64,000 nucleotides of DNA from NCBI GenBank assembly GCA_021778895.1, contig JAJYBR010000001.1, forward strand, positions 1 through 64,000. The letters run 5' to 3'. The translations under genes and the position numbers were made by a program. The notes beneath the pieces are model-generated. The model was not told the origin of the DNA, did not search any database, and saw only the letters and a program-made list of their open reading frames with translations. Positions 1 to 64,000 of this stretch are shown piece by piece; within the stretch, counting starts at the first letter, position 1; each line of letters begins with the position of its first letter. The stretch comes from Actinomycetes bacterium. Its GTDB lineage: Bacteria > Actinomycetota > Acidimicrobiia > Acidimicrobiales > RAAP-2.

Positions 1-600
1 CCGGACCTCGAGGCGCTGGCGCGCGCGGGCTGCTCGCAGGCCGACCTCGAGGCGCTGGCCGCCGCCGGCGCCCTGGACGCCTTCGGCCCCTCGCGCCGGG
101 CGCTGACGTGGCTGGCCGCGGCCGCCGCCCAGTCGGCGCCCGATCGCCTGCCCGGGGTCATCACCGGGCAGGCCGTCCCGCCCCTGGTGCCCCCGACGCC
201 CGTCGAGCGCCTGGCCGACGACCTCTGGTCACTGGGCCTGACCACCGAAGCCACGGCCCTCGAGATGCTGCGCCCGCAGCTGCGCGCCCGGGGCATCGTC
301 ACGGCGGCCTCGCTGCCCGCGGCCGAGGCGACGCGCGTGCGGGTGGCCGGCGTGGTCACGCACCGCCAGCACCCCGAGACCGCCCGCGGCGCGGTCTTCG
401 TGAACCTCGAGGACGAGACCGGTCACGTCAACGTCATCTTCTCGCGCGGGGCCTGGGCGCGCTTCTCCCGCGTCGCAGCGCACGCTCCCGCGCTCATCGT
501 GGGCGGGTCGCTCGAGCGCGGCTCGGGCACGGTGGCGTTGATCGCCGAGCGGGTCGAGCGCCTCGAGGCGCTGGCCGCTCCGGCGCGCGACTGGCGCTAG
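1..600 (+). CDS. dnaE2: Error-prone DNA polymerase III alpha subunit DnaE2 (ImuC), C-terminal part
   Basis: The reading frame is open from base 1 and gives about 199 residues, the tail of a much longer protein cut by the window edge. It begins with a helix-hairpin-helix-like stretch (LEALAAAGALDAFG) and continues with the typical DnaE2 linker LPGVITGQAVPPL. It ends in an OB-fold nucleic-acid-binding domain with VTHRQHPETARG and VNLEDETGHVNVI, which are hallmarks of the DnaE2 branch rather than replicative DnaE1. In actinobacteria DnaE2 does translesion synthesis with ImuA'/ImuB in the SOS response. The catalytic PHP and polymerase domains are outside the window. The stop overlaps the stop of the convergent gene at 597. 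Confidence 0.9.
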   Translation, partial: PDLEALARAGCSQADLEALAAAGALDAFGPSRRALTWLAAAAAQSAPDRLPGVITGQAVPPLVPPTPVERLADDLWSLGLTTEATALEMLRPQLRARGIVTAASLPAAEATRVRVAGVVTHRQHPETARGAVFVNLEDETGHVNVIFSRGAWARFSRVAAHAPALIVGGSLERGSGTVALIAERVERLEALAAPARDWR

Positions 601-1439
601 CGCTCGACGAAGACGTGCTCGGGCCGCTCGCCGAGCTCGACCTGCAAGCGCACGTCCATCTGCACCAGGGCCAGGTCGTCGGGGTGCGTGACGCCCACGC
701 AGCGCGACGTCGTGGGCACCACGTCGAAGCGCAGCGGGTGGTGGTGCAGGATCGAGCCCACGAAGATCGGCAGCAGGGCCTCGGCCTTGGTGCTGAAGTC
801 GAAGGAGGCCAGGTACCCCTCGAGCAGCGCCCGCAGCGGCGCCTGGAAGCCCCACAGGTTCATCGACACGATCGTGTCGGGCTCGAGGAAGACCGGGGAG
901 AGGCCGTCCTCGGCCACGAAGCCGTCGGGCGAGTCGTGGACCTGGCGGCGCTCGACGATGTCGGTGAGGTGCCCGTTGACCACGTTGCACACGCCGCGCG
1001 ACACCGGCAGGTCCCCCACGACGGCGCGGTCCAGGTGGAACCCGATGAGGCAGCTGGTCGTCCGGGTGCGCAGGTGCTGGGCCAGCAGGCTCAGGGCCTC
1101 GCGGCCGTAGAGGTCGTCGGCGTTGGCGACCGCGAAGGGGTCGTCGGGTGCCAGGGCGTCGAAGGCGGCACAGGTGGCCGACACCGTCCCCAGGGGGCGC
1201 TCTTGGACCACGAACTCGACGGGCCAGCTCGTGGGCCACGCGGCGCGCACGTGGGCGCGCACCTCGTCGCCCGTGGTCGGGTTCACGACGACCACCAGGC
1301 GGGTGAAGCCGGCGGCGAACGCGTCGGAGGCGATGAGGTCGATCACGGCCTCGCCGTGGATGCCGACCGGCGCCAGGGGCTTCAGCCCGCCGTAGCGGCG
1401 GGCGCGTCCGGCGGCCAGGATGATCAGGGGGAGCGTCAT
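597..1439 (-). CDS. Sugar-phosphate nucleotidyltransferase-like protein (NTP_transferase fold)
   Basis: The 280-residue product opens with LPLIILAAGRARRYGGLKPLAPVG, the glycine-rich nucleotide-binding signature of the GT-A nucleotidyltransferase fold (GlmU/MobA/RmlA type). The motif VANADDLYG supplies the metal-binding acidic pair. The substrate cannot be read from the sequence. The ATG at 1439 was chosen over an upstream GTG/ATG because it forms an ATGA overlap with the stop of fabH, so the two genes are probably translationally coupled. No hexapeptide-repeat acyltransferase domain is present, so this is not a complete GlmU. A role in cell-envelope sugar metabolism is inference only. Confidence 0.75.
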   Translation of the reverse strand: MTLPLIILAAGRARRYGGLKPLAPVGIHGEAVIDLIASDAFAAGFTRLVVVVNPTTGDEVRAHVRAAWPTSWPVEFVVQERPLGTVSATCAAFDALAPDDPFAVANADDLYGREALSLLAQHLRTRTTSCLIGFHLDRAVVGDLPVSRGVCNVVNGHLTDIVERRQVHDSPDGFVAEDGLSPVFLEPDTIVSMNLWGFQAPLRALLEGYLASFDFSTKAEALLPIFVGSILHHHPLRFDVVPTTSRCVGVTHPDDLALVQMDVRLQVELGERPEHVFVER

Positions 1440-2356
1440 GACCAGCGCACCACCGCGCTCGCCCACGTCATGCCGGCGCCGAAGCCCGTCACCAGGGCGT
1501 AGTCGCCCGGGTGCACGCGGCCCGACTCGATGGCGTCGACCATGGCCAGGGGGATCGAGGAGCTCGACGTGTTGCCGTAGCGGTCCAGGACGACGACGGC
1601 CCGCTCCATCTCGATCCCCAGGCGCTGGGTCGCGGCCTGGATGATCCGGATGTTGGCCTGGTGGGGCACGACCAGGTTGATCTGGTCGGCCTTGACGTCG
1701 GCGTCGGCCATCGCCTGCTCGGCCGACTGCACGACGACGCGCACGGCGCGGCGGAACACCTCGCGGCCGTCCATCTGGAAGTAGCCGCCGTGCTCGCAGG
1801 TCAGCAGGTCGGCGGCGGTCCCGTCGGCACCCAGGGAGAAGGAGAGCAGGTCGGTGCCGGTCGCGTCGTACTCCAGGACGACGGCACCCGCGCCGTCACC
1901 CAGGAGGACCGCCATGTTGCGGTCCGTCCAGTCGACCCAGCGCGTCAGGTTCTCAGTGCCGATGACCAGGATGCGGCGCTGACCGGTCTCGAGCAGCCCG
2001 TACGCGGTGCGCAGGGCGTAGACGAACCCGCTGCAGGCGCCGTTCAGGTCCATGGCCGGGCAGGTCAGCCCCATCTCGGCCGCGATCAGGGGCGCGGTGG
2101 CCGGCGTGATGCGGTCGGGGGTGGTCGTGGCCACGACCAGGAAGTCGATGTCGCCCACGCCCACGCCGGTCGCGGCCAGGGCCCGCTGGCCCGCCAGCAC
2201 GCCCAGGGACTTGGCGGTGCCGCCGACGCGCCGCTCGCGGATGCCGGTGCGCTCGGTGATCCAGGCGTCCGAGGTGTCCAAGGTGAGCGACAGCTCGTCA
2301 TTGGTGACGACGCGGTCGGGAACAGCCGATCCCCACCCGCGGAAGCGCACGCCCAT
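1436..2356 (-). CDS. fabH: 3-oxoacyl-ACP synthase III (KAS III, FabH)
   Basis: This enzyme condenses acyl-CoA with malonyl-ACP to start fatty-acid synthesis in the cytoplasm. The 306-residue product is of normal FabH length. It has the complete Cys-His-Asn triad: Cys108 in DLNGACSGF, His232 in PHQANIR and Asn262 in GNTSSSSIP. The loop GDGAGAVV is also canonical. On the minus strand a TAGACT -10 box (2393-2398) lies about 36 bases upstream of the ATG, so this gene has a short leader. It overlaps the nucleotidyltransferase downstream by four bases. No other fab genes are adjacent, so it may be a second KAS III serving a special product rather than the main one. Confidence 0.9.
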   Translation of the reverse strand: MGVRFRGWGSAVPDRVVTNDELSLTLDTSDAWITERTGIRERRVGGTAKSLGVLAGQRALAATGVGVGDIDFLVVATTTPDRITPATAPLIAAEMGLTCPAMDLNGACSGFVYALRTAYGLLETGQRRILVIGTENLTRWVDWTDRNMAVLLGDGAGAVVLEYDATGTDLLSFSLGADGTAADLLTCEHGGYFQMDGREVFRRAVRVVVQSAEQAMADADVKADQINLVVPHQANIRIIQAATQRLGIEMERAVVVLDRYGNTSSSSIPLAMVDAIESGRVHPGDYALVTGFGAGMTWASAVVRWS

Positions 2357-2406
2357 GCGACTGCCCCTTACTCTCGACGCCGGATTAGGGCCAGTCTAGG
2401 CGCGCC

Positions 2407-2811
2407 TCACTCGCGACCGGGGACGGGAAGGACCTGCAGCGTGCAGCGGGCCACGCTGATCAGGCGGTTCTCGTCGTCGCGCAGCTCGATGCCCCACACG
2501 TGCACGCGGCGGCCCTTGCGGATCGGCGTGGCGGTCGCGGTGAGGGTCCCCGCGGTCATCGAGCGCAGGTGCGAGCAGTTGAGGTCGGTGCCCACGACGA
2601 GCTCGTCGGAGCCCACGCTCAGGCCCCCGCCGAAGGACGCCGCACCCTCGGCGAGCAGCGCGGACACCCCGCCGTGGAGCAGGCCGTAGGGCTGGTGGAG
2701 CCGCTCGGTGACCTCCACGCGCAAGACGACGCGCTCGGGGGACGCCTCGACGACCTCGACGCCGAGCAGGTCGTGGACGGTGGGGCGCTGGGTGAAGGCG
2801 GGCAGGTCCAT
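2407..2811 (-). CDS. PaaI/YdiI-type hotdog-fold acyl-CoA thioesterase
   Basis: This is a single hotdog domain of 134 residues, the usual length for the 4HBT/PaaI family. The motif [19 protein letters not shown] carries the HGG turn and the glutamate on the central helix that is catalytic in this family. DLNCSHLR and [13 protein letters not shown] match the later strands. Members hydrolyse acyl-CoAs such as phenylacetyl-CoA or 1,4-dihydroxy-2-naphthoyl-CoA; the substrate here is unknown. The gene is transcribed away from the threonine aldolase start, with only about 36 bases between the two start codons. Confidence 0.85.
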
Positions 2812-2834
2812 CGGCCCATCCTACGAGGGGTGAC

Positions 2835-2840
2835 TAGCCT
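2835..2840 (+). promoter_or_regulatory. -10 box TAGCCT of a leaderless promoter (threonine aldolase)
   Basis: TAGCCT ends seven bases before the GTG at 2848. Transcription starting 6-8 bases after the box would begin at the start codon itself. No -35 element is obvious. Confidence 0.6.
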
Positions 2841-2847
2841 GCCTTCG

Positions 2848-3861
2848 GTGAGGCCCGTCGACCTGCGCAGTGACACCGTGACTCGTCCGACCGCGGCCAT
2901 GCGCGCCGCCATGGCGGCGGCCGAGGTGGGCGACGACGGCTACGGCGAGGACCCCACCGTCAACGCCCTGGAGGCCCGCGCCGCCGCGATCCTGGGCAAG
3001 CCGGCCGCGGTCTTCGTGCCCTCGGGGGTGATGGCCAACCAGATGGCCATGCGCGTGCTGACGCGCCCGGGGGACGTCGTGATCGCCGGGGCCAACCACC
3101 ACCTCGTCGACTTCGAGATGGGCGCCTCGGCGCGCAACGCGCTGGTCCAGTTCGCGACGCTCCCCGACGCCGACGGGCGCCTGCACCTCGCCGACGTCTT
3201 GGAGCGGCTCGACGCCGAGGGCGACCACCGCGCCGTCGTGGGGGCGATCGCCGTCGAGGACACCCACATGGCCTCGGGCGGCACGCCCTGGGACCTGGCC
3301 GACCTGCGCGCCCTGGCGGCGGCGGTGGACCGCCCGATCCACCTCGACGGAGCCCGGCTGTTCAACGCCGCCGTGGCGACGGGGACCCCGGCCGCGGACA
3401 TCGCGGCCGGTGCCACCACCGTGATGGTGTGCCTCTCCAAGGGCCTGGGCGCCCCGGTCGGCTCGATCCTCGCGGGACCCGAGGACCTGATGGCGCGCGC
3501 CCGCACCGAGCGCAAGCGCCTGGGAGGCGCGATGCGCCAGGCCGGGATCCTGGCCGCAGCCGGACTGGTGGCCCTGGACACGATGGTCGAGCGGCTGGCC
3601 GAGGACCACCGGCGCGCGCGCGTGCTGGCCGACGCGGTCGCCGCGGCCTTCCCCGAGTCGGGCTACGACCCGGCGACGTGTCGCACCAACATGGTCGTCT
3701 TCACGCACCCGGCGGCGCGCACGCTGGTCGACGAGCTGGCCTCAGCCGGCGTGCTGGCCGGCACCCTGGGCCCGCGCGTCGTGCGCCTGGTGACGCACCT
3801 CGACGTCAGCGACGACGACCTCGACGTGGCGCTCGACGTCCTCGCGCGCGGGCGACGTTGA
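2848..3861 (+). CDS. ltaE: Low-specificity L-threonine aldolase (PLP-dependent)
   Basis: This enzyme cleaves L-threonine/allo-threonine to glycine and acetaldehyde. The 337-residue product starts [15 protein letters not shown], the conserved N-terminus of the beta-eliminating lyase/threonine aldolase family. It also has [15 protein letters not shown] and the PLP lysine Lys198 in [14 protein letters not shown], with [10 protein letters not shown] upstream for cofactor binding. The GTG at 2848 was chosen because it places the conserved N-terminus at residue 1 and sits seven bases after a TAGCCT box; the longer upstream frame is not family-like. It stands alone between the thioesterase and the MgtE-like gene. 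Confidence 0.9.
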
Positions 3862-3916
3862 CCGCCCTGGTCGCGCGGGGGGACCGGCCGGGCTAGCGTT
3901 GGGACGGAGTCCCCTG

Positions 3917-5143
3917 ATGAGCGACGTCCAGCACCTCTCAACCTTCCTGCGCCGTCCCATCGTGGGACGGGACGGCGACCGGATCGGACGCGTCCAGGAC
4001 CTGGTCGCGCGCCTCGGCGACGACGTCCACCCGCCGCTGGTGGGCGCGGTGATCCGCATCGAGGGCCGCGACCTGTTCGTCCCGGCGCGCAAGCTGACGG
4101 GCTGGGAGGACGGCGCCTTGCAGCTGACGGGGCGGCGCGTCGACCTGCGCAAGTTCGAGCGGCGCCCCGGCGAGTTGCTGGTGGCGGGCGACCTTCTGGC
4201 CCACAACCTGATCAACCTGGTCCGGGGGCGCCTGGTGCGCGCCCACGACATCGAGCTGGCCCAGGTGGGCGGGGTCTGGGCCGTGGTGGGCGTCAATCCC
4301 CGCCGGGCCGGCCACCACGGGGGCGCCACGACGGTCATCGACTTCGCCGCGATCCAGCCCTTCGTGAGCCACGTCCCCACGGCCCGCCTGCGCATCCCGT
4401 ACCGCAAGCTGGCCCGCCTCCACCCGGCCCTGATCGCCGACCTGGTCGAGCAGGCCAGCCACGAGGAGGGCGAGGAGATCATCGAGGCGGTGGGCCAGGA
4501 CCGCGAGCTCGAGGCCGACGTGTTCGAGGAGCTCGACACCACCCACCAGCTCGAGTTCATCGAGGACCGCACTGACGCCGACGCGGCGCGCCTCCTGGCG
4601 CGCATGGAGCCCGACAACGCCGCCGACCTGATCACCGAGATCGACCAGGATCGCCGGCGGGCCATCCTCGAGGGGCTGCCCGAGGCCCAGCAGCGCAAGG
4701 TGCGCAACCTGCTCGCCTACAACGCCGACACCGCGGGCGGCCTCATGAGTCCCGACTACGCGGCCGTCCCCGAGACGTGCACCGTCGGCGACGCCCTCGA
4801 GGCGGTTCGCACCGCCGCGGCCCCCGTGGAGGCCCTCCAGACCGTGTTCCTCCTCGACGCGTCGGGCCAGCCAGTCGCGGCCGCGCCGGTCGCCGCCCTG
4901 GTGCGCGCCCGGGCCGGCGACCTGGCCCGCGAGATCGCGACGAGCCCGCTGGCCCACGTGCACCCGCAGTGGGACCTGGCCCAGGTGGCGCGCAAGATGA
5001 GCGACTTCAACCTGACGGTCATGCCGGTCGTGGACGAGTCGCACCACGGCATGCTCGGCGTGATCACGGTCGACGACCTGCTCGAGGAGCTCCTGCCCCA
5101 GGGATGGCGGCGCGAGTTCGGTCCCACGGCGGTGGAGGAGTGA
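3917..5143 (+). CDS. Soluble PRC-barrel / MgtE_N / CBS-pair protein, probable magnesium sensor
   Basis: The 408-residue product has PRC-barrel-like modules over roughly residues 8-160 (for example VGRDGDRIGRVQDLVARL). An MgtE N-terminal superhelix follows at about 170-275 (MEPDNAADLITEIDQDRRRAILEGL). A pair of CBS domains lies at about 275-395 (TVMPVVDESHHGMLGVITVDDLLEELL). The five-helix MgtE transmembrane channel is missing, so it is the cytosolic sensing part alone. MgtE_N/CBS units bind Mg2+ and gate the channel in MgtE. The next gene is an NRAMP-like transporter with a Mg-type site, so a regulatory-subunit role is likely (inference). The ATG at 3917 has GGAG upstream, and a TAGCGT -10 box lies at 3894-3899. 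Confidence 0.8.
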   Translation: MSDVQHLSTFLRRPIVGRDGDRIGRVQDLVARLGDDVHPPLVGAVIRIEGRDLFVPARKLTGWEDGALQLTGRRVDLRKFERRPGELLVAGDLLAHNLINLVRGRLVRAHDIELAQVGGVWAVVGVNPRRAGHHGGATTVIDFAAIQPFVSHVPTARLRIPYRKLARLHPALIADLVEQASHEEGEEIIEAVGQDRELEADVFEELDTTHQLEFIEDRTDADAARLLARMEPDNAADLITEIDQDRRRAILEGLPEAQQRKVRNLLAYNADTAGGLMSPDYAAVPETCTVGDALEAVRTAAAPVEALQTVFLLDASGQPVAAAPVAALVRARAGDLAREIATSPLAHVHPQWDLAQVARKMSDFNLTVMPVVDESHHGMLGVITVDDLLEELLPQGWRREFGPTAVEE

Positions 5144-5293
5144 GCCGCCGCCCCGTTCAAAGGGGGTCCATCTGAAACCCCCGAGTACCAGATCCGTGTC
5201 GCGAAGTAGCCCGTTGCGGCCGCGGTGGGTGCCGTTGGCCTCCTAGCGCCTCGGCCTCGTCGTGGCCGCCCACGACCCAGCCAAGGAGGTGAA
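5144..5293 (+). promoter_or_regulatory. Structured intergenic leader before the NRAMP-like gene
   Basis: This 150-base gap holds a GGGGGT/ACCCCC hairpin with a nine-base loop (5162-5182), perhaps a terminator of the upstream gene although no T-run follows. A GC-rich stretch comes next with possible long-range pairing: GTGGG near 5225 with CCCAC near 5268, and GCGGCC with GGCCGC. A strong AAGGAGG ribosome site lies at 5283-5289. Its position before a metal transporter suggests a metal-sensing leader. I could not match it to the yybP-ykoY or M-box consensus. Confidence 0.35.
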
Positions 5294-6868
5294 GTGGAGC
5301 CCGATCCGAAGACGTCGGCCATTCGTGGTGCCTTTGGCACCATTGCGGCCCACGACACCGGCGATCGCCGGGGGCTTCGCGCGCGCCTGCTGACCCTGCT
5401 GGCCATCATCGGGCCCGGCCTCATCGTGATGGTGGGGGACAACGACGCGGGCGGGGTGTCGACCTACGCCCAGGCTGGCCAGAACTTCGGGTACTCGCTC
5501 CTGTGGACGCTGCCCCTGCTGATCCCCGTGCTGATCGTCAACCAGGAGATGGTGGCGCGCCTCGGCGCAGTGACCGGCGTGGGCCACGGCCGCCTGATCC
5601 GCGAGCGCATCAGCCGCCGCTGGGGCCTGGTGTCGATCTCGTCGATCCTCCTGCTCAACTTCCTCATCATCATCACCGAGTTCATCGGCATCTCCCTGTC
5701 GATGAGCTACTTCGGGGTCTCGCCGACGATCTCGGTCCCCGTGGCCGGCGTGACCCTGTTCGCCGTCACGGCCACCGGGTCGTTCCGGCGCTGGGAGCGC
5801 TTCATGATGCTCTTCGTGGCCACCAACGTCCTGGTGTTCCCGCTCCTGATCCACGCCCACGCGTCGATGGGCGCCATCGCCCACGGGCTGGTCGTCCCCG
5901 GCATCCGCGGCGGGGCCACCTCGGCCAGCGTCCTGCTCATCATCTCGATCATCGGCACGACCGTCGCCCCCTGGCAGCTGTTCTTCCAGGAGAGCAACAT
6001 CGTGGACAAGAAGATCTCGCCGCGCTGGCTCAACTACGAGCGCGCCGACACCATCATCGGCTCGGTCATCGTCGTGGCGGTGGCGACGATCCTGGTGGCC
6101 ACGACGGCGGCCGGCCTGGCGCCCCACGGCGGGGTCAACTCGTACGTCAACGCGCTCTCGGTCGCGCGCGGCCTCCAGCACTTCGTGGGCCCCGACGCCG
6201 GCGCGTTCTTCGCGCTGATCCTCCTCAACGCTTCGGTCGTGGGCGCCGCCACGGTGACACTGGCCTCCAGCTACGCGCTCGGGGACCTCTCGGTGCGCTT
6301 CGCCCAGGGACTCGACCACCCGCTGCGCGAGGCCAAGTCGTTCTACGGAGCCTTCGCCGGCCTGCTGGTGCTCGCGGGGGCGGTGACGCTGCTGCCCGGG
6401 GCCCCGCTCGGCGTGATCGTGCTGGCCGTCCAGGCGCTGAGCGGCCTGATGCTGCCCTCGACGTCGATCATGGTGCTGGTCCTCGCCAACGACCGCGGGG
6501 CGCTGGGACCGTGGGTCAACGCGCGCTGGCTGAACGCGGTGGCCGTGATCATCGTGGCCGCCTTGACCGTGCTCTCGGTCGTGATGATGATCTCCACGCT
6601 CTTCTCGGGGGCGCCCGTCGTGACGCTGCTCGTCGTCTTGAGCGCCGTGGCGGCACTCGCCCTGGTCATCGGCCTGCCGATCGCGCTGCGGCGCGCCCCG
6701 CCACGGCCCGAGGGGGATCGTCTGGAGTGGCGCATGCCCCGCCTGGCCCTGCTCGAGGCGCCGCCGATGACGCGGGCGCGCCGCTGGCTGCTGCGGGCCA
6801 ACGGCATCTACCTGGCGGCCGCCGGCATCCTGCTCCTCGTGCGCGTGATCCAACTGGCGTCAACGTAG
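5294..6868 (+). CDS. NRAMP-family divalent metal transporter, probably magnesium type (NRMT-like)
   Basis: The 524-residue protein has about 11-12 hydrophobic helices and the NRAMP fold (GPGLIVMVG at the start of helix 1). The canonical metal site is altered. DPGN in helix 1 reads DAGG (Asp51 kept, Asn replaced by Gly). The helix 6 MPHN motif reads APWQ (VAPWQLFF), so the transition-metal-selecting methionine is an alanine. Loss of that methionine is the described hallmark of NRAMP-related Mg2+ transporters; the assignment here is inference. The GTG at 5294 is preceded by AAGGAGG. The neighbouring MgtE_N/CBS protein supports a Mg2+ role. The stop codon TAG is also the start of the next gene's -10 box. 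Confidence 0.8.
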   Translation: MEPDPKTSAIRGAFGTIAAHDTGDRRGLRARLLTLLAIIGPGLIVMVGDNDAGGVSTYAQAGQNFGYSLLWTLPLLIPVLIVNQEMVARLGAVTGVGHGRLIRERISRRWGLVSISSILLLNFLIIITEFIGISLSMSYFGVSPTISVPVAGVTLFAVTATGSFRRWERFMMLFVATNVLVFPLLIHAHASMGAIAHGLVVPGIRGGATSASVLLIISIIGTTVAPWQLFFQESNIVDKKISPRWLNYERADTIIGSVIVVAVATILVATTAAGLAPHGGVNSYVNALSVARGLQHFVGPDAGAFFALILLNASVVGAATVTLASSYALGDLSVRFAQGLDHPLREAKSFYGAFAGLLVLAGAVTLLPGAPLGVIVLAVQALSGLMLPSTSIMVLVLANDRGALGPWVNARWLNAVAVIIVAALTVLSVVMMISTLFSGAPVVTLLVVLSAVAALALVIGLPIALRRAPPRPEGDRLEWRMPRLALLEAPPMTRARRWLLRANGIYLAAAGILLLVRVIQLAST

Positions 6869-6871
6869 GGT
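6866..6871 (+). promoter_or_regulatory. -10 box TAGGGT of a leaderless promoter, overlapping a stop codon
   Basis: TAGGGT contains the TAG stop of the NRAMP gene and ends six bases before the ATG at 6878. There is no Shine-Dalgarno sequence in the six-base gap. Confidence 0.6.
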
Positions 6872-6877
6872 CGAGAC

Positions 6878-7699
6878 ATGAGTGCCGTGCCCACGCTGGT
6901 CTGCGTCCACGCGCACCCCGACGACGAGGCGCTGTTCACCTCGGGCGCGTCGCTGCTGGCCGCCCGCCGGGGGCTGGCGACGGTGCTCGTGACCTGCACC
7001 GACGGGCGTTACGGCTTCGATCCGGCCGGCCGGGCCGGCGACGACCCGGCCCACGACGCCGCCGCTACGGCCGAGCGACGGGCGGCCGAGCTGGACCGGG
7101 CGGCCCGTCAGGCCGGCTTCGCGCGGCGGGTGAGCCTGGGCTACGCCGACTCGGGGATGGCCGGATGGGCCAGCGCGGCTGCTCCCAACGCCTTCGCGCG
7201 CGCCGACGTCGCCGCTGTGGGGGCGACGCTGGCCGCGCTCTTCGACGAGGTGGGCGCGACCGTGGTGCTCACCTACGACGAGCGGGGCTTCTACGACCAC
7301 CCCGATCACATCGCGGCCAACGCGGTGACGCGGGCGGCCGTCGCCCGCTCGGCCACGGTGGAGCGCCTCTACTATCGCGTCGTGCCCACCAGCGTGCTGA
7401 CCCGCTTCGTCCCCGACGCCCACGCCCTGGAGGTCTTCTTGCCCGCGTGGGTCCTCGACGCCGGGATCGGCGTGGCCGACGAGCGCGTGACGACGGCCCT
7501 CGACACCACCGCGGTGCTCGACCAGCAGCGCGCCGCCATGGTCTGTCACGCCAGCCAGGTCGACAACGCCGACCTGATCGGGCTGGATCCCGAGATGTTC
7601 ACGCGGCTCTTCGGCACCGAGTACTACGAGCGGGCCTGGAGCCGGCAACCGGCCGCGGGCGACGCCGACGACCTGTTCGGGGGGCTGACGTGGGACTGA
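6878..7699 (+). CDS. PIG-L family deacetylase (MshB/Mca-like), copy 1
   Basis: The 273-residue zinc hydrolase of the LmbE/PIG-L family has the signature CVHAHPDDEALFTSGASL, where the AHPDDE residues bind zinc and act as general base. YDHPDHIAAN supplies the third zinc histidine. In actinobacteria the family includes MshB (GlcNAc-inositol deacetylase of mycothiol synthesis) and Mca (mycothiol conjugate amidase); motifs alone do not separate them. It overlaps the second copy by ten bases. The two proteins share VLVTCTDGRYG and LGYxDSGMxGW, so they look like an in-tandem duplication that later diverged. Confidence 0.85.
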   Translation: MSAVPTLVCVHAHPDDEALFTSGASLLAARRGLATVLVTCTDGRYGFDPAGRAGDDPAHDAAATAERRAAELDRAARQAGFARRVSLGYADSGMAGWASAAAPNAFARADVAAVGATLAALFDEVGATVVLTYDERGFYDHPDHIAANAVTRAAVARSATVERLYYRVVPTSVLTRFVPDAHALEVFLPAWVLDAGIGVADERVTTALDTTAVLDQQRAAMVCHASQVDNADLIGLDPEMFTRLFGTEYYERAWSRQPAAGDADDLFGGLTWD

Positions 7700-8511
7700 C
7701 GGTGCTCGCCGTCCACGCCCATCCCGATGACGAGGTCATGGCGACCGGCGGCGCCCTGCGGCTGCTGGCCGACCAGGGCGTGCGCACCGTGCTGGTGACC
7801 TGCACCGACGGCCGCTACGGGGACGCCCCGGGAGGGATCAAGCCCGGCGAGGCCGGTCACGACCCCGACGCCGTGGCCGCCCTGCGCGCCCGCGAGCTCG
7901 ACGCGGCCGCCGCGGCCCTGGGGATCGCCCGCCTGGTCCGGCTGGGCTACCAGGACTCGGGGATGATGGGCTGGGACCACAACGACGAGCCCGGCGCGTT
8001 CTGGTCCACCCGGGTCGACGAGGCGGCCGACCGCCTGGGCGCGATCCTGCGCGAGGAGGCGCCCCAGGTCGTCGTGACCTACAACGAGATCGGCTTCTAC
8101 GGCCACCCCGACCACATCCAGGCCCACCGGGCCACCCGGGCCGCGCTGGCCGCGCTGGCGGCACCCCCCACCCTCTACTACAACGCGCTGCCCCGGTCGG
8201 CGGCCGAGCGCTGGCGCGAGCAGGAGGCCGGCGACCCCGACGCCGCCGCCCGCGAGGGCGAGGACGGCTTCGATCCCGTGGCCCTGGCCGTGCCCGACGA
8301 GGAGATCGCGGTGGCGATCGACGTGCGCGGGGTCCTGGCGGCCAAGCGGGCCGCGATGGCGGCCCACGCCTCCCAGCTGGCCGACACGCCGTGGCTGGCC
8401 CTCGCGGACGACGCGTTCGCGGCGGCCATGGGCCAGGAGTGGTTCGTGCGCGCTGGCAACCCCCTCGGCTTGACGGGTGTCTCGAGCGACCTCCTGGTCG
8501 GCTACCGGTGA
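7690..8511 (+). CDS. PIG-L family deacetylase (MshB/Mca-like), copy 2
   Basis: This is a 273-residue paralogue of the preceding gene. It starts at the GTG of the sequence GACGTGGGACTGA, inside the end of copy 1, which implies translational coupling. It has VHAHPDDEVMATGGAL for the zinc site and FYGHPDHIQAH for the third histidine. The C-terminal part (AMGQEWFVRAG) resembles Mca/MshB enzymes. One copy may be MshB and the other Mca, which would make this a small mycothiol-related pair (inference). The central segment DPDAAAREGEDGFDPVALAV is absent from copy 1, showing they are not redundant recent copies. Confidence 0.85.
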   Translation: MGLTVLAVHAHPDDEVMATGGALRLLADQGVRTVLVTCTDGRYGDAPGGIKPGEAGHDPDAVAALRARELDAAAAALGIARLVRLGYQDSGMMGWDHNDEPGAFWSTRVDEAADRLGAILREEAPQVVVTYNEIGFYGHPDHIQAHRATRAALAALAAPPTLYYNALPRSAAERWREQEAGDPDAAAREGEDGFDPVALAVPDEEIAVAIDVRGVLAAKRAAMAAHASQLADTPWLALADDAFAAAMGQEWFVRAGNPLGLTGVSSDLLVGYR

Positions 8512-8515
8512 TCGG

Positions 8516-8521
8516 TACGAT
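8516..8521 (+). promoter_or_regulatory. -10 box TACGAT of a leaderless promoter (ABC ATPase)
   Basis: TACGAT lies just after the stop of the PIG-L gene and ends six bases before the GTG at 8528. No ribosome-binding site is present in the gap. Confidence 0.6.
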
Positions 8522-8527
8522 GGACCG

Positions 8528-9283
8528 GTGACCGACGCGCTGTTGGCGCTGCGCGAGGTCGCCAAGTCCTTTGGCGACACCGTGGCGCTCTCGCCCACCA
8601 CCCTGGAGATCGCCGAGGGCTCCTTCGTGGCCATCGTCGGGCCCTCGGGGTGCGGCAAGTCCACCCTGTTCAACGTCATCGCCGGCCTGCTCGCGCCCGA
8701 CGCGGGCGACGTGCTGCTCGCCGAGCGCGACGTCACCGGCACGACCGGCCACGTCGGCTACATGCTCCAAAAGGACCTCCTGGTGCCCTGGCGCACGGTC
8801 GAGGACAACATCACGATGGCCAAGCGGCTCACCGGGCGCGTGACCAACGAGGACCGGGCCGAGGCCCGCCGCATGGCGCGCGCCTACGGCCTGGGCGAGT
8901 TCCTGCGCCACTATCCCTCGGCGCTCTCGGGCGGCATGCGCCAGCGCGTGGCCTTCATGCGCACCCTGATGACCCACCAGCGCCTGCTGCTGCTGGACGA
9001 GCCCTTCGGGGCCCTCGACGCCCAGACGCGCCTCGAGATGCAGCAGTGGCTCCTGCAGGTGTGGCGCGACGCCGAGCGCACGGTGCTGTTCATCACCCAC
9101 GACGTCGACGAGTCGATCTTCCTGGCCGACCGCGTGATCGTCATGTCGCCGCGTCCCGGCCGGGTGGTGGCCGACTTCCCCAACCCGCTGGCGCGCCCGC
9201 GCACTGTGGACATGCTCACCGAGCCCGACTTCATCGCACTCAAGGGACGGATCATGCACCTGCTCCACGGAGGTGCCGCGTGA
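8528..9283 (+). CDS. ABC transporter ATP-binding protein (NitT/TauT/SsuB-type)
   Basis: The 251-residue ATPase has Walker A GPSGCGKST, Q-loop MLQKDLLVPW, signature LSGGMRQRVAF, Walker B LLLLDEPFGALD and H-loop FITHDVDES. QKDLLVPWRTVEDNI is typical of the nitrate/sulfonate/thiamine-precursor importer class. The GTG start follows a TACGAT -10 box by six bases. The stop overlaps the start of the permease (GTGA). With the permease and the NMT1-like binding protein it forms a complete three-gene importer, probably co-transcribed with ribokinase and nucleoside hydrolase downstream. Confidence 0.9.
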   Translation: MTDALLALREVAKSFGDTVALSPTTLEIAEGSFVAIVGPSGCGKSTLFNVIAGLLAPDAGDVLLAERDVTGTTGHVGYMLQKDLLVPWRTVEDNITMAKRLTGRVTNEDRAEARRMARAYGLGEFLRHYPSALSGGMRQRVAFMRTLMTHQRLLLLDEPFGALDAQTRLEMQQWLLQVWRDAERTVLFITHDVDESIFLADRVIVMSPRPGRVVADFPNPLARPRTVDMLTEPDFIALKGRIMHLLHGGAA

Positions 9284-10107
9284 AGACGGCGCGCCGGCGC
9301 CTGGGGCTGGTCGCGCGCAACGTCGGGGTCCCGATCCTGTCGCTGGTGCTGGTCCTGGTGATCTGGCAGCTCATCGTGGTCGGCTTCCACGTGGCCAGCT
9401 ACGTCGCCCCCCGGCCGCGCGCGGCCATCGACTCGGTGACCCAGAACTGGTCGGTGCTGTGGCCCCTGGTCCTCGGGACGATCCGCGAGACCGTCTACGG
9501 CTTCGTGGTGGGTGCGACCCTCGGGTTCGTCCTGGGCGTCATCATGGCCAAGGTCTCCTTCCTCCAGGGCCTCGTCTACCCGGTACTGGTCCTGAGCCAG
9601 GCCATCCCGATCATCGCCCTGGCGGCGCCCCTGGTCCTGATCCTCGGGTTCTCCACGGCGCCCAAGGTCGTGATCGTCGCCTGGATCGTCTTCTTCCCGG
9701 TGACCGTCAACGTCCTCGATGGCCTCAGTCACGTGGACCGCGACCTGGTGAACCTGGCCAAGGTCTACGGCGCCTCGCGCTGGCGCACCTTCTGGCAGAT
9801 CGAGATCCCCGCCACCTCGACGCCGCTCTTCTCGGGCCTGAAGATCGGTGCCACCTACGCGGTGACCGGGGCGATCATCGGCGAGTTGGCGGCCTCGGAC
9901 GGCTCGTCGCTGGCCCTCTACCAGGAGCACGCCAACTCCAACTTGAACACCGCGGCCGTCTACGGCACGACCATGGTCATGACCGCCATCGGCATCAGCT
10001 GGTTCCTGCTGGTGGTGGGCGTGGAGGTGTTCGCGACGCCGTGGCGGCGCCGCACGGTGGCGCGGCGCTGGCCGTGGCGACGAGGACGCGACCTCACCGA
10101 TCACTAG
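9280..10107 (+). CDS. ABC transporter permease (BPD_transp_1, NitT/TauT type)
   Basis: The 275-residue inner-membrane protein has about six helices. The coupling-helix motif reads LAKVYGASRWRTFWQIEIPATSTPLFSGLKIG, the EAA loop that contacts the ATPase. The GTG at 9280 overlaps the ATPase stop in GTGA and has GGAGG about six bases upstream. One permease gene only, so it likely forms a homodimer in the transporter. Length and layout match SsuC/TauC/ThiX-type permeases. Confidence 0.88.
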   Translation: MKTARRRLGLVARNVGVPILSLVLVLVIWQLIVVGFHVASYVAPRPRAAIDSVTQNWSVLWPLVLGTIRETVYGFVVGATLGFVLGVIMAKVSFLQGLVYPVLVLSQAIPIIALAAPLVLILGFSTAPKVVIVAWIVFFPVTVNVLDGLSHVDRDLVNLAKVYGASRWRTFWQIEIPATSTPLFSGLKIGATYAVTGAIIGELAASDGSSLALYQEHANSNLNTAAVYGTTMVMTAIGISWFLLVVGVEVFATPWRRRTVARRWPWRRGRDLTDH

Positions 10108-10138
10108 GATGCCGACCAGACTCACGAAGGAGGACGTG

Positions 10139-11155
10139 ATGCGTAGGACCCGGTTCGCAGTGAGCGCGGCGGCAGTCGCCGCGTTGATGGCCACCTCGGC
10201 TCTGACCGCCGCGGGCTCCGCGGGAGCGGCCAAGACGACGTCGATCACCTTCGCCTACGACTTCCCGGGCCCGGACTTCGAGCTCGTGCCCGTCGTCGTG
10301 GCCCAGGACCGGGGCTTCTTCGCCGCCCACGGCCTCCACGTCAAGGTGGTGTTCCCGCCCGACACCTCGACCACCACGAAGATGCTGACGACCGGTGCCG
10401 CGAACATCGGCTTCCTCACCACGACCGACATGGGCGTGGCCGTCAACGCTGGAGCCCCGGTGCTGTCGGTCGCCAACTACTCGATGCGCAACAACTGGGC
10501 GCTGTTCGCCAAGCCCGGGACCAAGCTGACGCCGCAGAACCTGACGGCCGCGCTGCGGGGCAAGAAGATCTTCTCCTACGGGGACACCTGGACCGAGTCG
10601 ATGCTGCCCTTCGTCCTGCGCTACGCGCACCTCACGACCAACCAGGTCAAGATCATCTCGGACCCCACGGGCAACGACCTCACTGACCTGCTCGCCGGCA
10701 AGGTGAACATCTCGACCTCGACGACCAACTACGAGATCCCCGGCTTCGTGGGCTCGCACGTCAAGGGCAAGGAGGTGACCCTGCTCGGGACCCGTGTGGG
10801 CGCCCCGGACATCCCGATCTGGGTGTACGCGGTGACGCGCAGCTACGCGGCCGCGCACGGCGCGACGGTGCGAGCGTTCCTGGCCGCGGTGAAGTCCGCG
10901 ACGGTGTGGGCGGTGGCCCACCCGGCTGCCGCCGCCGTCGAGTTCGACCACGCCTACCCGACCTCGGGCTACACCAACGCCTACAACGCCCTGGGCTGGA
11001 GGCTGACGATCCCCTTCCTGCGCGACACGCACGGCCAGTACTTCGTGCAGTCGAACGCCCAGTGGCTGACGCTGGCCCGGGCGCTCAAGTCCATCAAGCT
11101 GATCTCGAAGGTGCCCGCGCCCACCACCTACTACACGAACAAGTTCCTGCCCTAG
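10139..11155 (+). CDS. Secreted NMT1/THI5-like substrate-binding protein of the ABC importer
   Basis: The 338-residue protein has a signal peptide (MRRTRFAVSAAAVAALMATS followed by an AGSAGAA cleavage region). The mature part is of the NMT1/SsuA type: FAYDFPGPDFELVPVVVAQDRGFFAAHGLHV, ITTDMGVAV-like binding cleft residues, and DPTGNDLTDLLAGKVNI. There is no lipobox cysteine, indeed no cysteine at all, so it would not be a lipoprotein. The ATG at 10139 is preceded by GAAGGAGG, and a TAGGAT -10 box at 10105-10110 gives it an internal promoter. Family members bind pyrimidine precursors, sulfonates, nitrate or riboflavin. The neighbouring nucleoside-cleaving genes point to a nucleoside or pyrimidine (inference). 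Confidence 0.82.
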   Translation: MRRTRFAVSAAAVAALMATSALTAAGSAGAAKTTSITFAYDFPGPDFELVPVVVAQDRGFFAAHGLHVKVVFPPDTSTTTKMLTTGAANIGFLTTTDMGVAVNAGAPVLSVANYSMRNNWALFAKPGTKLTPQNLTAALRGKKIFSYGDTWTESMLPFVLRYAHLTTNQVKIISDPTGNDLTDLLAGKVNISTSTTNYEIPGFVGSHVKGKEVTLLGTRVGAPDIPIWVYAVTRSYAAAHGATVRAFLAAVKSATVWAVAHPAAAAVEFDHAYPTSGYTNAYNALGWRLTIPFLRDTHGQYFVQSNAQWLTLARALKSIKLISKVPAPTTYYTNKFLP

Positions 11156-11159
11156 GGCC

Positions 11160-11999
11160 ATGACGGTCTCGGTCGGCGTGGTGGGCAGCGCCAACGTCGA
11201 CCTCGTCGTGCGCGTCGCGGCCCTGCCGCGGCGGGGCGAGACCGTGCTCGGCGGTGACGTCGAACGCTCCAGCGGCGGCAAGGGGGCCAACCAGGCCGTG
11301 GCCGCGGCCGCCGCCGGGGCGAAGGTCACGCTGTTCGCCCGCCTGGGCGACGACGAGTCGGGCCGCTGGCTGGCGAGCCAGCTGGCCGCGCGCGGCGTCA
11401 CGCTCGGCGTCACGCGGGCCTCGGCGCTCCCGACCGGCGTGGCCCTCATCACGGTGGAGGAGGGCGGCGAGAACGCGATCGTGGTCGCCCCGGGCGCCAA
11501 CGCCGAGCTCGACCTGGGGGACAGCGACCTGCGCGCCTTCGACGTGGTCGTCGCCCAGCTCGAGGTCGGGGACCGCGCGCTGCGCCAGGCGGCGGCCGCG
11601 CGGCGTCTGGTGCTCAACGTGGCGCCGTCTCGCCCCGTGCCCCCCGAGGTCCTGGCGGCCGCGGCGGTCGTGGTCGCCAACGAGACCGAGGCCGAGGCGC
11701 TCGACCTAGCGGCGCTGGCCAGCGCGGTCGTCACGCGCGGGGCCGCCGGCGCCGTGCACTACCGGCACGGGCGCGAGGTGGCGCGCGCCATCCCCCCGGC
11801 GGTCGACGTGGTCGACACCGTGGGGGCCGGCGACGTCTTCTGCGCCACCTACGCCGTGCGCCTGGCCGCCGGCGACGACGACGCGGCCGCCCTGCGCTAC
11901 GCGGTGACCGCCGGGGCCCTGGCCACCCGGGCCCGCGGGGCCCAGGGGGCCGTCCCCACGACCGAGGAGGTGAACAGATGGCTCGCACGCGCATCGTGA
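11160..11999 (+). CDS. rbsK: Ribokinase-like PfkB-family sugar kinase
   Basis: The 279-residue kinase has the two PfkB signatures: GGKGANQAVAAAAAGA near residue 40 and DTVGAGDVFCATYAVRLA near 230, the latter with the catalytic Asp. GSANVDLVVRVAALPRRGETV is the characteristic ribokinase N-terminus. It phosphorylates ribose to ribose-5-phosphate. It begins four bases after the binding-protein gene and its end overlaps the nucleoside hydrolase by 22 bases, so the cluster is one operon: uptake, hydrolysis of the nucleoside, and phosphorylation of the freed ribose. Confidence 0.85.
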   Translation: MTVSVGVVGSANVDLVVRVAALPRRGETVLGGDVERSSGGKGANQAVAAAAAGAKVTLFARLGDDESGRWLASQLAARGVTLGVTRASALPTGVALITVEEGGENAIVVAPGANAELDLGDSDLRAFDVVVAQLEVGDRALRQAAAARRLVLNVAPSRPVPPEVLAAAAVVVANETEAEALDLAALASAVVTRGAAGAVHYRHGREVARAIPPAVDVVDTVGAGDVFCATYAVRLAAGDDDAAALRYAVTAGALATRARGAQGAVPTTEEVNRWLARAS

Positions 12000-12909
12000 T
12001 CGACACGGATCCCGGCGTCGACGACGCCGTGGCGATCCTGCTGGCCCTGGCCAGTGAGGAGCTCGACGTATTGGCGCTGACCAGTGTGGCCGGCAACGTC
12101 GACGTCGACCAGACGACCCGCAACGCGCGCCGCCTGATCGACCTGGCGGGGCGGCCCGACGTCCCCGTCGCTCGCGGGGCGGCCGGCCCGCTGGTGACGA
12201 CCGCACGCTTCGAGGACGGCCACGTCCACGGCCACGACGGGCTGGGCGACCTGACCTGGGACGAGCCCACAGCGCGCGAGACCGGCGAGCACGCCGTCGA
12301 CCTGATCGCGCGCCTGGCCCGCGAGGCGCCCCTGACGATCGTGGCCATCGGCCCGCTGACCAACCTGGCCCTGCTGCGCGCGCGCTACCCGGGCATCGAG
12401 TCGGCCATCGAGCGCGTCGTGATCATGGGCGGCGCGTCCTTCGCGGGCAACGTCACCGCGGCGGCCGAGTTCAACATCTGGTTCGATCCCGAGGCCGCCG
12501 CCAGCGTGCTGGCCGGGCCCTGGCCGATCGCCCTGATGCCCCTCGACCTGACCCACCAGGCGACGCTCACCGACGTCGACCTGGCCTACTTCGCCGGGCT
12601 GGGCACCGAGGTCGGCACCCGGGTGGCCGGCATGCTCGAGCCCTACGCCTCCTACCACGAGCGCTGGCACGGGAACCGCGACGTGATCATGCACGACGCG
12701 ACCGCCGTCTACGAGGTCCTGGTCCCCGGGGCCATCACCGCGCGCGGCGCCCACCTGGCCGTCGAGACCGGTGGGACCCTCACGCGCGGGATGACCGTGA
12801 TCGACCGCCGCCCGCCCCACGCCGACCGCCCCACCCGGGTGGGCGAGCATCTCGATCGCGAGCACTTCGTGGCCCTGGTGCGCGAGCGCCTGGCCCGCTA
12901 CCCGCTGAG

Positions 12910-12913
<4 letters not shown>
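11978..12913 (+). CDS. Inosine-uridine preferring nucleoside hydrolase (IU-NH family)
   Basis: The 311-residue enzyme starts [22 protein letters not shown], the DTDPGxDDA calcium-binding signature of nucleoside hydrolases. It continues with [29 protein letters not shown] and [10 protein letters not shown], all diagnostic. It splits ribonucleosides into base plus ribose. GAGGAGGTGAACAG gives a strong ribosome site inside the end of rbsK. The gene ends in a stop overlapping the stop of the convergent ahcY. Final gene of the putative salvage operon. Confidence 0.9.
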
Positions 12914-14355
<1,442 letters not shown>

Positions 14356-14422
14356 GGGGTCTCCTTGGTGGGTGGGGCGGCGCAGGCCACCGGCGTGGTG
14401 TCCATGCTAGGGCCGCAGGTGG

Positions 14423-15499
14423 CTAGACCCCGACGCGGAAGTCGACGACGTCGCCGTCGCGCATGAGGTACTCGCGCCCCTCGATCCGTGCCCGGCCGGC
14501 CGCCCGGGCCGCGACCACCGAGCCCAGCTCGACCAGGTCGTCGTAGGAGACGACCTCGGCCTTGATGAAGTGGGTGGCGAAGTCCGAGTGGATCACCCCG
14601 GCCGCCTCGGGTGCGGTCGCCCCCTGGCGGATGGTCCAGGCGCGCGCCTCCTTGGGCCCGGCCGTGAGGAAGGTCTGCAGGCCCAGGGTGGCGAATCCCA
14701 CCCGCGCCAGCTGGGCCAGCCCGGGCTCACGCTGGCCGTAGGAGGCGAGCAGCTCGGCGGCGTCGGTCTCGTCGAGGTCGACCAGCTCGGCCTCGAGCTT
14801 GGCGCACAGCACGACGGCGGGCGCGGGGGCGACCGAGGCGATCAGCTCCTGGTGGCGCGCGGTGTCGCCCAAGGTGGCCTCGTCGACGTTGAAGACGTAG
14901 ATGAAGGGCTTGGCGGTGAGCAGGTGCAGCTCGGCCAGGGCCACGGGGTCGAGGTCGGGGGCGGCCGAGGCGACCCGGCCGCCGTCGAGCACGTCGCGCA
15001 CCTGCTGCACCGCGGCCAGGCGCGTACGCGCCTCGCCGCCGCGCTTGGACTCGCGCTCCAGTCGCGCCAGCGCGCGATCGACGGTCTGGAGGTCGGCGAG
15101 GATCATCTCGGTCTCGATGGTCGCGACGTCGCCGGTGGGGTCGACGCGGCCGTCGACGTGGATGACGTCGTCGTCGACGAAGACGCGCACCACCTCACAG
15201 ATCGCGTCGGCCTCGCGGATGGCGGCCAGGAACTGGTTGCCCAGGCCCTCGCCCTCCGAGGCGCCGCGCACGATGCCGGCGATGTCGACGAAGGTGACCG
15301 ATGCCGGCACGATCCGGGCGGCGTGGACCAGCTCAGCCAGCACCCCCAAACGGGCGTCGGGCACGGCCACCACGCCGACGTTGGGCTCGATCGTGGCGAA
15401 GGGGTAGTTGGCCGCGAGCACGGCGTTGCGGGTCAGCGCATTGAAGAGCGTCGACTTGCCGACGTTGGGCAGTCCGACGATGCCGATGGAGAGGGCCAT
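14423..15499 (-). CDS. ychF: Redox-regulated ribosome-binding ATPase YchF (OLA1 family)
   Basis: The 358-residue P-loop protein has G1 [15 protein letters not shown]3 [20 protein letters not shown], and NVDE in place of NKxD, which is why the family prefers ATP. The C-terminal TGS domain ends in [16 protein letters not shown]. It binds the ribosome and modulates stress responses. On the minus strand TAGCCT lies nine bases before the ATG with GGAGGG in between, so the transcript either has a tiny leader or is leaderless. Confidence 0.95.
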
Positions 15500-15652
15500 G
15501 GGCCCTCCAGGCTAGCGGGGCGGCCGCGGGCGACTCGGGCCCGCAGTCGGCCTCTCGCCGGTGGTCCGCGGGGCGGTCGGCCCGGTGGCGCTCACGGAAA
15601 ACTCCCAGCCAACTCCCACCTGCCTCGGAACGCGGGCTGGTAGACGGGGGAG

Positions 15653-15916
15653 ATGCGCACCGGTCGTCGCGGGTCCTCCGCGTGGTCCTGGGTCCTGACG
15701 AGTGCCGTGACGGCGGCCGCCGCCTTGGGCATCGTCGCGGCGACGAGTGGCCACCATCCGGCCGCCACCCAGCCGAGCAGTGCCGTGACTCCCACGACCG
15801 CCCCGCCGCAGACGAGCGCGACCAGCCCGCCGGCGACCATCGTGATCCACCCCGGTGGGGAAGACGGCTCCTCGAGCGGCGGTGACGGCTCGTACGGCGC
15901 GGGCGGGGACAACTAG
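15653..15916 (+). CDS. Small membrane-anchored or secreted Thr/Pro/Gly-rich protein
   Basis: This is an 87-residue product. A basic start (MRTGRRGSS) leads into one hydrophobic helix (about residues 11-30), then a Thr/Ser/Pro-rich stretch (TQPSSAVTPTTAPPQTSATS) and a Gly/Ser/Asp-rich tail. It probably sits in the membrane by its N-terminal helix with a disordered outer tail. GGGGGAG lies just before the ATG. It has no recognisable domain. It converges on the repeat protein at 15921, five bases away. Confidence 0.5.
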   Translation: MRTGRRGSSAWSWVLTSAVTAAAALGIVAATSGHHPAATQPSSAVTPTTAPPQTSATSPPATIVIHPGGEDGSSSGGDGSYGAGGDN

Positions 15917-15920
15917 CCGC

Positions 15921-17354
15921 TCACGGCGCGCGCAGCACCGCGGCGAGGGGCGTGGAGTTAGTCGGTGAGCCGTTGACCCGCGAGCCCACGGCCAGACAGA
16001 CTTGGCTGGGGCAGGCGACCGCGAGCAGCATGAGCGTGGTGTTGAGTCCCGACGTCGTTGCGACCCAGGCGCCCGCGCGCCAGTACAGGGCACCGCCGTA
16101 GCCGGCCGCCCAGCACGAGGAGGCCGTCGCACAGGCCGTCGTCACGGGTGCCACGCCACTGCGCATGCCCGGCGCCGCGGTAGCCCGCCACGTCCCGGCA
16201 CGCAGCTGGAAGAGGCCCGTGGAGCGCGCCTCGCCCGCACTGATCCAGCAGCTGGTGGCCGTCGTGCACGACACGCTGTTGGCCACGCCGGGTCCCGCGG
16301 GCCCGGTGCGCACCCACCGCGATCCCGCGAGCCGCTGGATGAAGATCCGGCCAAGTTGCGGAAAGGCGTCCGTCCCCCCGACGACCCAGCAACTCCCGGC
16401 CGTGGCACAGGCGACGGCGTTCAGCATCGTGTCGGGGGGAGTGGGGTCGGCGACCGCGCTCCACGCTCGGCCGTTCCAGTGCTCGAGCAGTCCCCGCATC
16501 GCGCGGGTGGCTCCGTCGGTGTAGCCCGCAGCCCAGCAGTTCTGGGCGCTGAGGCACGTGAGGGACCGCAGGATGTCACCGTTGGGCGTGGGCGGGCTCG
16601 CTGCGGGCACGACGCGCCAGGTTCTGCCTCGCAGCTGGGCGGCGTAGACCCGCGGGGCGTCGCGCCCCACGGCCAGACAGTCGCCGGGGGCCACACAGGC
16701 GATCGCGTACAGGGTGGCCCCCACCGTCGCCGGGGCGGGGAAGTCCACCCACGACGAGCCCGTCCACCGCTCGACCAGGGGTCGGGCGGGGCCCGATCCG
16801 CGGCCCTGGTACCCGACGGCCAGACACGTGCCGCCCGCGCACGCCACGCCGCTCAGCCCGCCCCAGGCACCGGGAGACGCTGTCGGGACGACCCTGACGG
16901 TGCCGTCCGTGCCCGAGGGGCCGCCCGGGCTCGAGCCCGCGGATCCGGCCGCCGTGGTGAACGTGAGGGGGCCCGAGGCCGCCGAGCCGGCGCTATTGGT
17001 CGCGACGACCCGCGCGTGATAGGTCGTCGCGGGCGCGAGCCCGTTGATCGTGATGCTGAAGGACGTGGGCGTGGGGGCCACCGTTCCCGGACTGGCGGGC
17101 ACGGTGACCTCGCCCAGCGCGCTGGTGCGGCCGTACTCGACGACGACGTTGGTCGGCAGGCCGTTGGGGTTCACGCTCAGGAAGATGACGGCGTCGGTGG
17201 GCTGAGGTGGGCCGACGCTCACGTGCGCGATCGTCGGTGGTCCGCTCGCGTGGGCGCGCGCGGCCGAACCCGCCGGGCTTGCCGTCACGATGGATGCCGC
17301 CATCAGCGCCACGAGAGTGCCCGCGCGCCACCGAACCCGTCCGCTCCCCCCCAT
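15921..17354 (-). CDS. Secreted protein with FN3-like domain and seven Cys-pair repeats (probable beta-propeller)
   Basis: The 477-residue protein has a signal peptide (residues about 1-35). A fibronectin-III-like domain covers about 38-135 (LAPATTYHARVVATNSAG). Then come seven repeats carrying two cysteines about six to seven residues apart before an A-V/A-G turn: VACAGGTCLAVG, IACVAPGDCLAVG, LTCLSAQNCWAAG, VACATAGSCWVVG, VSCTTATSCWISAG, TACATASSCWAAG and VACPSQVCLAVG. Between repeats there is a W-N/T-G-W motif. Seven repeats suggest a seven-bladed propeller with one disulfide per blade (inference). The function is unknown; no catalytic motif is visible. Confidence 0.7.
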   Translation of the reverse strand: MGGSGRVRWRAGTLVALMAASIVTASPAGSAARAHASGPPTIAHVSVGPPQPTDAVIFLSVNPNGLPTNVVVEYGRTSALGEVTVPASPGTVAPTPTSFSITINGLAPATTYHARVVATNSAGSAASGPLTFTTAAGSAGSSPGGPSGTDGTVRVVPTASPGAWGGLSGVACAGGTCLAVGYQGRGSGPARPLVERWTGSSWVDFPAPATVGATLYAIACVAPGDCLAVGRDAPRVYAAQLRGRTWRVVPAASPPTPNGDILRSLTCLSAQNCWAAGYTDGATRAMRGLLEHWNGRAWSAVADPTPPDTMLNAVACATAGSCWVVGGTDAFPQLGRIFIQRLAGSRWVRTGPAGPGVANSVSCTTATSCWISAGEARSTGLFQLRAGTWRATAAPGMRSGVAPVTTACATASSCWAAGYGGALYWRAGAWVATTSGLNTTLMLLAVACPSQVCLAVGSRVNGSPTNSTPLAAVLRAP

Positions 17355-17384
17355 CGCTCACCCCCTCGGAGTGGTCCTGACGCG

Positions 17385-17963
17385 TCAGCGTACCGGGGCG
17401 GCGGGCGCCACGGGAGTCGGCCCCGCTCGGCCGCTGGTCTGGTCGACGAGCACGCGGGCCAGGCCGGCCGCCTGGCGCACGAGGTCGGCGCCAGGCGAGA
17501 TCCTCTGGGACGCCATGGCGCCCCAGTAGAGCAGCAGGAGCTGGTCGCCGATCTCGGGTCCCGCGCCCAGATCGTGCGCGAAGAAGGTCGTGAGGCGCTG
17601 GGCGAAGGCGTCAACGAGCCGGCGGGCGGGCGCGTCGGGCGCCAGCTCGACGGCCGCGTTGAGGAAGGGGCAGCCCACGAAGCCGGGCCGGGCGGTGTCC
17701 GCGACGAGGTCGTCGAAGAAGGCGAGGGTCGCGTCTCCCGGGACGGTGCGCTCGAGTTCCGCGAGGTGCTGCTCGACCCGGGAGAGCGCGGCTGCCAGGT
17801 AGGCGGCCACCAGGTCGTCCTTGCCGGCGAAGTTGTTGTACAGGCTGGCCTTGGCCACGCCGGCGCGTCCGATCACGCGGTCGATGCCGGTGGCGGCGAT
17901 GCCCTCGTGGTAGAAGAGATCGCTCGCCGCCTCGAGCAGGCGCTCGCGCGCCGAACCACTCAC
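17385..17963 (-). CDS. TetR/AcrR-family transcriptional regulator
   Basis: The 192-residue product has an N-terminal TetR helix-turn-helix (LFYHEGIAATGIDRVIGRAGVAKASLYNNFAGKDDL). The ligand domain contains GCPFLNAAVELAPD, a cysteine motif seen in a subgroup of TetR regulators. The GTG start is six bases after a TATCCT box, so the mRNA would be leaderless. It is divergent from a Grx-thioredoxin reductase gene with 37 bases between starts, and an ATACC/GGTAT inverted repeat fills that gap. It therefore most likely represses both genes, perhaps in response to electrophiles or thiol stress (inference). Confidence 0.85.
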   Translation of the reverse strand: MSGSARERLLEAASDLFYHEGIAATGIDRVIGRAGVAKASLYNNFAGKDDLVAAYLAAALSRVEQHLAELERTVPGDATLAFFDDLVADTARPGFVGCPFLNAAVELAPDAPARRLVDAFAQRLTTFFAHDLGAGPEIGDQLLLLYWGAMASQRISPGADLVRQAAGLARVLVDQTSGRAGPTPVAPAAPVR

Positions 17964-17969
17964 CGGTCC

Positions 17970-17975
17970 AGGATA
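17970..17975 (-). promoter_or_regulatory. -10 box TATCCT of the leaderless tetR promoter
   Basis: Read on the minus strand, TATCCT ends six bases before the GTG at 17963. It overlaps the left arm of the operator-like repeat. Confidence 0.65.
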
Positions 17976-17991
17976 CCAGACAGACCGGTAT
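17973..17991. promoter_or_regulatory. Inverted repeat ATACC-N9-GGTAT, probable TetR operator
   Basis: ATACC (17973-17977) and GGTAT (17987-17991) form a 19-base palindrome between divergent genes. It overlaps the -10 boxes of both promoters, so one bound repressor dimer could silence both. Confidence 0.65.
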
Positions 17992-17994
17992 ACT
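17989..17994 (+). promoter_or_regulatory. -10 box TATACT of the leaderless Grx-TrxR promoter
   Basis: TATACT ends six bases before the ATG at 18001 and overlaps the right arm of the operator-like repeat. Confidence 0.65.
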
Positions 17995-18000
17995 CAGTGC

Positions 18001-19236
18001 ATGGACTCGGAGAGGAGCGACGTGGAGACGACCCCCCTGCTGGTGATCGGTGCCAGTTGGTGCCCGGACTGCCGGCGGGCCAAGACCTTCCTCGGCGACC
18101 ACCACGTCCCCTACGAGTGGATCGACCTCGACCAGCAACCCGAGCACCGCGCACGGGTCGAGGAGCTCAACGGGGGCGCCCGGGTGATCCCCACGATCAT
18201 CTTCCCCGACGGGTCGCACCTGGCCGAGCCCTCGAACGACCAGCTGGCCGACAAGATCGGCCTGGTGCGCGTCGCCCGCGAGCGCTCCTACGACGTGGTG
18301 GTCGTCGGTGGCGGCCCCGCGGGGCTCACGGCCGCCCTCTACCTGGCGCGCGAGGGGGCGACGACGCTGGTCGTGGAGCGCTCCGCGGTCGGTGGCCAGG
18401 TGGCCATCACCGAGCGCCTCGACAACTACCCCGGCTTCCCCGACGGGATCGCGGGCCAGGACCTGGCCACCCGCATGCGCCAGCAGGCCGAGCGGGCGGG
18501 CGTCGAGATCCTCGAGGCCGTCGCGGTCTCGGCGCTCGCGCCGCGCGACGACGGTGCCCTCGACGTGGTGACCCCGACCGCGACCTACCGCGCCCGGGCC
18601 GTCGTCGTGGCGACCGGCTCGACCTACCGGCGCACCGGCGCCGAGGGCGAGGCCGACCTCATCGGGGCGGGGGTGCACTTCTGTGCGACCTGCGACGGAC
18701 CCTTCTACCGCGGCGCTCCCGAGGTGGTCGTCGTCGGGGGCGGCAACAGCGGTCTCGAAGAGGGCCTCTACCTGACCCAGTTCGCCGAGCACGTCACCGT
18801 GGTCGAGGCCGCCCCGGCCCTCACCGCGGGCCGCCTGGCCCAGGACCGGGTGGCCGCACACCCGGGAATGGACGCGCTCACCGCGACCGCGGTGGCCGCC
18901 TTCGAGGGCGACGCCACCGGCAAGCTCACGGCGGTCGTCCTCGAGGACCGCGAGACCGGCGAGCGCCGCCGGCACCCGGCGTCGGCCGCCTTCGTCTTCA
19001 TCGGGCTCGATCCCAACACCGAGGTGCTGGGCGGCCAGGCCGACCTGGACGATGCGGGCTTCGTCGTGAGCGATGAGCGTCTGGCGACCGGGGTGCCCGG
19101 CGTCTTCGTCGCCGGCGACGTCCGGCACGGCTCGACCAAGCAGCTCGCCGCCGCGGCGGGCGAGGGTGCGACCGTCGCGCTGGCCGTGCGCCACCACCTG
19201 GAGCGCGCGGCGTCGACGGTGGCGGCGGGGTCCTAG
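18001..19236 (+). CDS. Glutaredoxin-thioredoxin reductase fusion protein
   Basis: This is a 411-residue fusion. Residues about 12-85 are a glutaredoxin/mycoredoxin-like domain with the redox pair Cys21-Pro-Asp-Cys24 (GASWCPDC). Residues about 96-400 are a low-molecular-weight thioredoxin reductase with FAD motif VVVGGGPAGLTAALYLAREG, redox centre Cys228-Ala-Thr-Cys231 (HFCATCDGPFY), NADPH motif VVVGGGNSGLEEG and FAD-closing GVFVAGDVRHGSTKQ. Electrons would pass from NADPH through FAD and the CATC pair to the fused glutaredoxin. It is controlled by the divergent TetR gene and has a leaderless promoter. Confidence 0.9.
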   Translation: MDSERSDVETTPLLVIGASWCPDCRRAKTFLGDHHVPYEWIDLDQQPEHRARVEELNGGARVIPTIIFPDGSHLAEPSNDQLADKIGLVRVARERSYDVVVVGGGPAGLTAALYLAREGATTLVVERSAVGGQVAITERLDNYPGFPDGIAGQDLATRMRQQAERAGVEILEAVAVSALAPRDDGALDVVTPTATYRARAVVVATGSTYRRTGAEGEADLIGAGVHFCATCDGPFYRGAPEVVVVGGGNSGLEEGLYLTQFAEHVTVVEAAPALTAGRLAQDRVAAHPGMDALTATAVAAFEGDATGKLTAVVLEDRETGERRRHPASAAFVFIGLDPNTEVLGGQADLDDAGFVVSDERLATGVPGVFVAGDVRHGSTKQLAAAAGEGATVALAVRHHLERAASTVAAGS

Positions 19237-20348
19237 CCCGCCAGGGCGTCGAACAGAATCGCGCCCACCTGGTCGGTCTCCAGGAGGAACCCGTCGTGGC
19301 CGGCCGGTGAGCTGATGATGCGCGTGGGACCCGAGCGCGGGATCAGGCGGGCCAGCTCGTCTTGGAGCTCGCGCGGGTAGAGGCGGTCCGAGGCGATGCC
19401 GGCCACGGTGACGGGCACGCGCACCGACTTGAGCGCGGCGACCACGCCCCCGCGCCCGCGCCCCACGTCGTGGTGGTTCATGGCCTCGGAGAGCACGATG
19501 TAGCTGTTGGGGTCGAAGCGGGCCACCAGCTTGTCGCCGGCGTGGCGCAGGTACGACTCGATCGCGTAGCGCCCGCCGTCGAGGACCGCGCGGTCGTCTT
19601 GGGCCTCGCGCCCGAAGCGGTCCTCGAACTCGGTCCACGTGCGGTAGCTGAACTGGCCGATGCCCCGGGCGATGGCCAGCCCGGTCACCGGCGCCTCGCC
19701 GTCGTAGTAGTCGCCGCCGCGGAAGTGGGTGTCGGCCTCGATGGCGCGCACCTGCAAGGTGCACAGCGCGATCTGGTCGGCGGTGCCGGCCGCCCCGGCC
19801 GCCAGCACCACGGCGCGCGACACCCGGTCGGGCAGGCCGACCGCCCACTCCAGGGCGCGCATCGCGCCCATCGACCCGCCCACGACGGCGGCGAAGCGCT
19901 CGATGCCCAGCTGGTCGGCGAGGCGGGCCTCGATCGCCACCTGGTCCCGGATCGTGACGACGGGGAAGCGCGAGCCGTAGGGGCGTCCCGTCGAGTCCAG
20001 GCTCGAGGGGCCGGTCGTGCCCTGGCAGCCGCCCAGGACGTTCGGGCACACCAGGAAGAACCGGTCGGTGTCGAGGGGCTGGCCCGGGCCCACCAGGGCG
20101 TCCCACCAGCCCGGCGACGGATGGCCCGGCCCGGCCGGGCCAGCGAGGTGGGAGTCGCCCGTGAGGGCGTGCAGCACCAGGACCGCGTTGGTGCGGTGCG
20201 CGTTGAGGTGCCCCCAGGTCTCGTAGGCGACGGTCACCTCGTCGAGGTGCCCGCCCCCTTCCAGGTCGATGCCGCCCGGGGCGTCGAGGGTCGCCAGGAT
20301 CCGCCCGCCCGGGTCGTCGCCCGGGCGCCAGTAGGTGGCCGGGCTCAC
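19233..20348 (-). CDS. metX: Homoserine O-acetyltransferase (MetX)
   Basis: The 371-residue alpha/beta hydrolase has nucleophile Ser159 in VVGGSMGAMRALEW, an acid in IASDRLYP and His in SPAGHDGFL, giving the full triad. The N-terminal VAYETWGHLNAHRTNAVLVLHALTGDSH is diagnostic for MetX. It acylates homoserine for direct sulfhydrylation. The GTG start overlaps the stop of metY (GTGA), so the pair is a two-gene operon transcribed leftward from the promoter near 21,690. Confidence 0.93.
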   Translation of the reverse strand: MSPATYWRPGDDPGGRILATLDAPGGIDLEGGGHLDEVTVAYETWGHLNAHRTNAVLVLHALTGDSHLAGPAGPGHPSPGWWDALVGPGQPLDTDRFFLVCPNVLGGCQGTTGPSSLDSTGRPYGSRFPVVTIRDQVAIEARLADQLGIERFAAVVGGSMGAMRALEWAVGLPDRVSRAVVLAAGAAGTADQIALCTLQVRAIEADTHFRGGDYYDGEAPVTGLAIARGIGQFSYRTWTEFEDRFGREAQDDRAVLDGGRYAIESYLRHAGDKLVARFDPNSYIVLSEAMNHHDVGRGRGGVVAALKSVRVPVTVAGIASDRLYPRELQDELARLIPRSGPTRIISSPAGHDGFLLETDQVGAILFDALAG

Positions 20349-21643
20349 CGGCCCGTGGCGGACTCGAACCCTCGAGCGAGGTCGGCCAGGAGGTCCTCTA
20401 AGGACTCGAGGCCCACCGACAACCGGATCAGGTCGGGCGACACCCCCGAGCTGCGCTGCTCGTCGGGCGTCAGCTGGGAGTGCGTCGTCGATGCCGGGTG
20501 GATCGCGAGGCTCCGCACGTCCCCGACGTTAGCCAAGTGGCTGAAGAGCGTCAGGCCCTCGATGAAGCGGCGACCCGCCTCGGCGTCCCCGCGGATGCCG
20601 AAGGCGATGATGGCGCCGGCCCCGCGGGGCAGGTCGCGCAGCTGGCGCTCGTGCCAGGGGCTCGAGGCCAGTCCCGCGTAGGCGACCCAGGCGACGTCCT
20701 CGCGCGCCTCGAGCCAGGTGGCGACTGCGGTGGCGTTGGCCACGTGGCGCTCCATGCGCAGGCTCAGGGTCTCGATGCCCTGGAGGATGAGGAACGCGTT
20801 GAACGGTGAGATGGCCGCCCCCATGTCCCGCAGGTACTGCAAGCGGGCCTTGAGGACGAAGCGGGCCGCGCGCAGCGGCTCGGGCAGCTCGGCCAGCACC
20901 AGGCCGTGGTAGCTGGGGTCGGGCTCGGTGAAGGCCGGAAAGCGGCCGCTGGCCTCGTAGTCGAAGTGCCCACCATCCACGATGATGCCGCCGATCGAGG
21001 TCCCGTGGCCCCCGAGGAACTTCGTGGCCGAGTGGACGACGATGTCGGCGCCCAGGTCGAGAGGACGCGCCAGGTAGGGGGTGGCCAGCGTGTTGTCGAC
21101 GACGAGCGGGACCCCGGCGGCGTGGGCCACGCCCGCGACAGCGGCCACATCGAGGACGTCGCCCTTGGGGTTCCCCAGCATCTCGGCGTAGAAGGCGCGG
21201 GTGCGCGGCGTGACCGCCCGAGCCCAGGCCTGCGGGTCGTCGGGCTCGGTGACGAACGTGACGTCGATGCCGAACTTGGGCAGCGTGTGGTGCAGCAGCG
21301 AGTACGTGCCGCCGTAGAGCGAGCTCGAGGCGACGACGTGGCCGCCACCCTCGGCCAGCGTCAAAAGCGTCACGGTCTCGGCGGCCTGGCCCGACGCCAC
21401 CGCCAGCGCGGCCACGCCGTGCTCGAGCGCGGCGACGCGCTCTTCGAGCACGTTCTGGGTCGGGTTCATGATGCGGGTGTAGATGTTCCCGCTCTCGCGC
21501 AGGTCGAAGAGCGCGGCGGCGTGCTCGGTGTCGCGGAACACGAAGCTGCTCGTCTGGTAGATGGGCACCGCGCGGGCCCCGGTCGTCGGGTCGGGCACAG
21601 CGCCCGCGTGGATCTGCTGCGTCTCGAAGCCCCAGTCGCTCAC
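20345..21643 (-). CDS. metY: O-acetylhomoserine sulfhydrylase (MetY)
   Basis: The 432-residue PLP enzyme of the Cys/Met metabolism family begins WGFETQQIHAGAVPDPTTGARAVPIYQTSSF. The PLP lysine is in HSATKFLGGHGTSIGG. The extended central insert (FPAFTEPDPSYHGL) is typical of O-acetylhomoserine sulfhydrylase as opposed to cystathionine synthases. It makes homocysteine from O-acetylhomoserine and sulfide. The GTG at 21643 has AAGGAGG upstream. Transcription is from a TTGACT-N18-TAGATT promoter that carries an inverted repeat. Confidence 0.93.
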   Translation of the reverse strand: MSDWGFETQQIHAGAVPDPTTGARAVPIYQTSSFVFRDTEHAAALFDLRESGNIYTRIMNPTQNVLEERVAALEHGVAALAVASGQAAETVTLLTLAEGGGHVVASSSLYGGTYSLLHHTLPKFGIDVTFVTEPDDPQAWARAVTPRTRAFYAEMLGNPKGDVLDVAAVAGVAHAAGVPLVVDNTLATPYLARPLDLGADIVVHSATKFLGGHGTSIGGIIVDGGHFDYEASGRFPAFTEPDPSYHGLVLAELPEPLRAARFVLKARLQYLRDMGAAISPFNAFLILQGIETLSLRMERHVANATAVATWLEAREDVAWVAYAGLASSPWHERQLRDLPRGAGAIIAFGIRGDAEAGRRFIEGLTLFSHLANVGDVRSLAIHPASTTHSQLTPDEQRSSGVSPDLIRLSVGLESLEDLLADLARGFESATGR

Positions 21644-21669
21644 GCTCGCCTCCTTGGCCGCTCGTCGTG

Positions 21670-21706
21670 ATCGGACAATCTACATAAATCCGATTGAAGT
21701 AGTCAA
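21670..21706 (-). promoter_or_regulatory. metYX promoter with Rrf2-like operator
   Basis: On the minus strand a -35 TTGACT (21701-21706), an 18-base spacer and a -10 TAGATT (21677-21682) form one of the best sigma-70-type promoters in the window. An inverted repeat ATCGGA (21670-21675) / TCCGAT (21689-21694) brackets the -10. The TTGACT...TCGGA pattern resembles boxes of Rrf2-family regulators (IscR/CymR type), which would fit sulfur control; that link is inference. Confidence 0.6.
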
Positions 21707-21736
21707 TAATTCGTGGGGACGCATCCCGCCACTCGT

Positions 21737-23410
<1,674 letters not shown>

Positions 23411-23586
23411 GACCCTCCAGCGACGGACTCTGGCGCGCGAGCGACACGTCGGCGGAGGGTCGCCGAGCGAGCGTCGCGGACATGGCGCTCACCGTAGCGG
23501 GCGGGCGACACGGGGAACGTCGTCCTTGACGTTGTCGCGCGGTTGTGACTTGCTAGCCTGCCAGGAACGGTGTGAGGGAGGGCCTC

Positions 23587-24420
23587 ATGGGTGTGCCAGG
23601 AATAGGGAGCCGCGGGCGTGGCCGGATGGCGGCGACCGGAGTGCGTCGAGCGGCAGTCGTGGCATTCGCGACGTTCTTGACCGTGGGCCTGACGCCGCTG
23701 ACCGCCTCCGCGGCCACCAACATTTACAGCGGCACGGGCTACGACGTGTCGTACCCGAACTGCACGGACAGTGTGCCGTACAACCCGACGTTCGGCATCG
23801 TCGGGATGACTGGCGGGCGCCCCTTCTCCACCAACGGGTGCGCAGCGACCGAGTGGCAAACCGCGTCGAAATGGTCGGTCGGACCTTCGGCATACTTCAA
23901 CACCGGCTACGCCGGCGCGTACGCCAAGTCGATCACAGGTACCTGTTCCGGCTTGTCGCAGACTACTGCTGTCAACTTGGGCACGTTCAACGGCCTAAAG
24001 GGTCACGCAATCAGCCAAGCCGAAGAGGCCTGGGCGATTGGGTGCAGCGAGGTCGACTGGGCTCAATCAGTTCTTGGCGGGTTCACAACGTCTGCGCCCG
24101 TGATGTGGTGGGCCGATATCGAGACCGGTAACAGCTGGTCGATGAACACGAGTCTCAACCAGTTCACGATCGATGGAATCAGTTACGAAATGCAGCACAT
24201 GACCTCAGTTCCGGGTCTGGGCGGCATCTACTCCACCGTGGCCTCGTGGTCCAAGATCACCGGGAGCGCATCGTGGACGCCGACGCCCCCTCCCTCGGCC
24301 AACTGGGTCGCTGGCGTGACGAACTGCACCAATGCCTCGTCGCCGTTCGACACCAGCGTGCCCGCATGGCTGGTTCAGACGAGCCAGACCGGAAGCGTTG
24401 ACGTCGACACCGTCTGTTGA
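23587..24420 (+). CDS. Secreted GH25-like / DUF1906-type protein
   Basis: The 277-residue exported protein has a signal peptide of about 38 residues (GVRRAAVVAFATFLTVGLTP, cleavage near TASAA). The mature part, with GYDVSYPNCTD, FNTGYAGAYAKS and MWWADIETGNSWSMNTSLN, resembles secreted TIM-barrel hydrolases of the glycoside hydrolase 25-like group. The DxE in WADIETG sits where the catalytic acid pair is found. Cell-wall hydrolysis is possible but not proven. A TAGCCT -10 box is at 23554-23559; GGGAGGG precedes the chosen ATG. An in-frame GTG at 23572 is an alternative start. Confidence 0.65.
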   Translation: MGVPGIGSRGRGRMAATGVRRAAVVAFATFLTVGLTPLTASAATNIYSGTGYDVSYPNCTDSVPYNPTFGIVGMTGGRPFSTNGCAATEWQTASKWSVGPSAYFNTGYAGAYAKSITGTCSGLSQTTAVNLGTFNGLKGHAISQAEEAWAIGCSEVDWAQSVLGGFTTSAPVMWWADIETGNSWSMNTSLNQFTIDGISYEMQHMTSVPGLGGIYSTVASWSKITGSASWTPTPPPSANWVAGVTNCTNASSPFDTSVPAWLVQTSQTGSVDVDTVC

Positions 24421-24513
24421 CGAGTGATCGGTCGGAGCCCGCTCGTAGCGAAGGGTGTGACCCGGCTACGGTGAGGTGTGCAGCCGCGAAGGCGTGGCGC
24501 ACAGGAGTCCGTT

Positions 24514-24747
24514 ATGGGTGATTCCGAGGATCCAGTCGAGCGCTTCGTCCATCAGACACCGGTTCCCGCCGAGAGCGACCCCGTTGCCCGTGTGCCCGAC
24601 TCCTCGTCGACGCATCGGCGGCGAGGCTGGCTCCTGCGCTTCCTGTTCGAGAAGCGGCCTAGCCCCTACAGCTCGATCTCCCCGCGTCGTGCCGACGGAA
24701 CGCGAACCAAGCTTTTCTTTTTCAACGGCAGCGGCCGCGGGCGCTAG
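24514..24747 (+). CDS. Small hypothetical protein, 77 residues
   Basis: The product is acidic at the start (MGDSEDPVERF) and strongly basic later (SSTHRRRGWLLRFLFEKRP; SPRRADGTRTKLFFFNGSGRGR). No domain or membrane helix is recognised. The ATG at 24514 has AGGAG upstream. A GTG at 24478, five bases after a TACGGT box, would give a leaderless alternative with 12 extra residues. It is convergent with the aminotransferase. Confidence 0.4.
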   Translation: MGDSEDPVERFVHQTPVPAESDPVARVPDSSSTHRRRGWLLRFLFEKRPSPYSSISPRRADGTRTKLFFFNGSGRGR

Positions 24748-24770
24748 CCCGACGGCGCGGCACCTCCGGC

Positions 24771-25952
24771 TCAGCTCGTCCGGAGTGCGCCGACGTACTC
24801 ACCGAGCCGCGTGAGTCCTTCGCGCAACTCCTCGCGCGATACCGAGTAGGACAGCCGCACGTGCGTGTGAGCGGTCGCGGTACCGAAGTCGCGGCCCGGC
24901 GTGAGAGCGACGTGGGCGCGCTCGAGCGCGTCCTCGCAGAACTGCCACGCGTCGAGCCCGGTGCTCGACACGTCGAAGTAGGCGTAGAAGGCCCCGTCGG
25001 GAGTGACGGTGACGGGCAGGCCCAGGTGTGAGAGACCGTCGACGACGATGCGCCGGCGCTCGACCAGGTCCCGACGGCGATCCTCGCTGAGAGCCAATGA
25101 TTCCGGAGTGAAGCAGGCGAGGGCGGCCATCTGGGCGGGAGCTGACGCGCACAAGAAGTAGTTCATGGCCAGGCGCTCCACGGGCTCGACGAGTGCCTCG
25201 GGCAGCAGGCACCAACCCAGGCGCCACCCGGTCATCCCGAAGTACTTCGAGAAGCTGTTGATGACGATGGCGTCCGGGTCGCCGGCGAGGATCGTGGGTA
25301 CCGCCGTACCGTCGGACTCGGGATCAGCGAGGTTCAGGTAGATCTCGTCGACGATGCGCCAGGTGTCGCGAGCGCGAGCCAGGTCGCAGATCGCCACCAG
25401 CTCGGCCGACGGGATGCGGGTCCCCGTCGGGTTCGCGGGGCTGGCCATCATGACGGCGCTGGTGTGCTCGGTCCACGCGCCTGCCACGGTATCCGCGCTG
25501 AGCTGGAGCCGTGTCGCCGGCGTTGTGGGCACGGAGACGACACGTCCGCCGAAGGAGGCCACCAGCTGGCGGTTGCACGGGTAGGCCGGGTCGGCGAGCA
25601 GGATCTCGTCGTCGGGTTCCGTGGTCGCGGCGATGACGAGGAGCAGGGCCGATGACGCTCCTGACGTGATCGCGATCCGCGCGGGATCGACGGTGACGCC
25701 ATGGCGGTCGCGGTAGAAGCCGGCGATCGCCTGACGCAGCACGGGCAGGCCGAGGGCCGGCGTGTAGGGGAGGGGACGGCCGTCCATGACTTCGCGCATC
25801 GCTTCGCGCACCGCCGGTGGCGCCCCGTAGTCGGGCTCGCCGAGACTGAGCTTCACGACGTGGTGGCCTGCCGCCTCGAGCTCGGCGGCGCGCTGCCCGA
25901 AGGACATGGCGTAGAAGGGCTCAACGGTCTGGGCGCGCTGGGCGATCTTCAT
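24771..25952 (-). CDS. Class I/II PLP-dependent aminotransferase (AspC/ArAT-like)
   Basis: The 393-residue fold-type I aminotransferase has KLSLGEPDYGAPPAVREAM, ITSGASSALLLVI, the MMASPANPTGTRIP loop, IVDEIYLNL and the PLP lysine in INSFSKYFGMTGWRLGWCLLP. The C-terminal arginine is in HVRLSYSV. The substrate may be aspartate, an aromatic or a branched amino acid; motifs cannot decide. The ATG at 25952 (MKIAQRAQ) was chosen because GAAGGAG lies six bases upstream. Monocistronic. Confidence 0.88.
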   Translation of the reverse strand: MKIAQRAQTVEPFYAMSFGQRAAELEAAGHHVVKLSLGEPDYGAPPAVREAMREVMDGRPLPYTPALGLPVLRQAIAGFYRDRHGVTVDPARIAITSGASSALLLVIAATTEPDDEILLADPAYPCNRQLVASFGGRVVSVPTTPATRLQLSADTVAGAWTEHTSAVMMASPANPTGTRIPSAELVAICDLARARDTWRIVDEIYLNLADPESDGTAVPTILAGDPDAIVINSFSKYFGMTGWRLGWCLLPEALVEPVERLAMNYFLCASAPAQMAALACFTPESLALSEDRRRDLVERRRIVVDGLSHLGLPVTVTPDGAFYAYFDVSSTGLDAWQFCEDALERAHVALTPGRDFGTATAHTHVRLSYSVSREELREGLTRLGEYVGALRTS

Positions 25953-26124
25953 GGGCACTCCTTCGATCTGGGGACGCACCGTGGTGGGCGACTGCTGAAC
26001 GGCGCGAACTCATCGTGACACGTGGCCGGGGCCACCCGTCGGAGGTTCCCGGCTGGCGCGAGTGCAGCGGCTGCCCCCGGCTTCGCCCTTGGCTACCGTG
26101 GAACGGATCGAGAAAGGACGAGCC

Positions 26125-26919
26125 GTGGCTGGCGCAGAACCGAGTCCCGGGGCCTACTTCGAGCGTGAGTCGGTTCGCCGATTCCGTCCGACACCGCACG
26201 TCGGGGGAGGCTGGAATCCCGACGAGCAGCACATCGCGCCCGCCATCGGCCTGCTCGCGCACATGATCGAGCTCGACCGCGACGAGCGTCGGGAGGACGA
26301 TCTGGTTATTTCGCGGCTGTCGTGCGACATCCTGGGCACCATTCCCTTGGAGAGCGTCGAGATCGCGGTTGACGTGCTACGGCCCGGTCGCACCATCGAG
26401 CTCGTCGAGGCGCGACTGATCCACGACGGACGAAACGCAGCCCTGGCACGCGCGTGGCTCGTCCGCCGCCACGACACGCGGGACTACGCGGGCACGCCAC
26501 TCGTCCGAATCACTCCACCGGACGACTTGCCGACACGCACCCCGGGTGATCTGTGGCCCGGCGGCTTCGTTCGCTCCGTCGAGGCCCGAAGCGCGGGTGG
26601 TGAACCCGGTCGCGCGACGTTCTGGATCCGCACCGACGTCGAGCTGGTCGCCGGCGAGACGGCCAGTCCCACTGCCCGGATGCTCGGGTTCGTCGACATC
26701 GCCAATGGAGCGACACCGCGAGTCTCGGCCGAGGAGGTCTTCTTTCCCAACCTCGACCTCACCGCGCACATCTTCCGCGAGCCCCGCGGTGACTGGGTGG
26801 GCTTCGACACGTACGTGTCCTTCGGGCTCGATGGACGCGGGCTCACACACACCGTGCTCCACGACGTCACCGGACCGCTGGGCGCCGTCGAGCAGACACT
26901 CACGGTGCGACCGCGCTGA
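26125..26919 (+). CDS. Acyl-CoA thioesterase-like protein (double hotdog, TesB/4HBT_3 type)
   Basis: The 264-residue protein of the size of a two-hotdog thioesterase has DDLVISRLSCDILGTIPLESVEIAVDVLRPGRTIELVEA in the first half. RATFWIRTDVELVAGE and ISFGLDGRGLTHTVLHD-like text (VSFGLDGRGLTHTVLHDVTG) in the second match the family end. It is likely to act on acyl-CoA in the cytoplasm; substrate unknown. The GTG at 26125 follows GAAAGGA, with a TACCGT box at 26094-26099. It is the last backbone gene before the accessory region. Confidence 0.75.
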   Translation: MAGAEPSPGAYFERESVRRFRPTPHVGGGWNPDEQHIAPAIGLLAHMIELDRDERREDDLVISRLSCDILGTIPLESVEIAVDVLRPGRTIELVEARLIHDGRNAALARAWLVRRHDTRDYAGTPLVRITPPDDLPTRTPGDLWPGGFVRSVEARSAGGEPGRATFWIRTDVELVAGETASPTARMLGFVDIANGATPRVSAEEVFFPNLDLTAHIFREPRGDWVGFDTYVSFGLDGRGLTHTVLHDVTGPLGAVEQTLTVRPR

Positions 26920-27159
26920 TCTCGCGGCCACCGGTCGCAACGTGCGTCTTTGCGTCACTCGCACACCGCCTCTGACTCACCAACTGTCGGTAGTCGACCA
27001 CGGAATGCCACGTCGCGCCGGAGGCGACCTAGCAATCTGACGTTCGCTGATCGAAACTCGCAGCCGATGTCACGTGGGTGTTCCTAGTGGCTGGAGGTGT
27101 CCTCACCAGACTGTGTCCTTGTGGGCACTTCCCAACTGACACGGGGCCTAGTCTGAGAG
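26920..27159. other. Intergenic stretch at the edge of the accessory region
   Basis: I see no gene in these 240 bases. The G+C content begins to fall here, and the end of the stretch contains the TAGTCT box of the repeated mini-ORF. Confidence 0.5.
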
Positions 27160-27215
27160 ATGAGATTCGCGCGGAACCATTCGCGGAGGTTCGCGCGGAA
27201 GTCCCGCCCCCGTGG
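27149..27215 (+). repeat. Direct repeat copy 1 (tRNA-Arg upstream sequence)
   Basis: About 65 bases match 35927-35991 with roughly seven differences. The match runs from the TAG(T/G)CT box through GAGGTTCGCGCGGAAGTC and stops at GCCCCCGT, the first eight bases of the tRNA-Arg gene. The tRNA itself is not present here. The two copies bracket the 27.2-35.98 kb segment. Confidence 0.8.
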
Positions 27216-27231
27216 GACATCCGCGAATTAG
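27160..27231 (+). CDS. Arg-rich leaderless mini-ORF, copy 1 (23 residues)
   Basis: TAGTCT ends five bases before the ATG, the window's leaderless pattern. The peptide starts MRFARNHSRRFARKSRPR and shares ARN-SRRFARKSRPR with the copy beside the tRNA. It may be a leader peptide remnant or simply the coding potential of duplicated promoter DNA. Confidence 0.3.
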   Translation: MRFARNHSRRFARKSRPRGTSAN

Positions 27232-27420
27232 TCATGACCAGGACTTCTAAGCCGCCGAGTATCGCGTGGACCCTCGTCCATTGGAACGTGAAGTTCGTGC
27301 GTTTGGAACGCCATTTCGGGCGGTGACAAAGGTGCGGACTTCTAACCCGGCGTTGAAGATGGTCTTTGTCTTTCGAAGTAGACCAGTAGGAGGGACTGGC
27401 TGACTTTGTCTCGCGGCAAA
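27232..27420. other. Intergenic stretch after the mini-ORF
   Basis: These bases lie downstream of the helicase stop and contain no open frame or hairpin that I can support. Confidence 0.4.
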
Positions 27421-30400
27421 TTATTCCGTTTCTGGCACCCCAAGGATGCAAGCGGTCACTCGTTCATCGAGAGGCGCCGCTGCGGGAAGATCGGTGAAGC
27501 GCTCGGAGAAGTCCGCGAAGTCTGGAGTCTCGTGCTGCAGCCGTGCGGTTACGTCTCGAAGGAGGATGTAGCGCCGCCGCCGCGTCTCTTCTCGTTGTTG
27601 AGCAAGAAACGGTGAAACGAACTCGAGCCATCGTTCGGCGACAAGATGGGGGTCTACCGCGGTGTTCTTCGGGCTCGCGAGTGTTGCGAGTTGTGCCCAA
27701 AGCATGCCGGTCTCTTCATCGTGTTCCTTTCGAGACCGAGCGGCCCACGAAGTGATGACGGTCTCCATCTGGCTGAGCGCACGAATCATTCGCTTCGGGA
27801 GGAGCTGGCGCTCTGCCACGGTGGCGACGTCGAGGCATCGGTCCAACACGGCTGCGGCGACGTCGTCGAACTCCCGGTTGCGGGGATCCTCATCCAACAG
27901 GTTCCTCAGGCGGGATGCCACATCTGCGAGGTCTGTTGTGAACCCTCCCGAAATCGATGGATCGACCATCAGCCACCGCGGTGCGCCGTGGGCGGCGGCC
28001 GCGATCGAGAAGAATGCCCACGGATGGCGTGAGCGAAGCGGGGCAACCCGCGCCATGACCCGGCTGGTCTCCGTGCGGTAGTGATCGTAGACATCGGACG
28101 AGACGATGGCTGTCGGCCCCGACACCAATTGGCGAATCGGTTCAAGGGCGTCTTGGATCCCGTCCCAGGGTTCGCGCTGCGCCTTCGACAATTCGTCGAT
28201 CTGGTCGGTGGCGGTGACTATGACAGCGTCGTCCACGAGTTGCTCAAAGTCTGGAATCCTCAAGTTCGATCCCAGCAACTCCTCGCTCTCTCGGGCACGG
28301 CGGACCAGCTTCTCGTAGGCGCGTGTGGCGAAGGATGGACCGTCCTGAGGCCACCACGCCTGGATTGTGTCGTAGGGACTGTCCATTCGGTCGACCCGAC
28401 CGACTCGCTGTTCGGCGACCCGGAGCGTGGTTGGAAGATCCAGGTGGGCGATACACGACGCACCCTGGAGATTGAGCCCTTCGTTCATAGCATCGGAACA
28501 CAGTGCAATCGCCTGGGCGCGTGCGTCGGGTGCGAAGGCCGCGGTGACCTTGCGGCGCTGTGACTCGCTATTGGCAAGGAGGACTTCGGTTCGCCCAAGG
28601 TCCTTCGTGCTCAGTAGGACACTGAGCATTGCCAGGGTCACCGGGTGACGGTCGAAAGCCAAGACCCGCTCGTGCTCACGAGCGAGACGAGCTAGCAGGT
28701 CGACCTTGGCCATCTCGCGGGCATTCGACATTCGTCCGACCAGACTCAGCACACGTTCGTAACGATCGATCTCCTCGGCGCACATCGCCCGCCACTGCGA
28801 GAGGTCCACGAGCCACGGTTCAACATCGCACGTGAGGCGCACGATCGGTGGGCCATCTTCCAGGCGCTGGCGCAACTTTTCGATCACGTCGCCCGTATCT
28901 GTTGACTTGAAGCTCGGGTCGACAGCGAATCGTCGCGCTGCTTCCAGGGTTCCGGCGAGGTGCTCAATCACGGCCGCCCGCGACGAACGCAGTGCCTCGA
29001 GAACGTGATGACGCGCGAGACCCTTTGCGGAGTGCAATCGGAACTGCAGCCACTGGTCGTCGCTGTACTGCGAGCGCAGACTCTTCGGAACCCCTATCTC
29101 CCGCTCCAACTGCGAGATTCCGACGAGTCCATTGACCACATCGCGAACCTGGTCAGCCAGTTGGGCATCGTTGTCGGTCTCTCGTGTCGCATAGATCTCA
29201 GCGCGGTGTTCAGGGTAACGGCAGACGCGTTGGCTCACCGGATGCACGAAAGCGTCTGGATAGCGATCGACCATCTCGTTGATGTGTGCCTTCGTGCGTC
29301 GGACCGTGAAGCGCTGGATTTCGCGCCGAAGTTCCTCGATCTCGTTGGGCAGGAGCATGCCTTCACCGAGTCCCCGACGACGTTCGAGACGGTTAAGGAT
29401 GTCGAGCGTGCTGTCCTCGAAGTTGTCGGGACCAAGGAGACCCACGAGATCGAGAAGGTCGCTGGCTCCCCGACTGATCGGAGTAGCAGTGAAGAGCATG
29501 ACGTTGTCGGCAAGACTCTCGAGGACTTGGCGTGTCCGCTTGGAACTGTGATTCAAGAAGTTGTGTGCCTCATCGACCGCGAGGATTTGAGCACTCCTCA
29601 CGAGTCGACTTTCATCGCTGTTCGAATCTGCCGCCGCCCGAGACAGGATTCCGTGCGACACCGGTTCCAACATGAGTCCAAGCTGAATCGCCTCGGATTT
29701 CCACGTTCCGATGACCGCGGGGGGCCCAACCAAGACCGTAAGGTCTCGTCGTGCGCGTCCGGTGCGCCACAGTCGATCGCGCGCGGCGCGAACGAGGTGC
29801 GCACCCATGAGCGTCTTGCCCGAGCCCGTCGCGTCAGCGACCAGCACGCTCCCCACTGTCTCGGAGATCCAAAGCGCTTCGGCGATACCCGATCGTTGTG
29901 ATGGCCAGAGAGGACGGTCGACTGACGAAGGCTCGGCGAGGTAACGCGAGGCCCAGTCACCCTCAAGGAGATTGGCGCAGGCGCGCGCGAGTGCTTCCTC
30001 CCAGGAGACGACGCGCAGCAGTTGGTGGAGAAGTTGGCGAAGCTCGTCATCCCAGCTCTCACCGGCGGTCCAGTAGTTCTCAGCGATAGCGACGAGCTCG
30101 CGGTAACGCTTGGGCTCATGGATGGCGTCAAACCGTGCGTTCGCCTCGTATTGATCACCTAGCCCGAAACGTGTGAAATTGCTCGAGCCGACCGTGGCCG
30201 CATTCTCCCCAACGAAGATCTTGGCGTGGAGCCGATGGGAGCCGTGGATGAATCGCGCACTGAGTAGTCCGCGTTCCAGCGCCTCGATTGTTTGAAGCAC
30301 CTGCGCTGAGGCGCGCAGAGAGACTCCCTGTTCCTCAAGCCAGTATTCCTTGGCAATGTCGGTGAACTCAGCTCGAACGGACCGGAATTCGTGTTTGGCA

Positions 30401-30708
30401 GACGTGAAGGGTTCAGCGCCGAATACCAAGCGAACACAGGCGCCATCGCGACGCGAGATCGTCGTCCAATCGGATACGAGATGAACGAGTTCACCAAGAG
30501 AGGAGAATCCAGCAATGAGGAGTGGGGACGACGAATCAACTACGTCGTTCCACACAACATCGCGAACTTGCGATCGGCTGTAATTGACAGGAAAGCGCGT
30601 GGATTCCGGCCACGACGCTCCGCTGAGAACTATCGACGCCCGATTTCCACCTTCAATCTCAAACAGCGGAAGCTGTCCATCACGATCTTGGGGGAAACGT
30701 CCGGACAC
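27421..30708 (-). CDS. HKD (PLD-like) nuclease-SF2 helicase fusion, probable defence protein
   Basis: The 1,095-residue protein has an N-terminal phospholipase-D-type domain with a single HKD motif: His161-x-Lys163 (RLHAKIFVG) followed by GSSN at 174-177. A single motif implies a dimer active site. The helicase part has Walker A ATGSGKT (about 293-299), DEAH at 379-382, LFTATPISRGASDLLDL as motif III and RVAEQRVGRVDRMDS as motif VI. The C-terminal 300 residues are unassigned. Related HKD and SNF2/DEAH proteins occur in restriction-like systems such as DISARM, but there they are separate genes. The GTG start lies six bases after TAGGTT, with TTGGAC 16 bases further upstream. Its codon use is more AT-rich than the backbone, suggesting transfer. 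Confidence 0.8.
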   Translation of the reverse strand: MSGRFPQDRDGQLPLFEIEGGNRASIVLSGASWPESTRFPVNYSRSQVRDVVWNDVVDSSSPLLIAGFSSLGELVHLVSDWTTISRRDGACVRLVFGAEPFTSAKHEFRSVRAEFTDIAKEYWLEEQGVSLRASAQVLQTIEALERGLLSARFIHGSHRLHAKIFVGENAATVGSSNFTRFGLGDQYEANARFDAIHEPKRYRELVAIAENYWTAGESWDDELRQLLHQLLRVVSWEEALARACANLLEGDWASRYLAEPSSVDRPLWPSQRSGIAEALWISETVGSVLVADATGSGKTLMGAHLVRAARDRLWRTGRARRDLTVLVGPPAVIGTWKSEAIQLGLMLEPVSHGILSRAAADSNSDESRLVRSAQILAVDEAHNFLNHSSKRTRQVLESLADNVMLFTATPISRGASDLLDLVGLLGPDNFEDSTLDILNRLERRRGLGEGMLLPNEIEELRREIQRFTVRRTKAHINEMVDRYPDAFVHPVSQRVCRYPEHRAEIYATRETDNDAQLADQVRDVVNGLVGISQLEREIGVPKSLRSQYSDDQWLQFRLHSAKGLARHHVLEALRSSRAAVIEHLAGTLEAARRFAVDPSFKSTDTGDVIEKLRQRLEDGPPIVRLTCDVEPWLVDLSQWRAMCAEEIDRYERVLSLVGRMSNAREMAKVDLLARLAREHERVLAFDRHPVTLAMLSVLLSTKDLGRTEVLLANSESQRRKVTAAFAPDARAQAIALCSDAMNEGLNLQGASCIAHLDLPTTLRVAEQRVGRVDRMDSPYDTIQAWWPQDGPSFATRAYEKLVRRARESEELLGSNLRIPDFEQLVDDAVIVTATDQIDELSKAQREPWDGIQDALEPIRQLVSGPTAIVSSDVYDHYRTETSRVMARVAPLRSRHPWAFFSIAAAAHGAPRWLMVDPSISGGFTTDLADVASRLRNLLDEDPRNREFDDVAAAVLDRCLDVATVAERQLLPKRMIRALSQMETVITSWAARSRKEHDEETGMLWAQLATLASPKNTAVDPHLVAERWLEFVSPFLAQQREETRRRRYILLRDVTARLQHETPDFADFSERFTDLPAAAPLDERVTACILGVPETE

Positions 30709-30714
30709 TTCACG

Positions 30715-30720
30715 AACCTA
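30715..30720 (-). promoter_or_regulatory. -10 box TAGGTT of the leaderless helicase promoter
   Basis: On the minus strand TAGGTT ends six bases before the GTG at 30708. A TTGGAC -35-like element lies 16 bases upstream. Confidence 0.6.
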
Positions 30721-30885
30721 CATGACCAGTGTCATAGTCCAACGAGGGCAAATCGTCGCGGTCATCCCTCATGCGCTGGTGGAACTGACCGGGTCCCCGT
30801 GAGCTGAGCCACCCGCCGTGCGAACTCAGTTACCGAGATTGGTGAAGAGGGCAGCGTCAAGAACAGACAGCACACACCCGAGTAG

Positions 30886-31065
30886 GTGATCCGGAAGCCA
30901 GAGGACCGCGACTGCAACTTCGCCGAGGGCCTGAGCGTCGGGAAAGTCTGCAAGCACCTCGAGATCACACCCTCGACGTGTCTCCGCTGGCGCAACCAGT
31001 TCGGCTGGCGTGAGGCGGACGGCGTCAAAGACCAGCGCGAACTGCGCAAGGAGAACGGGCGCCCA
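30886..31065 (+). pseudogene. IS3-family transposase OrfA remnant
   Basis: The translation GLSVGKVCKHLEITPSTCLRWRNQFGWREADGVKDQRELRKENGR is a clear helix-turn-helix start of IS3 OrfA (family pattern: AEVCKHLEIS...YHRWRNQYGG...LKELEKEN). Homology stops near 31065 and no OrfB follows, so this is a dead fragment. It shows that the segment has accumulated insertion sequences. Confidence 0.8.
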
Positions 31066-31085
31066 AGAAGTTTGTGGCTGACCTG

Positions 31086-31114
31086 CGGGGGTGTGTTCAG
31101 TTGTCACACCCCCG
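31086..31114. terminator. Strong hairpin, terminator-like
   Basis: A perfect ten-base stem CGGGGGTGTG / CACACCCCCG with a nine-base loop lies just beyond the stop of the secreted-protein gene at 31139. No T-run follows on either strand, so termination is likely but not certain. Confidence 0.55.
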
Positions 31115-31138
31115 AGGCCGCCAAGGTTTGCGACTGTT

Positions 31139-31999
31139 CTAGTGGACGACCAGATTGCCGCCGATCACCGTCTGAGACGCGGACATGGTGCCTGTACACG
31201 TTGACGGGTTGACTCCGCTTCCATATCCATACGTCACTAGGTCACCACTGGTACCGGGCGTCCCGCCGTCCACGACGCTGAAGACGACCGGAGTGCCAAC
31301 GAGCGCGGGAGCGTTTGTGGGGATCGTGTAGCCGAACCTGGCCGTACCCGGGGCGTTCGTGGTCGCCTCGGTGACACTGGCGCACGTCACCGGTGCGGTG
31401 TAACTGAAGGCCTCGAAGGCTGAACCGGCTGGTGCCGACCACGTCCCGTAGTCGTTCGTGGTCCCGTAGCTCTCAGTACCCGCGATCGATCCGTCGCTCG
31501 CGATCGTGCCGTTCATGACAAGCGAATAGCCGGCGCCGACTCCTGTGTACATCAGCGACATCGTGAACGAAGTCCCCTGAATTAGTCCGTTCGCAGTCCA
31601 CGTGTAATTGGTGTCAGGTAGGTAATATCCCGAAGCACCGAACGCCAGAGTGTTGGGGGACAGTGCGTCGCGTGAGGTCACCATCATGCTGTGAACATAC
31701 GTGTTGCCACCGATGACGAATGACAATTTCATGGTCTCGCCCGCCGTGAAACTCCAAACGCCAGAGCCGGGAGTTGAGTAGTCAAAATTGGTGTACGTGA
31801 CGGAACCCTTGGCGGGAGTTTGGTCGAAGGCGCTGAAGGACATGTACTGAAGCGTCGTCCCAAGTTCCACGCCGCCGGTGGCCTTCGGAACGGTACTCAC
31901 CGCCGACGCCGGACTCGTCCCGATCGTCACTAGCGACGCGAGAGATACGACAATGGAGGCGAACACGCTCGTTATCGTCGACCGATGAGATGGTTGCAT
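31139..31999 (-). CDS. Secreted protein of unknown function, Thr/Ser/Gly-rich beta type
   Basis: The 286-residue product has a signal peptide (STITSVFASIVVSLASLVTI, cleavage near SPASA). The mature chain is rich in Thr, Ser, Gly and Tyr in alternating strand-like patterns (GSVTYTNFDYSTPGSGVWSF; GTSFTMSLMYTGVGAGYSLV). Only two cysteines are present late in the chain (VTCASVTE and STCTGTM), perhaps one disulfide. No known domain is recognised. An upstream ATG at 32023 is also possible; 31999 was chosen because AAGGTAGG lies before it. More AT-rich than backbone genes. Confidence 0.6.
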   Translation of the reverse strand: MQPSHRSTITSVFASIVVSLASLVTIGTSPASAVSTVPKATGGVELGTTLQYMSFSAFDQTPAKGSVTYTNFDYSTPGSGVWSFTAGETMKLSFVIGGNTYVHSMMVTSRDALSPNTLAFGASGYYLPDTNYTWTANGLIQGTSFTMSLMYTGVGAGYSLVMNGTIASDGSIAGTESYGTTNDYGTWSAPAGSAFEAFSYTAPVTCASVTEATTNAPGTARFGYTIPTNAPALVGTPVVFSVVDGGTPGTSGDLVTYGYGSGVNPSTCTGTMSASQTVIGGNLVVH

Positions 32000-32023
32000 G
32001 AGACACCTACCTTTTCTCTTCAT

Positions 32024-32234
32024 TCATTGTCGAATGACCGTCCAGGGTGTCGGTCTCGCCATTCATTCCCCATCAGCGATGGCGACCGCATTGAGAGCTG
32101 ATGGATTGTCACACCACGCCTGTAATTCGCAGGCTACAACCTCATCGTCGGTGGTGCAAACGGAAGCACTGGGGATCACGTCCCGCCGAGTGGTGTAACT
32201 CTGATGGAGCACCTCTCGATGTTGGGTCATCTTC
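32024..32234. other. Intergenic stretch between secreted-protein gene and IS256
   Basis: It contains the promoter side of the gene at 31999 and the outer end of the IS256 element. The sequence near 32181-32200 (GTGTAACTCTGATGG) weakly resembles the inverted sequence near 33535 and may be the IS terminal repeat. Confidence 0.35.
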
Positions 32235-33461
32235 TCACTTGACCTTGGCCAGGGCAACCGGCGCTGACTGCAGCGCGTCACACTTCAACTGATCCATGGA
32301 CTCCTGGCTGAGATAGCGACGCTCTGAGACGGTCCACTCGTCGTGCTGTTCGACGACGACGGCGGTGATGAGTCGAAGGGCCGCGGCGTCGTTGGGGAAG
32401 ATCCCCACGACGTTGGTGCGCCGCTTGATCTCGGCGTTGAGTCGCTCGAGCGAGTTCGTCGACCAGATCTTCTGCCAGTGGTTCGTCGGGAAGTGGCGAA
32501 ACGCGGTGAGGTCCTCAGCCGCGTCGAGCAGCATCTCATTCACGACGCCGAACTGGCGCTTCATGGTGGCCGCCACCTCCTTCAACTGACGCTCGACGTG
32601 GGTCGCGTCGGGCTGGGCGAAGATCGTGCGGATCATCGCGGCCACCATCTGCTGGTGGTTCTTGGGCACCTTCACGAGCACGTTGCGCATGAAGTGCACC
32701 CGACAGCGCTGCCAGGAGGCCCCGGGAAAGACCTTGGCAATGGCGGCCTTGAGGCCCAGGTGGGAGTCGCTGATGACGAGCTGGACCCCGCGAAGGCCGC
32801 GTTCGCGCAGGCTCTGGAGGAACTCGGTCCAAAAGGCCGCGTCCTCGGAGTCGCCGATGGCGACACCTAAGACCTCACGAGAGGCATCCTCGGCGACGCC
32901 GGTCGCGACGACGACGGCCCGGGAGACGACTCGTCCGCCGACGCGGGCCTTGACGTAGGTGGCGTCACAGAGCAGGTAGACAAAGCCCAGGTGGGAGAGG
33001 TTGCGAGCGCGAAAGGCCGTCATCTCCTCGTCGAGCGCGCCACAGATCCGAGAGACCTCGGACTTGGAGATCCCGGCGTCGACACCCAGAGCCGAGACCA
33101 GGTCGTCGACCTTGCGGGTGGAGACCCCGTGGACGTAAGCCTCCATGACCACGGCGTAGAGGGCCTGGTCGATGCGTCGGCGGCGCTCGAGCACACTCGG
33201 GAAGAACGAGCCCTTGCGCAGCTTCGGGATCTTCAGCTCGACGTCGCCGGCCTTGGTGGTGAGCAGACGGGGTCGCGAGCCGTTGCGCTGGGTCGTTCGG
33301 GCCAGCGTGCGCTCGTGGCGCTCGGCCCGGACGACCTCGGTCGCCTCGGCCTCGATGAGGGCCTGGTAGAGGAACGCGACCATCTGGCGAACGAGGTCCC
33401 CGCTCTCGTCGCTCTGGAGTGCGTCGAGCACCGTGGATAGGTCAAAATCTGTCTGGGTCAC
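32235..33461 (-). mobile_element. IS256-family transposase (complete)
   Basis: The 408-residue DDE transposase of the mutator/IS256 family has first Asp in YLLCDATYVKARV, second in LVISDSHLGLKAAIAKVFPGA with the WQRCRVHFMRNVL motif, and the Glu in STNSLERLNAEIKRRTNVVG. Length and motifs indicate an intact enzyme. The GTG at 33461 was chosen because AAAGGA lies upstream; an ATG at 33494 is an alternative. Terminal repeats could not be fixed precisely. Confidence 0.9.
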
Positions 33462-33559
33462 CGGAGTGTTCCTTTCGTGCCTTGCAATGGACACATCAAG
33501 AACTACTCCGGTGGCCCTTCCTCACGAACGACCTCAGGATTTACTGTGATTGGCTTTAG

Positions 33560-33755
33560 GCGCCGTTCGGTTTCGGTCTGACTCGAACTTTTACTGGCGT
33601 CATGCCTTGGTGGTGATTTGTCGACCAGGACTGAGCGGCAATTCATAAGGCCAACACGTCAAGCGGAAGTGACCCAATAGGGGCCCGTCGAAAGACCCAT
33701 CACAGTACTGTCCGACCGCTCAACGTGCCAGCCGACCGTTCAAAGGAGAACCGTC
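33560..33755 (+). ncRNA. Candidate IS110 bridge-RNA region (left-end non-coding part)
   Basis: About 195 non-coding bases lie immediately upstream of the IS110 recombinase. In the IS110 group the left non-coding end encodes the bridge RNA that pairs with target and donor DNA. I infer the location from that layout only; loops and guide sequences were not resolved. Confidence 0.4.
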
Positions 33756-34832
33756 ATGGACAGCATGACACCGTTGAGTGCCGTTGACAAGATTGTCGTC
33801 GGCGTCGATACCCATAAATACCTCCACGTCGCGGTGGCCCTCGATTCACTCGGCGTGCGCCAGGGCGAGTTGACTATTGCGAGTGACACCGAGGGCTATC
33901 GGAAACTCGAGCAGTGGGCTCAGTCCCTCGGCCCCGTGGACACATTCGGTGTCGAGGGCACGAACTCCTATGGCCGGGGTCTCACGAGCTACCTGCAAAG
34001 TCACAACCATCGAGTCGTCGAAGTCTCTCGTCCCGATCGTCGTGCGCGGCGGCTCAACGGAAAGAGCGATCCACTGGATGCCGAGTCGGCGGCTCGGTCC
34101 GTGTTGGCCGGCACTTCTCAGGCACGGGCGAAGACCGCCGCGGGCCACGTCGAGATGATTCGAGCAATCAAGACGACCCGCGACGGTGCCCGAAAGGCTA
34201 GAACGGCGGCTCTCACGAGCCTGCGCAACCTCCTCATCGGTGCTCCGGCTGCGCTGCGCGAAGAGTTGGAACCTCTCACCACTCATGAGTTGATCAAGCG
34301 ATGCGCGAGCTTTCGAGTCGCCGCCATTGACTCGCCGAGCGCGTCGACGAAATACGCCCTGCGCGCACTGGCTCGGCGTCATCAGTTCCTCACTGAGGAG
34401 ATGCTGACTCAGACCACGCTGCTCGATACGTTGACGCGCACCGTGGCACCGACGCTGCGTGAGGGTTACTGCATCGGCGTCGACTCGGCCTGCGAACTCC
34501 TCGCGGCCCTGGGCGACAATCCTCAAAGAGTGCCGAGCGAAGCGGCATTCGCCAAGATGTGTGGTGCCGCGCCGGCGCCCGCGTCGTCGGGAATGACGAC
34601 GCGCCACCGACTCTCCAGGGGTGGCAACCGCCAGGCCAACGCCGCACTCCACCGCATCGTCATCGTGCGGATGCACCACGACGAACGGACCCGCGCCTAC
34701 GTCGCCAAGCGACTCGCCCAAGGACTTTCGAAGAAGGAGACTGTGCGTTGCCTGAAGCGCTACGTGGCCCGAGAGATCTATGCGCGGGTGATGCACGACG
34801 TCGTGGAACTTAAGAAGGCAGAAGTGGCGTGA
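33756..34832 (+). mobile_element. IS110-family recombinase (complete)
   Basis: The 358-residue DEDD recombinase has the N-terminal RuvC-like domain with VVGVDTHKYLHVAVAL, VEGTNSYGRGL and NGKSDPLDAESAAR. The C-terminal Transposase_20 domain has FAKMCGAAPAPASSGMTTRHRLSRGGNRQANAAL, containing the catalytic serine region. AAAGGAG precedes the ATG. Downstream, TTGACATATAGGGGCATC (34846-34863) looks like a typical IS110 right end. The element seems intact and is inserted next to the IS256. Confidence 0.9.
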
Positions 34833-34993
34833 CTGGCCAATTTGACATATAGGGGCATCACCACTTGAGGGGACGTCAACTCGAATAATCGACATGACAT
34901 CATTGGTAGCCCAATTCTCGGCGATCAGTGCATTCCTACACGTGCGCTGGTCGTGCCCGGCTCGGGGTGACGCTATGCCAGAGTCTTGACGAC

Positions 34994-35689
34994 ATGAAGA
35001 TTGACACGAAGTTCGACTTCCGGAGTGCCGCCGGCCGTAAGGACCCCGACGTCTACAGCCCAACCCTCCGTCGCTACCACCAGATCCTGTGGAGCAAGCC
35101 GTTGCTGAGCGGTGAGATGTTCGAGCTGTCCACCTCGACCCCCGGTGCGTACCTGCATCACCACTCGGGGCTCGGAGAGTTCGTCTTGACGAGTGACTCG
35201 GTCATCGTGAGCTTCCGGAGCTGGAAGTCGATGCGCTCGATCATCGAGCAGGTCCCCGACCACGAGCTGGACGCCTTCCAGGCGGCCAGCTACACCATGG
35301 GCGCGATGATGGTCTTTCCGGGAAACCGCGTCGACGGCAAGGCCACGATCAACGGGGCCCGCGGCCTCACCCGATCGATCGCCGACCGCCTGGACCTCAC
35401 CCTCGAGTGCATCCGGCGCCACTACGCGGATCGAGACAGTCCGCTTACGGCGACGCTCGATCGCTACGGTGACTTCTTCGCCCTCTTTGGGGACTTCGCT
35501 GGCTACGTGGACTTCTTCTTGCTCGATGACCTGGTCGATGACGCCTTGATGGTCAAGTACTTCATGGACTTCGACGACTTTCGCCCGCCCTCGGTGCCGA
35601 GGAACCTTGCGACCTACCTGGAGTACCGGCGTCGCTCACTCGACTTCGTGTGGGCGCGAAACGAGCGGATCGACCGACTGTCACGCTAG
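34994..35689 (+). CDS. DUF6994-like hypothetical protein
   Basis: The 231-residue soluble protein starts MKIDTKFDFRSAAGRKDPDVYSPTLRRYHQILWSKPLLSGEMFEL. Conserved-looking parts include FRSWKSMRSIIEQVPDHELDAF, NGARGLTRSIADRLDLTLECIRRHY and YGDFFALFGDFAGYVDFFLLDDLVD. I believe this pattern belongs to the DUF6994 group of unknown function; that recall is not certain. The ATG at 34994 gives the family-like N-terminus, with no good ribosome site. It is the last gene before the tRNA. Confidence 0.6.
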   Translation: MKIDTKFDFRSAAGRKDPDVYSPTLRRYHQILWSKPLLSGEMFELSTSTPGAYLHHHSGLGEFVLTSDSVIVSFRSWKSMRSIIEQVPDHELDAFQAASYTMGAMMVFPGNRVDGKATINGARGLTRSIADRLDLTLECIRRHYADRDSPLTATLDRYGDFFALFGDFAGYVDFFLLDDLVDDALMVKYFMDFDDFRPPSVPRNLATYLEYRRRSLDFVWARNERIDRLSR

Positions 35690-35926
35690 AACAACGTTGA
35701 CTAATGCCTCTGCGTCGCGTTGAAGGTAATTCGCGTTGGCTTTATGAGGGTGCTGGCAGGCCGCGATACCTCAGGGATATGAGGAATCCGATGTTCGGGG
35801 TGAGGTCCACCTAGGAGGTCGCGAGGGGGAGTTTGAGCGTCCCACGGCTTTCTACGCTTGTGAGTAGGTGGCGCACATGGAGCAGCACCGGTGCCCGTCT
35901 AGCAGAAGTCGGGAGATGTTCGCGCC
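35690..35926. other. Intergenic stretch upstream of the tRNA-Arg promoter
   Basis: No supported gene or hairpin is visible. It ends at the repeat that carries the TAGGCT box. Confidence 0.4.
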
Positions 35927-35991
35927 TAGGCTGAGTGATGAGTCTCGCGCGGAACTCTTCGCGGAGGTTCGCGCGGAAGTCCCGCCCCCGT
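35927..35991 (+). repeat. Direct repeat copy 2 (upstream of tRNA-Arg)
   Basis: Partner of 27149-27215. It includes the TAGGCT box (35927-35932), probably the tRNA promoter -10, and runs into the first eight bases of the tRNA gene. Confidence 0.8.
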
Positions 35992-36021
35992 AGCTCAGAG
36001 GATAGAGCATCGGTTTCCTAA
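35938..36021 (+). CDS. Arg-rich leaderless mini-ORF, copy 2, running into the tRNA gene
   Basis: The ATG is five bases after TAGGCT. The 27-residue peptide begins MSLARNSSRRFARKSRPR and its TAA stop lies in the tRNA anticodon loop. Its codons include AGG, the codon read by this very tRNA. It may be a chance product of tRNA leader sequence. Confidence 0.25.
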   Translation: MSLARNSSRRFARKSRPRSSEDRASVS

Positions 36022-36058
36022 ACCGTGAGCGCAGGTTCGAATCCTGCCGGGGGCACCA
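35984..36058 (+). tRNA. tRNA-Arg (anticodon CCT)
   Basis: This is a 75-base cloverleaf: acceptor GCCCCCG pairs with CGGGGGC, discriminator A, and CCA is encoded in the DNA. The D-arm is GCTC...GAGC, the anticodon loop TTCCTAA gives anticodon CCT (reads AGG), and the T-arm is GCAGGTTCGAATCCTGC. It is intact and serves as the attachment site of the element to its right, whose far end repeats the tRNA 3' half. Confidence 0.95.
36015..36055 (+). repeat. attL: tRNA 3' half, left attachment site
   Basis: The core TTCCTAAACCGTGAGCG (36015-36031) is repeated exactly at 45824-45840. The similarity continues to the end of the acceptor stem with three mismatches, so integration restored an intact tRNA. 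Confidence 0.85.
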
Positions 36059-36315
36059 TTGGTATCAGGCCATTCGGCCTGGTCACGCTCAATGTAGACA
36101 TGGCTCACTGTGGTTCACCATAGTTCGCCGTGGCTAGAGAGTCATGTCCCAAACCTGTCCCAAAATCTCTCACACAGCTTGGTCGTGTAGCCGGGCGATG
36201 CACGTGGGACCCTAGCCGGGGTCGCGCAGGATGGACATTTCGACCGTCCGGTGCTGACCTAGATTCGGTCCAGGTCGCTTCAGTAGCCTGTTCCTCCTGA
36301 GGGAAAGGTGGGACC
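36059..36315. promoter_or_regulatory. Left-end non-coding region with integrase arm-type repeats
   Basis: Two TGTCCCA repeats (36145-36151 and 36156-36162) are 11 bases apart. The same pair spacing of GTCCCA occurs at the other end (45733-45738 and 45744-45749). A TAGCCT -10 box at 36284-36289 serves the nuclease gene downstream. Confidence 0.55.
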
Positions 36316-36966
36316 GTGGGTTTCCTTGAAGACTGGGATCTCAGCTATGACGAGATCAACGAGTTGTTAACTGACAACGCGAGCCTGCGATCTTTTGTCA
36401 TGGGGTATGCCGCGGAGATCAAATGCCGCAATATGTTCTTTCGCAACCACCCGGACATCACCAACCTGCGTAAACCTGACGATCACGATCGCACTGAGAA
36501 GGGCGATTGGGTGATGGACTATAAGGGCCACACGATGAGCGTTGAGGTTAAGAGTCTGCAAACCAATTCCCTCAAGCCGAAGAAGAAGGGTGACGTGGCG
36601 CCAAATTACCAATGCGACGCCTCAGATGCTCGCACTGTTCGATTCCAAGACGGCACAGAATTGGTGACAACAGCACTGCTGGTCGGGGAGTTCGACATCG
36701 TGGCGGTGAATGTTCATGCGTTTTCAGGCAAGTGGGACTTCGCCTTTGCCAAGAACAGTGACCTTCTCACGATGGAAGAGTCGAATCGCGGCGCTGCAAA
36801 GACATACACGGAATTGCAGAAGCGCAGCCTCTTGAAGACACTGCAGCCGATGCCGCGCAGCGTTCCGGAACCCTACACGCGAAATCCCTTTGATCTCTTC
36901 GACCAGATCATCGAGAAGCGTAGGCGCGAACAGGGAGTCGTCGAATCGGCGACGGCTGTGGAATAG
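36316..36966 (+). CDS. PD-(D/E)XK restriction endonuclease-like protein
   Basis: The 216-residue product has KGDWVMDYKGHTMSVEVKSLQTN, whose D...E-V-K pattern fits the PD-(D/E)XK nuclease core: Asp in the first strand and Glu-x-Lys in the next. FDIVAVNVHAFSGKWDFAFA follows as a later core strand. The element also carries a DNA methyltransferase 1 kb away, so a type II-like restriction-modification pair is likely. The gene faces the other element genes. The GTG start has GAAAGG upstream. Distinctly more AT-rich than the backbone. Confidence 0.65.
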   Translation: MGFLEDWDLSYDEINELLTDNASLRSFVMGYAAEIKCRNMFFRNHPDITNLRKPDDHDRTEKGDWVMDYKGHTMSVEVKSLQTNSLKPKKKGDVAPNYQCDASDARTVRFQDGTELVTTALLVGEFDIVAVNVHAFSGKWDFAFAKNSDLLTMEESNRGAAKTYTELQKRSLLKTLQPMPRSVPEPYTRNPFDLFDQIIEKRRREQGVVESATAVE

Positions 36967-37054
36967 ACAGTCTGACTCTTGAGCAGCATCCGCCCAATCG
37001 GGGAAAAATCCATAACGTCCGAGTGCACTTTCTCGCTGGTTCGACGACAACTTG

Positions 37055-37870
37055 CTAGGGCGTGGTAAAGAAGTCGGCTAGTAGTTGGGTGCCCAGCGTT
37101 TCCCAGCGTGAAATCGGTGACTTGAAAAGCACTTCGGCCGCAGTTGGGAGTGTGAATGATGTGAGTGCCAGTCGTGCCATTACGTAAGACGCAGCCAACG
37201 CATCTGAGAGATCGTGGCTGAAGGTGGTGAAGCCCTCACTGACCCAGACCGGGCCATTGCTGTTCCAGATGTCCAGGTTGCCTAAGCCCGGATTCGAGTG
37301 CGTGGAACGACTGAGGTCACCATATAGTCTGCCTATCACCGCAAGGGAGTCACGAGCCAAGTCGGTGAGACCAGAGCCGTTTAGTCTGCCGAGACTCTTC
37401 CTGAACTCCGGACTCTTCTCGCTTTTGCGCCACGCAAGGTAGCCCGTGTCGTCATCGATAGCGGAGTAGCTAGCGCCCTGCGCCAGGAGTTCGAGCGCCG
37501 TCCGTAGACCTGACGTGCCGAGTCGATACCAACCGTGGGCAGAAACGAAGAGGGCGGCGTAGAATTCGTCATTGACATCGTAAATCACGTCGTTGAATGG
37601 TTGTCCAATCGCGCTCTGCTCCCAAGTCGAACTAACCCAGAGCCGGGTCTGCTCTGCGATGTGAGCGATCTGCTCACCTTGATGGTCGGTTGTCCGCAGT
37701 AACACATCGGTCGGCAAGTCCACGAGGTGTCTCCAGGTCCCTTCCGACACGGGGTCGGTCGGCACTTCTTCGCCTCCGGGAACGTTGGCGAAGACGTGAT
37801 CGGCGAGATAGGCTCGCCGAGCACGGAAATCATTCTCGCTCACAAGCCTGAGATTCTCGGGATTGGTCAT
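37055..37870 (-). CDS. Unknown alpha-helical protein downstream of methyltransferase
   Basis: The 271-residue product has no recognised enzyme motif. Helical text such as GWYRLGTSGLRTALELLAQGASYSA and DSLAVIGRLYGDLSRSTHSNPG has the L-x-x-x-L-S-x-x-x-H pattern seen in some HEPN-like or immunity-linked helical proteins; this is only a resemblance. The ATG at 37870 was preferred over 37978 because a GATACT box ends six bases before it and the extra N-terminus is low-complexity. It lies between the nuclease and methyltransferase genes and could modulate them. Confidence 0.5.
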   Translation of the reverse strand: MTNPENLRLVSENDFRARRAYLADHVFANVPGGEEVPTDPVSEGTWRHLVDLPTDVLLRTTDHQGEQIAHIAEQTRLWVSSTWEQSAIGQPFNDVIYDVNDEFYAALFVSAHGWYRLGTSGLRTALELLAQGASYSAIDDDTGYLAWRKSEKSPEFRKSLGRLNGSGLTDLARDSLAVIGRLYGDLSRSTHSNPGLGNLDIWNSNGPVWVSEGFTTFSHDLSDALAASYVMARLALTSFTLPTAAEVLFKSPISRWETLGTQLLADFFTTP

Positions 37871-37981
37871 CTCGTCAGTATCGCCGCTGAGGGTCCACCC
37901 GGAACTGGTGCTGGCAGTACTTGAGCAAATTACTTCAGATCGAGGGATATCACTCGAGTCATGGGAAAACCGCTCCAAGTC

Positions 37982-38731
37982 CTACTCATCGAGACCGAGT
38001 TCACGCGCTTCGGTCTTGGTTGGACGAATTCGATTGGGGTAGCGAGGATTGCGCTTAATAAATACAAGAAAGTAAGAGTGATTCTTCCTCGCGTGTTCTT
38101 GTTTGAGGAGACGAGTTACGCCAGGTCTGTTTGGTCGGGTTACTACGAAAAGATCCTTACAGTAGAAGAACTCATCGAGAGCATTTATCAGTTCGACATG
38201 CGTGAGTCGTTGACGATTTGCTGACACTTCATCCTGACACTTCAAGATGAGCACTCCGTAGTTTCGAAGTACGCGACGGGCCTCCATCGCCGCTGTCAGA
38301 TAGAGATCAAGAACTGCATTGTGCCACCTCGGAGCGTCGCTTGAGACAGCGGTTGGCTTGCTGTCGCTGTACCGTTCACGAAATGCTTCGTGCGTTCCGC
38401 TCCCGGCCATGTGAGATTCGCTTGCCCGAAACAGGCCTTCCATGTATGGCGGATCGAGGACTACTGAATCGATTGATGCGTCTTCATAGGGTAGGTCTCT
38501 GCAATCGACTCCAGTTTGGATGTCAGTTGCAAGAACCTTGTAGATACCTTCGGGTACTTGTGTCCAGAAAGCTCCCTTACCCCATGTCACGTCAGCGACG
38601 ATTGAACCTTCGGGAACGTGGAGGTGCAGAATGTCTCGGAATACCGGTGCGTTTGTTCCGACGTGCGAGCTGAGCACTACGTCGGTGGTGGCTATTCCAT
38701 CTGGCTTCTTGCGACTCTGCTGCGAGCTCAC
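37982..38731 (-). CDS. DNA methyltransferase (N4/N6 type), cognate of the nuclease-like gene
   Basis: The 249-residue product has motif I VADVTWGKGAFWTQVPEG for S-adenosylmethionine binding. The catalytic motif IV DPPYMEGLF follows SIDSVVL, and LRNYGVLILKCQDEV follows as a later strand. DPPY indicates adenine-N6 or cytosine-N4 methylation. Its start lies inside the end of the TraG-like gene, an overlap of 140 bases in another frame. It would protect the element and host DNA from the linked nuclease (inference). Confidence 0.8.
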   Translation of the reverse strand: MSSQQSRKKPDGIATTDVVLSSHVGTNAPVFRDILHLHVPEGSIVADVTWGKGAFWTQVPEGIYKVLATDIQTGVDCRDLPYEDASIDSVVLDPPYMEGLFRASESHMAGSGTHEAFRERYSDSKPTAVSSDAPRWHNAVLDLYLTAAMEARRVLRNYGVLILKCQDEVSANRQRLTHVELINALDEFFYCKDLFVVTRPNRPGVTRLLKQEHARKNHSYFLVFIKRNPRYPNRIRPTKTEARELGLDE

Positions 38732-40028
38732 GATCTTCGATCCTTCCTATGTACGCCGAGGCTATGCGAACTTTGCGGTCATACCTGAACATACGATCGG
38801 GCTCTGACATCTCGCGTGCGGCCATTCCTGTGATGGCACAGTGCTGGTAACGTCCGCGGAACATGACGATGGCTTCGCCCCGCGGTAGTTGCCGGATCAA
38901 ATTAGGGTCTACCCGGAACTGGTGCTGGCGTCTTCCTGACGTCGCAGTGCGCATGCCCAGGTTGTCGACCTCGTGCGTGTCTTCCCAGACCGGCACCGTT
39001 CCTGTCAGAGAGGCTAGCGGCTCGGGGGCGGGGTTTCGGTGGGCGATGACGAATCCGCAGGTGTGAAGTAGCCGCTCGGCGTGCTCGCCCAGGCTCGAGA
39101 CGGTCTGAGTTCCAATGACGATAGCGACTCGTGCGCTGCGGATGCGCTCAACGAGACCGGCGGCGCGGGCACTCGCCCGAGCATCCTGGGCGACGGCGCT
39201 GAACTCGTCGAGCACGATGAGAGTGGGGCGTCCGTCGTTGCTCTCGGCGAATTCTCCCACGAGGGCAAGTATCCACGATGCGATGTCACCTGCCGTCTGC
39301 GGAGCGGAGGTACCCGGAAGGCGGAGCCAGGCGGCGTCCACCCCGTCGAGGTTCCACGAGTCCGGCTTGGCGTCGAGCCTGTCTCCGACCGTGGCGCTGA
39401 GAGCCCGCAGTCTCAGGTAGAGGGAGGTCCACTGCTGGTTCGTGAAGGAGGCTGCCTCGGCTTCGCGCTGGGGGGCGTCGAGAGTGGCGAGTCCGGCGTA
39501 GAGGGAGCGGGTGACCCCCGGACGGACCCGTTCGACGATCTCGGCGAGGGTGCGCGGGACCTCGCCCGCTCCAAGGGCGAGGTCCAGCATGGCGACGGCC
39601 TCGGCATGGTGGAAGGCCGACTCGGAGGCGTCGAAGAGCCCGCTGAGGCGCTCACGAACTCGCTCCTTCGTGCCTTCGAGCCCCGCGAGGGGCTGCTCGG
39701 GCCAGGTGACGACGCGTCGGTAGTCGTGTCGTTGAGCGAGGGCGAGGAATCGATCCCGGTCCTCGCCCCCCAGTCCTTTGGCGTCGATGAAGATGATCCG
39801 GAGAGGGGGTTCGCCGGGGTTCGCCCGCTGGGCGGCCATCTGTCCAGCGACGAGACGTAGTTGGGTGACGGTCTTGCCGGTGCCAGTTCCCCCGATGACG
39901 AGGCAGTGGGTCTCGAGGTCTGAGAAGGCGAGGGCTGCGAGTCGCACTCGTCCGAGCGGCCCCCACGGACCGGGGACCATGAGCTCTTCCGCGTCGCCGT
40001 CGAGGACGGTGCCGAGCACCCCTCTCAC
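38592..40028 (-). CDS. TraG/VirD4-FtsK-like DNA-pumping ATPase (coupling-protein-like)
   Basis: The 478-residue product has Walker A IGGTGTGKTVTQLRL, Walker B TLIVLDEFSAVAQDA and a following sensor IVIGTQTVSSLG. IRQLPRGEAIVMFRGRYQH is the C-terminal segment typical of TraG/TraD coupling proteins. The N-terminal half has no long membrane helices; the preceding gene encodes a membrane protein that could anchor it. It probably moves element DNA during conjugal transfer. The GTG start overlaps the stop of the membrane gene (GTGA). Confidence 0.75.
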   Translation of the reverse strand: MRGVLGTVLDGDAEELMVPGPWGPLGRVRLAALAFSDLETHCLVIGGTGTGKTVTQLRLVAGQMAAQRANPGEPPLRIIFIDAKGLGGEDRDRFLALAQRHDYRRVVTWPEQPLAGLEGTKERVRERLSGLFDASESAFHHAEAVAMLDLALGAGEVPRTLAEIVERVRPGVTRSLYAGLATLDAPQREAEAASFTNQQWTSLYLRLRALSATVGDRLDAKPDSWNLDGVDAAWLRLPGTSAPQTAGDIASWILALVGEFAESNDGRPTLIVLDEFSAVAQDARASARAAGLVERIRSARVAIVIGTQTVSSLGEHAERLLHTCGFVIAHRNPAPEPLASLTGTVPVWEDTHEVDNLGMRTATSGRRQHQFRVDPNLIRQLPRGEAIVMFRGRYQHCAITGMAAREMSEPDRMFRYDRKVRIASAYIGRIEDRELAAESQEARWNSHHRRSAQLARRNKRTGIPRHSAPPRSRRFNRR

Positions 40029-40540
40029 GGGACAACCTCATCGATCGACGCGCTCACGTGCCAGCGTGTCAGCAGTTGTCGGCGCCGGAGTTGCTGGCGC
40101 TCGAGGACCCGAGCGTCCACGACCTCGGGGTTGACCGTTCGGCGGTCGAAGGCGAGGAGGAGAGCCGTCGAAATCCACGAGTGGAGGTAGGTGAGAAAAA
40201 CGTAGAGCACATCGACTTTCCACCGGGGGAGGTTCGCCGGGGTTCGCCCGAAGAGCGCGAGACCGGTGAGCGTCACGGGGTGCAGCAGGAGGCCGCTTAC
40301 CAGAACCACGACCAGCGTGGCGAGAGCCAGGGCCCATAGCGAGCGCAGCAACCGACGGGGACTGAGGTCGTAGTAGATGGCGACGAAGGTGGTGAGGGGG
40401 AGGAACACCATCCCGAGTGGGGTGAGTAACTGGCTCGCGACGGTGAGGGCCAGACTCGTGTGCCAGGCCCACTCGCGTAGCCCCCGGGGCGCCACCAATG
40501 GGAGTGCGGGCCAGCGGTTGGGTCCGCGCCTCAGGGCCAT
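40025..40540 (-). CDS. Small multi-helix membrane protein of the transfer module
   Basis: The 171-residue product has about four hydrophobic helices (LALTVASQLLTPLGMVFLPL; ALALATLVVVLVSGLLLH; VDVLYVFLTYLHSWISTALL) and basic tails. No family is recognised. It overlaps the relaxation gene by ten bases and the TraG-like gene by four. It is a candidate membrane partner of the DNA-pumping ATPase. Confidence 0.6.
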   Translation of the reverse strand: MALRRGPNRWPALPLVAPRGLREWAWHTSLALTVASQLLTPLGMVFLPLTTFVAIYYDLSPRRLLRSLWALALATLVVVLVSGLLLHPVTLTGLALFGRTPANLPRWKVDVLYVFLTYLHSWISTALLLAFDRRTVNPEVVDARVLERQQLRRRQLLTRWHVSASIDEVVP

Positions 40541-41253
40541 CGCACGACCTCGAGACGGCCTCGTAGGTCCTCGGGCAGGCTCTCGCGGGCTCTCGTCACA
40601 ACGTTGAACGCCGCCTCACTCACGTAGTACCAGACGGCGTCGTATCGGGGAGTAAGGAGTGGGGTTGCCACATCACGACCCTGGTCGTAGTCGTAGCGCC
40701 GGGTGAGGAGCCCCAGTTGGATGTGCCTCGTGCGCGCAAAGGTCTTCGCCACGCGCTCGCGCTCAATAGCGACCAGGCGCCCGTCGTCTAAGAGGAGTTC
40801 GGCGTCGGGGACGTGAGCGACACGTTCGCCCCGAGCGCGCGTAGGCATCACCGCGCGGATCTCGCGCTCTGCGCGCCAAGTCGATCCGGGGAGCAGGTCA
40901 GCGAGCGCGAGGCGGACGTCCACGACGTCGCTGGCGTGCTCGAGGGTGGCGAGCGCGGGCTCCTCACTTCCGAGCCGTCGTCCGGTGATGCGCAGCCCCG
41001 CCGTCGTCAGCCAGACGAAGGGAGGTCGCCCGACGAGGAGAACCCGACGCACGGCCCAGTCGCGGGCGACCCAGCGGTCCACTGTCTTGCGGGCCGCGTC
41101 CACGGAGACCGATCGGTCGTCCAGGTGGGCGAAGAGACGAGCCAGTTGGTCGAGGCGCAGGGCGCCCTGGGTCGCGCACCAGTCGAGCCCCACCCGGTCA
41201 CGCTCGCCCAGGCGAATCGATCCGGCGTCACGTCGTCGTCGCGCTTCGCTCAT
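40531..41253 (-). CDS. Replication-relaxation family protein
   Basis: The 240-residue product has a winged-helix-like start (CATQGALRLDQLARLFAHLD) and WLTTAGLRITGRR. The later core HVPDAELLLDDGRLVAIERERVAKTFAR resembles the PD-(D/E)XK-like core of the replication-relaxation family (PF13814) of actinobacterial plasmids and integrative elements. It is probably involved in nicking or control of element replication and transfer. AAGGGAGG lies before the ATG, after an unusual purine-rich leader. Confidence 0.7.
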   Translation of the reverse strand: MSEARRRRDAGSIRLGERDRVGLDWCATQGALRLDQLARLFAHLDDRSVSVDAARKTVDRWVARDWAVRRVLLVGRPPFVWLTTAGLRITGRRLGSEEPALATLEHASDVVDVRLALADLLPGSTWRAEREIRAVMPTRARGERVAHVPDAELLLDDGRLVAIERERVAKTFARTRHIQLGLLTRRYDYDQGRDVATPLLTPRYDAVWYYVSEAAFNVVTRARESLPEDLRGRLEVVRWP

Positions 41254-41481
41254 GGATTTTCCTCCCTTGTCGTCGCTGTTATCCCTCTTTCTGATTTCTT
41301 TGTTGTTGTTGTTGTGTTTCTGTTCTTCTTGTTCTTGTTCTTATTTCCCTTCATCCCCCTTTTCCTCTCTTCACGTCTCTCATCACCATCACTGCTCTCT
41401 CCCCGCCGCCAACCCCATCCGCTGTGGGGGTGGGGTTGGCGGCGGGGAGAGAGCTCCCGACGGAGGTCACTCGCCTGGGAA
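41254..41481. other. Non-coding region with purine/pyrimidine tract, candidate oriT or replication origin
   Basis: The plus strand is a T/C-rich tract from about 41262 to 41390 with runs of GTTGTT and TTCTTCTTGTTC. It is followed by the 24-bp inverted repeat at 41394-41454. No gene is supported. Position between primase and relaxation genes fits an origin. Confidence 0.5.
41394..41454. repeat. Perfect 24-bp inverted repeat with 13-base loop
   Basis: Left arm 41394-41417 begins GCTCTCTCCCCGCCG; right arm 41431-41454 is its exact reverse complement. There is no T-run after the stem on either strand. It is the longest perfect stem I noticed in the window. Confidence 0.9.
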
Positions 41482-42972
41482 CTACCTCCCAGCGAGGACC
41501 GTCCGGGGGGAGTGGTGAGAGGCACGAAGGTGAGGGGAAACGGTGGCTACAAGGTCGTCAATGCCGGGAAGGGTCGCCGGGTTTGGAGTAGTTCGGTTCG
41601 TCGTCAGGCGTAGCCCGAAGTAGTAGTGGAGGTTTGCCTTGCCGCGGCGACCCTTCGCAACGCCGGGCACCGCCTTGATTCGCTTTCCGAACTCACCCTG
41701 ACTGAGGACGTCGAGGTCCTTCTCCTCCGCGTCGCGGCGGTAGGCGTCGTAGAGCTCGGTGGCTCCGACCGAGACGCCCACCTTCACCTCGCAGTGTTCG
41801 GCGAGGAAGGCCCCGACTGGGTCGCTCGCGTCGCGGTAGGACTGGGTCGCCGCGCGCCATGCCGCGGGCACATCGGGGAGTCCGTTCGCGTAGTAGGAAG
41901 CGGCGCCGCGCACTAGCCAGGCCAGGATGCCCGCGCTCTCAGCGGCGAGGTCGTCGGCGAGGGTGGGGTCGGCGTCGAGGTCGAACGTGGCGCCAAAGGG
42001 CACCACGACAAGGCGCCGCCAGATGCCGTGGTCGGTGCCACGCACGACCGGCAGGGTGTTGGTCGCGAGGAGGAACTTCGCCACGGGCGGGAACTCCACG
42101 AAGTCACCGTAGAGAGGACGGGCCGTGACAGGGTCCCCACTCACCAGGGACTTCACGCGGCTCTCGTTGAGGCTCTGACCGTGGCCCGTCTCGGAGAGCA
42201 CCGCGAGGCGCACATCGCGCAGGCGCGTCAACTCGGGGGACGCCGCACCGGTTGCCGCCCCCGCGAGGACGACCGCCTCGGCTGCCTGCTGAGCGTAGGT
42301 GCCGAGGACCCGTTGCAGTGCGTGCAGCAACGTGGACTTGCCGTTCGCTCCGGCGCCCATGAGCAGCCACATCTGGTGCTGGCGCGTTTCGCCGGTCGCG
42401 AGGTAGCCGAGCCAGGGCTGGCGGTAGGCGCACACATCAGCGTTGGTGCCGAGGACCTCGTCGAGGAAGCGCTCGAAGCGCGGACAGCCAGCCGTCGGGT
42501 CGTAGTCAGTGCCGGTGCGACGAAGGGCCACGTGCTGCCGCTCGTGGGTGCGACCGGCGCCGGTGCGCAGGTCGATGACCCCGTTCGGGACGACGAGGAG
42601 GTCGCGACGGGCGTCGATGCGTTCGGCATCGACCAGGATTGAGCGATGGTGCGAGGCGAGGGTGAGTATCGAGTTGATGGACCCCTGGTTCTTCAGTTTG
42701 CGCACGCTCGACTGTCGGGCATTCGTGAAGCGTCGCGCCTCGAGGGTCGAGACGTTCGACGGGACGAAACTGGCGAGGTTCTTCAGCAAGTTGATGACCA
42801 GACGGTGGACCTCGACCTGGTGGTCGTCGCGGCGCCAGCCGAGGTGGGAGTGAAAGACGAGCCAGCCGCCACTCGTGTGTTCGTAGCGCACGGTGTCGCG
42901 GTGGCGACGTATGAACTCTTCGGCAACGTCAAGGGCGGTAATGGAGACGGGGATGGAGACGGGGATGGACAT
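41482..42972 (-). CDS. P4-type phage/plasmid primase-helicase (D5-like)
   Basis: The 496-residue product has a D5_N-type middle region (RFLDEVLGTNADVCAYRQPWLGYLATG) and an SF3 helicase core. Walker A is MGAGANGKSTLLHAL, motif C is FLLATNTLPVVRGTDHGIWRR, and the arginine pair RR-L follows. The C-terminal winged-helix part ends GEFGKRIKAVPGVAKGRRGK. It drives autonomous replication of excised elements. The ATG at 42972 (MSIPVSIPVSITALD) was chosen because GGAGGT lies just upstream; the repeated SIPVSIPVSI is unusual. A strong imperfect hairpin covers its last codons (41468-41515). Confidence 0.85.
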   Translation of the reverse strand: MSIPVSIPVSITALDVAEEFIRRHRDTVRYEHTSGGWLVFHSHLGWRRDDHQVEVHRLVINLLKNLASFVPSNVSTLEARRFTNARQSSVRKLKNQGSINSILTLASHHRSILVDAERIDARRDLLVVPNGVIDLRTGAGRTHERQHVALRRTGTDYDPTAGCPRFERFLDEVLGTNADVCAYRQPWLGYLATGETRQHQMWLLMGAGANGKSTLLHALQRVLGTYAQQAAEAVVLAGAATGAASPELTRLRDVRLAVLSETGHGQSLNESRVKSLVSGDPVTARPLYGDFVEFPPVAKFLLATNTLPVVRGTDHGIWRRLVVVPFGATFDLDADPTLADDLAAESAGILAWLVRGAASYYANGLPDVPAAWRAATQSYRDASDPVGAFLAEHCEVKVGVSVGATELYDAYRRDAEEKDLDVLSQGEFGKRIKAVPGVAKGRRGKANLHYYFGLRLTTNRTTPNPATLPGIDDLVATVSPHLRASHHSPRTVLAGR

Positions 42973-43073
42973 GGTGACCTCCGGGTTGGTAGTTGGTAGT
43001 TGGGATGGTCCGCGGTCGCTCGGAGGGCGCACGGAGGTGGCCCGCGAACGAACGGCGGCGAACGGGCTTGCGC

Positions 43074-44093
43074 CTAGAGTCGGCGCGCTCGCTCGAGGCG
43101 AGCAGCGATGAGCCGCTGGAAGTCGGCGTCGCGCTCGCACCCGATAACGCGGCGTCCCTCGAGAAGGGCGGCCTCAGCGGTGGTGCCACTTCCGAGGAAG
43201 GGGTCGAGAACCGTCTGACCTTCGCGGGTGACGGCTCGGATGAGCACTCGCATGAGAGTGAGGGGCTTGACGGTGGGGTGACGTACCCCATCGACAACGG
43301 GACGTTCCTTCGTCGTGGGCTTGGGAACGCTGAGGGCCGGTTCGGTCACGACCTCCCCGGGATAGAGAGGAGTCGCACCCCTAGGTGCTTCTCCTTTGAG
43401 CTCGCAGTGGCACGACGCCGGCGAGCAGGCCGGGTCGTGAACGGCGAGAAGGTTGGAGGCGAGCTCCCCCGGTCCCGCGAGGACCGCGTGGTCGATGGAC
43501 CCCACGCCGAAGTCGAGGACGTTCTCCAGCACGGTCGGCGCGAGGTCCTTTTCGAGGGGTCGACGAGCGACGAGGATGGGCTCGTAGGCGGGACGCACCG
43601 TGCTGCGCCGTCCAGCGAGCGTCTTAGCGAGGTCCGCGTCACCGAGTTCGTGAGCCTGCTTACCGAGGTCCCGTGAGGTGAGGCGGGCTCCGCCGTAGGT
43701 CCACATCCACTGGTCGCGCACCTCGAAGCCTGCGAGCTGGAGGGCCACCTGGGTGAGGCCAATTGTGCGCGTGGCCCCAAAGACGAGAGCGAAGCCCCCC
43801 GGGGCGAGCACGCGTAGAACCCGACGCCAGAGGTCGGGGCCGGGAACCGCATGGTCCCAGTCGGCGCCGCCGTAGCCATCGGCGTCATTGATGAACTCCT
43901 CGTCCTCGAGCCAGGCGGTGAGCATCGTCGCCGTGTCGAGAGAGGTGGTGAGTCCGTAGGGTGGGTCGGTCACAACGGCGTGGACGCTTCCTTCTTCGAG
44001 GGAGTCGAGGAAATCCGCTGCGCCGCCTGAGTGGATGACGGCGTCATCCGCAGGTTGGTCGGTGAAGAGGTTGGTGTTGGTGGTCGCATTCAT
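43074..44093 (-). CDS. DNA methyltransferase (N6/N4, type II beta-class-like)
   Basis: The 339-residue product has catalytic DPPYGLTTSLD near the N-terminus (motif IV) and DPFLGSGTTAEAALL near the C-terminus (motif I). That order is typical of beta-class enzymes. HPTVKPLTLMRVLIR is the usual substrate-helix text. It is separate from the methyltransferase at 37982. No nuclease is adjacent, so it may act as an orphan or anti-restriction methylase. The ATG at 44093 was chosen over 44234, which would overlap the integrase end; the leader has a stable hairpin. Confidence 0.85.
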   Translation of the reverse strand: MNATTNTNLFTDQPADDAVIHSGGAADFLDSLEEGSVHAVVTDPPYGLTTSLDTATMLTAWLEDEEFINDADGYGGADWDHAVPGPDLWRRVLRVLAPGGFALVFGATRTIGLTQVALQLAGFEVRDQWMWTYGGARLTSRDLGKQAHELGDADLAKTLAGRRSTVRPAYEPILVARRPLEKDLAPTVLENVLDFGVGSIDHAVLAGPGELASNLLAVHDPACSPASCHCELKGEAPRGATPLYPGEVVTEPALSVPKPTTKERPVVDGVRHPTVKPLTLMRVLIRAVTREGQTVLDPFLGSGTTAEAALLEGRRVIGCERDADFQRLIAARLERARRL

Positions 44094-44147
44094 GCGCCGC
44101 ACCGTGCGCGCCGAGCATGTCCGCGCACTCCCCGTCACCTGATTTTT

Positions 44148-44183
44148 CAGAAGGTCTCGATTCCGCAAACACGGAACCTTCTG
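44148..44183. repeat. Two-part hairpin between integrase and methyltransferase
   Basis: CAGAAGG (44148-44154) pairs with CCTTCTG (44177-44183), and TTCCG (44161-44165) with CGGAA (44172-44176). In the minus-strand transcript no U-run follows, so it could be a regulatory leader of the methyltransferase rather than a terminator. Confidence 0.55.
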
Positions 44184-44224
44184 ATTCTGTCGGGAGAAGA
44201 TGTTGGTCGACTGAGTACAACAGC

Positions 44225-45457
44225 TCACGCGCACTCTCCACTTTCGAAGAGGGCCGAGATGTCCGGGGTCGGACCGTCGACTTCGTGAAGGTAGTGCTTC
44301 ACCAGGACCTCAGGCGAGTGTCCGGCGAGCCGGGCTGCGGTCGCGATGGGAACGCGCCGCACGAGGTGGCTCACGAAGAAGTGGCGGCACTCGTATGGGG
44401 TGGGAGCGACGACCCCGGCGCGCTTGGCTGCGCCCCGAAGTGCCCGTCGCCAGTTGCTTTGGGTCGGTCGATGTCCACTCGCAGTACGAAAGAGCGGTCC
44501 CGTTGGAAGTTCGCCCAACTCGGCCACGAGGGCATCAGTGAGTGGAACGACGCGCTGGACGCATGTCTTGGTCGCACCTAGGTCTTCGTCCTCGTCGCCC
44601 CACGTGGCGCCCGAACCGTTCCAGGCCCGCCGGACGTGGAGGAATCGGTGTTCGACGTCCACGTCGCCGCCCTCGAGGGCCACGACCTCGCCGGGGCGTA
44701 GTCCGGCGTAGAGGGCGATGGCCGTCATGGTGCGGTAGGTGCCCGAGAGGGATCTGAGCAGAGCTGCGGCGTCGGTAAGGCTCATCACCGTGCGGGCGGA
44801 CGAAACCTGGCGCGCTTTCGCCTTCTTCGTCCGACTTGCGCGCTTCGCGGGTGGCCAGTCCAGGACGGCGACCTCGCCGCGCCGGGCGGCCTCGTTGAGG
44901 CAACGCCGCATCGTGGCGACCTGGCGACTGGCCAAACGGCCCGCCAGCTCTTGACCACCGACGCCTCGGCGCATGGCCGCCTCGAGACGGTATAGGGTTG
45001 CCCGGTCGAGGTCGCCGAGCGATGGCACACCGCGCGTCCAGCGGGTGAGGGCGTTGGGCAGGTCGTGCGTGCCGATGAGCCAGTCGAGCAATGCTCTCCG
45101 TCCGTGCTGGTCGAGGGGCGCCGTCGCACGCTCGACCATGTAGGTGAGAGTCCAAGCATCAGTCCGACGGGAGTTCGGGGTGAGGGAGTCCCACCGGTCC
45201 GCGAGGTAGGTGCGAACCCACTCGTGAAGTGGAGTGTCTCCCCGGACGGCCGTCGCGGGAAGGCCGCTGCGGTAGTCCCAGTTCGCACCGTTGCGGACGG
45301 CCCGTCGAACGTCGGCCGCGAAGTCCTGGGCCGTTGTCTCGGAGGGGAAGTCACGATTGTGTGGCGTGCCGTTCACTCTCCAGCGAGCACGCCAGACGCC
45401 GGGGCGGTCGGTTCGCTCGCCGACGTGGGGACCGGTGACCTTGTCGAGAAGTCGCAT
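44225..45457 (-). CDS. int: Tyrosine-type site-specific integrase
   Basis: The 410-residue product has an N-terminal arm/core-binding part (VWRARWRVNGTPHNRDFPS) and a catalytic domain with ALYAGLRPGEVVAL (first Arg), ECRHFFVSHLVRR (second Arg), ARLAGHSPEVLVKHYLHEV (His and nucleophile Tyr). The usual His of the HxxR motif is a tyrosine (YECR). It catalyses integration at the tRNA-Arg site, 0.4 kb from attR. The ATG at 45457 overlaps the stop of the excisionase gene. Confidence 0.92.
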   Translation of the reverse strand: MRLLDKVTGPHVGERTDRPGVWRARWRVNGTPHNRDFPSETTAQDFAADVRRAVRNGANWDYRSGLPATAVRGDTPLHEWVRTYLADRWDSLTPNSRRTDAWTLTYMVERATAPLDQHGRRALLDWLIGTHDLPNALTRWTRGVPSLGDLDRATLYRLEAAMRRGVGGQELAGRLASRQVATMRRCLNEAARRGEVAVLDWPPAKRASRTKKAKARQVSSARTVMSLTDAAALLRSLSGTYRTMTAIALYAGLRPGEVVALEGGDVDVEHRFLHVRRAWNGSGATWGDEDEDLGATKTCVQRVVPLTDALVAELGELPTGPLFRTASGHRPTQSNWRRALRGAAKRAGVVAPTPYECRHFFVSHLVRRVPIATAARLAGHSPEVLVKHYLHEVDGPTPDISALFESGECA

Positions 45458-45636
45458 CAGGCCACCGCCAGGCTCTCGGCCCACGATTCGAGGTCGCTGA
45501 GGGTGATGCGCAACTTGCCGTTCGGCATCTTGCGAAAGCGTGGGCCCCGGTGGGACCGGCGCCAAGCGTCCATCGTCTTGCGCGGCACGCTAAGGTGCTC
45601 GCACGCTTGTTCGTAGGTAAGCCACGTGGTCGTCAC
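45457..45636 (-). CDS. xis: Excisionase-like helix-turn-helix protein (Xis)
   Basis: The 59-residue product VTTTWLTYEQACEHLSVPRKTMDAWRRSHRGPRFRKMPNGKLRITLSDLESWAESL has the MerR-like winged helix of small excisionases. The GTG at 45636 is preceded by GAAAGGAG. The stop overlaps the integrase ATG (TGATG), so Xis and Int are coupled. The upstream 190 bases carry two inverted repeats. Confidence 0.8.
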   Translation of the reverse strand: MTTTWLTYEQACEHLSVPRKTMDAWRRSHRGPRFRKMPNGKLRITLSDLESWAESLAVA

Positions 45637-45823
45637 GGCTGGCTCCTTTCCAACACCAGACCGTCTGATGTCGGGATGTCTGGTGCCGGTTTTGGCCGTC
45701 GGAGCACATGCCGAGAGGTAGTGAGCCATGTGGTCCCAGTTATGTCCCATCGGGCGGTCCGCAGGGAGTAACGTGACCAAAGTACCTGGTCAAATGATAG
45801 ATATCTTCGCCACGAACGTAGTG
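45637..45823. promoter_or_regulatory. Right-end control region of the element
   Basis: Inverted repeats CACCAGAC/GTCTGGTG (45654-45661 and 45678-45685) and TGACCA/TGGTCA (45774-45779 and 45787-45792) lie upstream of xis. Integrase arm-like GTCCCA repeats (45733-45738, 45744-45749) lie between them. It is probably the xis-int promoter and Xis/Int binding region. Confidence 0.55.
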
Positions 45824-45863
45824 TTCCTAAACCGTGAGCGTAGGTTCGAGTCCTACCGGGGGC
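45824..45863 (+). repeat. attR: duplicated tRNA-Arg 3' half
   Basis: TTCCTAAACCGTGAGCG is identical to the tRNA anticodon-loop region. The following 23 bases match the T-arm and acceptor strand with three changes. The CCA is not kept, so this is not a gene. Confidence 0.88.
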
Positions 45864-45946
45864 GCTCATCGACTGCAAGCGCGTACCTGGCGTCGGCGGT
45901 GCCTGGGAGCCGGAGGCACGGCGCGACGTTGAAGGAGTGATCGACT

Positions 45947-46066
45947 GTGGCCAAGGGCTCCTGGCGGGGACAGTGCCTTGTGTGTGGGTACGTGACGAAG
46001 TCGCGGGACTGCTCGTCGCACTATTCCTTCGGCCGGATTCGTCGCTCTAGGTACCAGGAGAAGTAG
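45947..46066 (+). CDS. Possible 39-residue Cys-rich mini-protein
   Basis: The GTG at 45947 follows GAAGGAG. The peptide has WRGQCLVCGYVTKSRDCSSHYSFG, with three cysteines and a histidine that could form a small zinc site. It overlaps the convergent SET-domain gene by 46 bases. No family is recognised. Confidence 0.3.
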   Translation: MAKGSWRGQCLVCGYVTKSRDCSSHYSFGRIRRSRYQEK

Positions 46067-46527
46067 CCCTCGTACCGCTCCTGGAGCTCCGGTCGCTGCC
46101 AGTCGTGGCCGGTGATGACCCTCCGGCATTCGCGAGCGCCACACGAGCACTCCATGGAACCGTCGTAGTCGTCGAAGAGCGCGTAATCGGTCGTCAACTC
46201 CTCATTCGCGTCGATGTCGCGCATGGCGACGAGCACGACATTGCCTCCAAACCCGACGTTCGGATCGCACGAGTGGTTGATATAGAGCATCACCGCGTCG
46301 TACTCGCGCTCGTCAAGGGCAACGAGGTGCAAATCGTCGGTGACCTGCACGTCCGAGTTCTGGAGGTGCTCACTGAGGGTGTGGAGAGTGGCCGTCGTCA
46401 CGATGTGGCCGCCTTTCACAGCGACTACTTCTCCCTTGTGAAGCGGCTCAGCGGCGATGAGACCCCGACCGGCAATGGCGCTCGGCGCTCCCTTGACGAC
46501 CTTCGGCGAGATCCAGGTGGAGTCCAC
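46021..46527 (-). CDS. SET-domain protein (putative lysine methyltransferase)
   Basis: The 168-residue product is almost only a SET domain: AGRGLIAAEPLHKGEVVAV at the start, YINHSCDPNVGFGG (the NHSCxPN motif) and DIDANEELTTDYALFD. A post-SET-like zinc cluster CSCGARECRRVITG follows. SET enzymes methylate lysine with S-adenosylmethionine; bacterial targets are mostly unknown. The GTG at 46527 lies six bases after a TAGAAC box, suggesting a leaderless mRNA. It is the first gene right of the element. Confidence 0.85.
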   Translation of the reverse strand: MDSTWISPKVVKGAPSAIAGRGLIAAEPLHKGEVVAVKGGHIVTTATLHTLSEHLQNSDVQVTDDLHLVALDEREYDAVMLYINHSCDPNVGFGGNVVLVAMRDIDANEELTTDYALFDDYDGSMECSCGARECRRVITGHDWQRPELQERYEGYFSWYLERRIRPKE

Positions 46528-46752
46528 GGGGCGGTTCTAGCATCACCACGCTCTGTCGCTCACCACTGAGGATCACGGCACGTAGCGTGAAGACGAACGC
46601 GTCGCAGGCACCAGTCCTGGGGCACCTTCTTGCACTCTGGGACGTCGAACAACCCGGAGGATGCGGCGACCCCATCGACCGCCAGGTTGGCTGGAACCCG
46701 TGGATCCGGAGTCGCGATGGCCAGTCAGCGTACGTCGCTCGCGTGGAGCGAG
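46528..46752. other. Intergenic stretch between SET gene and MFS gene
   Basis: An open plus-strand frame (from 46587) runs through it into the MFS gene, but it resembles nothing and was not called. No hairpin noticed. Confidence 0.4.
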
Positions 46753-48042
46753 TCATGATCCGGCATCGGAATCCTCTGTGTCGCCCGGTGCTGCCGATGG
46801 CGACTTGCGCAAGTAGTTCGAGGCGAGAGGCGAGAAAGCGGCGCCTGTGGCGATGAAGATGGCAGCCAGCACGAGCCAGCCGACACGCCCCTCGCTGATC
46901 GCGAGGATCGTAACGAGGCTTGGGCCGATGACGCGCGTGAGGCGGCGACCAAGTGAGAAGGCACCCTGGTACTGGCCCATCAGGTCCTCACGGGCCATGC
47001 CGTAGCCGACGCCCCACGAGGCCGCCGAGCCCAGCAGCTCGCCAACGGTGTGGGTCGCGATGGCGATGACCAGCACGATGCAGGCGGCGATCATGCCGAT
47101 TCCCGAGGTCAGTGCGTACAGGACGCACGCGACGCCAACGGACAGGCCCGCGTAGCGGTACGCGCGGGCGGCGTGCCGCACCGAGCCCGAGCCCCGGCTC
47201 AAGCGGACCTGGAGCGTGATGACCATGGTGGTGTTGATGAGGAGCAGCACCGACACCCACCAGTGAGGCGCGGTGGTGTGGCCAATGACCCACAGGGGGA
47301 GAGCCACGCTCTGGACGATGAAGTGCATCTCGAAGAGGCCGTTGAGCATCGCCGTTGTCAGGTAGCGCCGGTCCCGTAGCACCACCATCGGTGACGTGCC
47401 TTCAGCGCTCGTGGGCGGCACTTCGAAGGGCAGACGCGGGAGGCGCAGCACGTAGCCTGCGGCGACCACGAACGTCGCGGCGTTGCCCAAGATCATCGCG
47501 AGGTAGGCGGTACGCGTGTCGAGGGCGAGCCCGACGCCCGAGAGTGCGATGCCGATCGACATGCCGAAGTTCGTGACGGCTCGCTGGTACGCACGGACGC
47601 GGACACGGTCCTCACCCTCGCCGAAGCGCCCGAGGATCACCGAGCGCGCCGGTGAGGACGTTCCCGCCATCGTGCCCGCGAGCATGTTGAGGAGCAGGAA
47701 CGGCATGAACGAATGGACGAGGGCGAACAGGCCCATGGCGACGCCCTCGCCGGCGACGGCGGCGGCGCCCACGAGGCGCGGGTCGCGCCGGTCGCAGAGG
47801 TGGCCGGCGGGGATCGAGACGGCGAGGCCGCACACTGCCGCGAGGCCCAAGCCGAAGGCGACGAGGTGGACGGGCAGGCCGACCGAGCGCGTGAAGAAGA
47901 TGACCTCGACCGTGTAGTAGAGGCCGTTGCCGATGCTGTTCGTGAACGTCGACTTGGTCAGCGTGCGCACCGGCCCGGACTCGGGGAGCGCCGCGCGTCG
48001 GAGGCGGTCGATCGCCGGTCGCTTGGGCGGTGGCGAGCTCAC
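46753..48042 (-). CDS. Major facilitator superfamily transporter (MFS_1, efflux type)
   Basis: The 429-residue product has about 12 helices. AGHLCDRRDPRLVGA is the cytoplasmic loop 2-3 signature (GxxxDRxxxR type). The second half carries a long TM stretch (AACIVLVIAIATHTVGELLG). It resembles DHA1-like exporters; the substrate is unknown. The GTG at 48042 lies six bases after a TACCGT box, so it is leaderless. It is divergent from the liv operon, with a CRP-like site between. Confidence 0.8.
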   Translation of the reverse strand: MSSPPPKRPAIDRLRRAALPESGPVRTLTKSTFTNSIGNGLYYTVEVIFFTRSVGLPVHLVAFGLGLAAVCGLAVSIPAGHLCDRRDPRLVGAAAVAGEGVAMGLFALVHSFMPFLLLNMLAGTMAGTSSPARSVILGRFGEGEDRVRVRAYQRAVTNFGMSIGIALSGVGLALDTRTAYLAMILGNAATFVVAAGYVLRLPRLPFEVPPTSAEGTSPMVVLRDRRYLTTAMLNGLFEMHFIVQSVALPLWVIGHTTAPHWWVSVLLLINTTMVITLQVRLSRGSGSVRHAARAYRYAGLSVGVACVLYALTSGIGMIAACIVLVIAIATHTVGELLGSAASWGVGYGMAREDLMGQYQGAFSLGRRLTRVIGPSLVTILAISEGRVGWLVLAAIFIATGAAFSPLASNYLRKSPSAAPGDTEDSDAGS

Positions 48043-48048
48043 CCAACG

Positions 48049-48054
48049 ACGGTA
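48049..48054 (-). promoter_or_regulatory. -10 box TACCGT of the leaderless MFS promoter
   Basis: On the minus strand the box ends six bases before the GTG at 48042. Confidence 0.55.
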
Positions 48055-48137
48055 CCTGGCGACCTGCGCCAGGCGAGGACGCGGCCCGGCCAGCCAGGCG
48101 CTGAGCGAGCGACTAGGTTCCCGCTAGGGCGCCGAGA

Positions 48138-48151
48138 GTGACGTTGGTCAC
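48138..48151. promoter_or_regulatory. GTGA-N6-TCAC palindrome, CRP/FNR-family-like operator
   Basis: GTGAC-GTTG-GTCAC is a perfect palindrome between the divergent MFS gene and the liv operon, about 100 bases before livK. It fits the half-site spacing of CRP/GlxR sites. Confidence 0.5.
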
Positions 48152-48248
48152 AAGTGGGGCCCCGAGAGAGGAATGTACAGTACGAAGGTTGACGTTCCCT
48201 GATGAGGGGGCGGTTATAAATCACTGAGGGAGGGAGAAGAAAACGGTT

Positions 48249-49520
48249 ATGTTCAAGACATTTCGACGAGTTGCGCTCGCAGGAGCGCTGATGGCTTCGG
48301 GACTGGCAGCGTCGGCGCTGTCGGCGTCGCTATCGGCCGGGGCGAGTGGCAACGTGATCAGCGTGGGGACGCTGTACGCCAACACGGGCAGCTTCGCCAC
48401 GTCATCCATGCCCGAGTACGCCGGGCTCCAGTTCTGGGTCAAGCAGGTCAACGCGGCTGGTGGCATGTACGTCGCTCCGCTCAAGAAGAAGGAGCACGTC
48501 AAGCTCGTCTCCTACAACGACCAGAGCGACCCCGCCACGGCGACCACGCTCTACAACCAGCTGCTGACGCAGAACAAGGTCAACGTGTTCGTCGCGGACT
48601 TCGGCTCCGTGCTGACCGCACCGGCCGTGACGATCGCCAAGGACCAGAAGCACCTGCTCTTTGACATCACGGGGTCGGGGACGTCGTTCTTCAGCAGTGG
48701 GCCTAACCCCTACGTGGCACTGACCTCACTGCCGGTGTCGGCCGTGTGGCCCAAGCCCGTCGTCGGTCTGCTGAGCTCGCTGAAGATCAAGCGCGTAGCC
48801 ATCCTGTACTGCCAGAACGACTTCGACCAGGCCCAGGCGGCAGCGATCAAGGGCTTCTTGTCCTCGAAGCACCTGCAGCCCGTGTACTTCCAGGGCGTTC
48901 CGACGACCCAGACGGACTACAGCACCATCGTCCAGGCGATCAAGGGTTCCAACCCGCAGGCCGTGCTGGAGTTCGGGTACCCGAACAACGACATCGCGTT
49001 CCTGAACCAGCTCAAGTCCACCAACACCCACTTCAACTTCGTGCTGACGCCGTTCCCCGGCCAGCTGCCGACGTTGTTCCGCCAGGACGTGGGTGCGAAG
49101 GCTCTGGGCTGGCAGTACACCTACGCGGTGCCGCCGATCATGCGGGTCAACAAGGTGAACCTCGGGCTGGGCCTGAATTCCTTCCTGGCGAAGTTCGCAC
49201 CGGGCAAGCAGTCCACGGTGAACTTCCTCAACGTGGCGGGCTACAACGCGGGCCTGGCGATCCAGGCGGCGTTCGCGCACGCGACGTCGATGTCGCAGCT
49301 CGGCATCCGCGCGGGTCTGACCGCCGTGAGTGGCAAGCTCCAGACGCTCGAGGGGACCTTCGCCTTGAACAAGGCCGGTGCCCAGGTGGGCGAGCTGCTG
49401 CCCGTCGCCCAGATGGTCCCGCACGGGGCTGGCTTCCAGTTCAAGATCGTCTACCCGGCGACCAACGCCCAGAAGGCGTTCGTGAACGGGACGCCGAAGT
49501 ACCCGGCACCCAAGGCGTAG
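48249..49520 (+). CDS. livK: Branched-chain amino-acid-type ABC substrate-binding protein (LivK-like)
   Basis: The 423-residue exported protein has a signal peptide (VALAGALMASGLAASALSAS) and a periplasmic-binding type I fold. ISVGTLYANTGSFATSSMPEYAGLQFWVKQVNAAGG is the classic Leu/Ile/Val-binding start. There is no lipobox cysteine, as in the other binding protein of this window. Its ligand could be an amino acid, urea or an amide. It is followed by livH after 13 bases and heads a five-gene operon. GGGAGGGAG lies upstream of the ATG. Confidence 0.88.
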   Translation: MFKTFRRVALAGALMASGLAASALSASLSAGASGNVISVGTLYANTGSFATSSMPEYAGLQFWVKQVNAAGGMYVAPLKKKEHVKLVSYNDQSDPATATTLYNQLLTQNKVNVFVADFGSVLTAPAVTIAKDQKHLLFDITGSGTSFFSSGPNPYVALTSLPVSAVWPKPVVGLLSSLKIKRVAILYCQNDFDQAQAAAIKGFLSSKHLQPVYFQGVPTTQTDYSTIVQAIKGSNPQAVLEFGYPNNDIAFLNQLKSTNTHFNFVLTPFPGQLPTLFRQDVGAKALGWQYTYAVPPIMRVNKVNLGLGLNSFLAKFAPGKQSTVNFLNVAGYNAGLAIQAAFAHATSMSQLGIRAGLTAVSGKLQTLEGTFALNKAGAQVGELLPVAQMVPHGAGFQFKIVYPATNAQKAFVNGTPKYPAPKA

Positions 49521-49533
49521 TTCCACCCAACCG

Positions 49534-50406
49534 ATGAGACTCTTCGAGTACGCCCTCGTCAGCGGGGTCTTATACGGGTTGTTCTACGGGTTCATCGGCG
49601 TCGGCCTCAACCTGCTGTTCGGGGTGATGAGGCTGGTGAACCTGGCACATGGCGATCTCGTGGTGTGGGGAGGGTACCTCGCGTACTCCCTCACCACGAG
49701 CGCCCATGTGAACCCGCTGTGGGCCATCCCCCTGTCCATCCCCCTGGCCCTGGTCGGGGGGCTGATCCTCTACCTGATCACCGTGCCGCGGCTGCGGCGC
49801 GCCGAGGACACTGAGACGTCCTCGCTGATCCTCTTCTTCGGCGTCTCCCAGGTGCTCGTGGCCCTCGCCACGATGAAGTACGGCACCAACCAGGTCACGC
49901 TGCCCGAGCTCGGCAACCCGGTCATGATCTTCGGGCAGCCCTACGCCGCCTCCCTGGTCGCCTCGGCGGCCTTGGCCGTGCCGGCTCTGGCGCTCTTCTA
50001 CTACTACCTGTACCGCACGCGCTTGGGCCTGGCGACCCGGGCGGTCATGGCCAACGAGGAGGAGGCTGTCGCCTCGGGCGTGCGGGTGCGCCGCGTCGCG
50101 ACCTCCGCCTTCGTGATCGGCATCGCCTTCGCCGCCGCGGCCGGCCCGCTGGCCACCTTCATGCTGGGCGGGATCAACCCGACGACCGGTGGCGGACTGA
50201 CGATCACGGCGTTCACCATCATCATCATCGGCTCGCTCGGAAACCCCCTGGGCACGGCGGCCGGTGGCATCCTCTACGGGCTGGCCTCCAGCCTGACCCA
50301 GGCGTACGCCGCCCCGTGGACCGGCATGGTCCCTTACGCCTTGCTGCTCGCCGTCGTCCTGCTGCGACCGAGCGGCCTCTTTGGACGGAGGGTGCGCGTT
50401 GCCTGA
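49534..50406 (+). CDS. livH: Branched-chain amino-acid ABC permease LivH
   Basis: The 290-residue product has about eight helices. GVGLNLLFGVMRLVNLAHGDLVVWGGYLAY is the LivH N-terminal signature, and the family coupling text VMANEEEAVASGVRVRRVATSAFVIG follows mid-chain. It forms the pore with LivM. No clear ribosome site is visible in the 13-base gap after livK. Confidence 0.9.
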   Translation: MRLFEYALVSGVLYGLFYGFIGVGLNLLFGVMRLVNLAHGDLVVWGGYLAYSLTTSAHVNPLWAIPLSIPLALVGGLILYLITVPRLRRAEDTETSSLILFFGVSQVLVALATMKYGTNQVTLPELGNPVMIFGQPYAASLVASAALAVPALALFYYYLYRTRLGLATRAVMANEEEAVASGVRVRRVATSAFVIGIAFAAAAGPLATFMLGGINPTTGGGLTITAFTIIIIGSLGNPLGTAAGGILYGLASSLTQAYAAPWTGMVPYALLLAVVLLRPSGLFGRRVRVA

Positions 50407-51427
50407 TCCCGTACCCTCCGCAGAAGTCACGGCCGCCCCGGCGGCCGGCGCGCCCCCGGCGCGGCGCGCCGCGGCGCGCTGGAGCGGCCGCATCGTGCCA
50501 CTGGTGGTCGTGGGGGCCGTGCTGGCGGCGGGCCCGTCCCTCTACAACAACCTGGCCTTCCTCACGACCCTGACCATCTACATCCTGCTGGCCCAGGGCG
50601 TGAACATCGTCTACGGCTTCACCGGCTACCTACCCTTCGGCTTCGTGGGCTTCTTCGGTGCCGGCATCTACGGGTCGTCCCTGGCCATCGTCTACTGGCA
50701 CGTCGGCGGCTACGCCGCGATCGGGCTGGGCGCCCTCACGTCGGTCGTCGCCGCGGTGATCGTGTCGCCGCTCCTGCGCCTCTCAGGTGCGTACTTCGCC
50801 CTGGCCACCTTGGCCGCGTCCCAGGCCCTCTACTTCATCGTGGCCAACGAGTCCTGGACCTTCGGCGAGTCCGGGATGTCCCTGCCCCTGCTCTTCTCCC
50901 CGACGGCGCTCTACGTCCTGTCCGTGGTGGCGGTGGTGCTGACTTTGGTCGTGGTCGTCTACGTTCGTGACTCGCACTTCGGGCTGTCGCTGCGCGCCAT
51001 CCGGTCCGACGCCGTCAGCGCGGCGATGGCCGGTGTCAACGTGGTGCGCACGCGCACCATCGCCTGGCTGGTCGCCGCAGCACTCGCGGGCGTCGCGGGA
51101 GCGCTGTGGGCCCTGATGACCTCGGCCTTCTACGCCGAGACCCCCTTCGACCTGACGATCAGCGTGTACGCGATCGTCTTCGCACTCTTCGGCGGGGTGC
51201 GCACGGTCATCGGCCCGGTGGTGGGCGCCGTCGTGCTCTACTCGCTCTACCAGTACATCGGGATCTCGAACCCCCAGTACTTCGAGCTGATCTACGGCCT
51301 CTTGATCGTCGTGCTCGTCCTCTTCCTGCCGGGTGGCCTGACCTCCCTGGTGGGGGGGCGCGGCGACCGGCCGGCGTGGTGGAACCGCGTCGTTCGGCGC
51401 CGCTCAGCGCCGGAGGTCACGCCGTGA
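50399..51427 (+). CDS. livM: Branched-chain amino-acid ABC permease LivM
   Basis: The 342-residue product has about ten helices. ILLAQGVNIVYGFTGYLPFGFVGFFGAG is the LivM start, and LRAIRSDAVSAAMAGVNVVRTRTIAWLVAAALAG is the coupling loop. The TTG at 50399 was chosen: GGAGG lies nine bases upstream and it overlaps the livH stop. A basic C-terminal tail (RRRSAPEVTP) ends in a GTGA overlap with livG. Confidence 0.88.
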   Translation: MPDPVPSAEVTAAPAAGAPPARRAAARWSGRIVPLVVVGAVLAAGPSLYNNLAFLTTLTIYILLAQGVNIVYGFTGYLPFGFVGFFGAGIYGSSLAIVYWHVGGYAAIGLGALTSVVAAVIVSPLLRLSGAYFALATLAASQALYFIVANESWTFGESGMSLPLLFSPTALYVLSVVAVVLTLVVVVYVRDSHFGLSLRAIRSDAVSAAMAGVNVVRTRTIAWLVAAALAGVAGALWALMTSAFYAETPFDLTISVYAIVFALFGGVRTVIGPVVGAVVLYSLYQYIGISNPQYFELIYGLLIVVLVLFLPGGLTSLVGGRGDRPAWWNRVVRRRSAPEVTP

Positions 51428-52131
51428 GCACCCTGCTCGAGGTGCGCGACGTCGCCAAGTCGTTCGGCGCCTTCGTGGCCTTGTCCGGGGTGAGCCTGCA
51501 GGTGGACGAGGGCCAGTCCCTCGGCCTGGTCGGGCCCAATGGCTCGGGCAAGACGACCCTCATCAACGTGCTCTCGGGCGTCTACAAGCCGACGCACGGC
51601 TCGGTCGCCCTGCGGGGGCGCGACGTGACGGGACTGGCCCCGCACCGCCTGTGCGCGCTCGGCATGAACCGGACCTTCCAAGTCCCGCGCCCGCTCGCGG
51701 GCCTCACCGTCGCCGAGAACATCGCCCTGGTGCGCCCGTCACGTCACGGCTCGGCCGACCTCGACTTCGACGTCCTGGAGTTCGTGGGCTTGGCCCGGGT
51801 GGCCGCGCGCCGCGTCTCGGCTCTCACCAGCGGCGAGCAGAAGCTCCTCGACCTGGCGCGCGCTCTGGCCGCGCGCCCCGACGTCCTCTTCGTCGACGAG
51901 CTCGGAGCCGGGCTGAACCCGAGCGAACTCGACCACGTCGCGGACCTGCTGCGCGCCTTGCGCGAGCGCGGCGTCGCCCTGGTCGTCGTCGAGCACCTGA
52001 TGGGCTTCCTCGAGCAGGTCGTCGACCAAGTGGTCGTGCTCAATGCCGGCACCCCCATTTTCGAGGGCACCCTGCGCCAGGCGATCGCCGACCCGCGGGT
52101 GATCGAGATCTTCCTGGGGACCCACGCATGA
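51424..52131 (+). CDS. livG: Branched-chain amino-acid ABC ATPase LivG
   Basis: The 235-residue product has Walker A GPNGSGKTTLINVLSG, NRTFQVPRPLAGLTV (Q-loop with the LivG-type RTFQ motif), signature LTSGEQKLLDLARAL, Walker B VLFVDELGAGL and VVVEHLMGF. The Asp-Glu-Leu at Walker B differs from the usual DEP. It starts inside the livM end (GTGA) and ends in an ATGA overlap with livF. Confidence 0.9.
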   Translation: MSTLLEVRDVAKSFGAFVALSGVSLQVDEGQSLGLVGPNGSGKTTLINVLSGVYKPTHGSVALRGRDVTGLAPHRLCALGMNRTFQVPRPLAGLTVAENIALVRPSRHGSADLDFDVLEFVGLARVAARRVSALTSGEQKLLDLARALAARPDVLFVDELGAGLNPSELDHVADLLRALRERGVALVVVEHLMGFLEQVVDQVVVLNAGTPIFEGTLRQAIADPRVIEIFLGTHA

Positions 52132-52880
52132 GCGACGAGATCTCCCTGCGGGCCTCGGGCCTTAGCACCGGGTACGGCTCCCTGCGCGTCCTGTGGGACG
52201 TCGACCTCGCCGTCGAGCAGGGCCGCACGACGGTGCTCCTGGGTGCGAACGGCGCGGGCAAGAGCACCCTGCTCAAGGCTCTGATCGGCTTGCGCCCCCT
52301 GTGGGCCGGGACCCTCACCTACGAGGACCAGTCCATCGCGGGCTGGAGCCCCGAGCGCCGCATCGCCGCGGGCATGTCCTACGTGAGCGAGACGGGGATC
52401 TTCGCCGGGCTGAGCGTCGAGGACAACCTGCGGGTCGTGGCCACGGGAATGAGCGGCGCGACCCTGCGCCAGCGCCTCGAGCGCACCTACGAGCAGTTCC
52501 CACTGCTGGCCTCGCGGCGGCGCGAGTCGGCCGGGGCGCTGTCGGGCGGTCAGCGCAAGCTGCTCAGCCTGGCCAAGGGCCTGGTGCGCGACCCGCGCCT
52601 GCTGCTGATGGATGAGCCGTCGGCCGGGCTGTCGCCGCTGGCGGTGGGCGAGATGGTCGACACGCTGGCCCAAGTGGTGGCCCAGGGTGGCGTCACCTTG
52701 CTGCTGGCCGAGCAGAACGCTCGCGTCCTCGAGCTCGCCGATGTCGTGACCATCATCGGCGGTGGGCGGGTGACCTTTGCCGGTCCGATCGAGGAGTTCC
52801 GCAGCACGGCCGACGTGGCCGAGCAGTTCTTCGGGCTGGCGCGACCCGAGCCGTCGGCGGGCGCGCCCGAGGAGACCTGA
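52128..52880 (+). CDS. livF: Branched-chain amino-acid ABC ATPase LivF
   Basis: The 250-residue product has Walker A GANGAGKSTLLKALIG, signature LSGGQRKLLSLAKGL, Walker B LLMDEPSAGLSPLAVGEM and LLLAEQNARVLELADVV. These are the usual LivF features. Its first codon is the overlap with livG. It is the last gene of the transporter; a stress protein follows after 15 bases. Confidence 0.92.
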   Translation: MSDEISLRASGLSTGYGSLRVLWDVDLAVEQGRTTVLLGANGAGKSTLLKALIGLRPLWAGTLTYEDQSIAGWSPERRIAAGMSYVSETGIFAGLSVEDNLRVVATGMSGATLRQRLERTYEQFPLLASRRRESAGALSGGQRKLLSLAKGLVRDPRLLLMDEPSAGLSPLAVGEMVDTLAQVVAQGGVTLLLAEQNARVLELADVVTIIGGGRVTFAGPIEEFRSTADVAEQFFGLARPEPSAGAPEET

Positions 52881-52895
52881 CCAAGGAGGCGACAG

Positions 52896-53306
52896 GTGAG
52901 CGTCATCGTGGGATTCATTCGGACCCCCGAGGGGGAGGCGGCCCTCGAGCGGGCTGTCGTCGAGGCGCACCTGCGCGGTGCCCCGCTCATCGTGGTGCAC
53001 GCCAGTGAGGGCGGAGGTGCCGAGGACGCCGCCGACGTGGCGGCCGACCGGGAGCGCCTGGACGAGATCTCCGAGCAGTTGGCGGCTGAGGGACTGGACT
53101 TCGAGGTGCGGGACGTCGCGCGCGGTCACACGCCGGCCGAAGAGCTCGTCGGTGCCGCCAGCGACGCCGCGAACGACCTGATCGTCATCGGGATCCGTCG
53201 GCGCTCGCCGGTGGGCAAGCTGCTTCTTGGCTCGCAGGCCCAGCGCACCTTGCTGCTCGCCGACTGCGCAGTTCTGGCCGTGCGCCCACTCGCCTCGACG
53301 AACTGA
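52896..53306 (+). CDS. Universal stress protein (UspA family)
   Basis: The 136-residue single Usp domain starts VIVGFIRTPEGEAALERAV and ends with DLIVIGIRRRSPVGKLLLGSQAQRTLLLADCAVLAVRP. That end contains the G-2x-G-9x-G(S/T)-type ATP-binding stretch. AAGGAGG precedes the GTG. It lies 15 bases after livF, so it is probably part of the same transcript. Confidence 0.88.
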   Translation: MSVIVGFIRTPEGEAALERAVVEAHLRGAPLIVVHASEGGGAEDAADVAADRERLDEISEQLAAEGLDFEVRDVARGHTPAEELVGAASDAANDLIVIGIRRRSPVGKLLLGSQAQRTLLLADCAVLAVRPLASTN

Positions 53307-53424
53307 GGTCCGGTTCTGGCGTTCACGAGGGACGCCGTCTCGCTGTGAAAGTTGTGTTCGCTGGCCCGCGGTGCGAGACTTGAGCAAACACGTGCAGCGC
53401 TGCACTCGGGGTGGGAGGACAGCT

Positions 53425-54765
53425 ATGAGGCGTCGTCGCTGGATTGTCGGGATGGTGGCTCTGGCCACACTGGCCCTGAGTGGAGGAATCGAGGCGAGTG
53501 CAGCCCCGGGTCCCGTCGCCGACACGGCCCGCGTGTGCCCTCCGGTGCCAGGACAGGCGAGTTGTAACGCGATCCAGCTGCTCAACCCCGGTCTCAACTG
53601 GGCAGGAACTCACGCTGCGCTTCCGGGCAAAAAGCCGGGTGGCGGAGGCGGAGGTAAAGGCGGAGGTGGAGGCACAAATTCGGGACCGCAAGGGGGCTAC
53701 TACCCGTCACAACTTCAGTCGGCGTACAACCTGCCTTCCACCTCGACCACTTTCAGCGGAAGTACCACACCGACTGTCGCAGTCGTTGATGCGTACAACG
53801 ACCCCAACGCTCAGAGTGACCTCGCCGCCTACCGCAATTACTTCAGTAGTCTTCCCAGCTCGCAAGGTGGCTCGGCAATGGCAACTTGCACCTCTGTAGG
53901 GAGTTCGGGTCCTGGATGCTTGACCGTGGTGAGTCAGACCGGGTCGACGTCCTCTCTGCCAAGGTCGAACGGGTCGTGGTCCGAGGAGATCTCCCTCGAC
54001 CTCGACATGGTCTCGGCCATCTGCCCCTACTGCCACATCCTCCTGGTCGAGGCCAGTTCGGCGACCATCACTGACCTCGGTACCGCAGTAAACGAGGCTT
54101 GGAGATTGGGTGCAGTCGCGATCTCCAACAGCTACGGGGCGTCGGAATTCTCGAGTGAGACGAGTTACGACCAGTCGTACTACAGCCATCCTGGCGTCGC
54201 CATCACGGCAAGCGCTGGGGATAGCGGCTACGGCGTGGAGTACCCAGCGGCCTCGCCCGGCGTGGTTGCCGTAGGGGGTACATCTCTGAAAGAGTCGGGG
54301 ACAACGTGGTCGAACACGGTGTGGTCAGGCACTGGCTCGGGCTGCTCCGCTTACGAGTCCAATCCCGGCTGGCAACCCCAGGTGACGGGGGTGTGTACGT
54401 CCCGCACGGTTGGGGACGTAGCGGCAGTCGCTGACCCCAACACCGGGGTCGCTGTCTACGACTCGTTCCACGAGCCCGGATGGATGGTCTTTGGCGGTAC
54501 CAGCGTCGCGTCGCCCATCATCGCTTCGATCTTCGCTTTGGCGGGCAACACCTCGTTCTCGCTCACTAGTAGCGGGGCGTCCATGGCCGCCGAGGCGTTC
54601 TACGCCAAGATTGGAACAACAAACGAGTACCCGTTGATACCGGTGACGAGTGGCTCAAACGGCACCTGCGGCGGCACGTACCTGTGCGATGCGAGTCACA
54701 GCCTGTCGAATGGCTACAACGGACCGACGGGGATGGGAACGCCGAACGGTACCAACGGCTTCTAG
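53425..54765 (+). CDS. Secreted sedolisin-family (S53) serine-carboxyl peptidase
   Basis: The 446-residue protein has a signal peptide (WIVGMVALATLALSGGIEAS) and a Gly/Lys-rich linker near residues 69-84. The S53 catalytic set is complete: Glu188 and Asp192 (SWSEEISLDLDMV), oxyanion Asp266 (SAGDSGYG) and Ser360 in FGGTSVASP. The usual long S53 prodomain is absent; only about 90 residues precede the core. Family members work at acid pH, so secretion into an acidic medium is likely (inference). GGGAGGAC precedes the ATG. No lipid or wall anchor. Confidence 0.85.
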   Translation: MRRRRWIVGMVALATLALSGGIEASAAPGPVADTARVCPPVPGQASCNAIQLLNPGLNWAGTHAALPGKKPGGGGGGKGGGGGTNSGPQGGYYPSQLQSAYNLPSTSTTFSGSTTPTVAVVDAYNDPNAQSDLAAYRNYFSSLPSSQGGSAMATCTSVGSSGPGCLTVVSQTGSTSSLPRSNGSWSEEISLDLDMVSAICPYCHILLVEASSATITDLGTAVNEAWRLGAVAISNSYGASEFSSETSYDQSYYSHPGVAITASAGDSGYGVEYPAASPGVVAVGGTSLKESGTTWSNTVWSGTGSGCSAYESNPGWQPQVTGVCTSRTVGDVAAVADPNTGVAVYDSFHEPGWMVFGGTSVASPIIASIFALAGNTSFSLTSSGASMAAEAFYAKIGTTNEYPLIPVTSGSNGTCGGTYLCDASHSLSNGYNGPTGMGTPNGTNGF

Positions 54766-55108
54766 TTCGCGGCGGCGCTGGCACCTGGCGATCGCTGATG
54801 CGGTCGCAGTCATGGCCTTCGTGCTGATCGGGCGCGCGCGCCACGGCCACGCGTTGAGTCTGGCTGGGACGTGGCGGACAGCCTGGCCGTTTCTCGCCGG
54901 ATGGGCACTCGGCTGGGCGGTGGCGACCCGATGGGCGCGTGGTGCGCTCGCGAGTGGCGTCGTGGTCTGGGTGGCGATCGTCGCCGGCGGACTGGTACTT
55001 CGTGGCGTCACGCACCAGGGGGTGGATCCGTTGTTCGCCCTCGTGGCGACGGGTTTCGTCGGGCTCTTCCTCGCTGTCGGGCGCGTGCTCGCTCTGTGGT
55101 GGAGCTGA
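54710..55108 (+). CDS. DUF3054 family membrane protein
   Basis: The product has about four helices. AIADAVAVMAFVLIGRARHGHAL and TWRTAWPFLAGWALGWAVATRW match the DUF3054 pattern (GRxxH and W-pairs). Function unknown. The start is uncertain: the ATG at 54710 overlaps the sedolisin end by 56 bases, and other in-frame starts are upstream only. 132 residues with this start. It is followed after three bases by the BsuPI-like gene. Confidence 0.7.
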   Translation: MATTDRRGWERRTVPTASSSRRRWHLAIADAVAVMAFVLIGRARHGHALSLAGTWRTAWPFLAGWALGWAVATRWARGALASGVVVWVAIVAGGLVLRGVTHQGVDPLFALVATGFVGLFLAVGRVLALWWS

Positions 55109-55111
55109 CCG

Positions 55112-55882
55112 GTGCGGGCTCATCGGCTCCCTGTGACGGCTGCCGTGGTGGCGATGGCCCTGCTCGTGGTCGTCCCGCTGCAGGCGCGAGCGGCGACGCC
55201 GACGTCGTGCAACACGGCGCCGGCGGTCACCTGGGCGGCGCGGGCCGATGTGCGCGTCGGCACCACGATGATCTTCCACCTGGCGATCGCCAACACCACC
55301 GCCGCGGCGTGTGCCCTGGACCTGGCGGCAGACTCTCCACTGTTTGAGGTCAGCAACGCCGCGGGGGCGACGGTGTGGAACTCGACCTACGTCGGGGGTC
55401 GTCCCGCCCCGATCCCGCTCTTCCTCTACCAGCGGATCCTCCAACCGGGCGCGATCTATCGCGCACAGGCTCGCTGGGACCAGCGCACCCCGAAGGGACC
55501 AGCGGCAGCGGGGTCCTATCACCTCGTGGTCGTGACCTCCGGGGCGCCGCGTGCGGTGACCGCGTTGCACCTCGGTGCATCGAACGGCCCACCGGCCGTG
55601 GTCCTCGGGGGCCAGGGGACGAGTGCCGCGACGGCGCGGTCAGGCGCCGCGGTCGTGATCCTGGCGACCGGTGGCATCTGGGTCTATGGCCCGCCCGCCG
55701 TCACCGGGTCGCTGGCCGCCTCGGTGAGGCGCGGGGGGCGGTCCCTGGTGGTCCTGGCGCGGGCGACCCGCCCGGGCGTCGGGATCGTCACGGCCACCGC
55801 CTCGCCGGTGTGCTACCCGCGGTGCCTGATGGCCAGCCGTCTGCTGCGCTGGCGCGTGCGCGTCCTGCCCGGGTCGCCCTAG
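55112..55882 (+). CDS. Secreted protein with BsuPI-like inhibitor domain
   Basis: The 256-residue product has a signal peptide (PVTAAVVAMALLVVVPLQARA). The domain at about 45-150 (TMIFHLAIANTTAAACALDLA; LQPGAIYRAQARWDQRTPKGPAAAGSYHLVV) has the W-D-Q...G-Y pattern of intracellular proteinase inhibitor BsuPI-type beta domains. The rest has no recognised domain. It may restrain the secreted sedolisin two genes upstream (inference from position only). GGAG lies before the GTG. Confidence 0.55.
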   Translation: MRAHRLPVTAAVVAMALLVVVPLQARAATPTSCNTAPAVTWAARADVRVGTTMIFHLAIANTTAAACALDLAADSPLFEVSNAAGATVWNSTYVGGRPAPIPLFLYQRILQPGAIYRAQARWDQRTPKGPAAAGSYHLVVVTSGAPRAVTALHLGASNGPPAVVLGGQGTSAATARSGAAVVILATGGIWVYGPPAVTGSLAASVRRGGRSLVVLARATRPGVGIVTATASPVCYPRCLMASRLLRWRVRVLPGSP

Positions 55883-55892
55883 ACGAGCCCGG

Positions 55893-55898
55893 TAGGGT
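55893..55898 (+). promoter_or_regulatory. -10 box TAGGGT of a leaderless promoter (S51-like gene)
   Basis: TAGGGT ends six bases before the GTG at 55905, with no ribosome site in the gap. Confidence 0.6.
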
Positions 55899-55904
55899 GG
55901 GCCC

Positions 55905-56621
55905 GTGAGTGCGGGGACCCCAGGACCCCTGGCCCTGGTGGGCTCGGGCGAGTACCTGCCCTCGATGGCGCCGCTCGAGGCCTCGCTGCTCGCCGGACGA
56001 CCACCGCGCTACGTGCAGCTGGCCACCGCCGCGGTCCCCGACGGCGAGGCCGTGGTGGCCAGGTGGCACGACCTCGGGCGCGTCCAAGCCGAGCGTCTCG
56101 GGGTCGAGCCCGTCATCCTGGAGGTCACCGACCGAGCCAGCGCCGACGATCCGGCGATCGCGGCCCAGGTCGCCGGGGCCGGGCTCATCTACCTCTCGGG
56201 GGGCCACCCCGAGTTTCTGGCCACGACCCTGGCGGGCACCCGCGTGTGGGATGCCATCGTCACCACCTGGGGAGGGGGGGCGGCGCTCGCCGGCTGCAGC
56301 GCCGGGGCGATGGCCTTGTGCGGCCGGGTGCCGTCCCTGCGCCATCCCCGCCGCGGCGCCTCCGACGGACTGGGCCTCCTCGCGCACTTGCGGGTGCTCC
56401 CGCACTTCGACGCGTTCTCCGCGCGCCTGCCGCACGCCGCGCTGCGCGCGGCCATCCCCGACGACCCCGGCGTGTGCGTCGTCGGCATCGACGAGGAGAC
56501 GGCCCTGGTGGGCGGTCCGGTCCACTGGCGCGTCGAGGGGCGGGCCAGCGCGTGGGTGCTCACGCGCGCGGGGCGCGAGGAGCATCCCGCGGGGACGACG
56601 CTCGACACCCGCGGCGACTGA
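55905..56621 (+). CDS. Peptidase S51-like / cyanophycinase-fold protein
   Basis: The 238-residue product of the class I glutamine amidotransferase-like fold starts LALVGSGEYLPSM. The nucleophile serine is in ALAGCSAGAMAL, and LIYLSGGHPEFL and LGLLAHLRVLPHFDAF carry the other conserved residues. It resembles the alpha-aspartyl dipeptidase/cyanophycinase group; the substrate is unknown. It converges with the MFS gene at 56625. Confidence 0.75.
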   Translation: MSAGTPGPLALVGSGEYLPSMAPLEASLLAGRPPRYVQLATAAVPDGEAVVARWHDLGRVQAERLGVEPVILEVTDRASADDPAIAAQVAGAGLIYLSGGHPEFLATTLAGTRVWDAIVTTWGGGAALAGCSAGAMALCGRVPSLRHPRRGASDGLGLLAHLRVLPHFDAFSARLPHAALRAAIPDDPGVCVVGIDEETALVGGPVHWRVEGRASAWVLTRAGREEHPAGTTLDTRGD

Positions 56622-56624
56622 GTG

Positions 56625-58049
56625 TCAGCGCGCTGCGCGCCGGGCCCGGGTGGCCGACAGGATCGCGGCCAGCACCATCAGCGAAGTCGACGCGTAGAAG
56701 GCGGCGTGCAGGCCCGAGAGGAAGGGCGACACCTCGTGGGCGGTGAGGGCGTGAGCGCCGACGAAGATCGCGAAGGCCTCGCGGCGCGGGATGGTCGTCG
56801 AGGCGACGACGATCGCCAGGGCGAACGAGAAGACCATCCCGACGTTGGAGAACGTGCGCAACAGACCCGACGTGATGCCGAAGGACGCCGTCGGGGCGGC
56901 CTTCATCACCGCGGCGTTGTTGGCCGGGAAGAAGAGTCCGGCACCGATCGCGCCTAAGACGTAGGTCGCGGCCACGACGACCAGCGAGGTGTGCGCCTGA
57001 AACTGGGCGTAGAGGACCAGGGTCACCACCTGGAGGGCCAGTCCCGCAGTCGCGGGACGGACGGCACCCAGGCGGTCGGTGAGGCGGCCCGAGATGGGGC
57101 CGACGACCCCGCCGATGACGTAGCCCGGCACCAGGAGGAGCGAGGCGTGGATCGGCGTGAGGCCGCGGATGCCCTGGAGGTACATGAGGATCAAGAAGAG
57201 GACCGAGAAGTTGGCCAGGCTCTGGAAGAGCGCCGCGAGCAGCGAGGGCGTGAGCGTGGGCACGCGGAACAAGGAGAGCTCCAGCAGGGGGTCGCGGGCG
57301 CGCCGCTCCACTACGCCGGCGATGGCCAGGAAGACGAGTCCCGCGACGAGCGTCGCTGCCACACGGACGGTGAACGTCTCGGTCACCAAGTCGACCATGG
57401 CCCACAGGACCCCGAACAGGCCGAGGCCGATCGTGGTCACGCCCCACCAGTCCAGGTGCCGGCTGGTGGGCTCGGCGCGATTGACCAGGACGCGGCGCGC
57501 GGTCACCAGCGCACCGATCCCGATGGGCACGTTGATCCAGAAGATCCAGCGCCACGACACGTAGCTGACGATGAGGCCGCCCACCACCACGCCGAGGACC
57601 GCCCCCGTGTTGAAGCCGGCCGCGTTGAACCCGTAGGCGCGGCCGCGCTGGTGGGGCGGGAAGGTGTCGGCGATGACCGCGCCCGAGTTGGCGGCGATCA
57701 GTGCGCCGCCGATGCCTTGGAGGAGGCGGAACCCGATCAGGGCCCGCTCGTCCCAGGCCAGCGCGCACAGGATCGAGCCGACGACGAACACGATGAAGCC
57801 CAGCTCGTACATCGTGGCGCGGCCGTAGAGGTCGCCGAGGCGGCCGACCTGGGTCGAGACCAGGGTGATCACGAACAGGTAGCCGATGATGACCCAGATC
57901 ACCGAGGACAGGCCGATGCGGAAGGTGTGCTGGATCTCGGGCAGGGCCAGGACCACGATCGTGGCGTCGACGGCGGTGATGAGCACCCCGACGACGACCA
58001 CGGCCAGCGCGAGGTTTTGGTGGCGGGCGGGCGGCGCGTCAATCGTCAT
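56625..58049 (-). CDS. DHA2-family MFS drug exporter (EmrB/QacA-like)
   Basis: The 474-residue product has 14 predicted helices. VVGVLITAVDATIVVLALPEIQ and VIIGYLFVITLVSTQVGRLGDLYGRATMYELG are the D1/motif A signatures of the QacA class. LLQGIGGALIAANSGAVIAD is the helix 4 motif. It probably exports drugs or toxic metabolites. Its start overlaps the end of the next MFS gene (ATGA), so the two are co-transcribed. Confidence 0.88.
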   Translation of the reverse strand: MTIDAPPARHQNLALAVVVVGVLITAVDATIVVLALPEIQHTFRIGLSSVIWVIIGYLFVITLVSTQVGRLGDLYGRATMYELGFIVFVVGSILCALAWDERALIGFRLLQGIGGALIAANSGAVIADTFPPHQRGRAYGFNAAGFNTGAVLGVVVGGLIVSYVSWRWIFWINVPIGIGALVTARRVLVNRAEPTSRHLDWWGVTTIGLGLFGVLWAMVDLVTETFTVRVAATLVAGLVFLAIAGVVERRARDPLLELSLFRVPTLTPSLLAALFQSLANFSVLFLILMYLQGIRGLTPIHASLLLVPGYVIGGVVGPISGRLTDRLGAVRPATAGLALQVVTLVLYAQFQAHTSLVVVAATYVLGAIGAGLFFPANNAAVMKAAPTASFGITSGLLRTFSNVGMVFSFALAIVVASTTIPRREAFAIFVGAHALTAHEVSPFLSGLHAAFYASTSLMVLAAILSATRARRAAR

Positions 58050-59413
58050 GGGTCCTCCACGGGCGCCGGTGGCGGCTCAATCACGTCGTCGCGCTCCTCG
58101 GCGGGCGGGTGGTGCCGGAACAGGAACCAGAACGAGCTGGCGTTGGCCAGCTGCAGGCCGGCCGCGATCTCGAAGGGGAGCGAGAGCGACACCTCGTCGA
58201 ACAGGTAGCCCGTGAGCAACGGGCTGACCGCCATGGTGACCTGGCTCGGCAGGTTGGACAGCGCGGCGACCGAGGCGCGCTCGGACGGGTCGGCCAGGGC
58301 CAGGCCGTAGGACTGGCGCAGGGGCATGCCGATGCGCTGGACCACCATGCGCACCAGGTACACGGCGCCGGCCCACAGGAACGTCGGGGCCAGCACCATG
58401 GGCACCAGCAGCACGGCCTGGGCCATCCGCACGACCGTCACCGTGCGCACCAGGCCCCAGCGCTTGGCCAGGCCGGCCGCCGAGAGGGACGAGGCGATCG
58501 TGGCCACGTTGATGACCGCGTACAGCACGCCGACGGTGGCCGGGCCGACGTCGTAGCGGCGGTAGAGCCAGTAGGTGAGGAAGGGGCCGAACATGCCGAC
58601 GGCCGCCCCGTTGAGCGTGTTGGTGACCCAGAGGCGGTAGAGCAGCCAGCGCGAGCGGACCGGCCAGTGGGGGCGCACCCGGCTTCGGTTCCCGTCGAGC
58701 GGCCGCGGTGCCTCCTCCAGCCACAGGGCGAGCAGTCCCGCGATCGCCGAGGCCGCGGCGATCAGCACGAAGGCGACCCGGAAGTCGGCCAGTGCGGCGC
58801 CGTGGGCGTGTCGCGGCGCGCTGAGGGCGAGCAGGCTGCCGACCGTCGCGCCCAGGGACGAGGCCGAGGCCAGGCGCCCGAAGGCCCGGTTGCGCGCGGC
58901 GGGCGGGACCTCGTCGGTGACGTAGGCGGACTCGGCGGGTTGGTAGGGGCCGATGGCTCCGGCCCCGGCTCCCGATCCGCGCCCGAAGCTCCCGAGCGCT
59001 CCGGCGACGACCAGAGCCGCCGGGTTGCGCGCGACCGCGAAGACGACGGCGGCCGCCGCGGTGATGAGGGGCAGCACGACGAGGAAGATCCGCCGCCCGA
59101 CGGCGTCGGCCGTGGTGCCGATGGCGGTCGACAGCACCGCCGACACCAGGGCCACCGCCAGCACGTAGGCCGCGAGGGCCACGGCGCTGAATCCGCGCTC
59201 GGCCAGGTAGATGGGCACGACGACGCCGGCCAGGGCCCGTCCCGCGCTCATCGCGATGCGCGCCGCCACGATGACGGACAGGTTCGTCGACCAGTGGGGG
59301 TCGGGCTCGGGGTGCTCGATCAGGGTCGGCGCATCGGGTCCGGCGCGCTCCGGCTCCCCGTCTGTCGGCCCCGATCGGCCACCCCGGCCCCGCGGGTTCG
59401 GGGGCGAGGGCAC
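58046..59413 (-). CDS. MFS transporter, second gene of the exporter pair
   Basis: The 455-residue product has about 12 helices preceded by a long polar N-terminus (PSPPNPRGRGGRSGPTDGEP). Signature loop GTTADAVGRRIFLVVL and TNTLNGAAVGMFGPFLTYWLY are visible. The substrate is unknown. The GTG at 59413 is eight bases after a TACGAT box, suggesting a leaderless start. It is first in the two-gene leftward unit. Confidence 0.78.
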   Translation of the reverse strand: MPSPPNPRGRGGRSGPTDGEPERAGPDAPTLIEHPEPDPHWSTNLSVIVAARIAMSAGRALAGVVVPIYLAERGFSAVALAAYVLAVALVSAVLSTAIGTTADAVGRRIFLVVLPLITAAAAVVFAVARNPAALVVAGALGSFGRGSGAGAGAIGPYQPAESAYVTDEVPPAARNRAFGRLASASSLGATVGSLLALSAPRHAHGAALADFRVAFVLIAAASAIAGLLALWLEEAPRPLDGNRSRVRPHWPVRSRWLLYRLWVTNTLNGAAVGMFGPFLTYWLYRRYDVGPATVGVLYAVINVATIASSLSAAGLAKRWGLVRTVTVVRMAQAVLLVPMVLAPTFLWAGAVYLVRMVVQRIGMPLRQSYGLALADPSERASVAALSNLPSQVTMAVSPLLTGYLFDEVSLSLPFEIAAGLQLANASSFWFLFRHHPPAEERDDVIEPPPAPVEDP

Positions 59414-59451
59414 TCCGGGTCATCGTATCGGGACGCTGCGCGCGGCCTCGC

Positions 59452-60036
59452 TCACCAGATGCCGGGCACCAGGCGGGCGCGGCCCCGCGCGTAGCGCGTG
59501 TAGCGCGCGCCGAGGACGCGCAGCAGCATGCGCTCCTCGACGCGGATGCGCAGCACCGCTCCCGCGACCGCGACGACGGCGGCACCTGCGACGCCGGCCG
59601 CGTTGGCGCGCGCCAGCGCCAGCCCGACGACGACGGCGATGACGCCCAGGTAGCTCGGATGGCGCACCAGGCGGTAGGGACCGCGGGTGATCACCGGCTG
59701 GTCGGGGGTGGCCGCCAGGTCGAAGGTGAAGTAGTCGCCGAGGGTGGCGAAGGACCACCAGCGCAGGGCCAGACCGGCCCACGCCAGTACCAGGCCCAGC
59801 CAGGCCACGATGGGGCCCGCGGGGAGGTCGGCGCTCGGGACCACGGCGCGCGCGCGCAGGGCGATGAGCGTGGCCAGGGCCACCGGCCCGCCGAGCAGCC
59901 CCCGCCAGCCCCCGGGGACGCGGGGCACGTCGGGTCGCCGGTGGCGCGAGCGACGCCACTCGGCGACCAGCCACACGACCAGGGTCGCGCCCACCAGGAT
60001 GTCGGTGACCGTTGGGAGAGCGGGCCCCGGCTGCAC
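59452..60036 (-). CDS. Isoprenylcysteine carboxyl methyltransferase-like membrane protein
   Basis: The 194-residue product has about four helices. RGPYRLVRHPSYLG and RIRVEERMLLRVLGARYTRYARGRARLVPGIW are the ICMT/PEMT signature (RxxxPxYxG and EExxLxxxxGxxYxxY). Prokaryotic members methylate small isoprenoid or lipid substrates; target unknown. The GTG at 60036 lies six bases after TAGGGT. Confidence 0.8.
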   Translation of the reverse strand: MQPGPALPTVTDILVGATLVVWLVAEWRRSRHRRPDVPRVPGGWRGLLGGPVALATLIALRARAVVPSADLPAGPIVAWLGLVLAWAGLALRWWSFATLGDYFTFDLAATPDQPVITRGPYRLVRHPSYLGVIAVVVGLALARANAAGVAGAAVVAVAGAVLRIRVEERMLLRVLGARYTRYARGRARLVPGIW

Positions 60037-60042
60037 GACCTC

Positions 60043-60048
60043 ACCCTA
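60043..60048 (-). promoter_or_regulatory. -10 box TAGGGT of a leaderless promoter (ICMT-like gene)
   Basis: On the minus strand the box ends six bases before the GTG at 60036. Confidence 0.6.
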
Positions 60049-60116
60049 CGAGGCCGGGCCCGGCGCACCGGGATGTCACACCCCCTCGGTACTTTCTTCT
60101 GGTCGAAAGGAGTCCC

Positions 60117-60485
60117 ATGCGCGCTACCTCGCCCCCGGACCCCTGGTCCGGAGCCCGTGACGCCCTCTTCGCCCTCTTCGGGCGGGCCCGAGGTCGTCAC
60201 GTGTGGGTGCGGCTGATCGATCTCGAGGAGCGCGACCGCCTGCTCGCCCACCTGGAGACCGGTCCGCGGCGCCTGCGGGTCCGAGCGTCTCTCGTCGGGC
60301 CGACTGGCGAGGTGTCCCAGGTGCGCCGGGCGTCGGGGAGGGGGACCACGATCCTGATCGACCACTACCGCCCCGACGGGGTGGCCGTGGCCATCCGCAG
60401 CCGCTCGGCGCGCTCCCTGGCCCGGTGCCTCTTCGAGCTGGACCTCGGGATCGCCGACGTGGCCGCGTCCTCGCAGGGTCGCTGA
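60117..60485 (+). CDS. Hypothetical soluble protein, 122 residues
   Basis: A single compact domain is suggested by HVWVRLIDLEERDRLLAHLETGPRRLRVRASLVG and TTILIDHYRPDGVAVAIRSRSARSLARCLFELDLGIAD. No family recognised. GAAAGGAG precedes the ATG at 60117, and a TACTTT box at 60090-60095 gives a short leader. It ends on the stop of the sulfatase gene. Confidence 0.55.
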   Translation: MRATSPPDPWSGARDALFALFGRARGRHVWVRLIDLEERDRLLAHLETGPRRLRVRASLVGPTGEVSQVRRASGRGTTILIDHYRPDGVAVAIRSRSARSLARCLFELDLGIADVAASSQGR

Positions 60486-62771
60486 TCACTCGCGCGACAG
60501 GATGGCCTCGATCTCGGCCAGCGGGTCGCGCACGACGGGTCCGCGCACCCGGATCTCGGCCCGGGTGATCTGGCCCGGGTAGGTGAAGGGGGCGCGGTAG
60601 CCCGGTCCCACGGGTGGGCCCCACTCGTAGCCGCACGTCACCCCGACCCCGAGGCCGGTGAAGGCACTCGGCGTGAAGCGCTCGATGCGCCCACACGCGC
60701 TGACCTCATCGTCGACGCGCAGCGTGGCGACACCGCCCGGGGTGGCGTCCTTGGCGAACTCCAGCACCACGTGGTGGGACCCCACGGACAGCGGACGACT
60801 CGCGGTCACCCCCTCGACGCGGGCGCCGTAGAGGTTGTGCACGTAGCGCACGTACCCGCCCAGCACGTGCAGCGACCACCCGCCGAGGGCCGAGCCCATG
60901 GCGAGGAGCACACCGTCGGCACCGGGAGACGGCACGACGACGTCGACCACCAGGTCGTGGGAGCGCTGGCACACCGCGGCGGCCACCCGCTCGGGGACCG
61001 GCGCGCCCTGGGGGAAGTAGCGGTAGATGTCCCGGACCGGGCGCCCGTCGGGCGCTGGATGGACCAGTGCCCACAGCACCCGGTTGTCGAGCGGCAGGAC
61101 CTGGTTGCGCTCGGCCTCACGCCACCAACGCGCCACCAGCTCCTGGACCACCTCGGGGTGGGCGGCTGCCAGATCCGTCGTCTCGCCGGGATCCTCATCG
61201 ATGCGGTAGAGCTCCCACACGTCGTCATCGAAGGGCGCATTGAACGGCTGGTCGTCGTAGAGGGGGCCGATGGGGTGGAAGGTCACGGCCTTCCAGCCGC
61301 GGTGGTAGAGGGCGCGTGAGCCGAACATCTCGAAGTACTGGGTGTCGTGGCGCTCGGGTGCAGCGTCGCCACCGGGTCCGAGCAGGTAGGCGAAGCTGGT
61401 CCCGTCGACCGTGCTCTGCTCCCGTCCGGCCAGGCGCGTCGGCCACGGCACGCCAGCCAGCTCCAGGATGGTCGGGGCGACGTCGATCGCGTGGGCGAAC
61501 TGGGTGCGGATGGCCCCGCGCGCGATTGCGCCGCCGGGCCACGACACGATGCAGGGGTCCGCGACGCCCCCTTCGTGCACCTCGCGCTTCCAGCGGCGGA
61601 ACGGCGTGTTGCCCGCCATCGTCCAGCCCCAGGGGTAGTTGTTGTGAGTCAGAGGTCCGCCGATCTCGTCGAGCCGCGCGCGCATCTCGCGCGGTGTCGC
61701 GGGGTCGAGGTTGGCCAGGCGGACGTCGTTGATCGATCCGTCGGCGCCGCCCTCGGCGCTCGCCCCGTTGTCCGACACCGCGACGACCACGGTGTCGTCG
61801 GTCTCGCCCAGATCCGCGATGAAGGCCAGCACGCGCCCGAGTTGCTCGTCGGCGTGACTCAGGAACCCCGCGAAGGCCTCCATCATCCGCGCGGCCACCC
61901 GGCGCTGGTCTGCGTCGAGGTCCGCCCACGCGGGCACCCAGGGAGGGCGCGGGGAGAGGCGTGCGCTCGAGGGGAGAAGCCCGCGCTCGCGCTGGCGCGC
62001 GAACGTGGCCTCGCGCCAGGCGTCCCAGCCGTCGTCGAAGCGCCCGCGGTAGGCATCGAGCCACCGGGTCGGCGGCTGGTGCGGGGAGTGGCACGCGCCG
62101 AAGGCCAGGTACAGGAAGAAGGGCTGGTCTGGATCGACCGCGCGCAGGTCGCCCAGGTACTCGATGGCGTGGTCGGCCAGGTCGGAGCTGAGGTGGTAGT
62201 CGTCGCCGGCCTGGGCCGGACGGCGCACCGGATGGCTGTCGCAGAACAGCGCCGGGTGGAACTGGTGGGTCTCACCGCCGTGGAACCCGTACCAGCGGTC
62301 GAAGCCCCGCGACAGCGGCCACGACGAGCGATCCCCCGCCGCGTTGGTCTCCGATTCCGGGGTGAGGTGCCACTTGCCCACGGCCAACGTGGCGTAGCCA
62401 GCCGCGGACAGCACCTCGCTCAGCATCCCGTTCTCCGGCGGGATCTGGCCGTTGTAGCCGGGGAACCCGACGGCCAGGTCGGCCACGCGGCCCAGGCCGT
62501 TGCGGTGGTGGTTGCGGCCCGTGAGCAGGCAGGCGCGGGTCGGGGAGCACAGGGCCGTGGTGTGGAAGTTGGCCAGGCGCACGCCAGCGGCGGCGAGCGC
62601 GTCGAAGGTCGGGGTCTCCAGGTCCGAGCCGTAGCAGCCGAGCTGCGCGAAGCCGACGTCGTCGAGGACCACCAGCACCACGTTGGGTGCTCCCGCGGGC
62701 GGCCGCCGGCGCTCCGGCCACCACGGTGTGGAGTCGCGCCAGTCCCGTCCGATCCGTCCGCGAAACTCCAT
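60486..62771 (-). CDS. Sulfatase (arylsulfatase A family)
   Basis: The 761-residue product has NVVLVVLDDVGFAQLGCYGSDLETP with the metal-binding Asp pair and Cys75 in TTALCSPTRACLLTGR. The C-x-P-x-R site is converted to formylglycine. LAVGKWHLTP and VVVAVSDNGAS carry further active-site residues. The C-terminal 200 residues form a second beta-type domain. There is no signal peptide, so it would act in the cytoplasm or need an unseen export route. It hydrolyses a sulfate ester; substrate unknown. GGAGG lies before the ATG. Confidence 0.88.
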   Translation of the reverse strand: MEFRGRIGRDWRDSTPWWPERRRPPAGAPNVVLVVLDDVGFAQLGCYGSDLETPTFDALAAAGVRLANFHTTALCSPTRACLLTGRNHHRNGLGRVADLAVGFPGYNGQIPPENGMLSEVLSAAGYATLAVGKWHLTPESETNAAGDRSSWPLSRGFDRWYGFHGGETHQFHPALFCDSHPVRRPAQAGDDYHLSSDLADHAIEYLGDLRAVDPDQPFFLYLAFGACHSPHQPPTRWLDAYRGRFDDGWDAWREATFARQRERGLLPSSARLSPRPPWVPAWADLDADQRRVAARMMEAFAGFLSHADEQLGRVLAFIADLGETDDTVVVAVSDNGASAEGGADGSINDVRLANLDPATPREMRARLDEIGGPLTHNNYPWGWTMAGNTPFRRWKREVHEGGVADPCIVSWPGGAIARGAIRTQFAHAIDVAPTILELAGVPWPTRLAGREQSTVDGTSFAYLLGPGGDAAPERHDTQYFEMFGSRALYHRGWKAVTFHPIGPLYDDQPFNAPFDDDVWELYRIDEDPGETTDLAAAHPEVVQELVARWWREAERNQVLPLDNRVLWALVHPAPDGRPVRDIYRYFPQGAPVPERVAAAVCQRSHDLVVDVVVPSPGADGVLLAMGSALGGWSLHVLGGYVRYVHNLYGARVEGVTASRPLSVGSHHVVLEFAKDATPGGVATLRVDDEVSACGRIERFTPSAFTGLGVGVTCGYEWGPPVGPGYRAPFTYPGQITRAEIRVRGPVVRDPLAEIEAILSRE

Positions 62772-62817
62772 GGTGCCTCCGCGCTCAGCGTAGAGCGGCC
62801 GTCGGCGCGCGACGGCC

Positions 62818-62823
62818 TAGGTT
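62818..62823 (+). promoter_or_regulatory. -10 box TAGGTT of a leaderless promoter (flippase-like gene)
   Basis: TAGGTT ends five bases before the GTG at 62829. Confidence 0.55.
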
Positions 62824-62828
62824 GGGCG

Positions 62829-63875
62829 GTGTGGTCGACCGCCGGCCGGGGGCGCCTGGTGCGCTGGGTGCTGGGCGTGGCTCTGGGCGTCGCCGCCCTG
62901 GCGACGCTGCTCGCCGGTCGCGGTGAGCTGGCCGCGGCCCGCGCGCAGCTGACCCATCCGGCGACGGGACCGGCGGCCGCGGCCGTCAGCCTCGAGGCGG
63001 CGTCCCTGGCCGCCTACGCGCTGGCCCAGCGGCGGGCGCTGGCCACGGCCGTGCGCGTGCCGCTGGCGCGCCTGGCGGTCGTCACCCTGGTCAACGACGC
63101 CTTGGCTCTGACCGTGCCCGGCGAGCCCGCGGTCTCCAGTGCCTACCGCTACGCGCAGTACCGGCGTGCCGGGGTCGATGCGCCCGTGGCCGGCTGGGCG
63201 ATCGTCACCGTGATGGTGGCCCAGGCGGTGGCGCTGTCGGCGGTGCTGGCGCTCGGCATCGTCGTGGCGCTCCTCAGCGCGGCCCATCCCCCCGCACTCG
63301 CCTCAACCCTCGTGCTGCTGGCGGTGGTGCTGGTCGCGGGCATCGGCCTCCTCCAGCGCAATCGCGCGGTCCGGATGCTGAGTGGCGCGGTGCGCGTGGC
63401 CCGCCGGGCGTTCGGGGCGCGGCGACCCCGCGCCCTCGAGCGAGTCGAGGGCGTGCTCACCCAGATGCGCGAGGTGCACCCGGGCCGAGCGGGCCAGGTC
63501 GCGGTGATCGCCTGGGCGGCGAGTGCCTGGCTGGCCGATGCGGCGTGCCTCGCCGCGGCCTTCGCCGCGGTCCACGCAACGATCCCGTGGCGGGCGCTCC
63601 TGCTCGCCTACGGCATCGCGCAGATCCTCGCGGTGCTCCCGCTCGCGCCGGGCGGCCTCGGTCTCGTCGAGGGCGGGCTGGCCGTCATCCTCGTCGCCTA
63701 CGGTGCACCCCACGCCGCGGCGGTGGCGGCCGTCCTCGCCTACCGGCTCGTCACCTACTGGGGAGCGGCGGCCGTGGGGTGGGCCGCGTTCGGTCTCCAG
63801 GCGGTGCGACGCGCGCGGGGCCCGTCCGGGACCGCATCGAGCGATCCTGGACGGGCCCCAAGGGTCACGCCGTGA
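62829..63875 (+). CDS. Flippase-like integral membrane protein (UPF0104 / LPG_synthase_TM family)
   Basis: The 348-residue product has about eight helices. The family signature LPLAPGGLGLVEGGLAVILVAYG lies near residue 275 and LTVPGEPAVSSAYRYAQYRRAG near 100. Members are the membrane part of lysylphosphatidylglycerol synthases and related lipid flippases; no synthase domain is attached here. The GTG at 62829 was chosen by the TAGGTT box. The last codons form the stem of a terminator shared with the convergent Hsp20 gene. Confidence 0.82.
   Translation: MWSTAGRGRLVRWVLGVALGVAALATLLAGRGELAAARAQLTHPATGPAAAAVSLEAASLAAYALAQRRALATAVRVPLARLAVVTLVNDALALTVPGEPAVSSAYRYAQYRRAGVDAPVAGWAIVTVMVAQAVALSAVLALGIVVALLSAAHPPALASTLVLLAVVLVAGIGLLQRNRAVRMLSGAVRVARRAFGARRPRALERVEGVLTQMREVHPGRAGQVAVIAWAASAWLADAACLAAAFAAVHATIPWRALLLAYGIAQILAVLPLAPGGLGLVEGGLAVILVAYGAPHAAAVAAVLAYRLVTYWGAAAVGWAAFGLQAVRRARGPSGTASSDPGRAPRVTP
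63817..63859. terminator. Bidirectional terminator hairpin inside the flippase gene end
   Basis: GGGGCCCGTCC (63817-63827) pairs with GGACGGGCCCC (63849-63859), a perfect 11-base stem. It lies just before the facing stop codons of the two convergent genes. Confidence 0.6.
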
Positions 63876-64000
63876 TCACGTTGCGGTCGTCGCGGGACGC
63901 CACGTCGATGCGGCGCGGCTTGGCGTGCTCGGCGATGGGGATCGCGATGGTGAGCACGCCGGCCTCGTAGTCGGCTTGGATCCGCTGGGAGTCCAGGCTC
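63865..64000 (-). CDS. Hsp20/alpha-crystallin small heat-shock protein, C-terminal part
   Basis: Read from the window edge, the last 44 residues contain QADYEAGVLTIAIPIAEHAKPRRIDV. The G-V-L-T-I-x-I-P-x-A-E/P-x-x-K-P-R-x-I-x-V pattern is the alpha-crystallin C-terminal signature. The start is beyond 64000. It converges with the flippase-like gene, whose stop it overlaps. Confidence 0.88.
   Translation of the reverse strand, partial: SLDSQRIQADYEAGVLTIAIPIAEHAKPRRIDVASRDDRNVITA

Follow-up and report, generated by a model that had tools for sequence, protein, structure and literature searches.

A putative single-protein HKD nuclease with a SWI2/SNF2 motor in a repeat-bounded segment at a bacterial tRNA-Arg gene

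Fusions of an HKD nuclease to an SF2 helicase motor are already known from SauUSI, PbeA, the Type-2 BREX-related (BR) helicases, and the proteins recognized by the PADLOC models C3a139 ('HKD+Snf2') and PLD_Helicase. SauUSI of Staphylococcus aureus belongs to the Type IV enzymes; it depends on ATP, translocates, and forms a dimer held together by its PLD domains. Here we analyzed a 64,000-nucleotide stretch of an Acidimicrobiales genome (the window), in which one open reading frame encodes a protein of this general architecture. The original prediction of a single protein combining an HKD nuclease with an SF2 helicase holds: Pfam, the family alignment, and fold comparison together place both parts in one polypeptide. 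By analogy, this protein is probably a self-contained restriction nuclease, driven by ATP and working in the manner of SauUSI.

Table 1. Positions of the gene, its encoded domains and motifs, and the surrounding elements in the window.
Feature	Positions	Strand	Basis
Gene for 1095-residue protein: HKD nuclease, SWI2/SNF2 motor, C-terminus without known domain	27421..30708	-	ORF, domains, fold
HKD (PLD-type) nuclease domain, about residues 50-215	30064..30561	-	borders estimated from structure model
H161-A-K163, sole HKD-type catalytic motif	30220..30228	-	alignment, motif search
SWI2/SNF2-type SF2 motor, residues 250-827	28228..29961	-	Pfam, PDB sequence matches, fold comparison
Walker A (motif I) GSGKT, residues 295-299	29812..29826	-	alignment, motif search
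DEAH (motif II), residues 379-382	29563..29574	-	alignment, motif search
Motif VI QRVGRVDR, residues 767-774	28387..28410	-	motif search
C-terminal region without known domain, residues 828-1095	27424..28227	-	Pfam, separate model, structure searches
TANNNT-type -10-like element TAGGTT, six bases before start codon	30715..30720	-	same position in three congener loci
TGAC-N4-GTCA, operator-like inverted repeat	30723..30734	-	two of three congener loci have an imperfect version
Left copy of 68-bp direct repeat bounding 8.8-kb segment	27146..27213	+	91% identity between copies
Right copy of 68-bp direct repeat, made up of the first 8 bases of tRNA-Arg and the sequence preceding them	35924..35991	+	
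tRNA-Arg (CCT), integration site	35984..36058	+	

The nuclease assignment is carried by the family. In the window protein, the Pfam model PLDc_2 aligns with residues 142-194 below its cut-off (18.3 versus 27 bits, E 0.0022), and the family member from Neptuniibacter passes that cut-off with 31.5 bits. H-x-K followed by GSSN is found in 14 of 15 aligned sequences, the exception (L110) lacking its N-terminus, and residues H161, K163, G174, S175, S176, N177, and E188 are invariant wherever they are present in this alignment. The window protein has a single H-x-K, as a one-motif HKD nuclease should.

The motor is recognized directly by Pfam, with SNF2-related at residues 373-507 (E 2.6e-12) and Helicase_C at residues 668-775 (E 8e-10). 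In fold comparison, its best rows have Z scores of 16.6-19.0, and ZorD of the Zorya system is among the top rows (Z 18.4, rmsd 4.7 over 408 residues). The best PDB sequence match is RapA, and SWI2/SNF2 motors include repair and transcription-recycling proteins. Given this kinship and the metabolic genes that surround several family members, the protein could be a DNA-repair or replication-fork nuclease-motor instead of a defense protein, but a very patchy distribution, a location at a tRNA bounded by direct repeats, and a GC content below that of the flank all speak against such a role, as do the nearest relatives, which match defense models; we regard it as quite improbable.

The C-terminus had been predicted to be of unknown type, and indeed no Pfam domain is found past residue 775 at E values up to 1, neither SRA nor any other recognition domain. 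When the C-terminal region was modeled alone, about residues 885-1090 were predicted with confidence. This model has no significant match in the PDB by Foldseek (best E 0.86), none in a VIA fold search (best Z 3.8, to ferritins), and no match among viral models at E 0.001 or better. SRA and RapA-like domains were absent from the fold-search matches listed, an absence that excludes neither. We consider residues 828-1095 a candidate coupler or recognition part.

The window gene is under purifying selection, with a dN/dS of about 0.1 (about 0.10 against L119 and 0.09 against L120, two congeners) and similar values across the nuclease, motor, and C-terminal parts. Its start codon is GTG, where two close congeners have ATG at the matching position. 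A promoter of its own, as claimed in the original prediction, is suggested by the TANNNT-type element kept in congeners, although a scan for the sigma-70 consensus found none; we propose a leaderless transcript. The claim that there is no partner gene is true of the genes adjoining the window gene. A membrane/zinc-ribbon ORF lies upstream of the family gene in three congeners (L119, L120, L117); it was rejected as a partner because the window lacks it by tblastn and because the helicase gene has a conserved start region of its own. In the Neptuniibacter member, an ATPase gene follows 26 bp downstream, so some family members may not act alone.

The gene was also said to lie in a transferred segment near a tRNA, and this is borne out by the 68-bp direct repeat at tRNA-Arg(CCT) and by base composition, with a GC content of 0.613 at positions 26920-35900 versus 0.721 in the left flank. 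The 8.8-kb segment is part of a block not shared with G1556, the nearest sibling genome found. Beside the segment, at the same tRNA, is a second integrated element, which carries an integrase and an att-like repeat of its own. This arrangement raises the possibility that the protein serves the mobile segment and not the host, in competition between mobile elements or in plasmid exclusion; in keeping with it, an integrase lies two genes upstream of the family gene at L107, a locus also beside a tRNA-Ser, and distant relatives of the family occur on plasmids. Working against it, there is no recognized integrase within the 8.8-kb segment, and the family has no match in 50,697 phage records or in two viral-contig scans, one with patterns from the single protein, which found no relative in genome contigs either, and one with the family alignment. 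We think service to the segment decidedly improbable.

The family comprises 18 genomes and one fragment across several phyla, separated by a clean gap in score (members 734-1800 bits, all others at most 147). Its members form one clade (SH-aLRT 99) in a tree made by a quick method that drew the tool's warnings on long branches and composition; the tree used 32 of the 61 rows of the wider group, every second row plus seven named ones, and its label 'MT', assigned from score and length, also covers rows in which no methylase was detected. The family alignment was needed to reach relatives, giving at least 593 stretches and 146 relatives, of which the best 80 were kept. Carriers make up 6 of 172 genomes in the taxonomic family of the window's genome and 4 of 395 in its class, its own genome counted in both. 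There was no match in E. coli by a DNA search, which has low sensitivity, and among plasmids 21 and 60 records matched, none covering 80%. The distribution is patchy and the members are mobile, so the homologs do not lie mainly in housekeeping contexts.

The check for enrichment in defense islands gave a mixed outcome. Defense or mobile-element genes lie beside L119 (AbiEii and HNH genes), L012, and L107, whereas L120, L106, L112, and L113 have metabolic surroundings. Defense genes beside family members are the exception, and PADLOC matches among 138 neighboring ORFs are few and mostly generic. A defense role for the family is what we infer.

The wider group of HKD-SNF2 proteins is mostly linked to methylases: of 87 more distant loci outside the family, a profile search places a large N6-methylase no farther than 1.5 kb away in 59. 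The same profile, made from six large N6-methylases and blind to other types, found none within that distance at the 17 other family loci. In only seven of these do both flanks extend to 1.5 kb or more; given the shorter flanks of the others, an adjoining methylase could be missed there. No N6-methylase adjoins the window gene in a Pfam scan of the window's ORFs. The window protein could still be one half, nuclease plus motor, of a restriction-modification-like system with its methylase encoded at another site, in which host methylation protects self. Besides the habit of the wider group, all 9 carriers that share the window's phylum, including all 5 in its genus, encode a PF01555 methylase somewhere, as against 1 of the 12 non-carriers chosen from that genus, a pattern that could reflect protection in trans; these controls were chosen for good completeness, and the carriers are more fragmented drafts. 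The window itself has a PF01555 gene at 43077-44234, 12 kb from the HKD-SNF2 gene, but this copy belongs to the neighboring element with its own integrase. Only 2 of 9 carriers from other phyla have PF01555, one of them weakly, and the carriers' enzymes are of several kinds, the best cross-carrier pairs being 49-57% identical and many others barely alike (G1099 left out), so that PF01555 was rejected as a single cognate partner. Its link to carriers may be explained by their richness in mobile genes. For genus carriers and non-carriers, respectively, PF00145 is present in 2/5 and 2/12, and PF02384 in 2/5 and 3/12. Overall, we consider a methylase encoded elsewhere unlikely.

The SauUSI-like reading draws on the invariant catalytic residues, purifying selection, the SWI2/SNF2 fold, membership in one clade, and the SauUSI domain order, together with the patchy spread, the repeat-bounded location at a tRNA, and the absence of a methylase beside family genes. 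A single polypeptide would recognize a feature of foreign DNA, move along the duplex by means of its SWI2/SNF2 motor, and cut with its PLD-type active site. Two proteins would pair through their single-HKD domains to form one active site, an arrangement known from SauUSI and BfiI; the motor would translocate on double-stranded DNA, and the C-terminal region might sense the target and gate the motor. Because the gene has no methylase of its own, self would most simply be spared if the protein answers to something that the host lacks, be it a DNA modification (the logic of Type IV enzymes), an end, or a replication structure. Several observations sit less easily with a SauUSI-like enzyme: the exceptional nature of defense neighbors, the unmatched C-terminus, PF01555 in carriers of the same phylum, and the ATPase gene in Neptuniibacter.

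The original prediction spoke of a candidate undescribed defense system; 'undescribed' stands for the family, which has no NCBIfam match at cut-off and no description that we found in the literature, but not for the architecture, since HKD-SF2 fusions are known restriction effectors. The family is apparently unnamed in the NCBIfam, PADLOC, and Pfam model libraries scanned; it adds a small group with a PDB-unmatched C-terminal region that may recognize DNA. More tentatively, it may represent a self-sufficient set of single-protein, SWI2/SNF2-driven restriction nucleases that split from the methylase-linked HKD-SNF2 lineage, carry a C-terminal recognition fold absent from the PDB, and tell foreign from self without a cognate methylase. 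If so, a nuclease-motor effector normally tied to a cognate methylase would have become a one-gene barrier to foreign DNA, and such self-sufficiency would have arisen at least twice in one clade, in this family and in its alphaproteobacterial neighbors. How an HKD-SNF2 enzyme spares its own chromosome without a methylase would then be a testable question.

Among the known effectors, the NCBIfam model NF042964 (phospholipase D-like domain-containing anti-phage protein) and the PADLOC model PLD_Helicase stand for a single anti-phage protein that bears a PLD domain. The match is to the helicase C-terminal part; NF042964 aligns with the window protein at residues 734-842 only (42.1 bits versus a cut-off of 1100). 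DpdE and DrmD are the best curated matches for the motor, far short of their NCBIfam cut-offs (85.9 versus 500 bits and 48.6 versus 610), and the models for DpdK and DrmC overlap the HKD part. In both the DpdE/DpdK and the DrmD/DrmC pairs, the motor and the PLD protein are encoded separately, within multi-gene systems.

PbeA likewise fuses an HKD endoDNase to an SF2 helicase, but it works with PbeB, C, and D, and its model has about 670 positions versus 1095 residues here; only the Neptuniibacter member matches that model, weakly. C3a139 has an N-terminal HKD nuclease and a Swi2/Snf2 motor. It covers most of the length of the methylase-linked relatives (E 2e-34 to 4e-69 in the five tested), whereas its matches to the family are weak and not full-length (window protein, E 3.4e-4 at residues 733-777 only; L012, 1.7e-8; L112, 1.1e-11). 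BR helicases, too, join an HKD nuclease at the N-terminus to a Swi2/Snf2 motor, but their systems are multi-gene, with a DUF499 ATPase, an N6-methylase, and DUF3780; DUF499 and DUF3780 are absent from the Pfam matches of 20 window ORFs, one of which was scanned twice.

SauUSI differs in two parts. Its motor aligns with Type I/ISP motors, whereas that of the window protein is SWI2/SNF2, and the family's sequence matches in the PDB include no SauUSI chain; the recognition domain of SauUSI has an SRA fold, whereas the window protein's C-terminus matched nothing. The overall plan is nevertheless alike. SauUSI is a single protein without a methylase, built from a one-HxK PLD nuclease, an SF2 motor, a coupler, and a C-terminal recognition domain, and the window protein is likewise a single polypeptide with an HKD nuclease, an SF2 motor, and a C-terminal part.

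The HKD-SNF2 gene is a single real open reading frame, as the original prediction had it, and its start codon matches that of two congeners in position. Pfam searches found SNF2-related and Helicase_C domains in the protein, with the PLD domain scoring below the cut-off. The PLD assignment is settled by other members of the family: the Neptuniibacter protein (L012) carries a PLD domain above the Pfam cut-off, and in an alignment of 15 members the residues H161, K163, G174, S175, S176, N177, and E188 are the same in every sequence that covers them. A single H-x-K...GSSN block is found in 14 of these 15 proteins; the proposed union of a one-motif HKD nuclease with an SF2 helicase in one protein is sound. 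The exception, at locus L110 (L110:8211-10832), has lost its N-terminus and with it the whole nuclease domain, perhaps in a recent, insertion-linked event; the transposase-like ORF upstream resembles ORFs at two other family loci, L107 and L119.

Compared with two congeners (~80-82% identical), the gene has dN values of 0.13 and 0.115 and dS values of 1.28 and 1.26, and in both comparisons the dN/dS ratios are alike across all parts of the protein. Judged by these substitution rates, selection maintains the protein. In three congeners an ORF of ~190 residues directly precedes the gene (L119:1758-2327, L120:11467-12057, and L117:528-1097); it contains hydrophobic stretches and ends in a zinc ribbon, and the window lacks it.

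The closest sibling genome found, G1556, matches both flanks (87% over window 11724-26919 and 86% over 46657-60496) and has no copy of the gene, which places the gene in a variable block, 26920-46656. Two direct repeats in this block each include part of the same tRNA-Arg, so that integrated DNA flanks the tRNA on both sides. The block and the 68-bp repeat uphold the claim of a transferred segment near a tRNA; the gene is real, mobile, and under selection. A tRNA lies within 2.2 kb at 3 of the 17 family loci: tRNA-Pro 356 bp away (L009), tRNA-Met 112 bp away (L111), and tRNA-Ser with an integrase between (L107).

Features of the variable block in window coordinates
Feature	Position	Strand	Details
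HKD-SNF2 ORF	27421-30708	-	1095 residues encoded
Segment bounded by 68-bp direct repeat (91%)	27146-35991		8.8 kb containing the gene; repeat is upstream sequence of tRNA-Arg and its first eight bases
Mutator-family (IS256-type) transposase	32235-33494		upstream of gene, inside 8.8-kb segment
IS110-type transposase	33756-34832		upstream of gene, inside 8.8-kb segment
DUF6994 protein	34928-35689		E 6e-90; between transposases and tRNA-Arg
Second element, bounded by 40-bp direct repeat (93%)	36015-45863		repeat is anticodon-to-3' part of same tRNA-Arg
27-bp inverted repeat	41394-41454		nearly perfect, 7-base loop; second element
D5-type primase-helicase	41485-43140		second element
PF01555 methylase	43077-44234		second element
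Integrase	44228-45565		second element
SET-domain ORF in a bacterium	46024-46527		E 2.6e-14; right edge of block

Across the whole genomes and genome contigs searched, the protein turned up in at least 18 genomes, the window's own among them (L011 and L114 being one genome), and as a fragment in genome G194; carriers include a Desulfocapsaceae MAG, a Sedimenticola MAG, Neptuniibacter sp. PT1, and a MAG labelled WS1. None was found in the phage records or viral contigs searched. A family profile gives members 734-1800 bits and every other ORF in the collected loci at most 147 bits. The family forms one clade (SH-aLRT 99) in a tree of 51 proteins, with four alphaproteobacterial proteins as nearest neighbours, in a tree whose long branches the tool flagged. 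Its distribution is sparse. Counting the window's own genome, the gene occurs in 6/172 genomes of the taxonomic family, 4/395 of the class, and, at a looser threshold, 3/396 of the phylum; it occurs in 6/297 genomes of the phylum of the Desulfocapsaceae member (that search centre counted) and in 1/398 of the phylum of Neptuniibacter, the one being the search centre itself.

Defence-island enrichment was not established. Some neighbours are of defence or mobile type (AbiEii and HNH genes at L119; HEPN/Toprim and TniQ genes at L012, with an ATPase 26 bp downstream; a phage integrase at L107; SIR2 and HNH genes at alphaproteobacterial L005), and others are metabolic (L120, L106, L112, and L113). 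A PADLOC scan of 138 neighbouring ORFs matched 22 families at E <=1e-8, mostly generic and mostly with one ORF each; because these counts have no random control, enrichment does not follow from them.

A profile built from six large N6-methylases adjoining distant HKD-SNF2 relatives was run on all loci. Among the best matches listed, 59 of 87 loci outside the family, which include some fragments, HKD-less proteins, and the G194 family fragment, have an N6-methylase match within 1.5 kb. None of the 17 family loci has a match, though in only 7 of them do both flanks reach 1.5 kb; the four alphaproteobacterial relatives show no match either. One distant, methylase-linked relative, on a Deinococcus radiophilus plasmid (L007:1694-11117), has an N6-methylase, a GmrSD-type DUF262 protein, and the HKD-SNF2 helicase in one gene row.

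It is possible that a methylase elsewhere in the genome protects in trans. PF01555 methylases occur in all nine carriers in the window's phylum, including all five in its genus, and in 1 of 12 hand-chosen same-genus non-carriers, a link that counts against stand-alone action. A single cognate PF01555 methylase was rejected: the carriers' enzymes are of several kinds, the best cross-carrier pairs sharing 49-57% identity and most pairs being barely alike (G1099 left out). We read the pattern as a sign that carriers hold more mobile and restriction genes.

The AlphaFold2 prediction for the full-length protein has moderate quality overall (pLDDT 72.5). Structure comparison pairs residues 250-827 of this model with SWI2/SNF2 motors (Z 16.6-19.0 among the matches listed), including Zorya ZorD (Z 18.4). 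Modelled alone, the C-terminal 301 residues are confident from about residue 885, and match nothing in the PDB (Foldseek best E 0.86; VIA best Z 3.8) or among viral models; no known relative of the predicted recognition part emerges at this search sensitivity, which is not proof of a new fold.

Only part of the suggestion of an undescribed system stands. The protein reaches no NCBIfam cut-off, and no account of such a stand-alone HKD-SNF2 family was recognised in the literature searched, mostly at listing level. The kind is known, however: HKD-SF2 fusions occur in Type-2 BREX-related systems (PMC12839542) and as PbeA (PMC10853773), and others are present as PADLOC candidates. The family is new, but its kind, nuclease-motor restriction effectors, is not.

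The nearest worked-out analogue found is SauUSI, described (PMC7913695) as a single chain of PLD nuclease, SF2 motor, coupler, and SRA domain, dimerizing through the nuclease domains; target binding turns on ATP hydrolysis, followed by translocation and then shredding between sites. The window protein would follow the same logic but with a SWI2/SNF2 motor, and by analogy its C-terminal part is a candidate sensor. Modified-DNA recognition is the simplest route to doing without a methylase; DNA ends or replication structures may be the targets instead. The best-supported reading, which we consider somewhat favoured and which claims likeness rather than membership, is that the protein works like a SauUSI-type Type IV enzyme.
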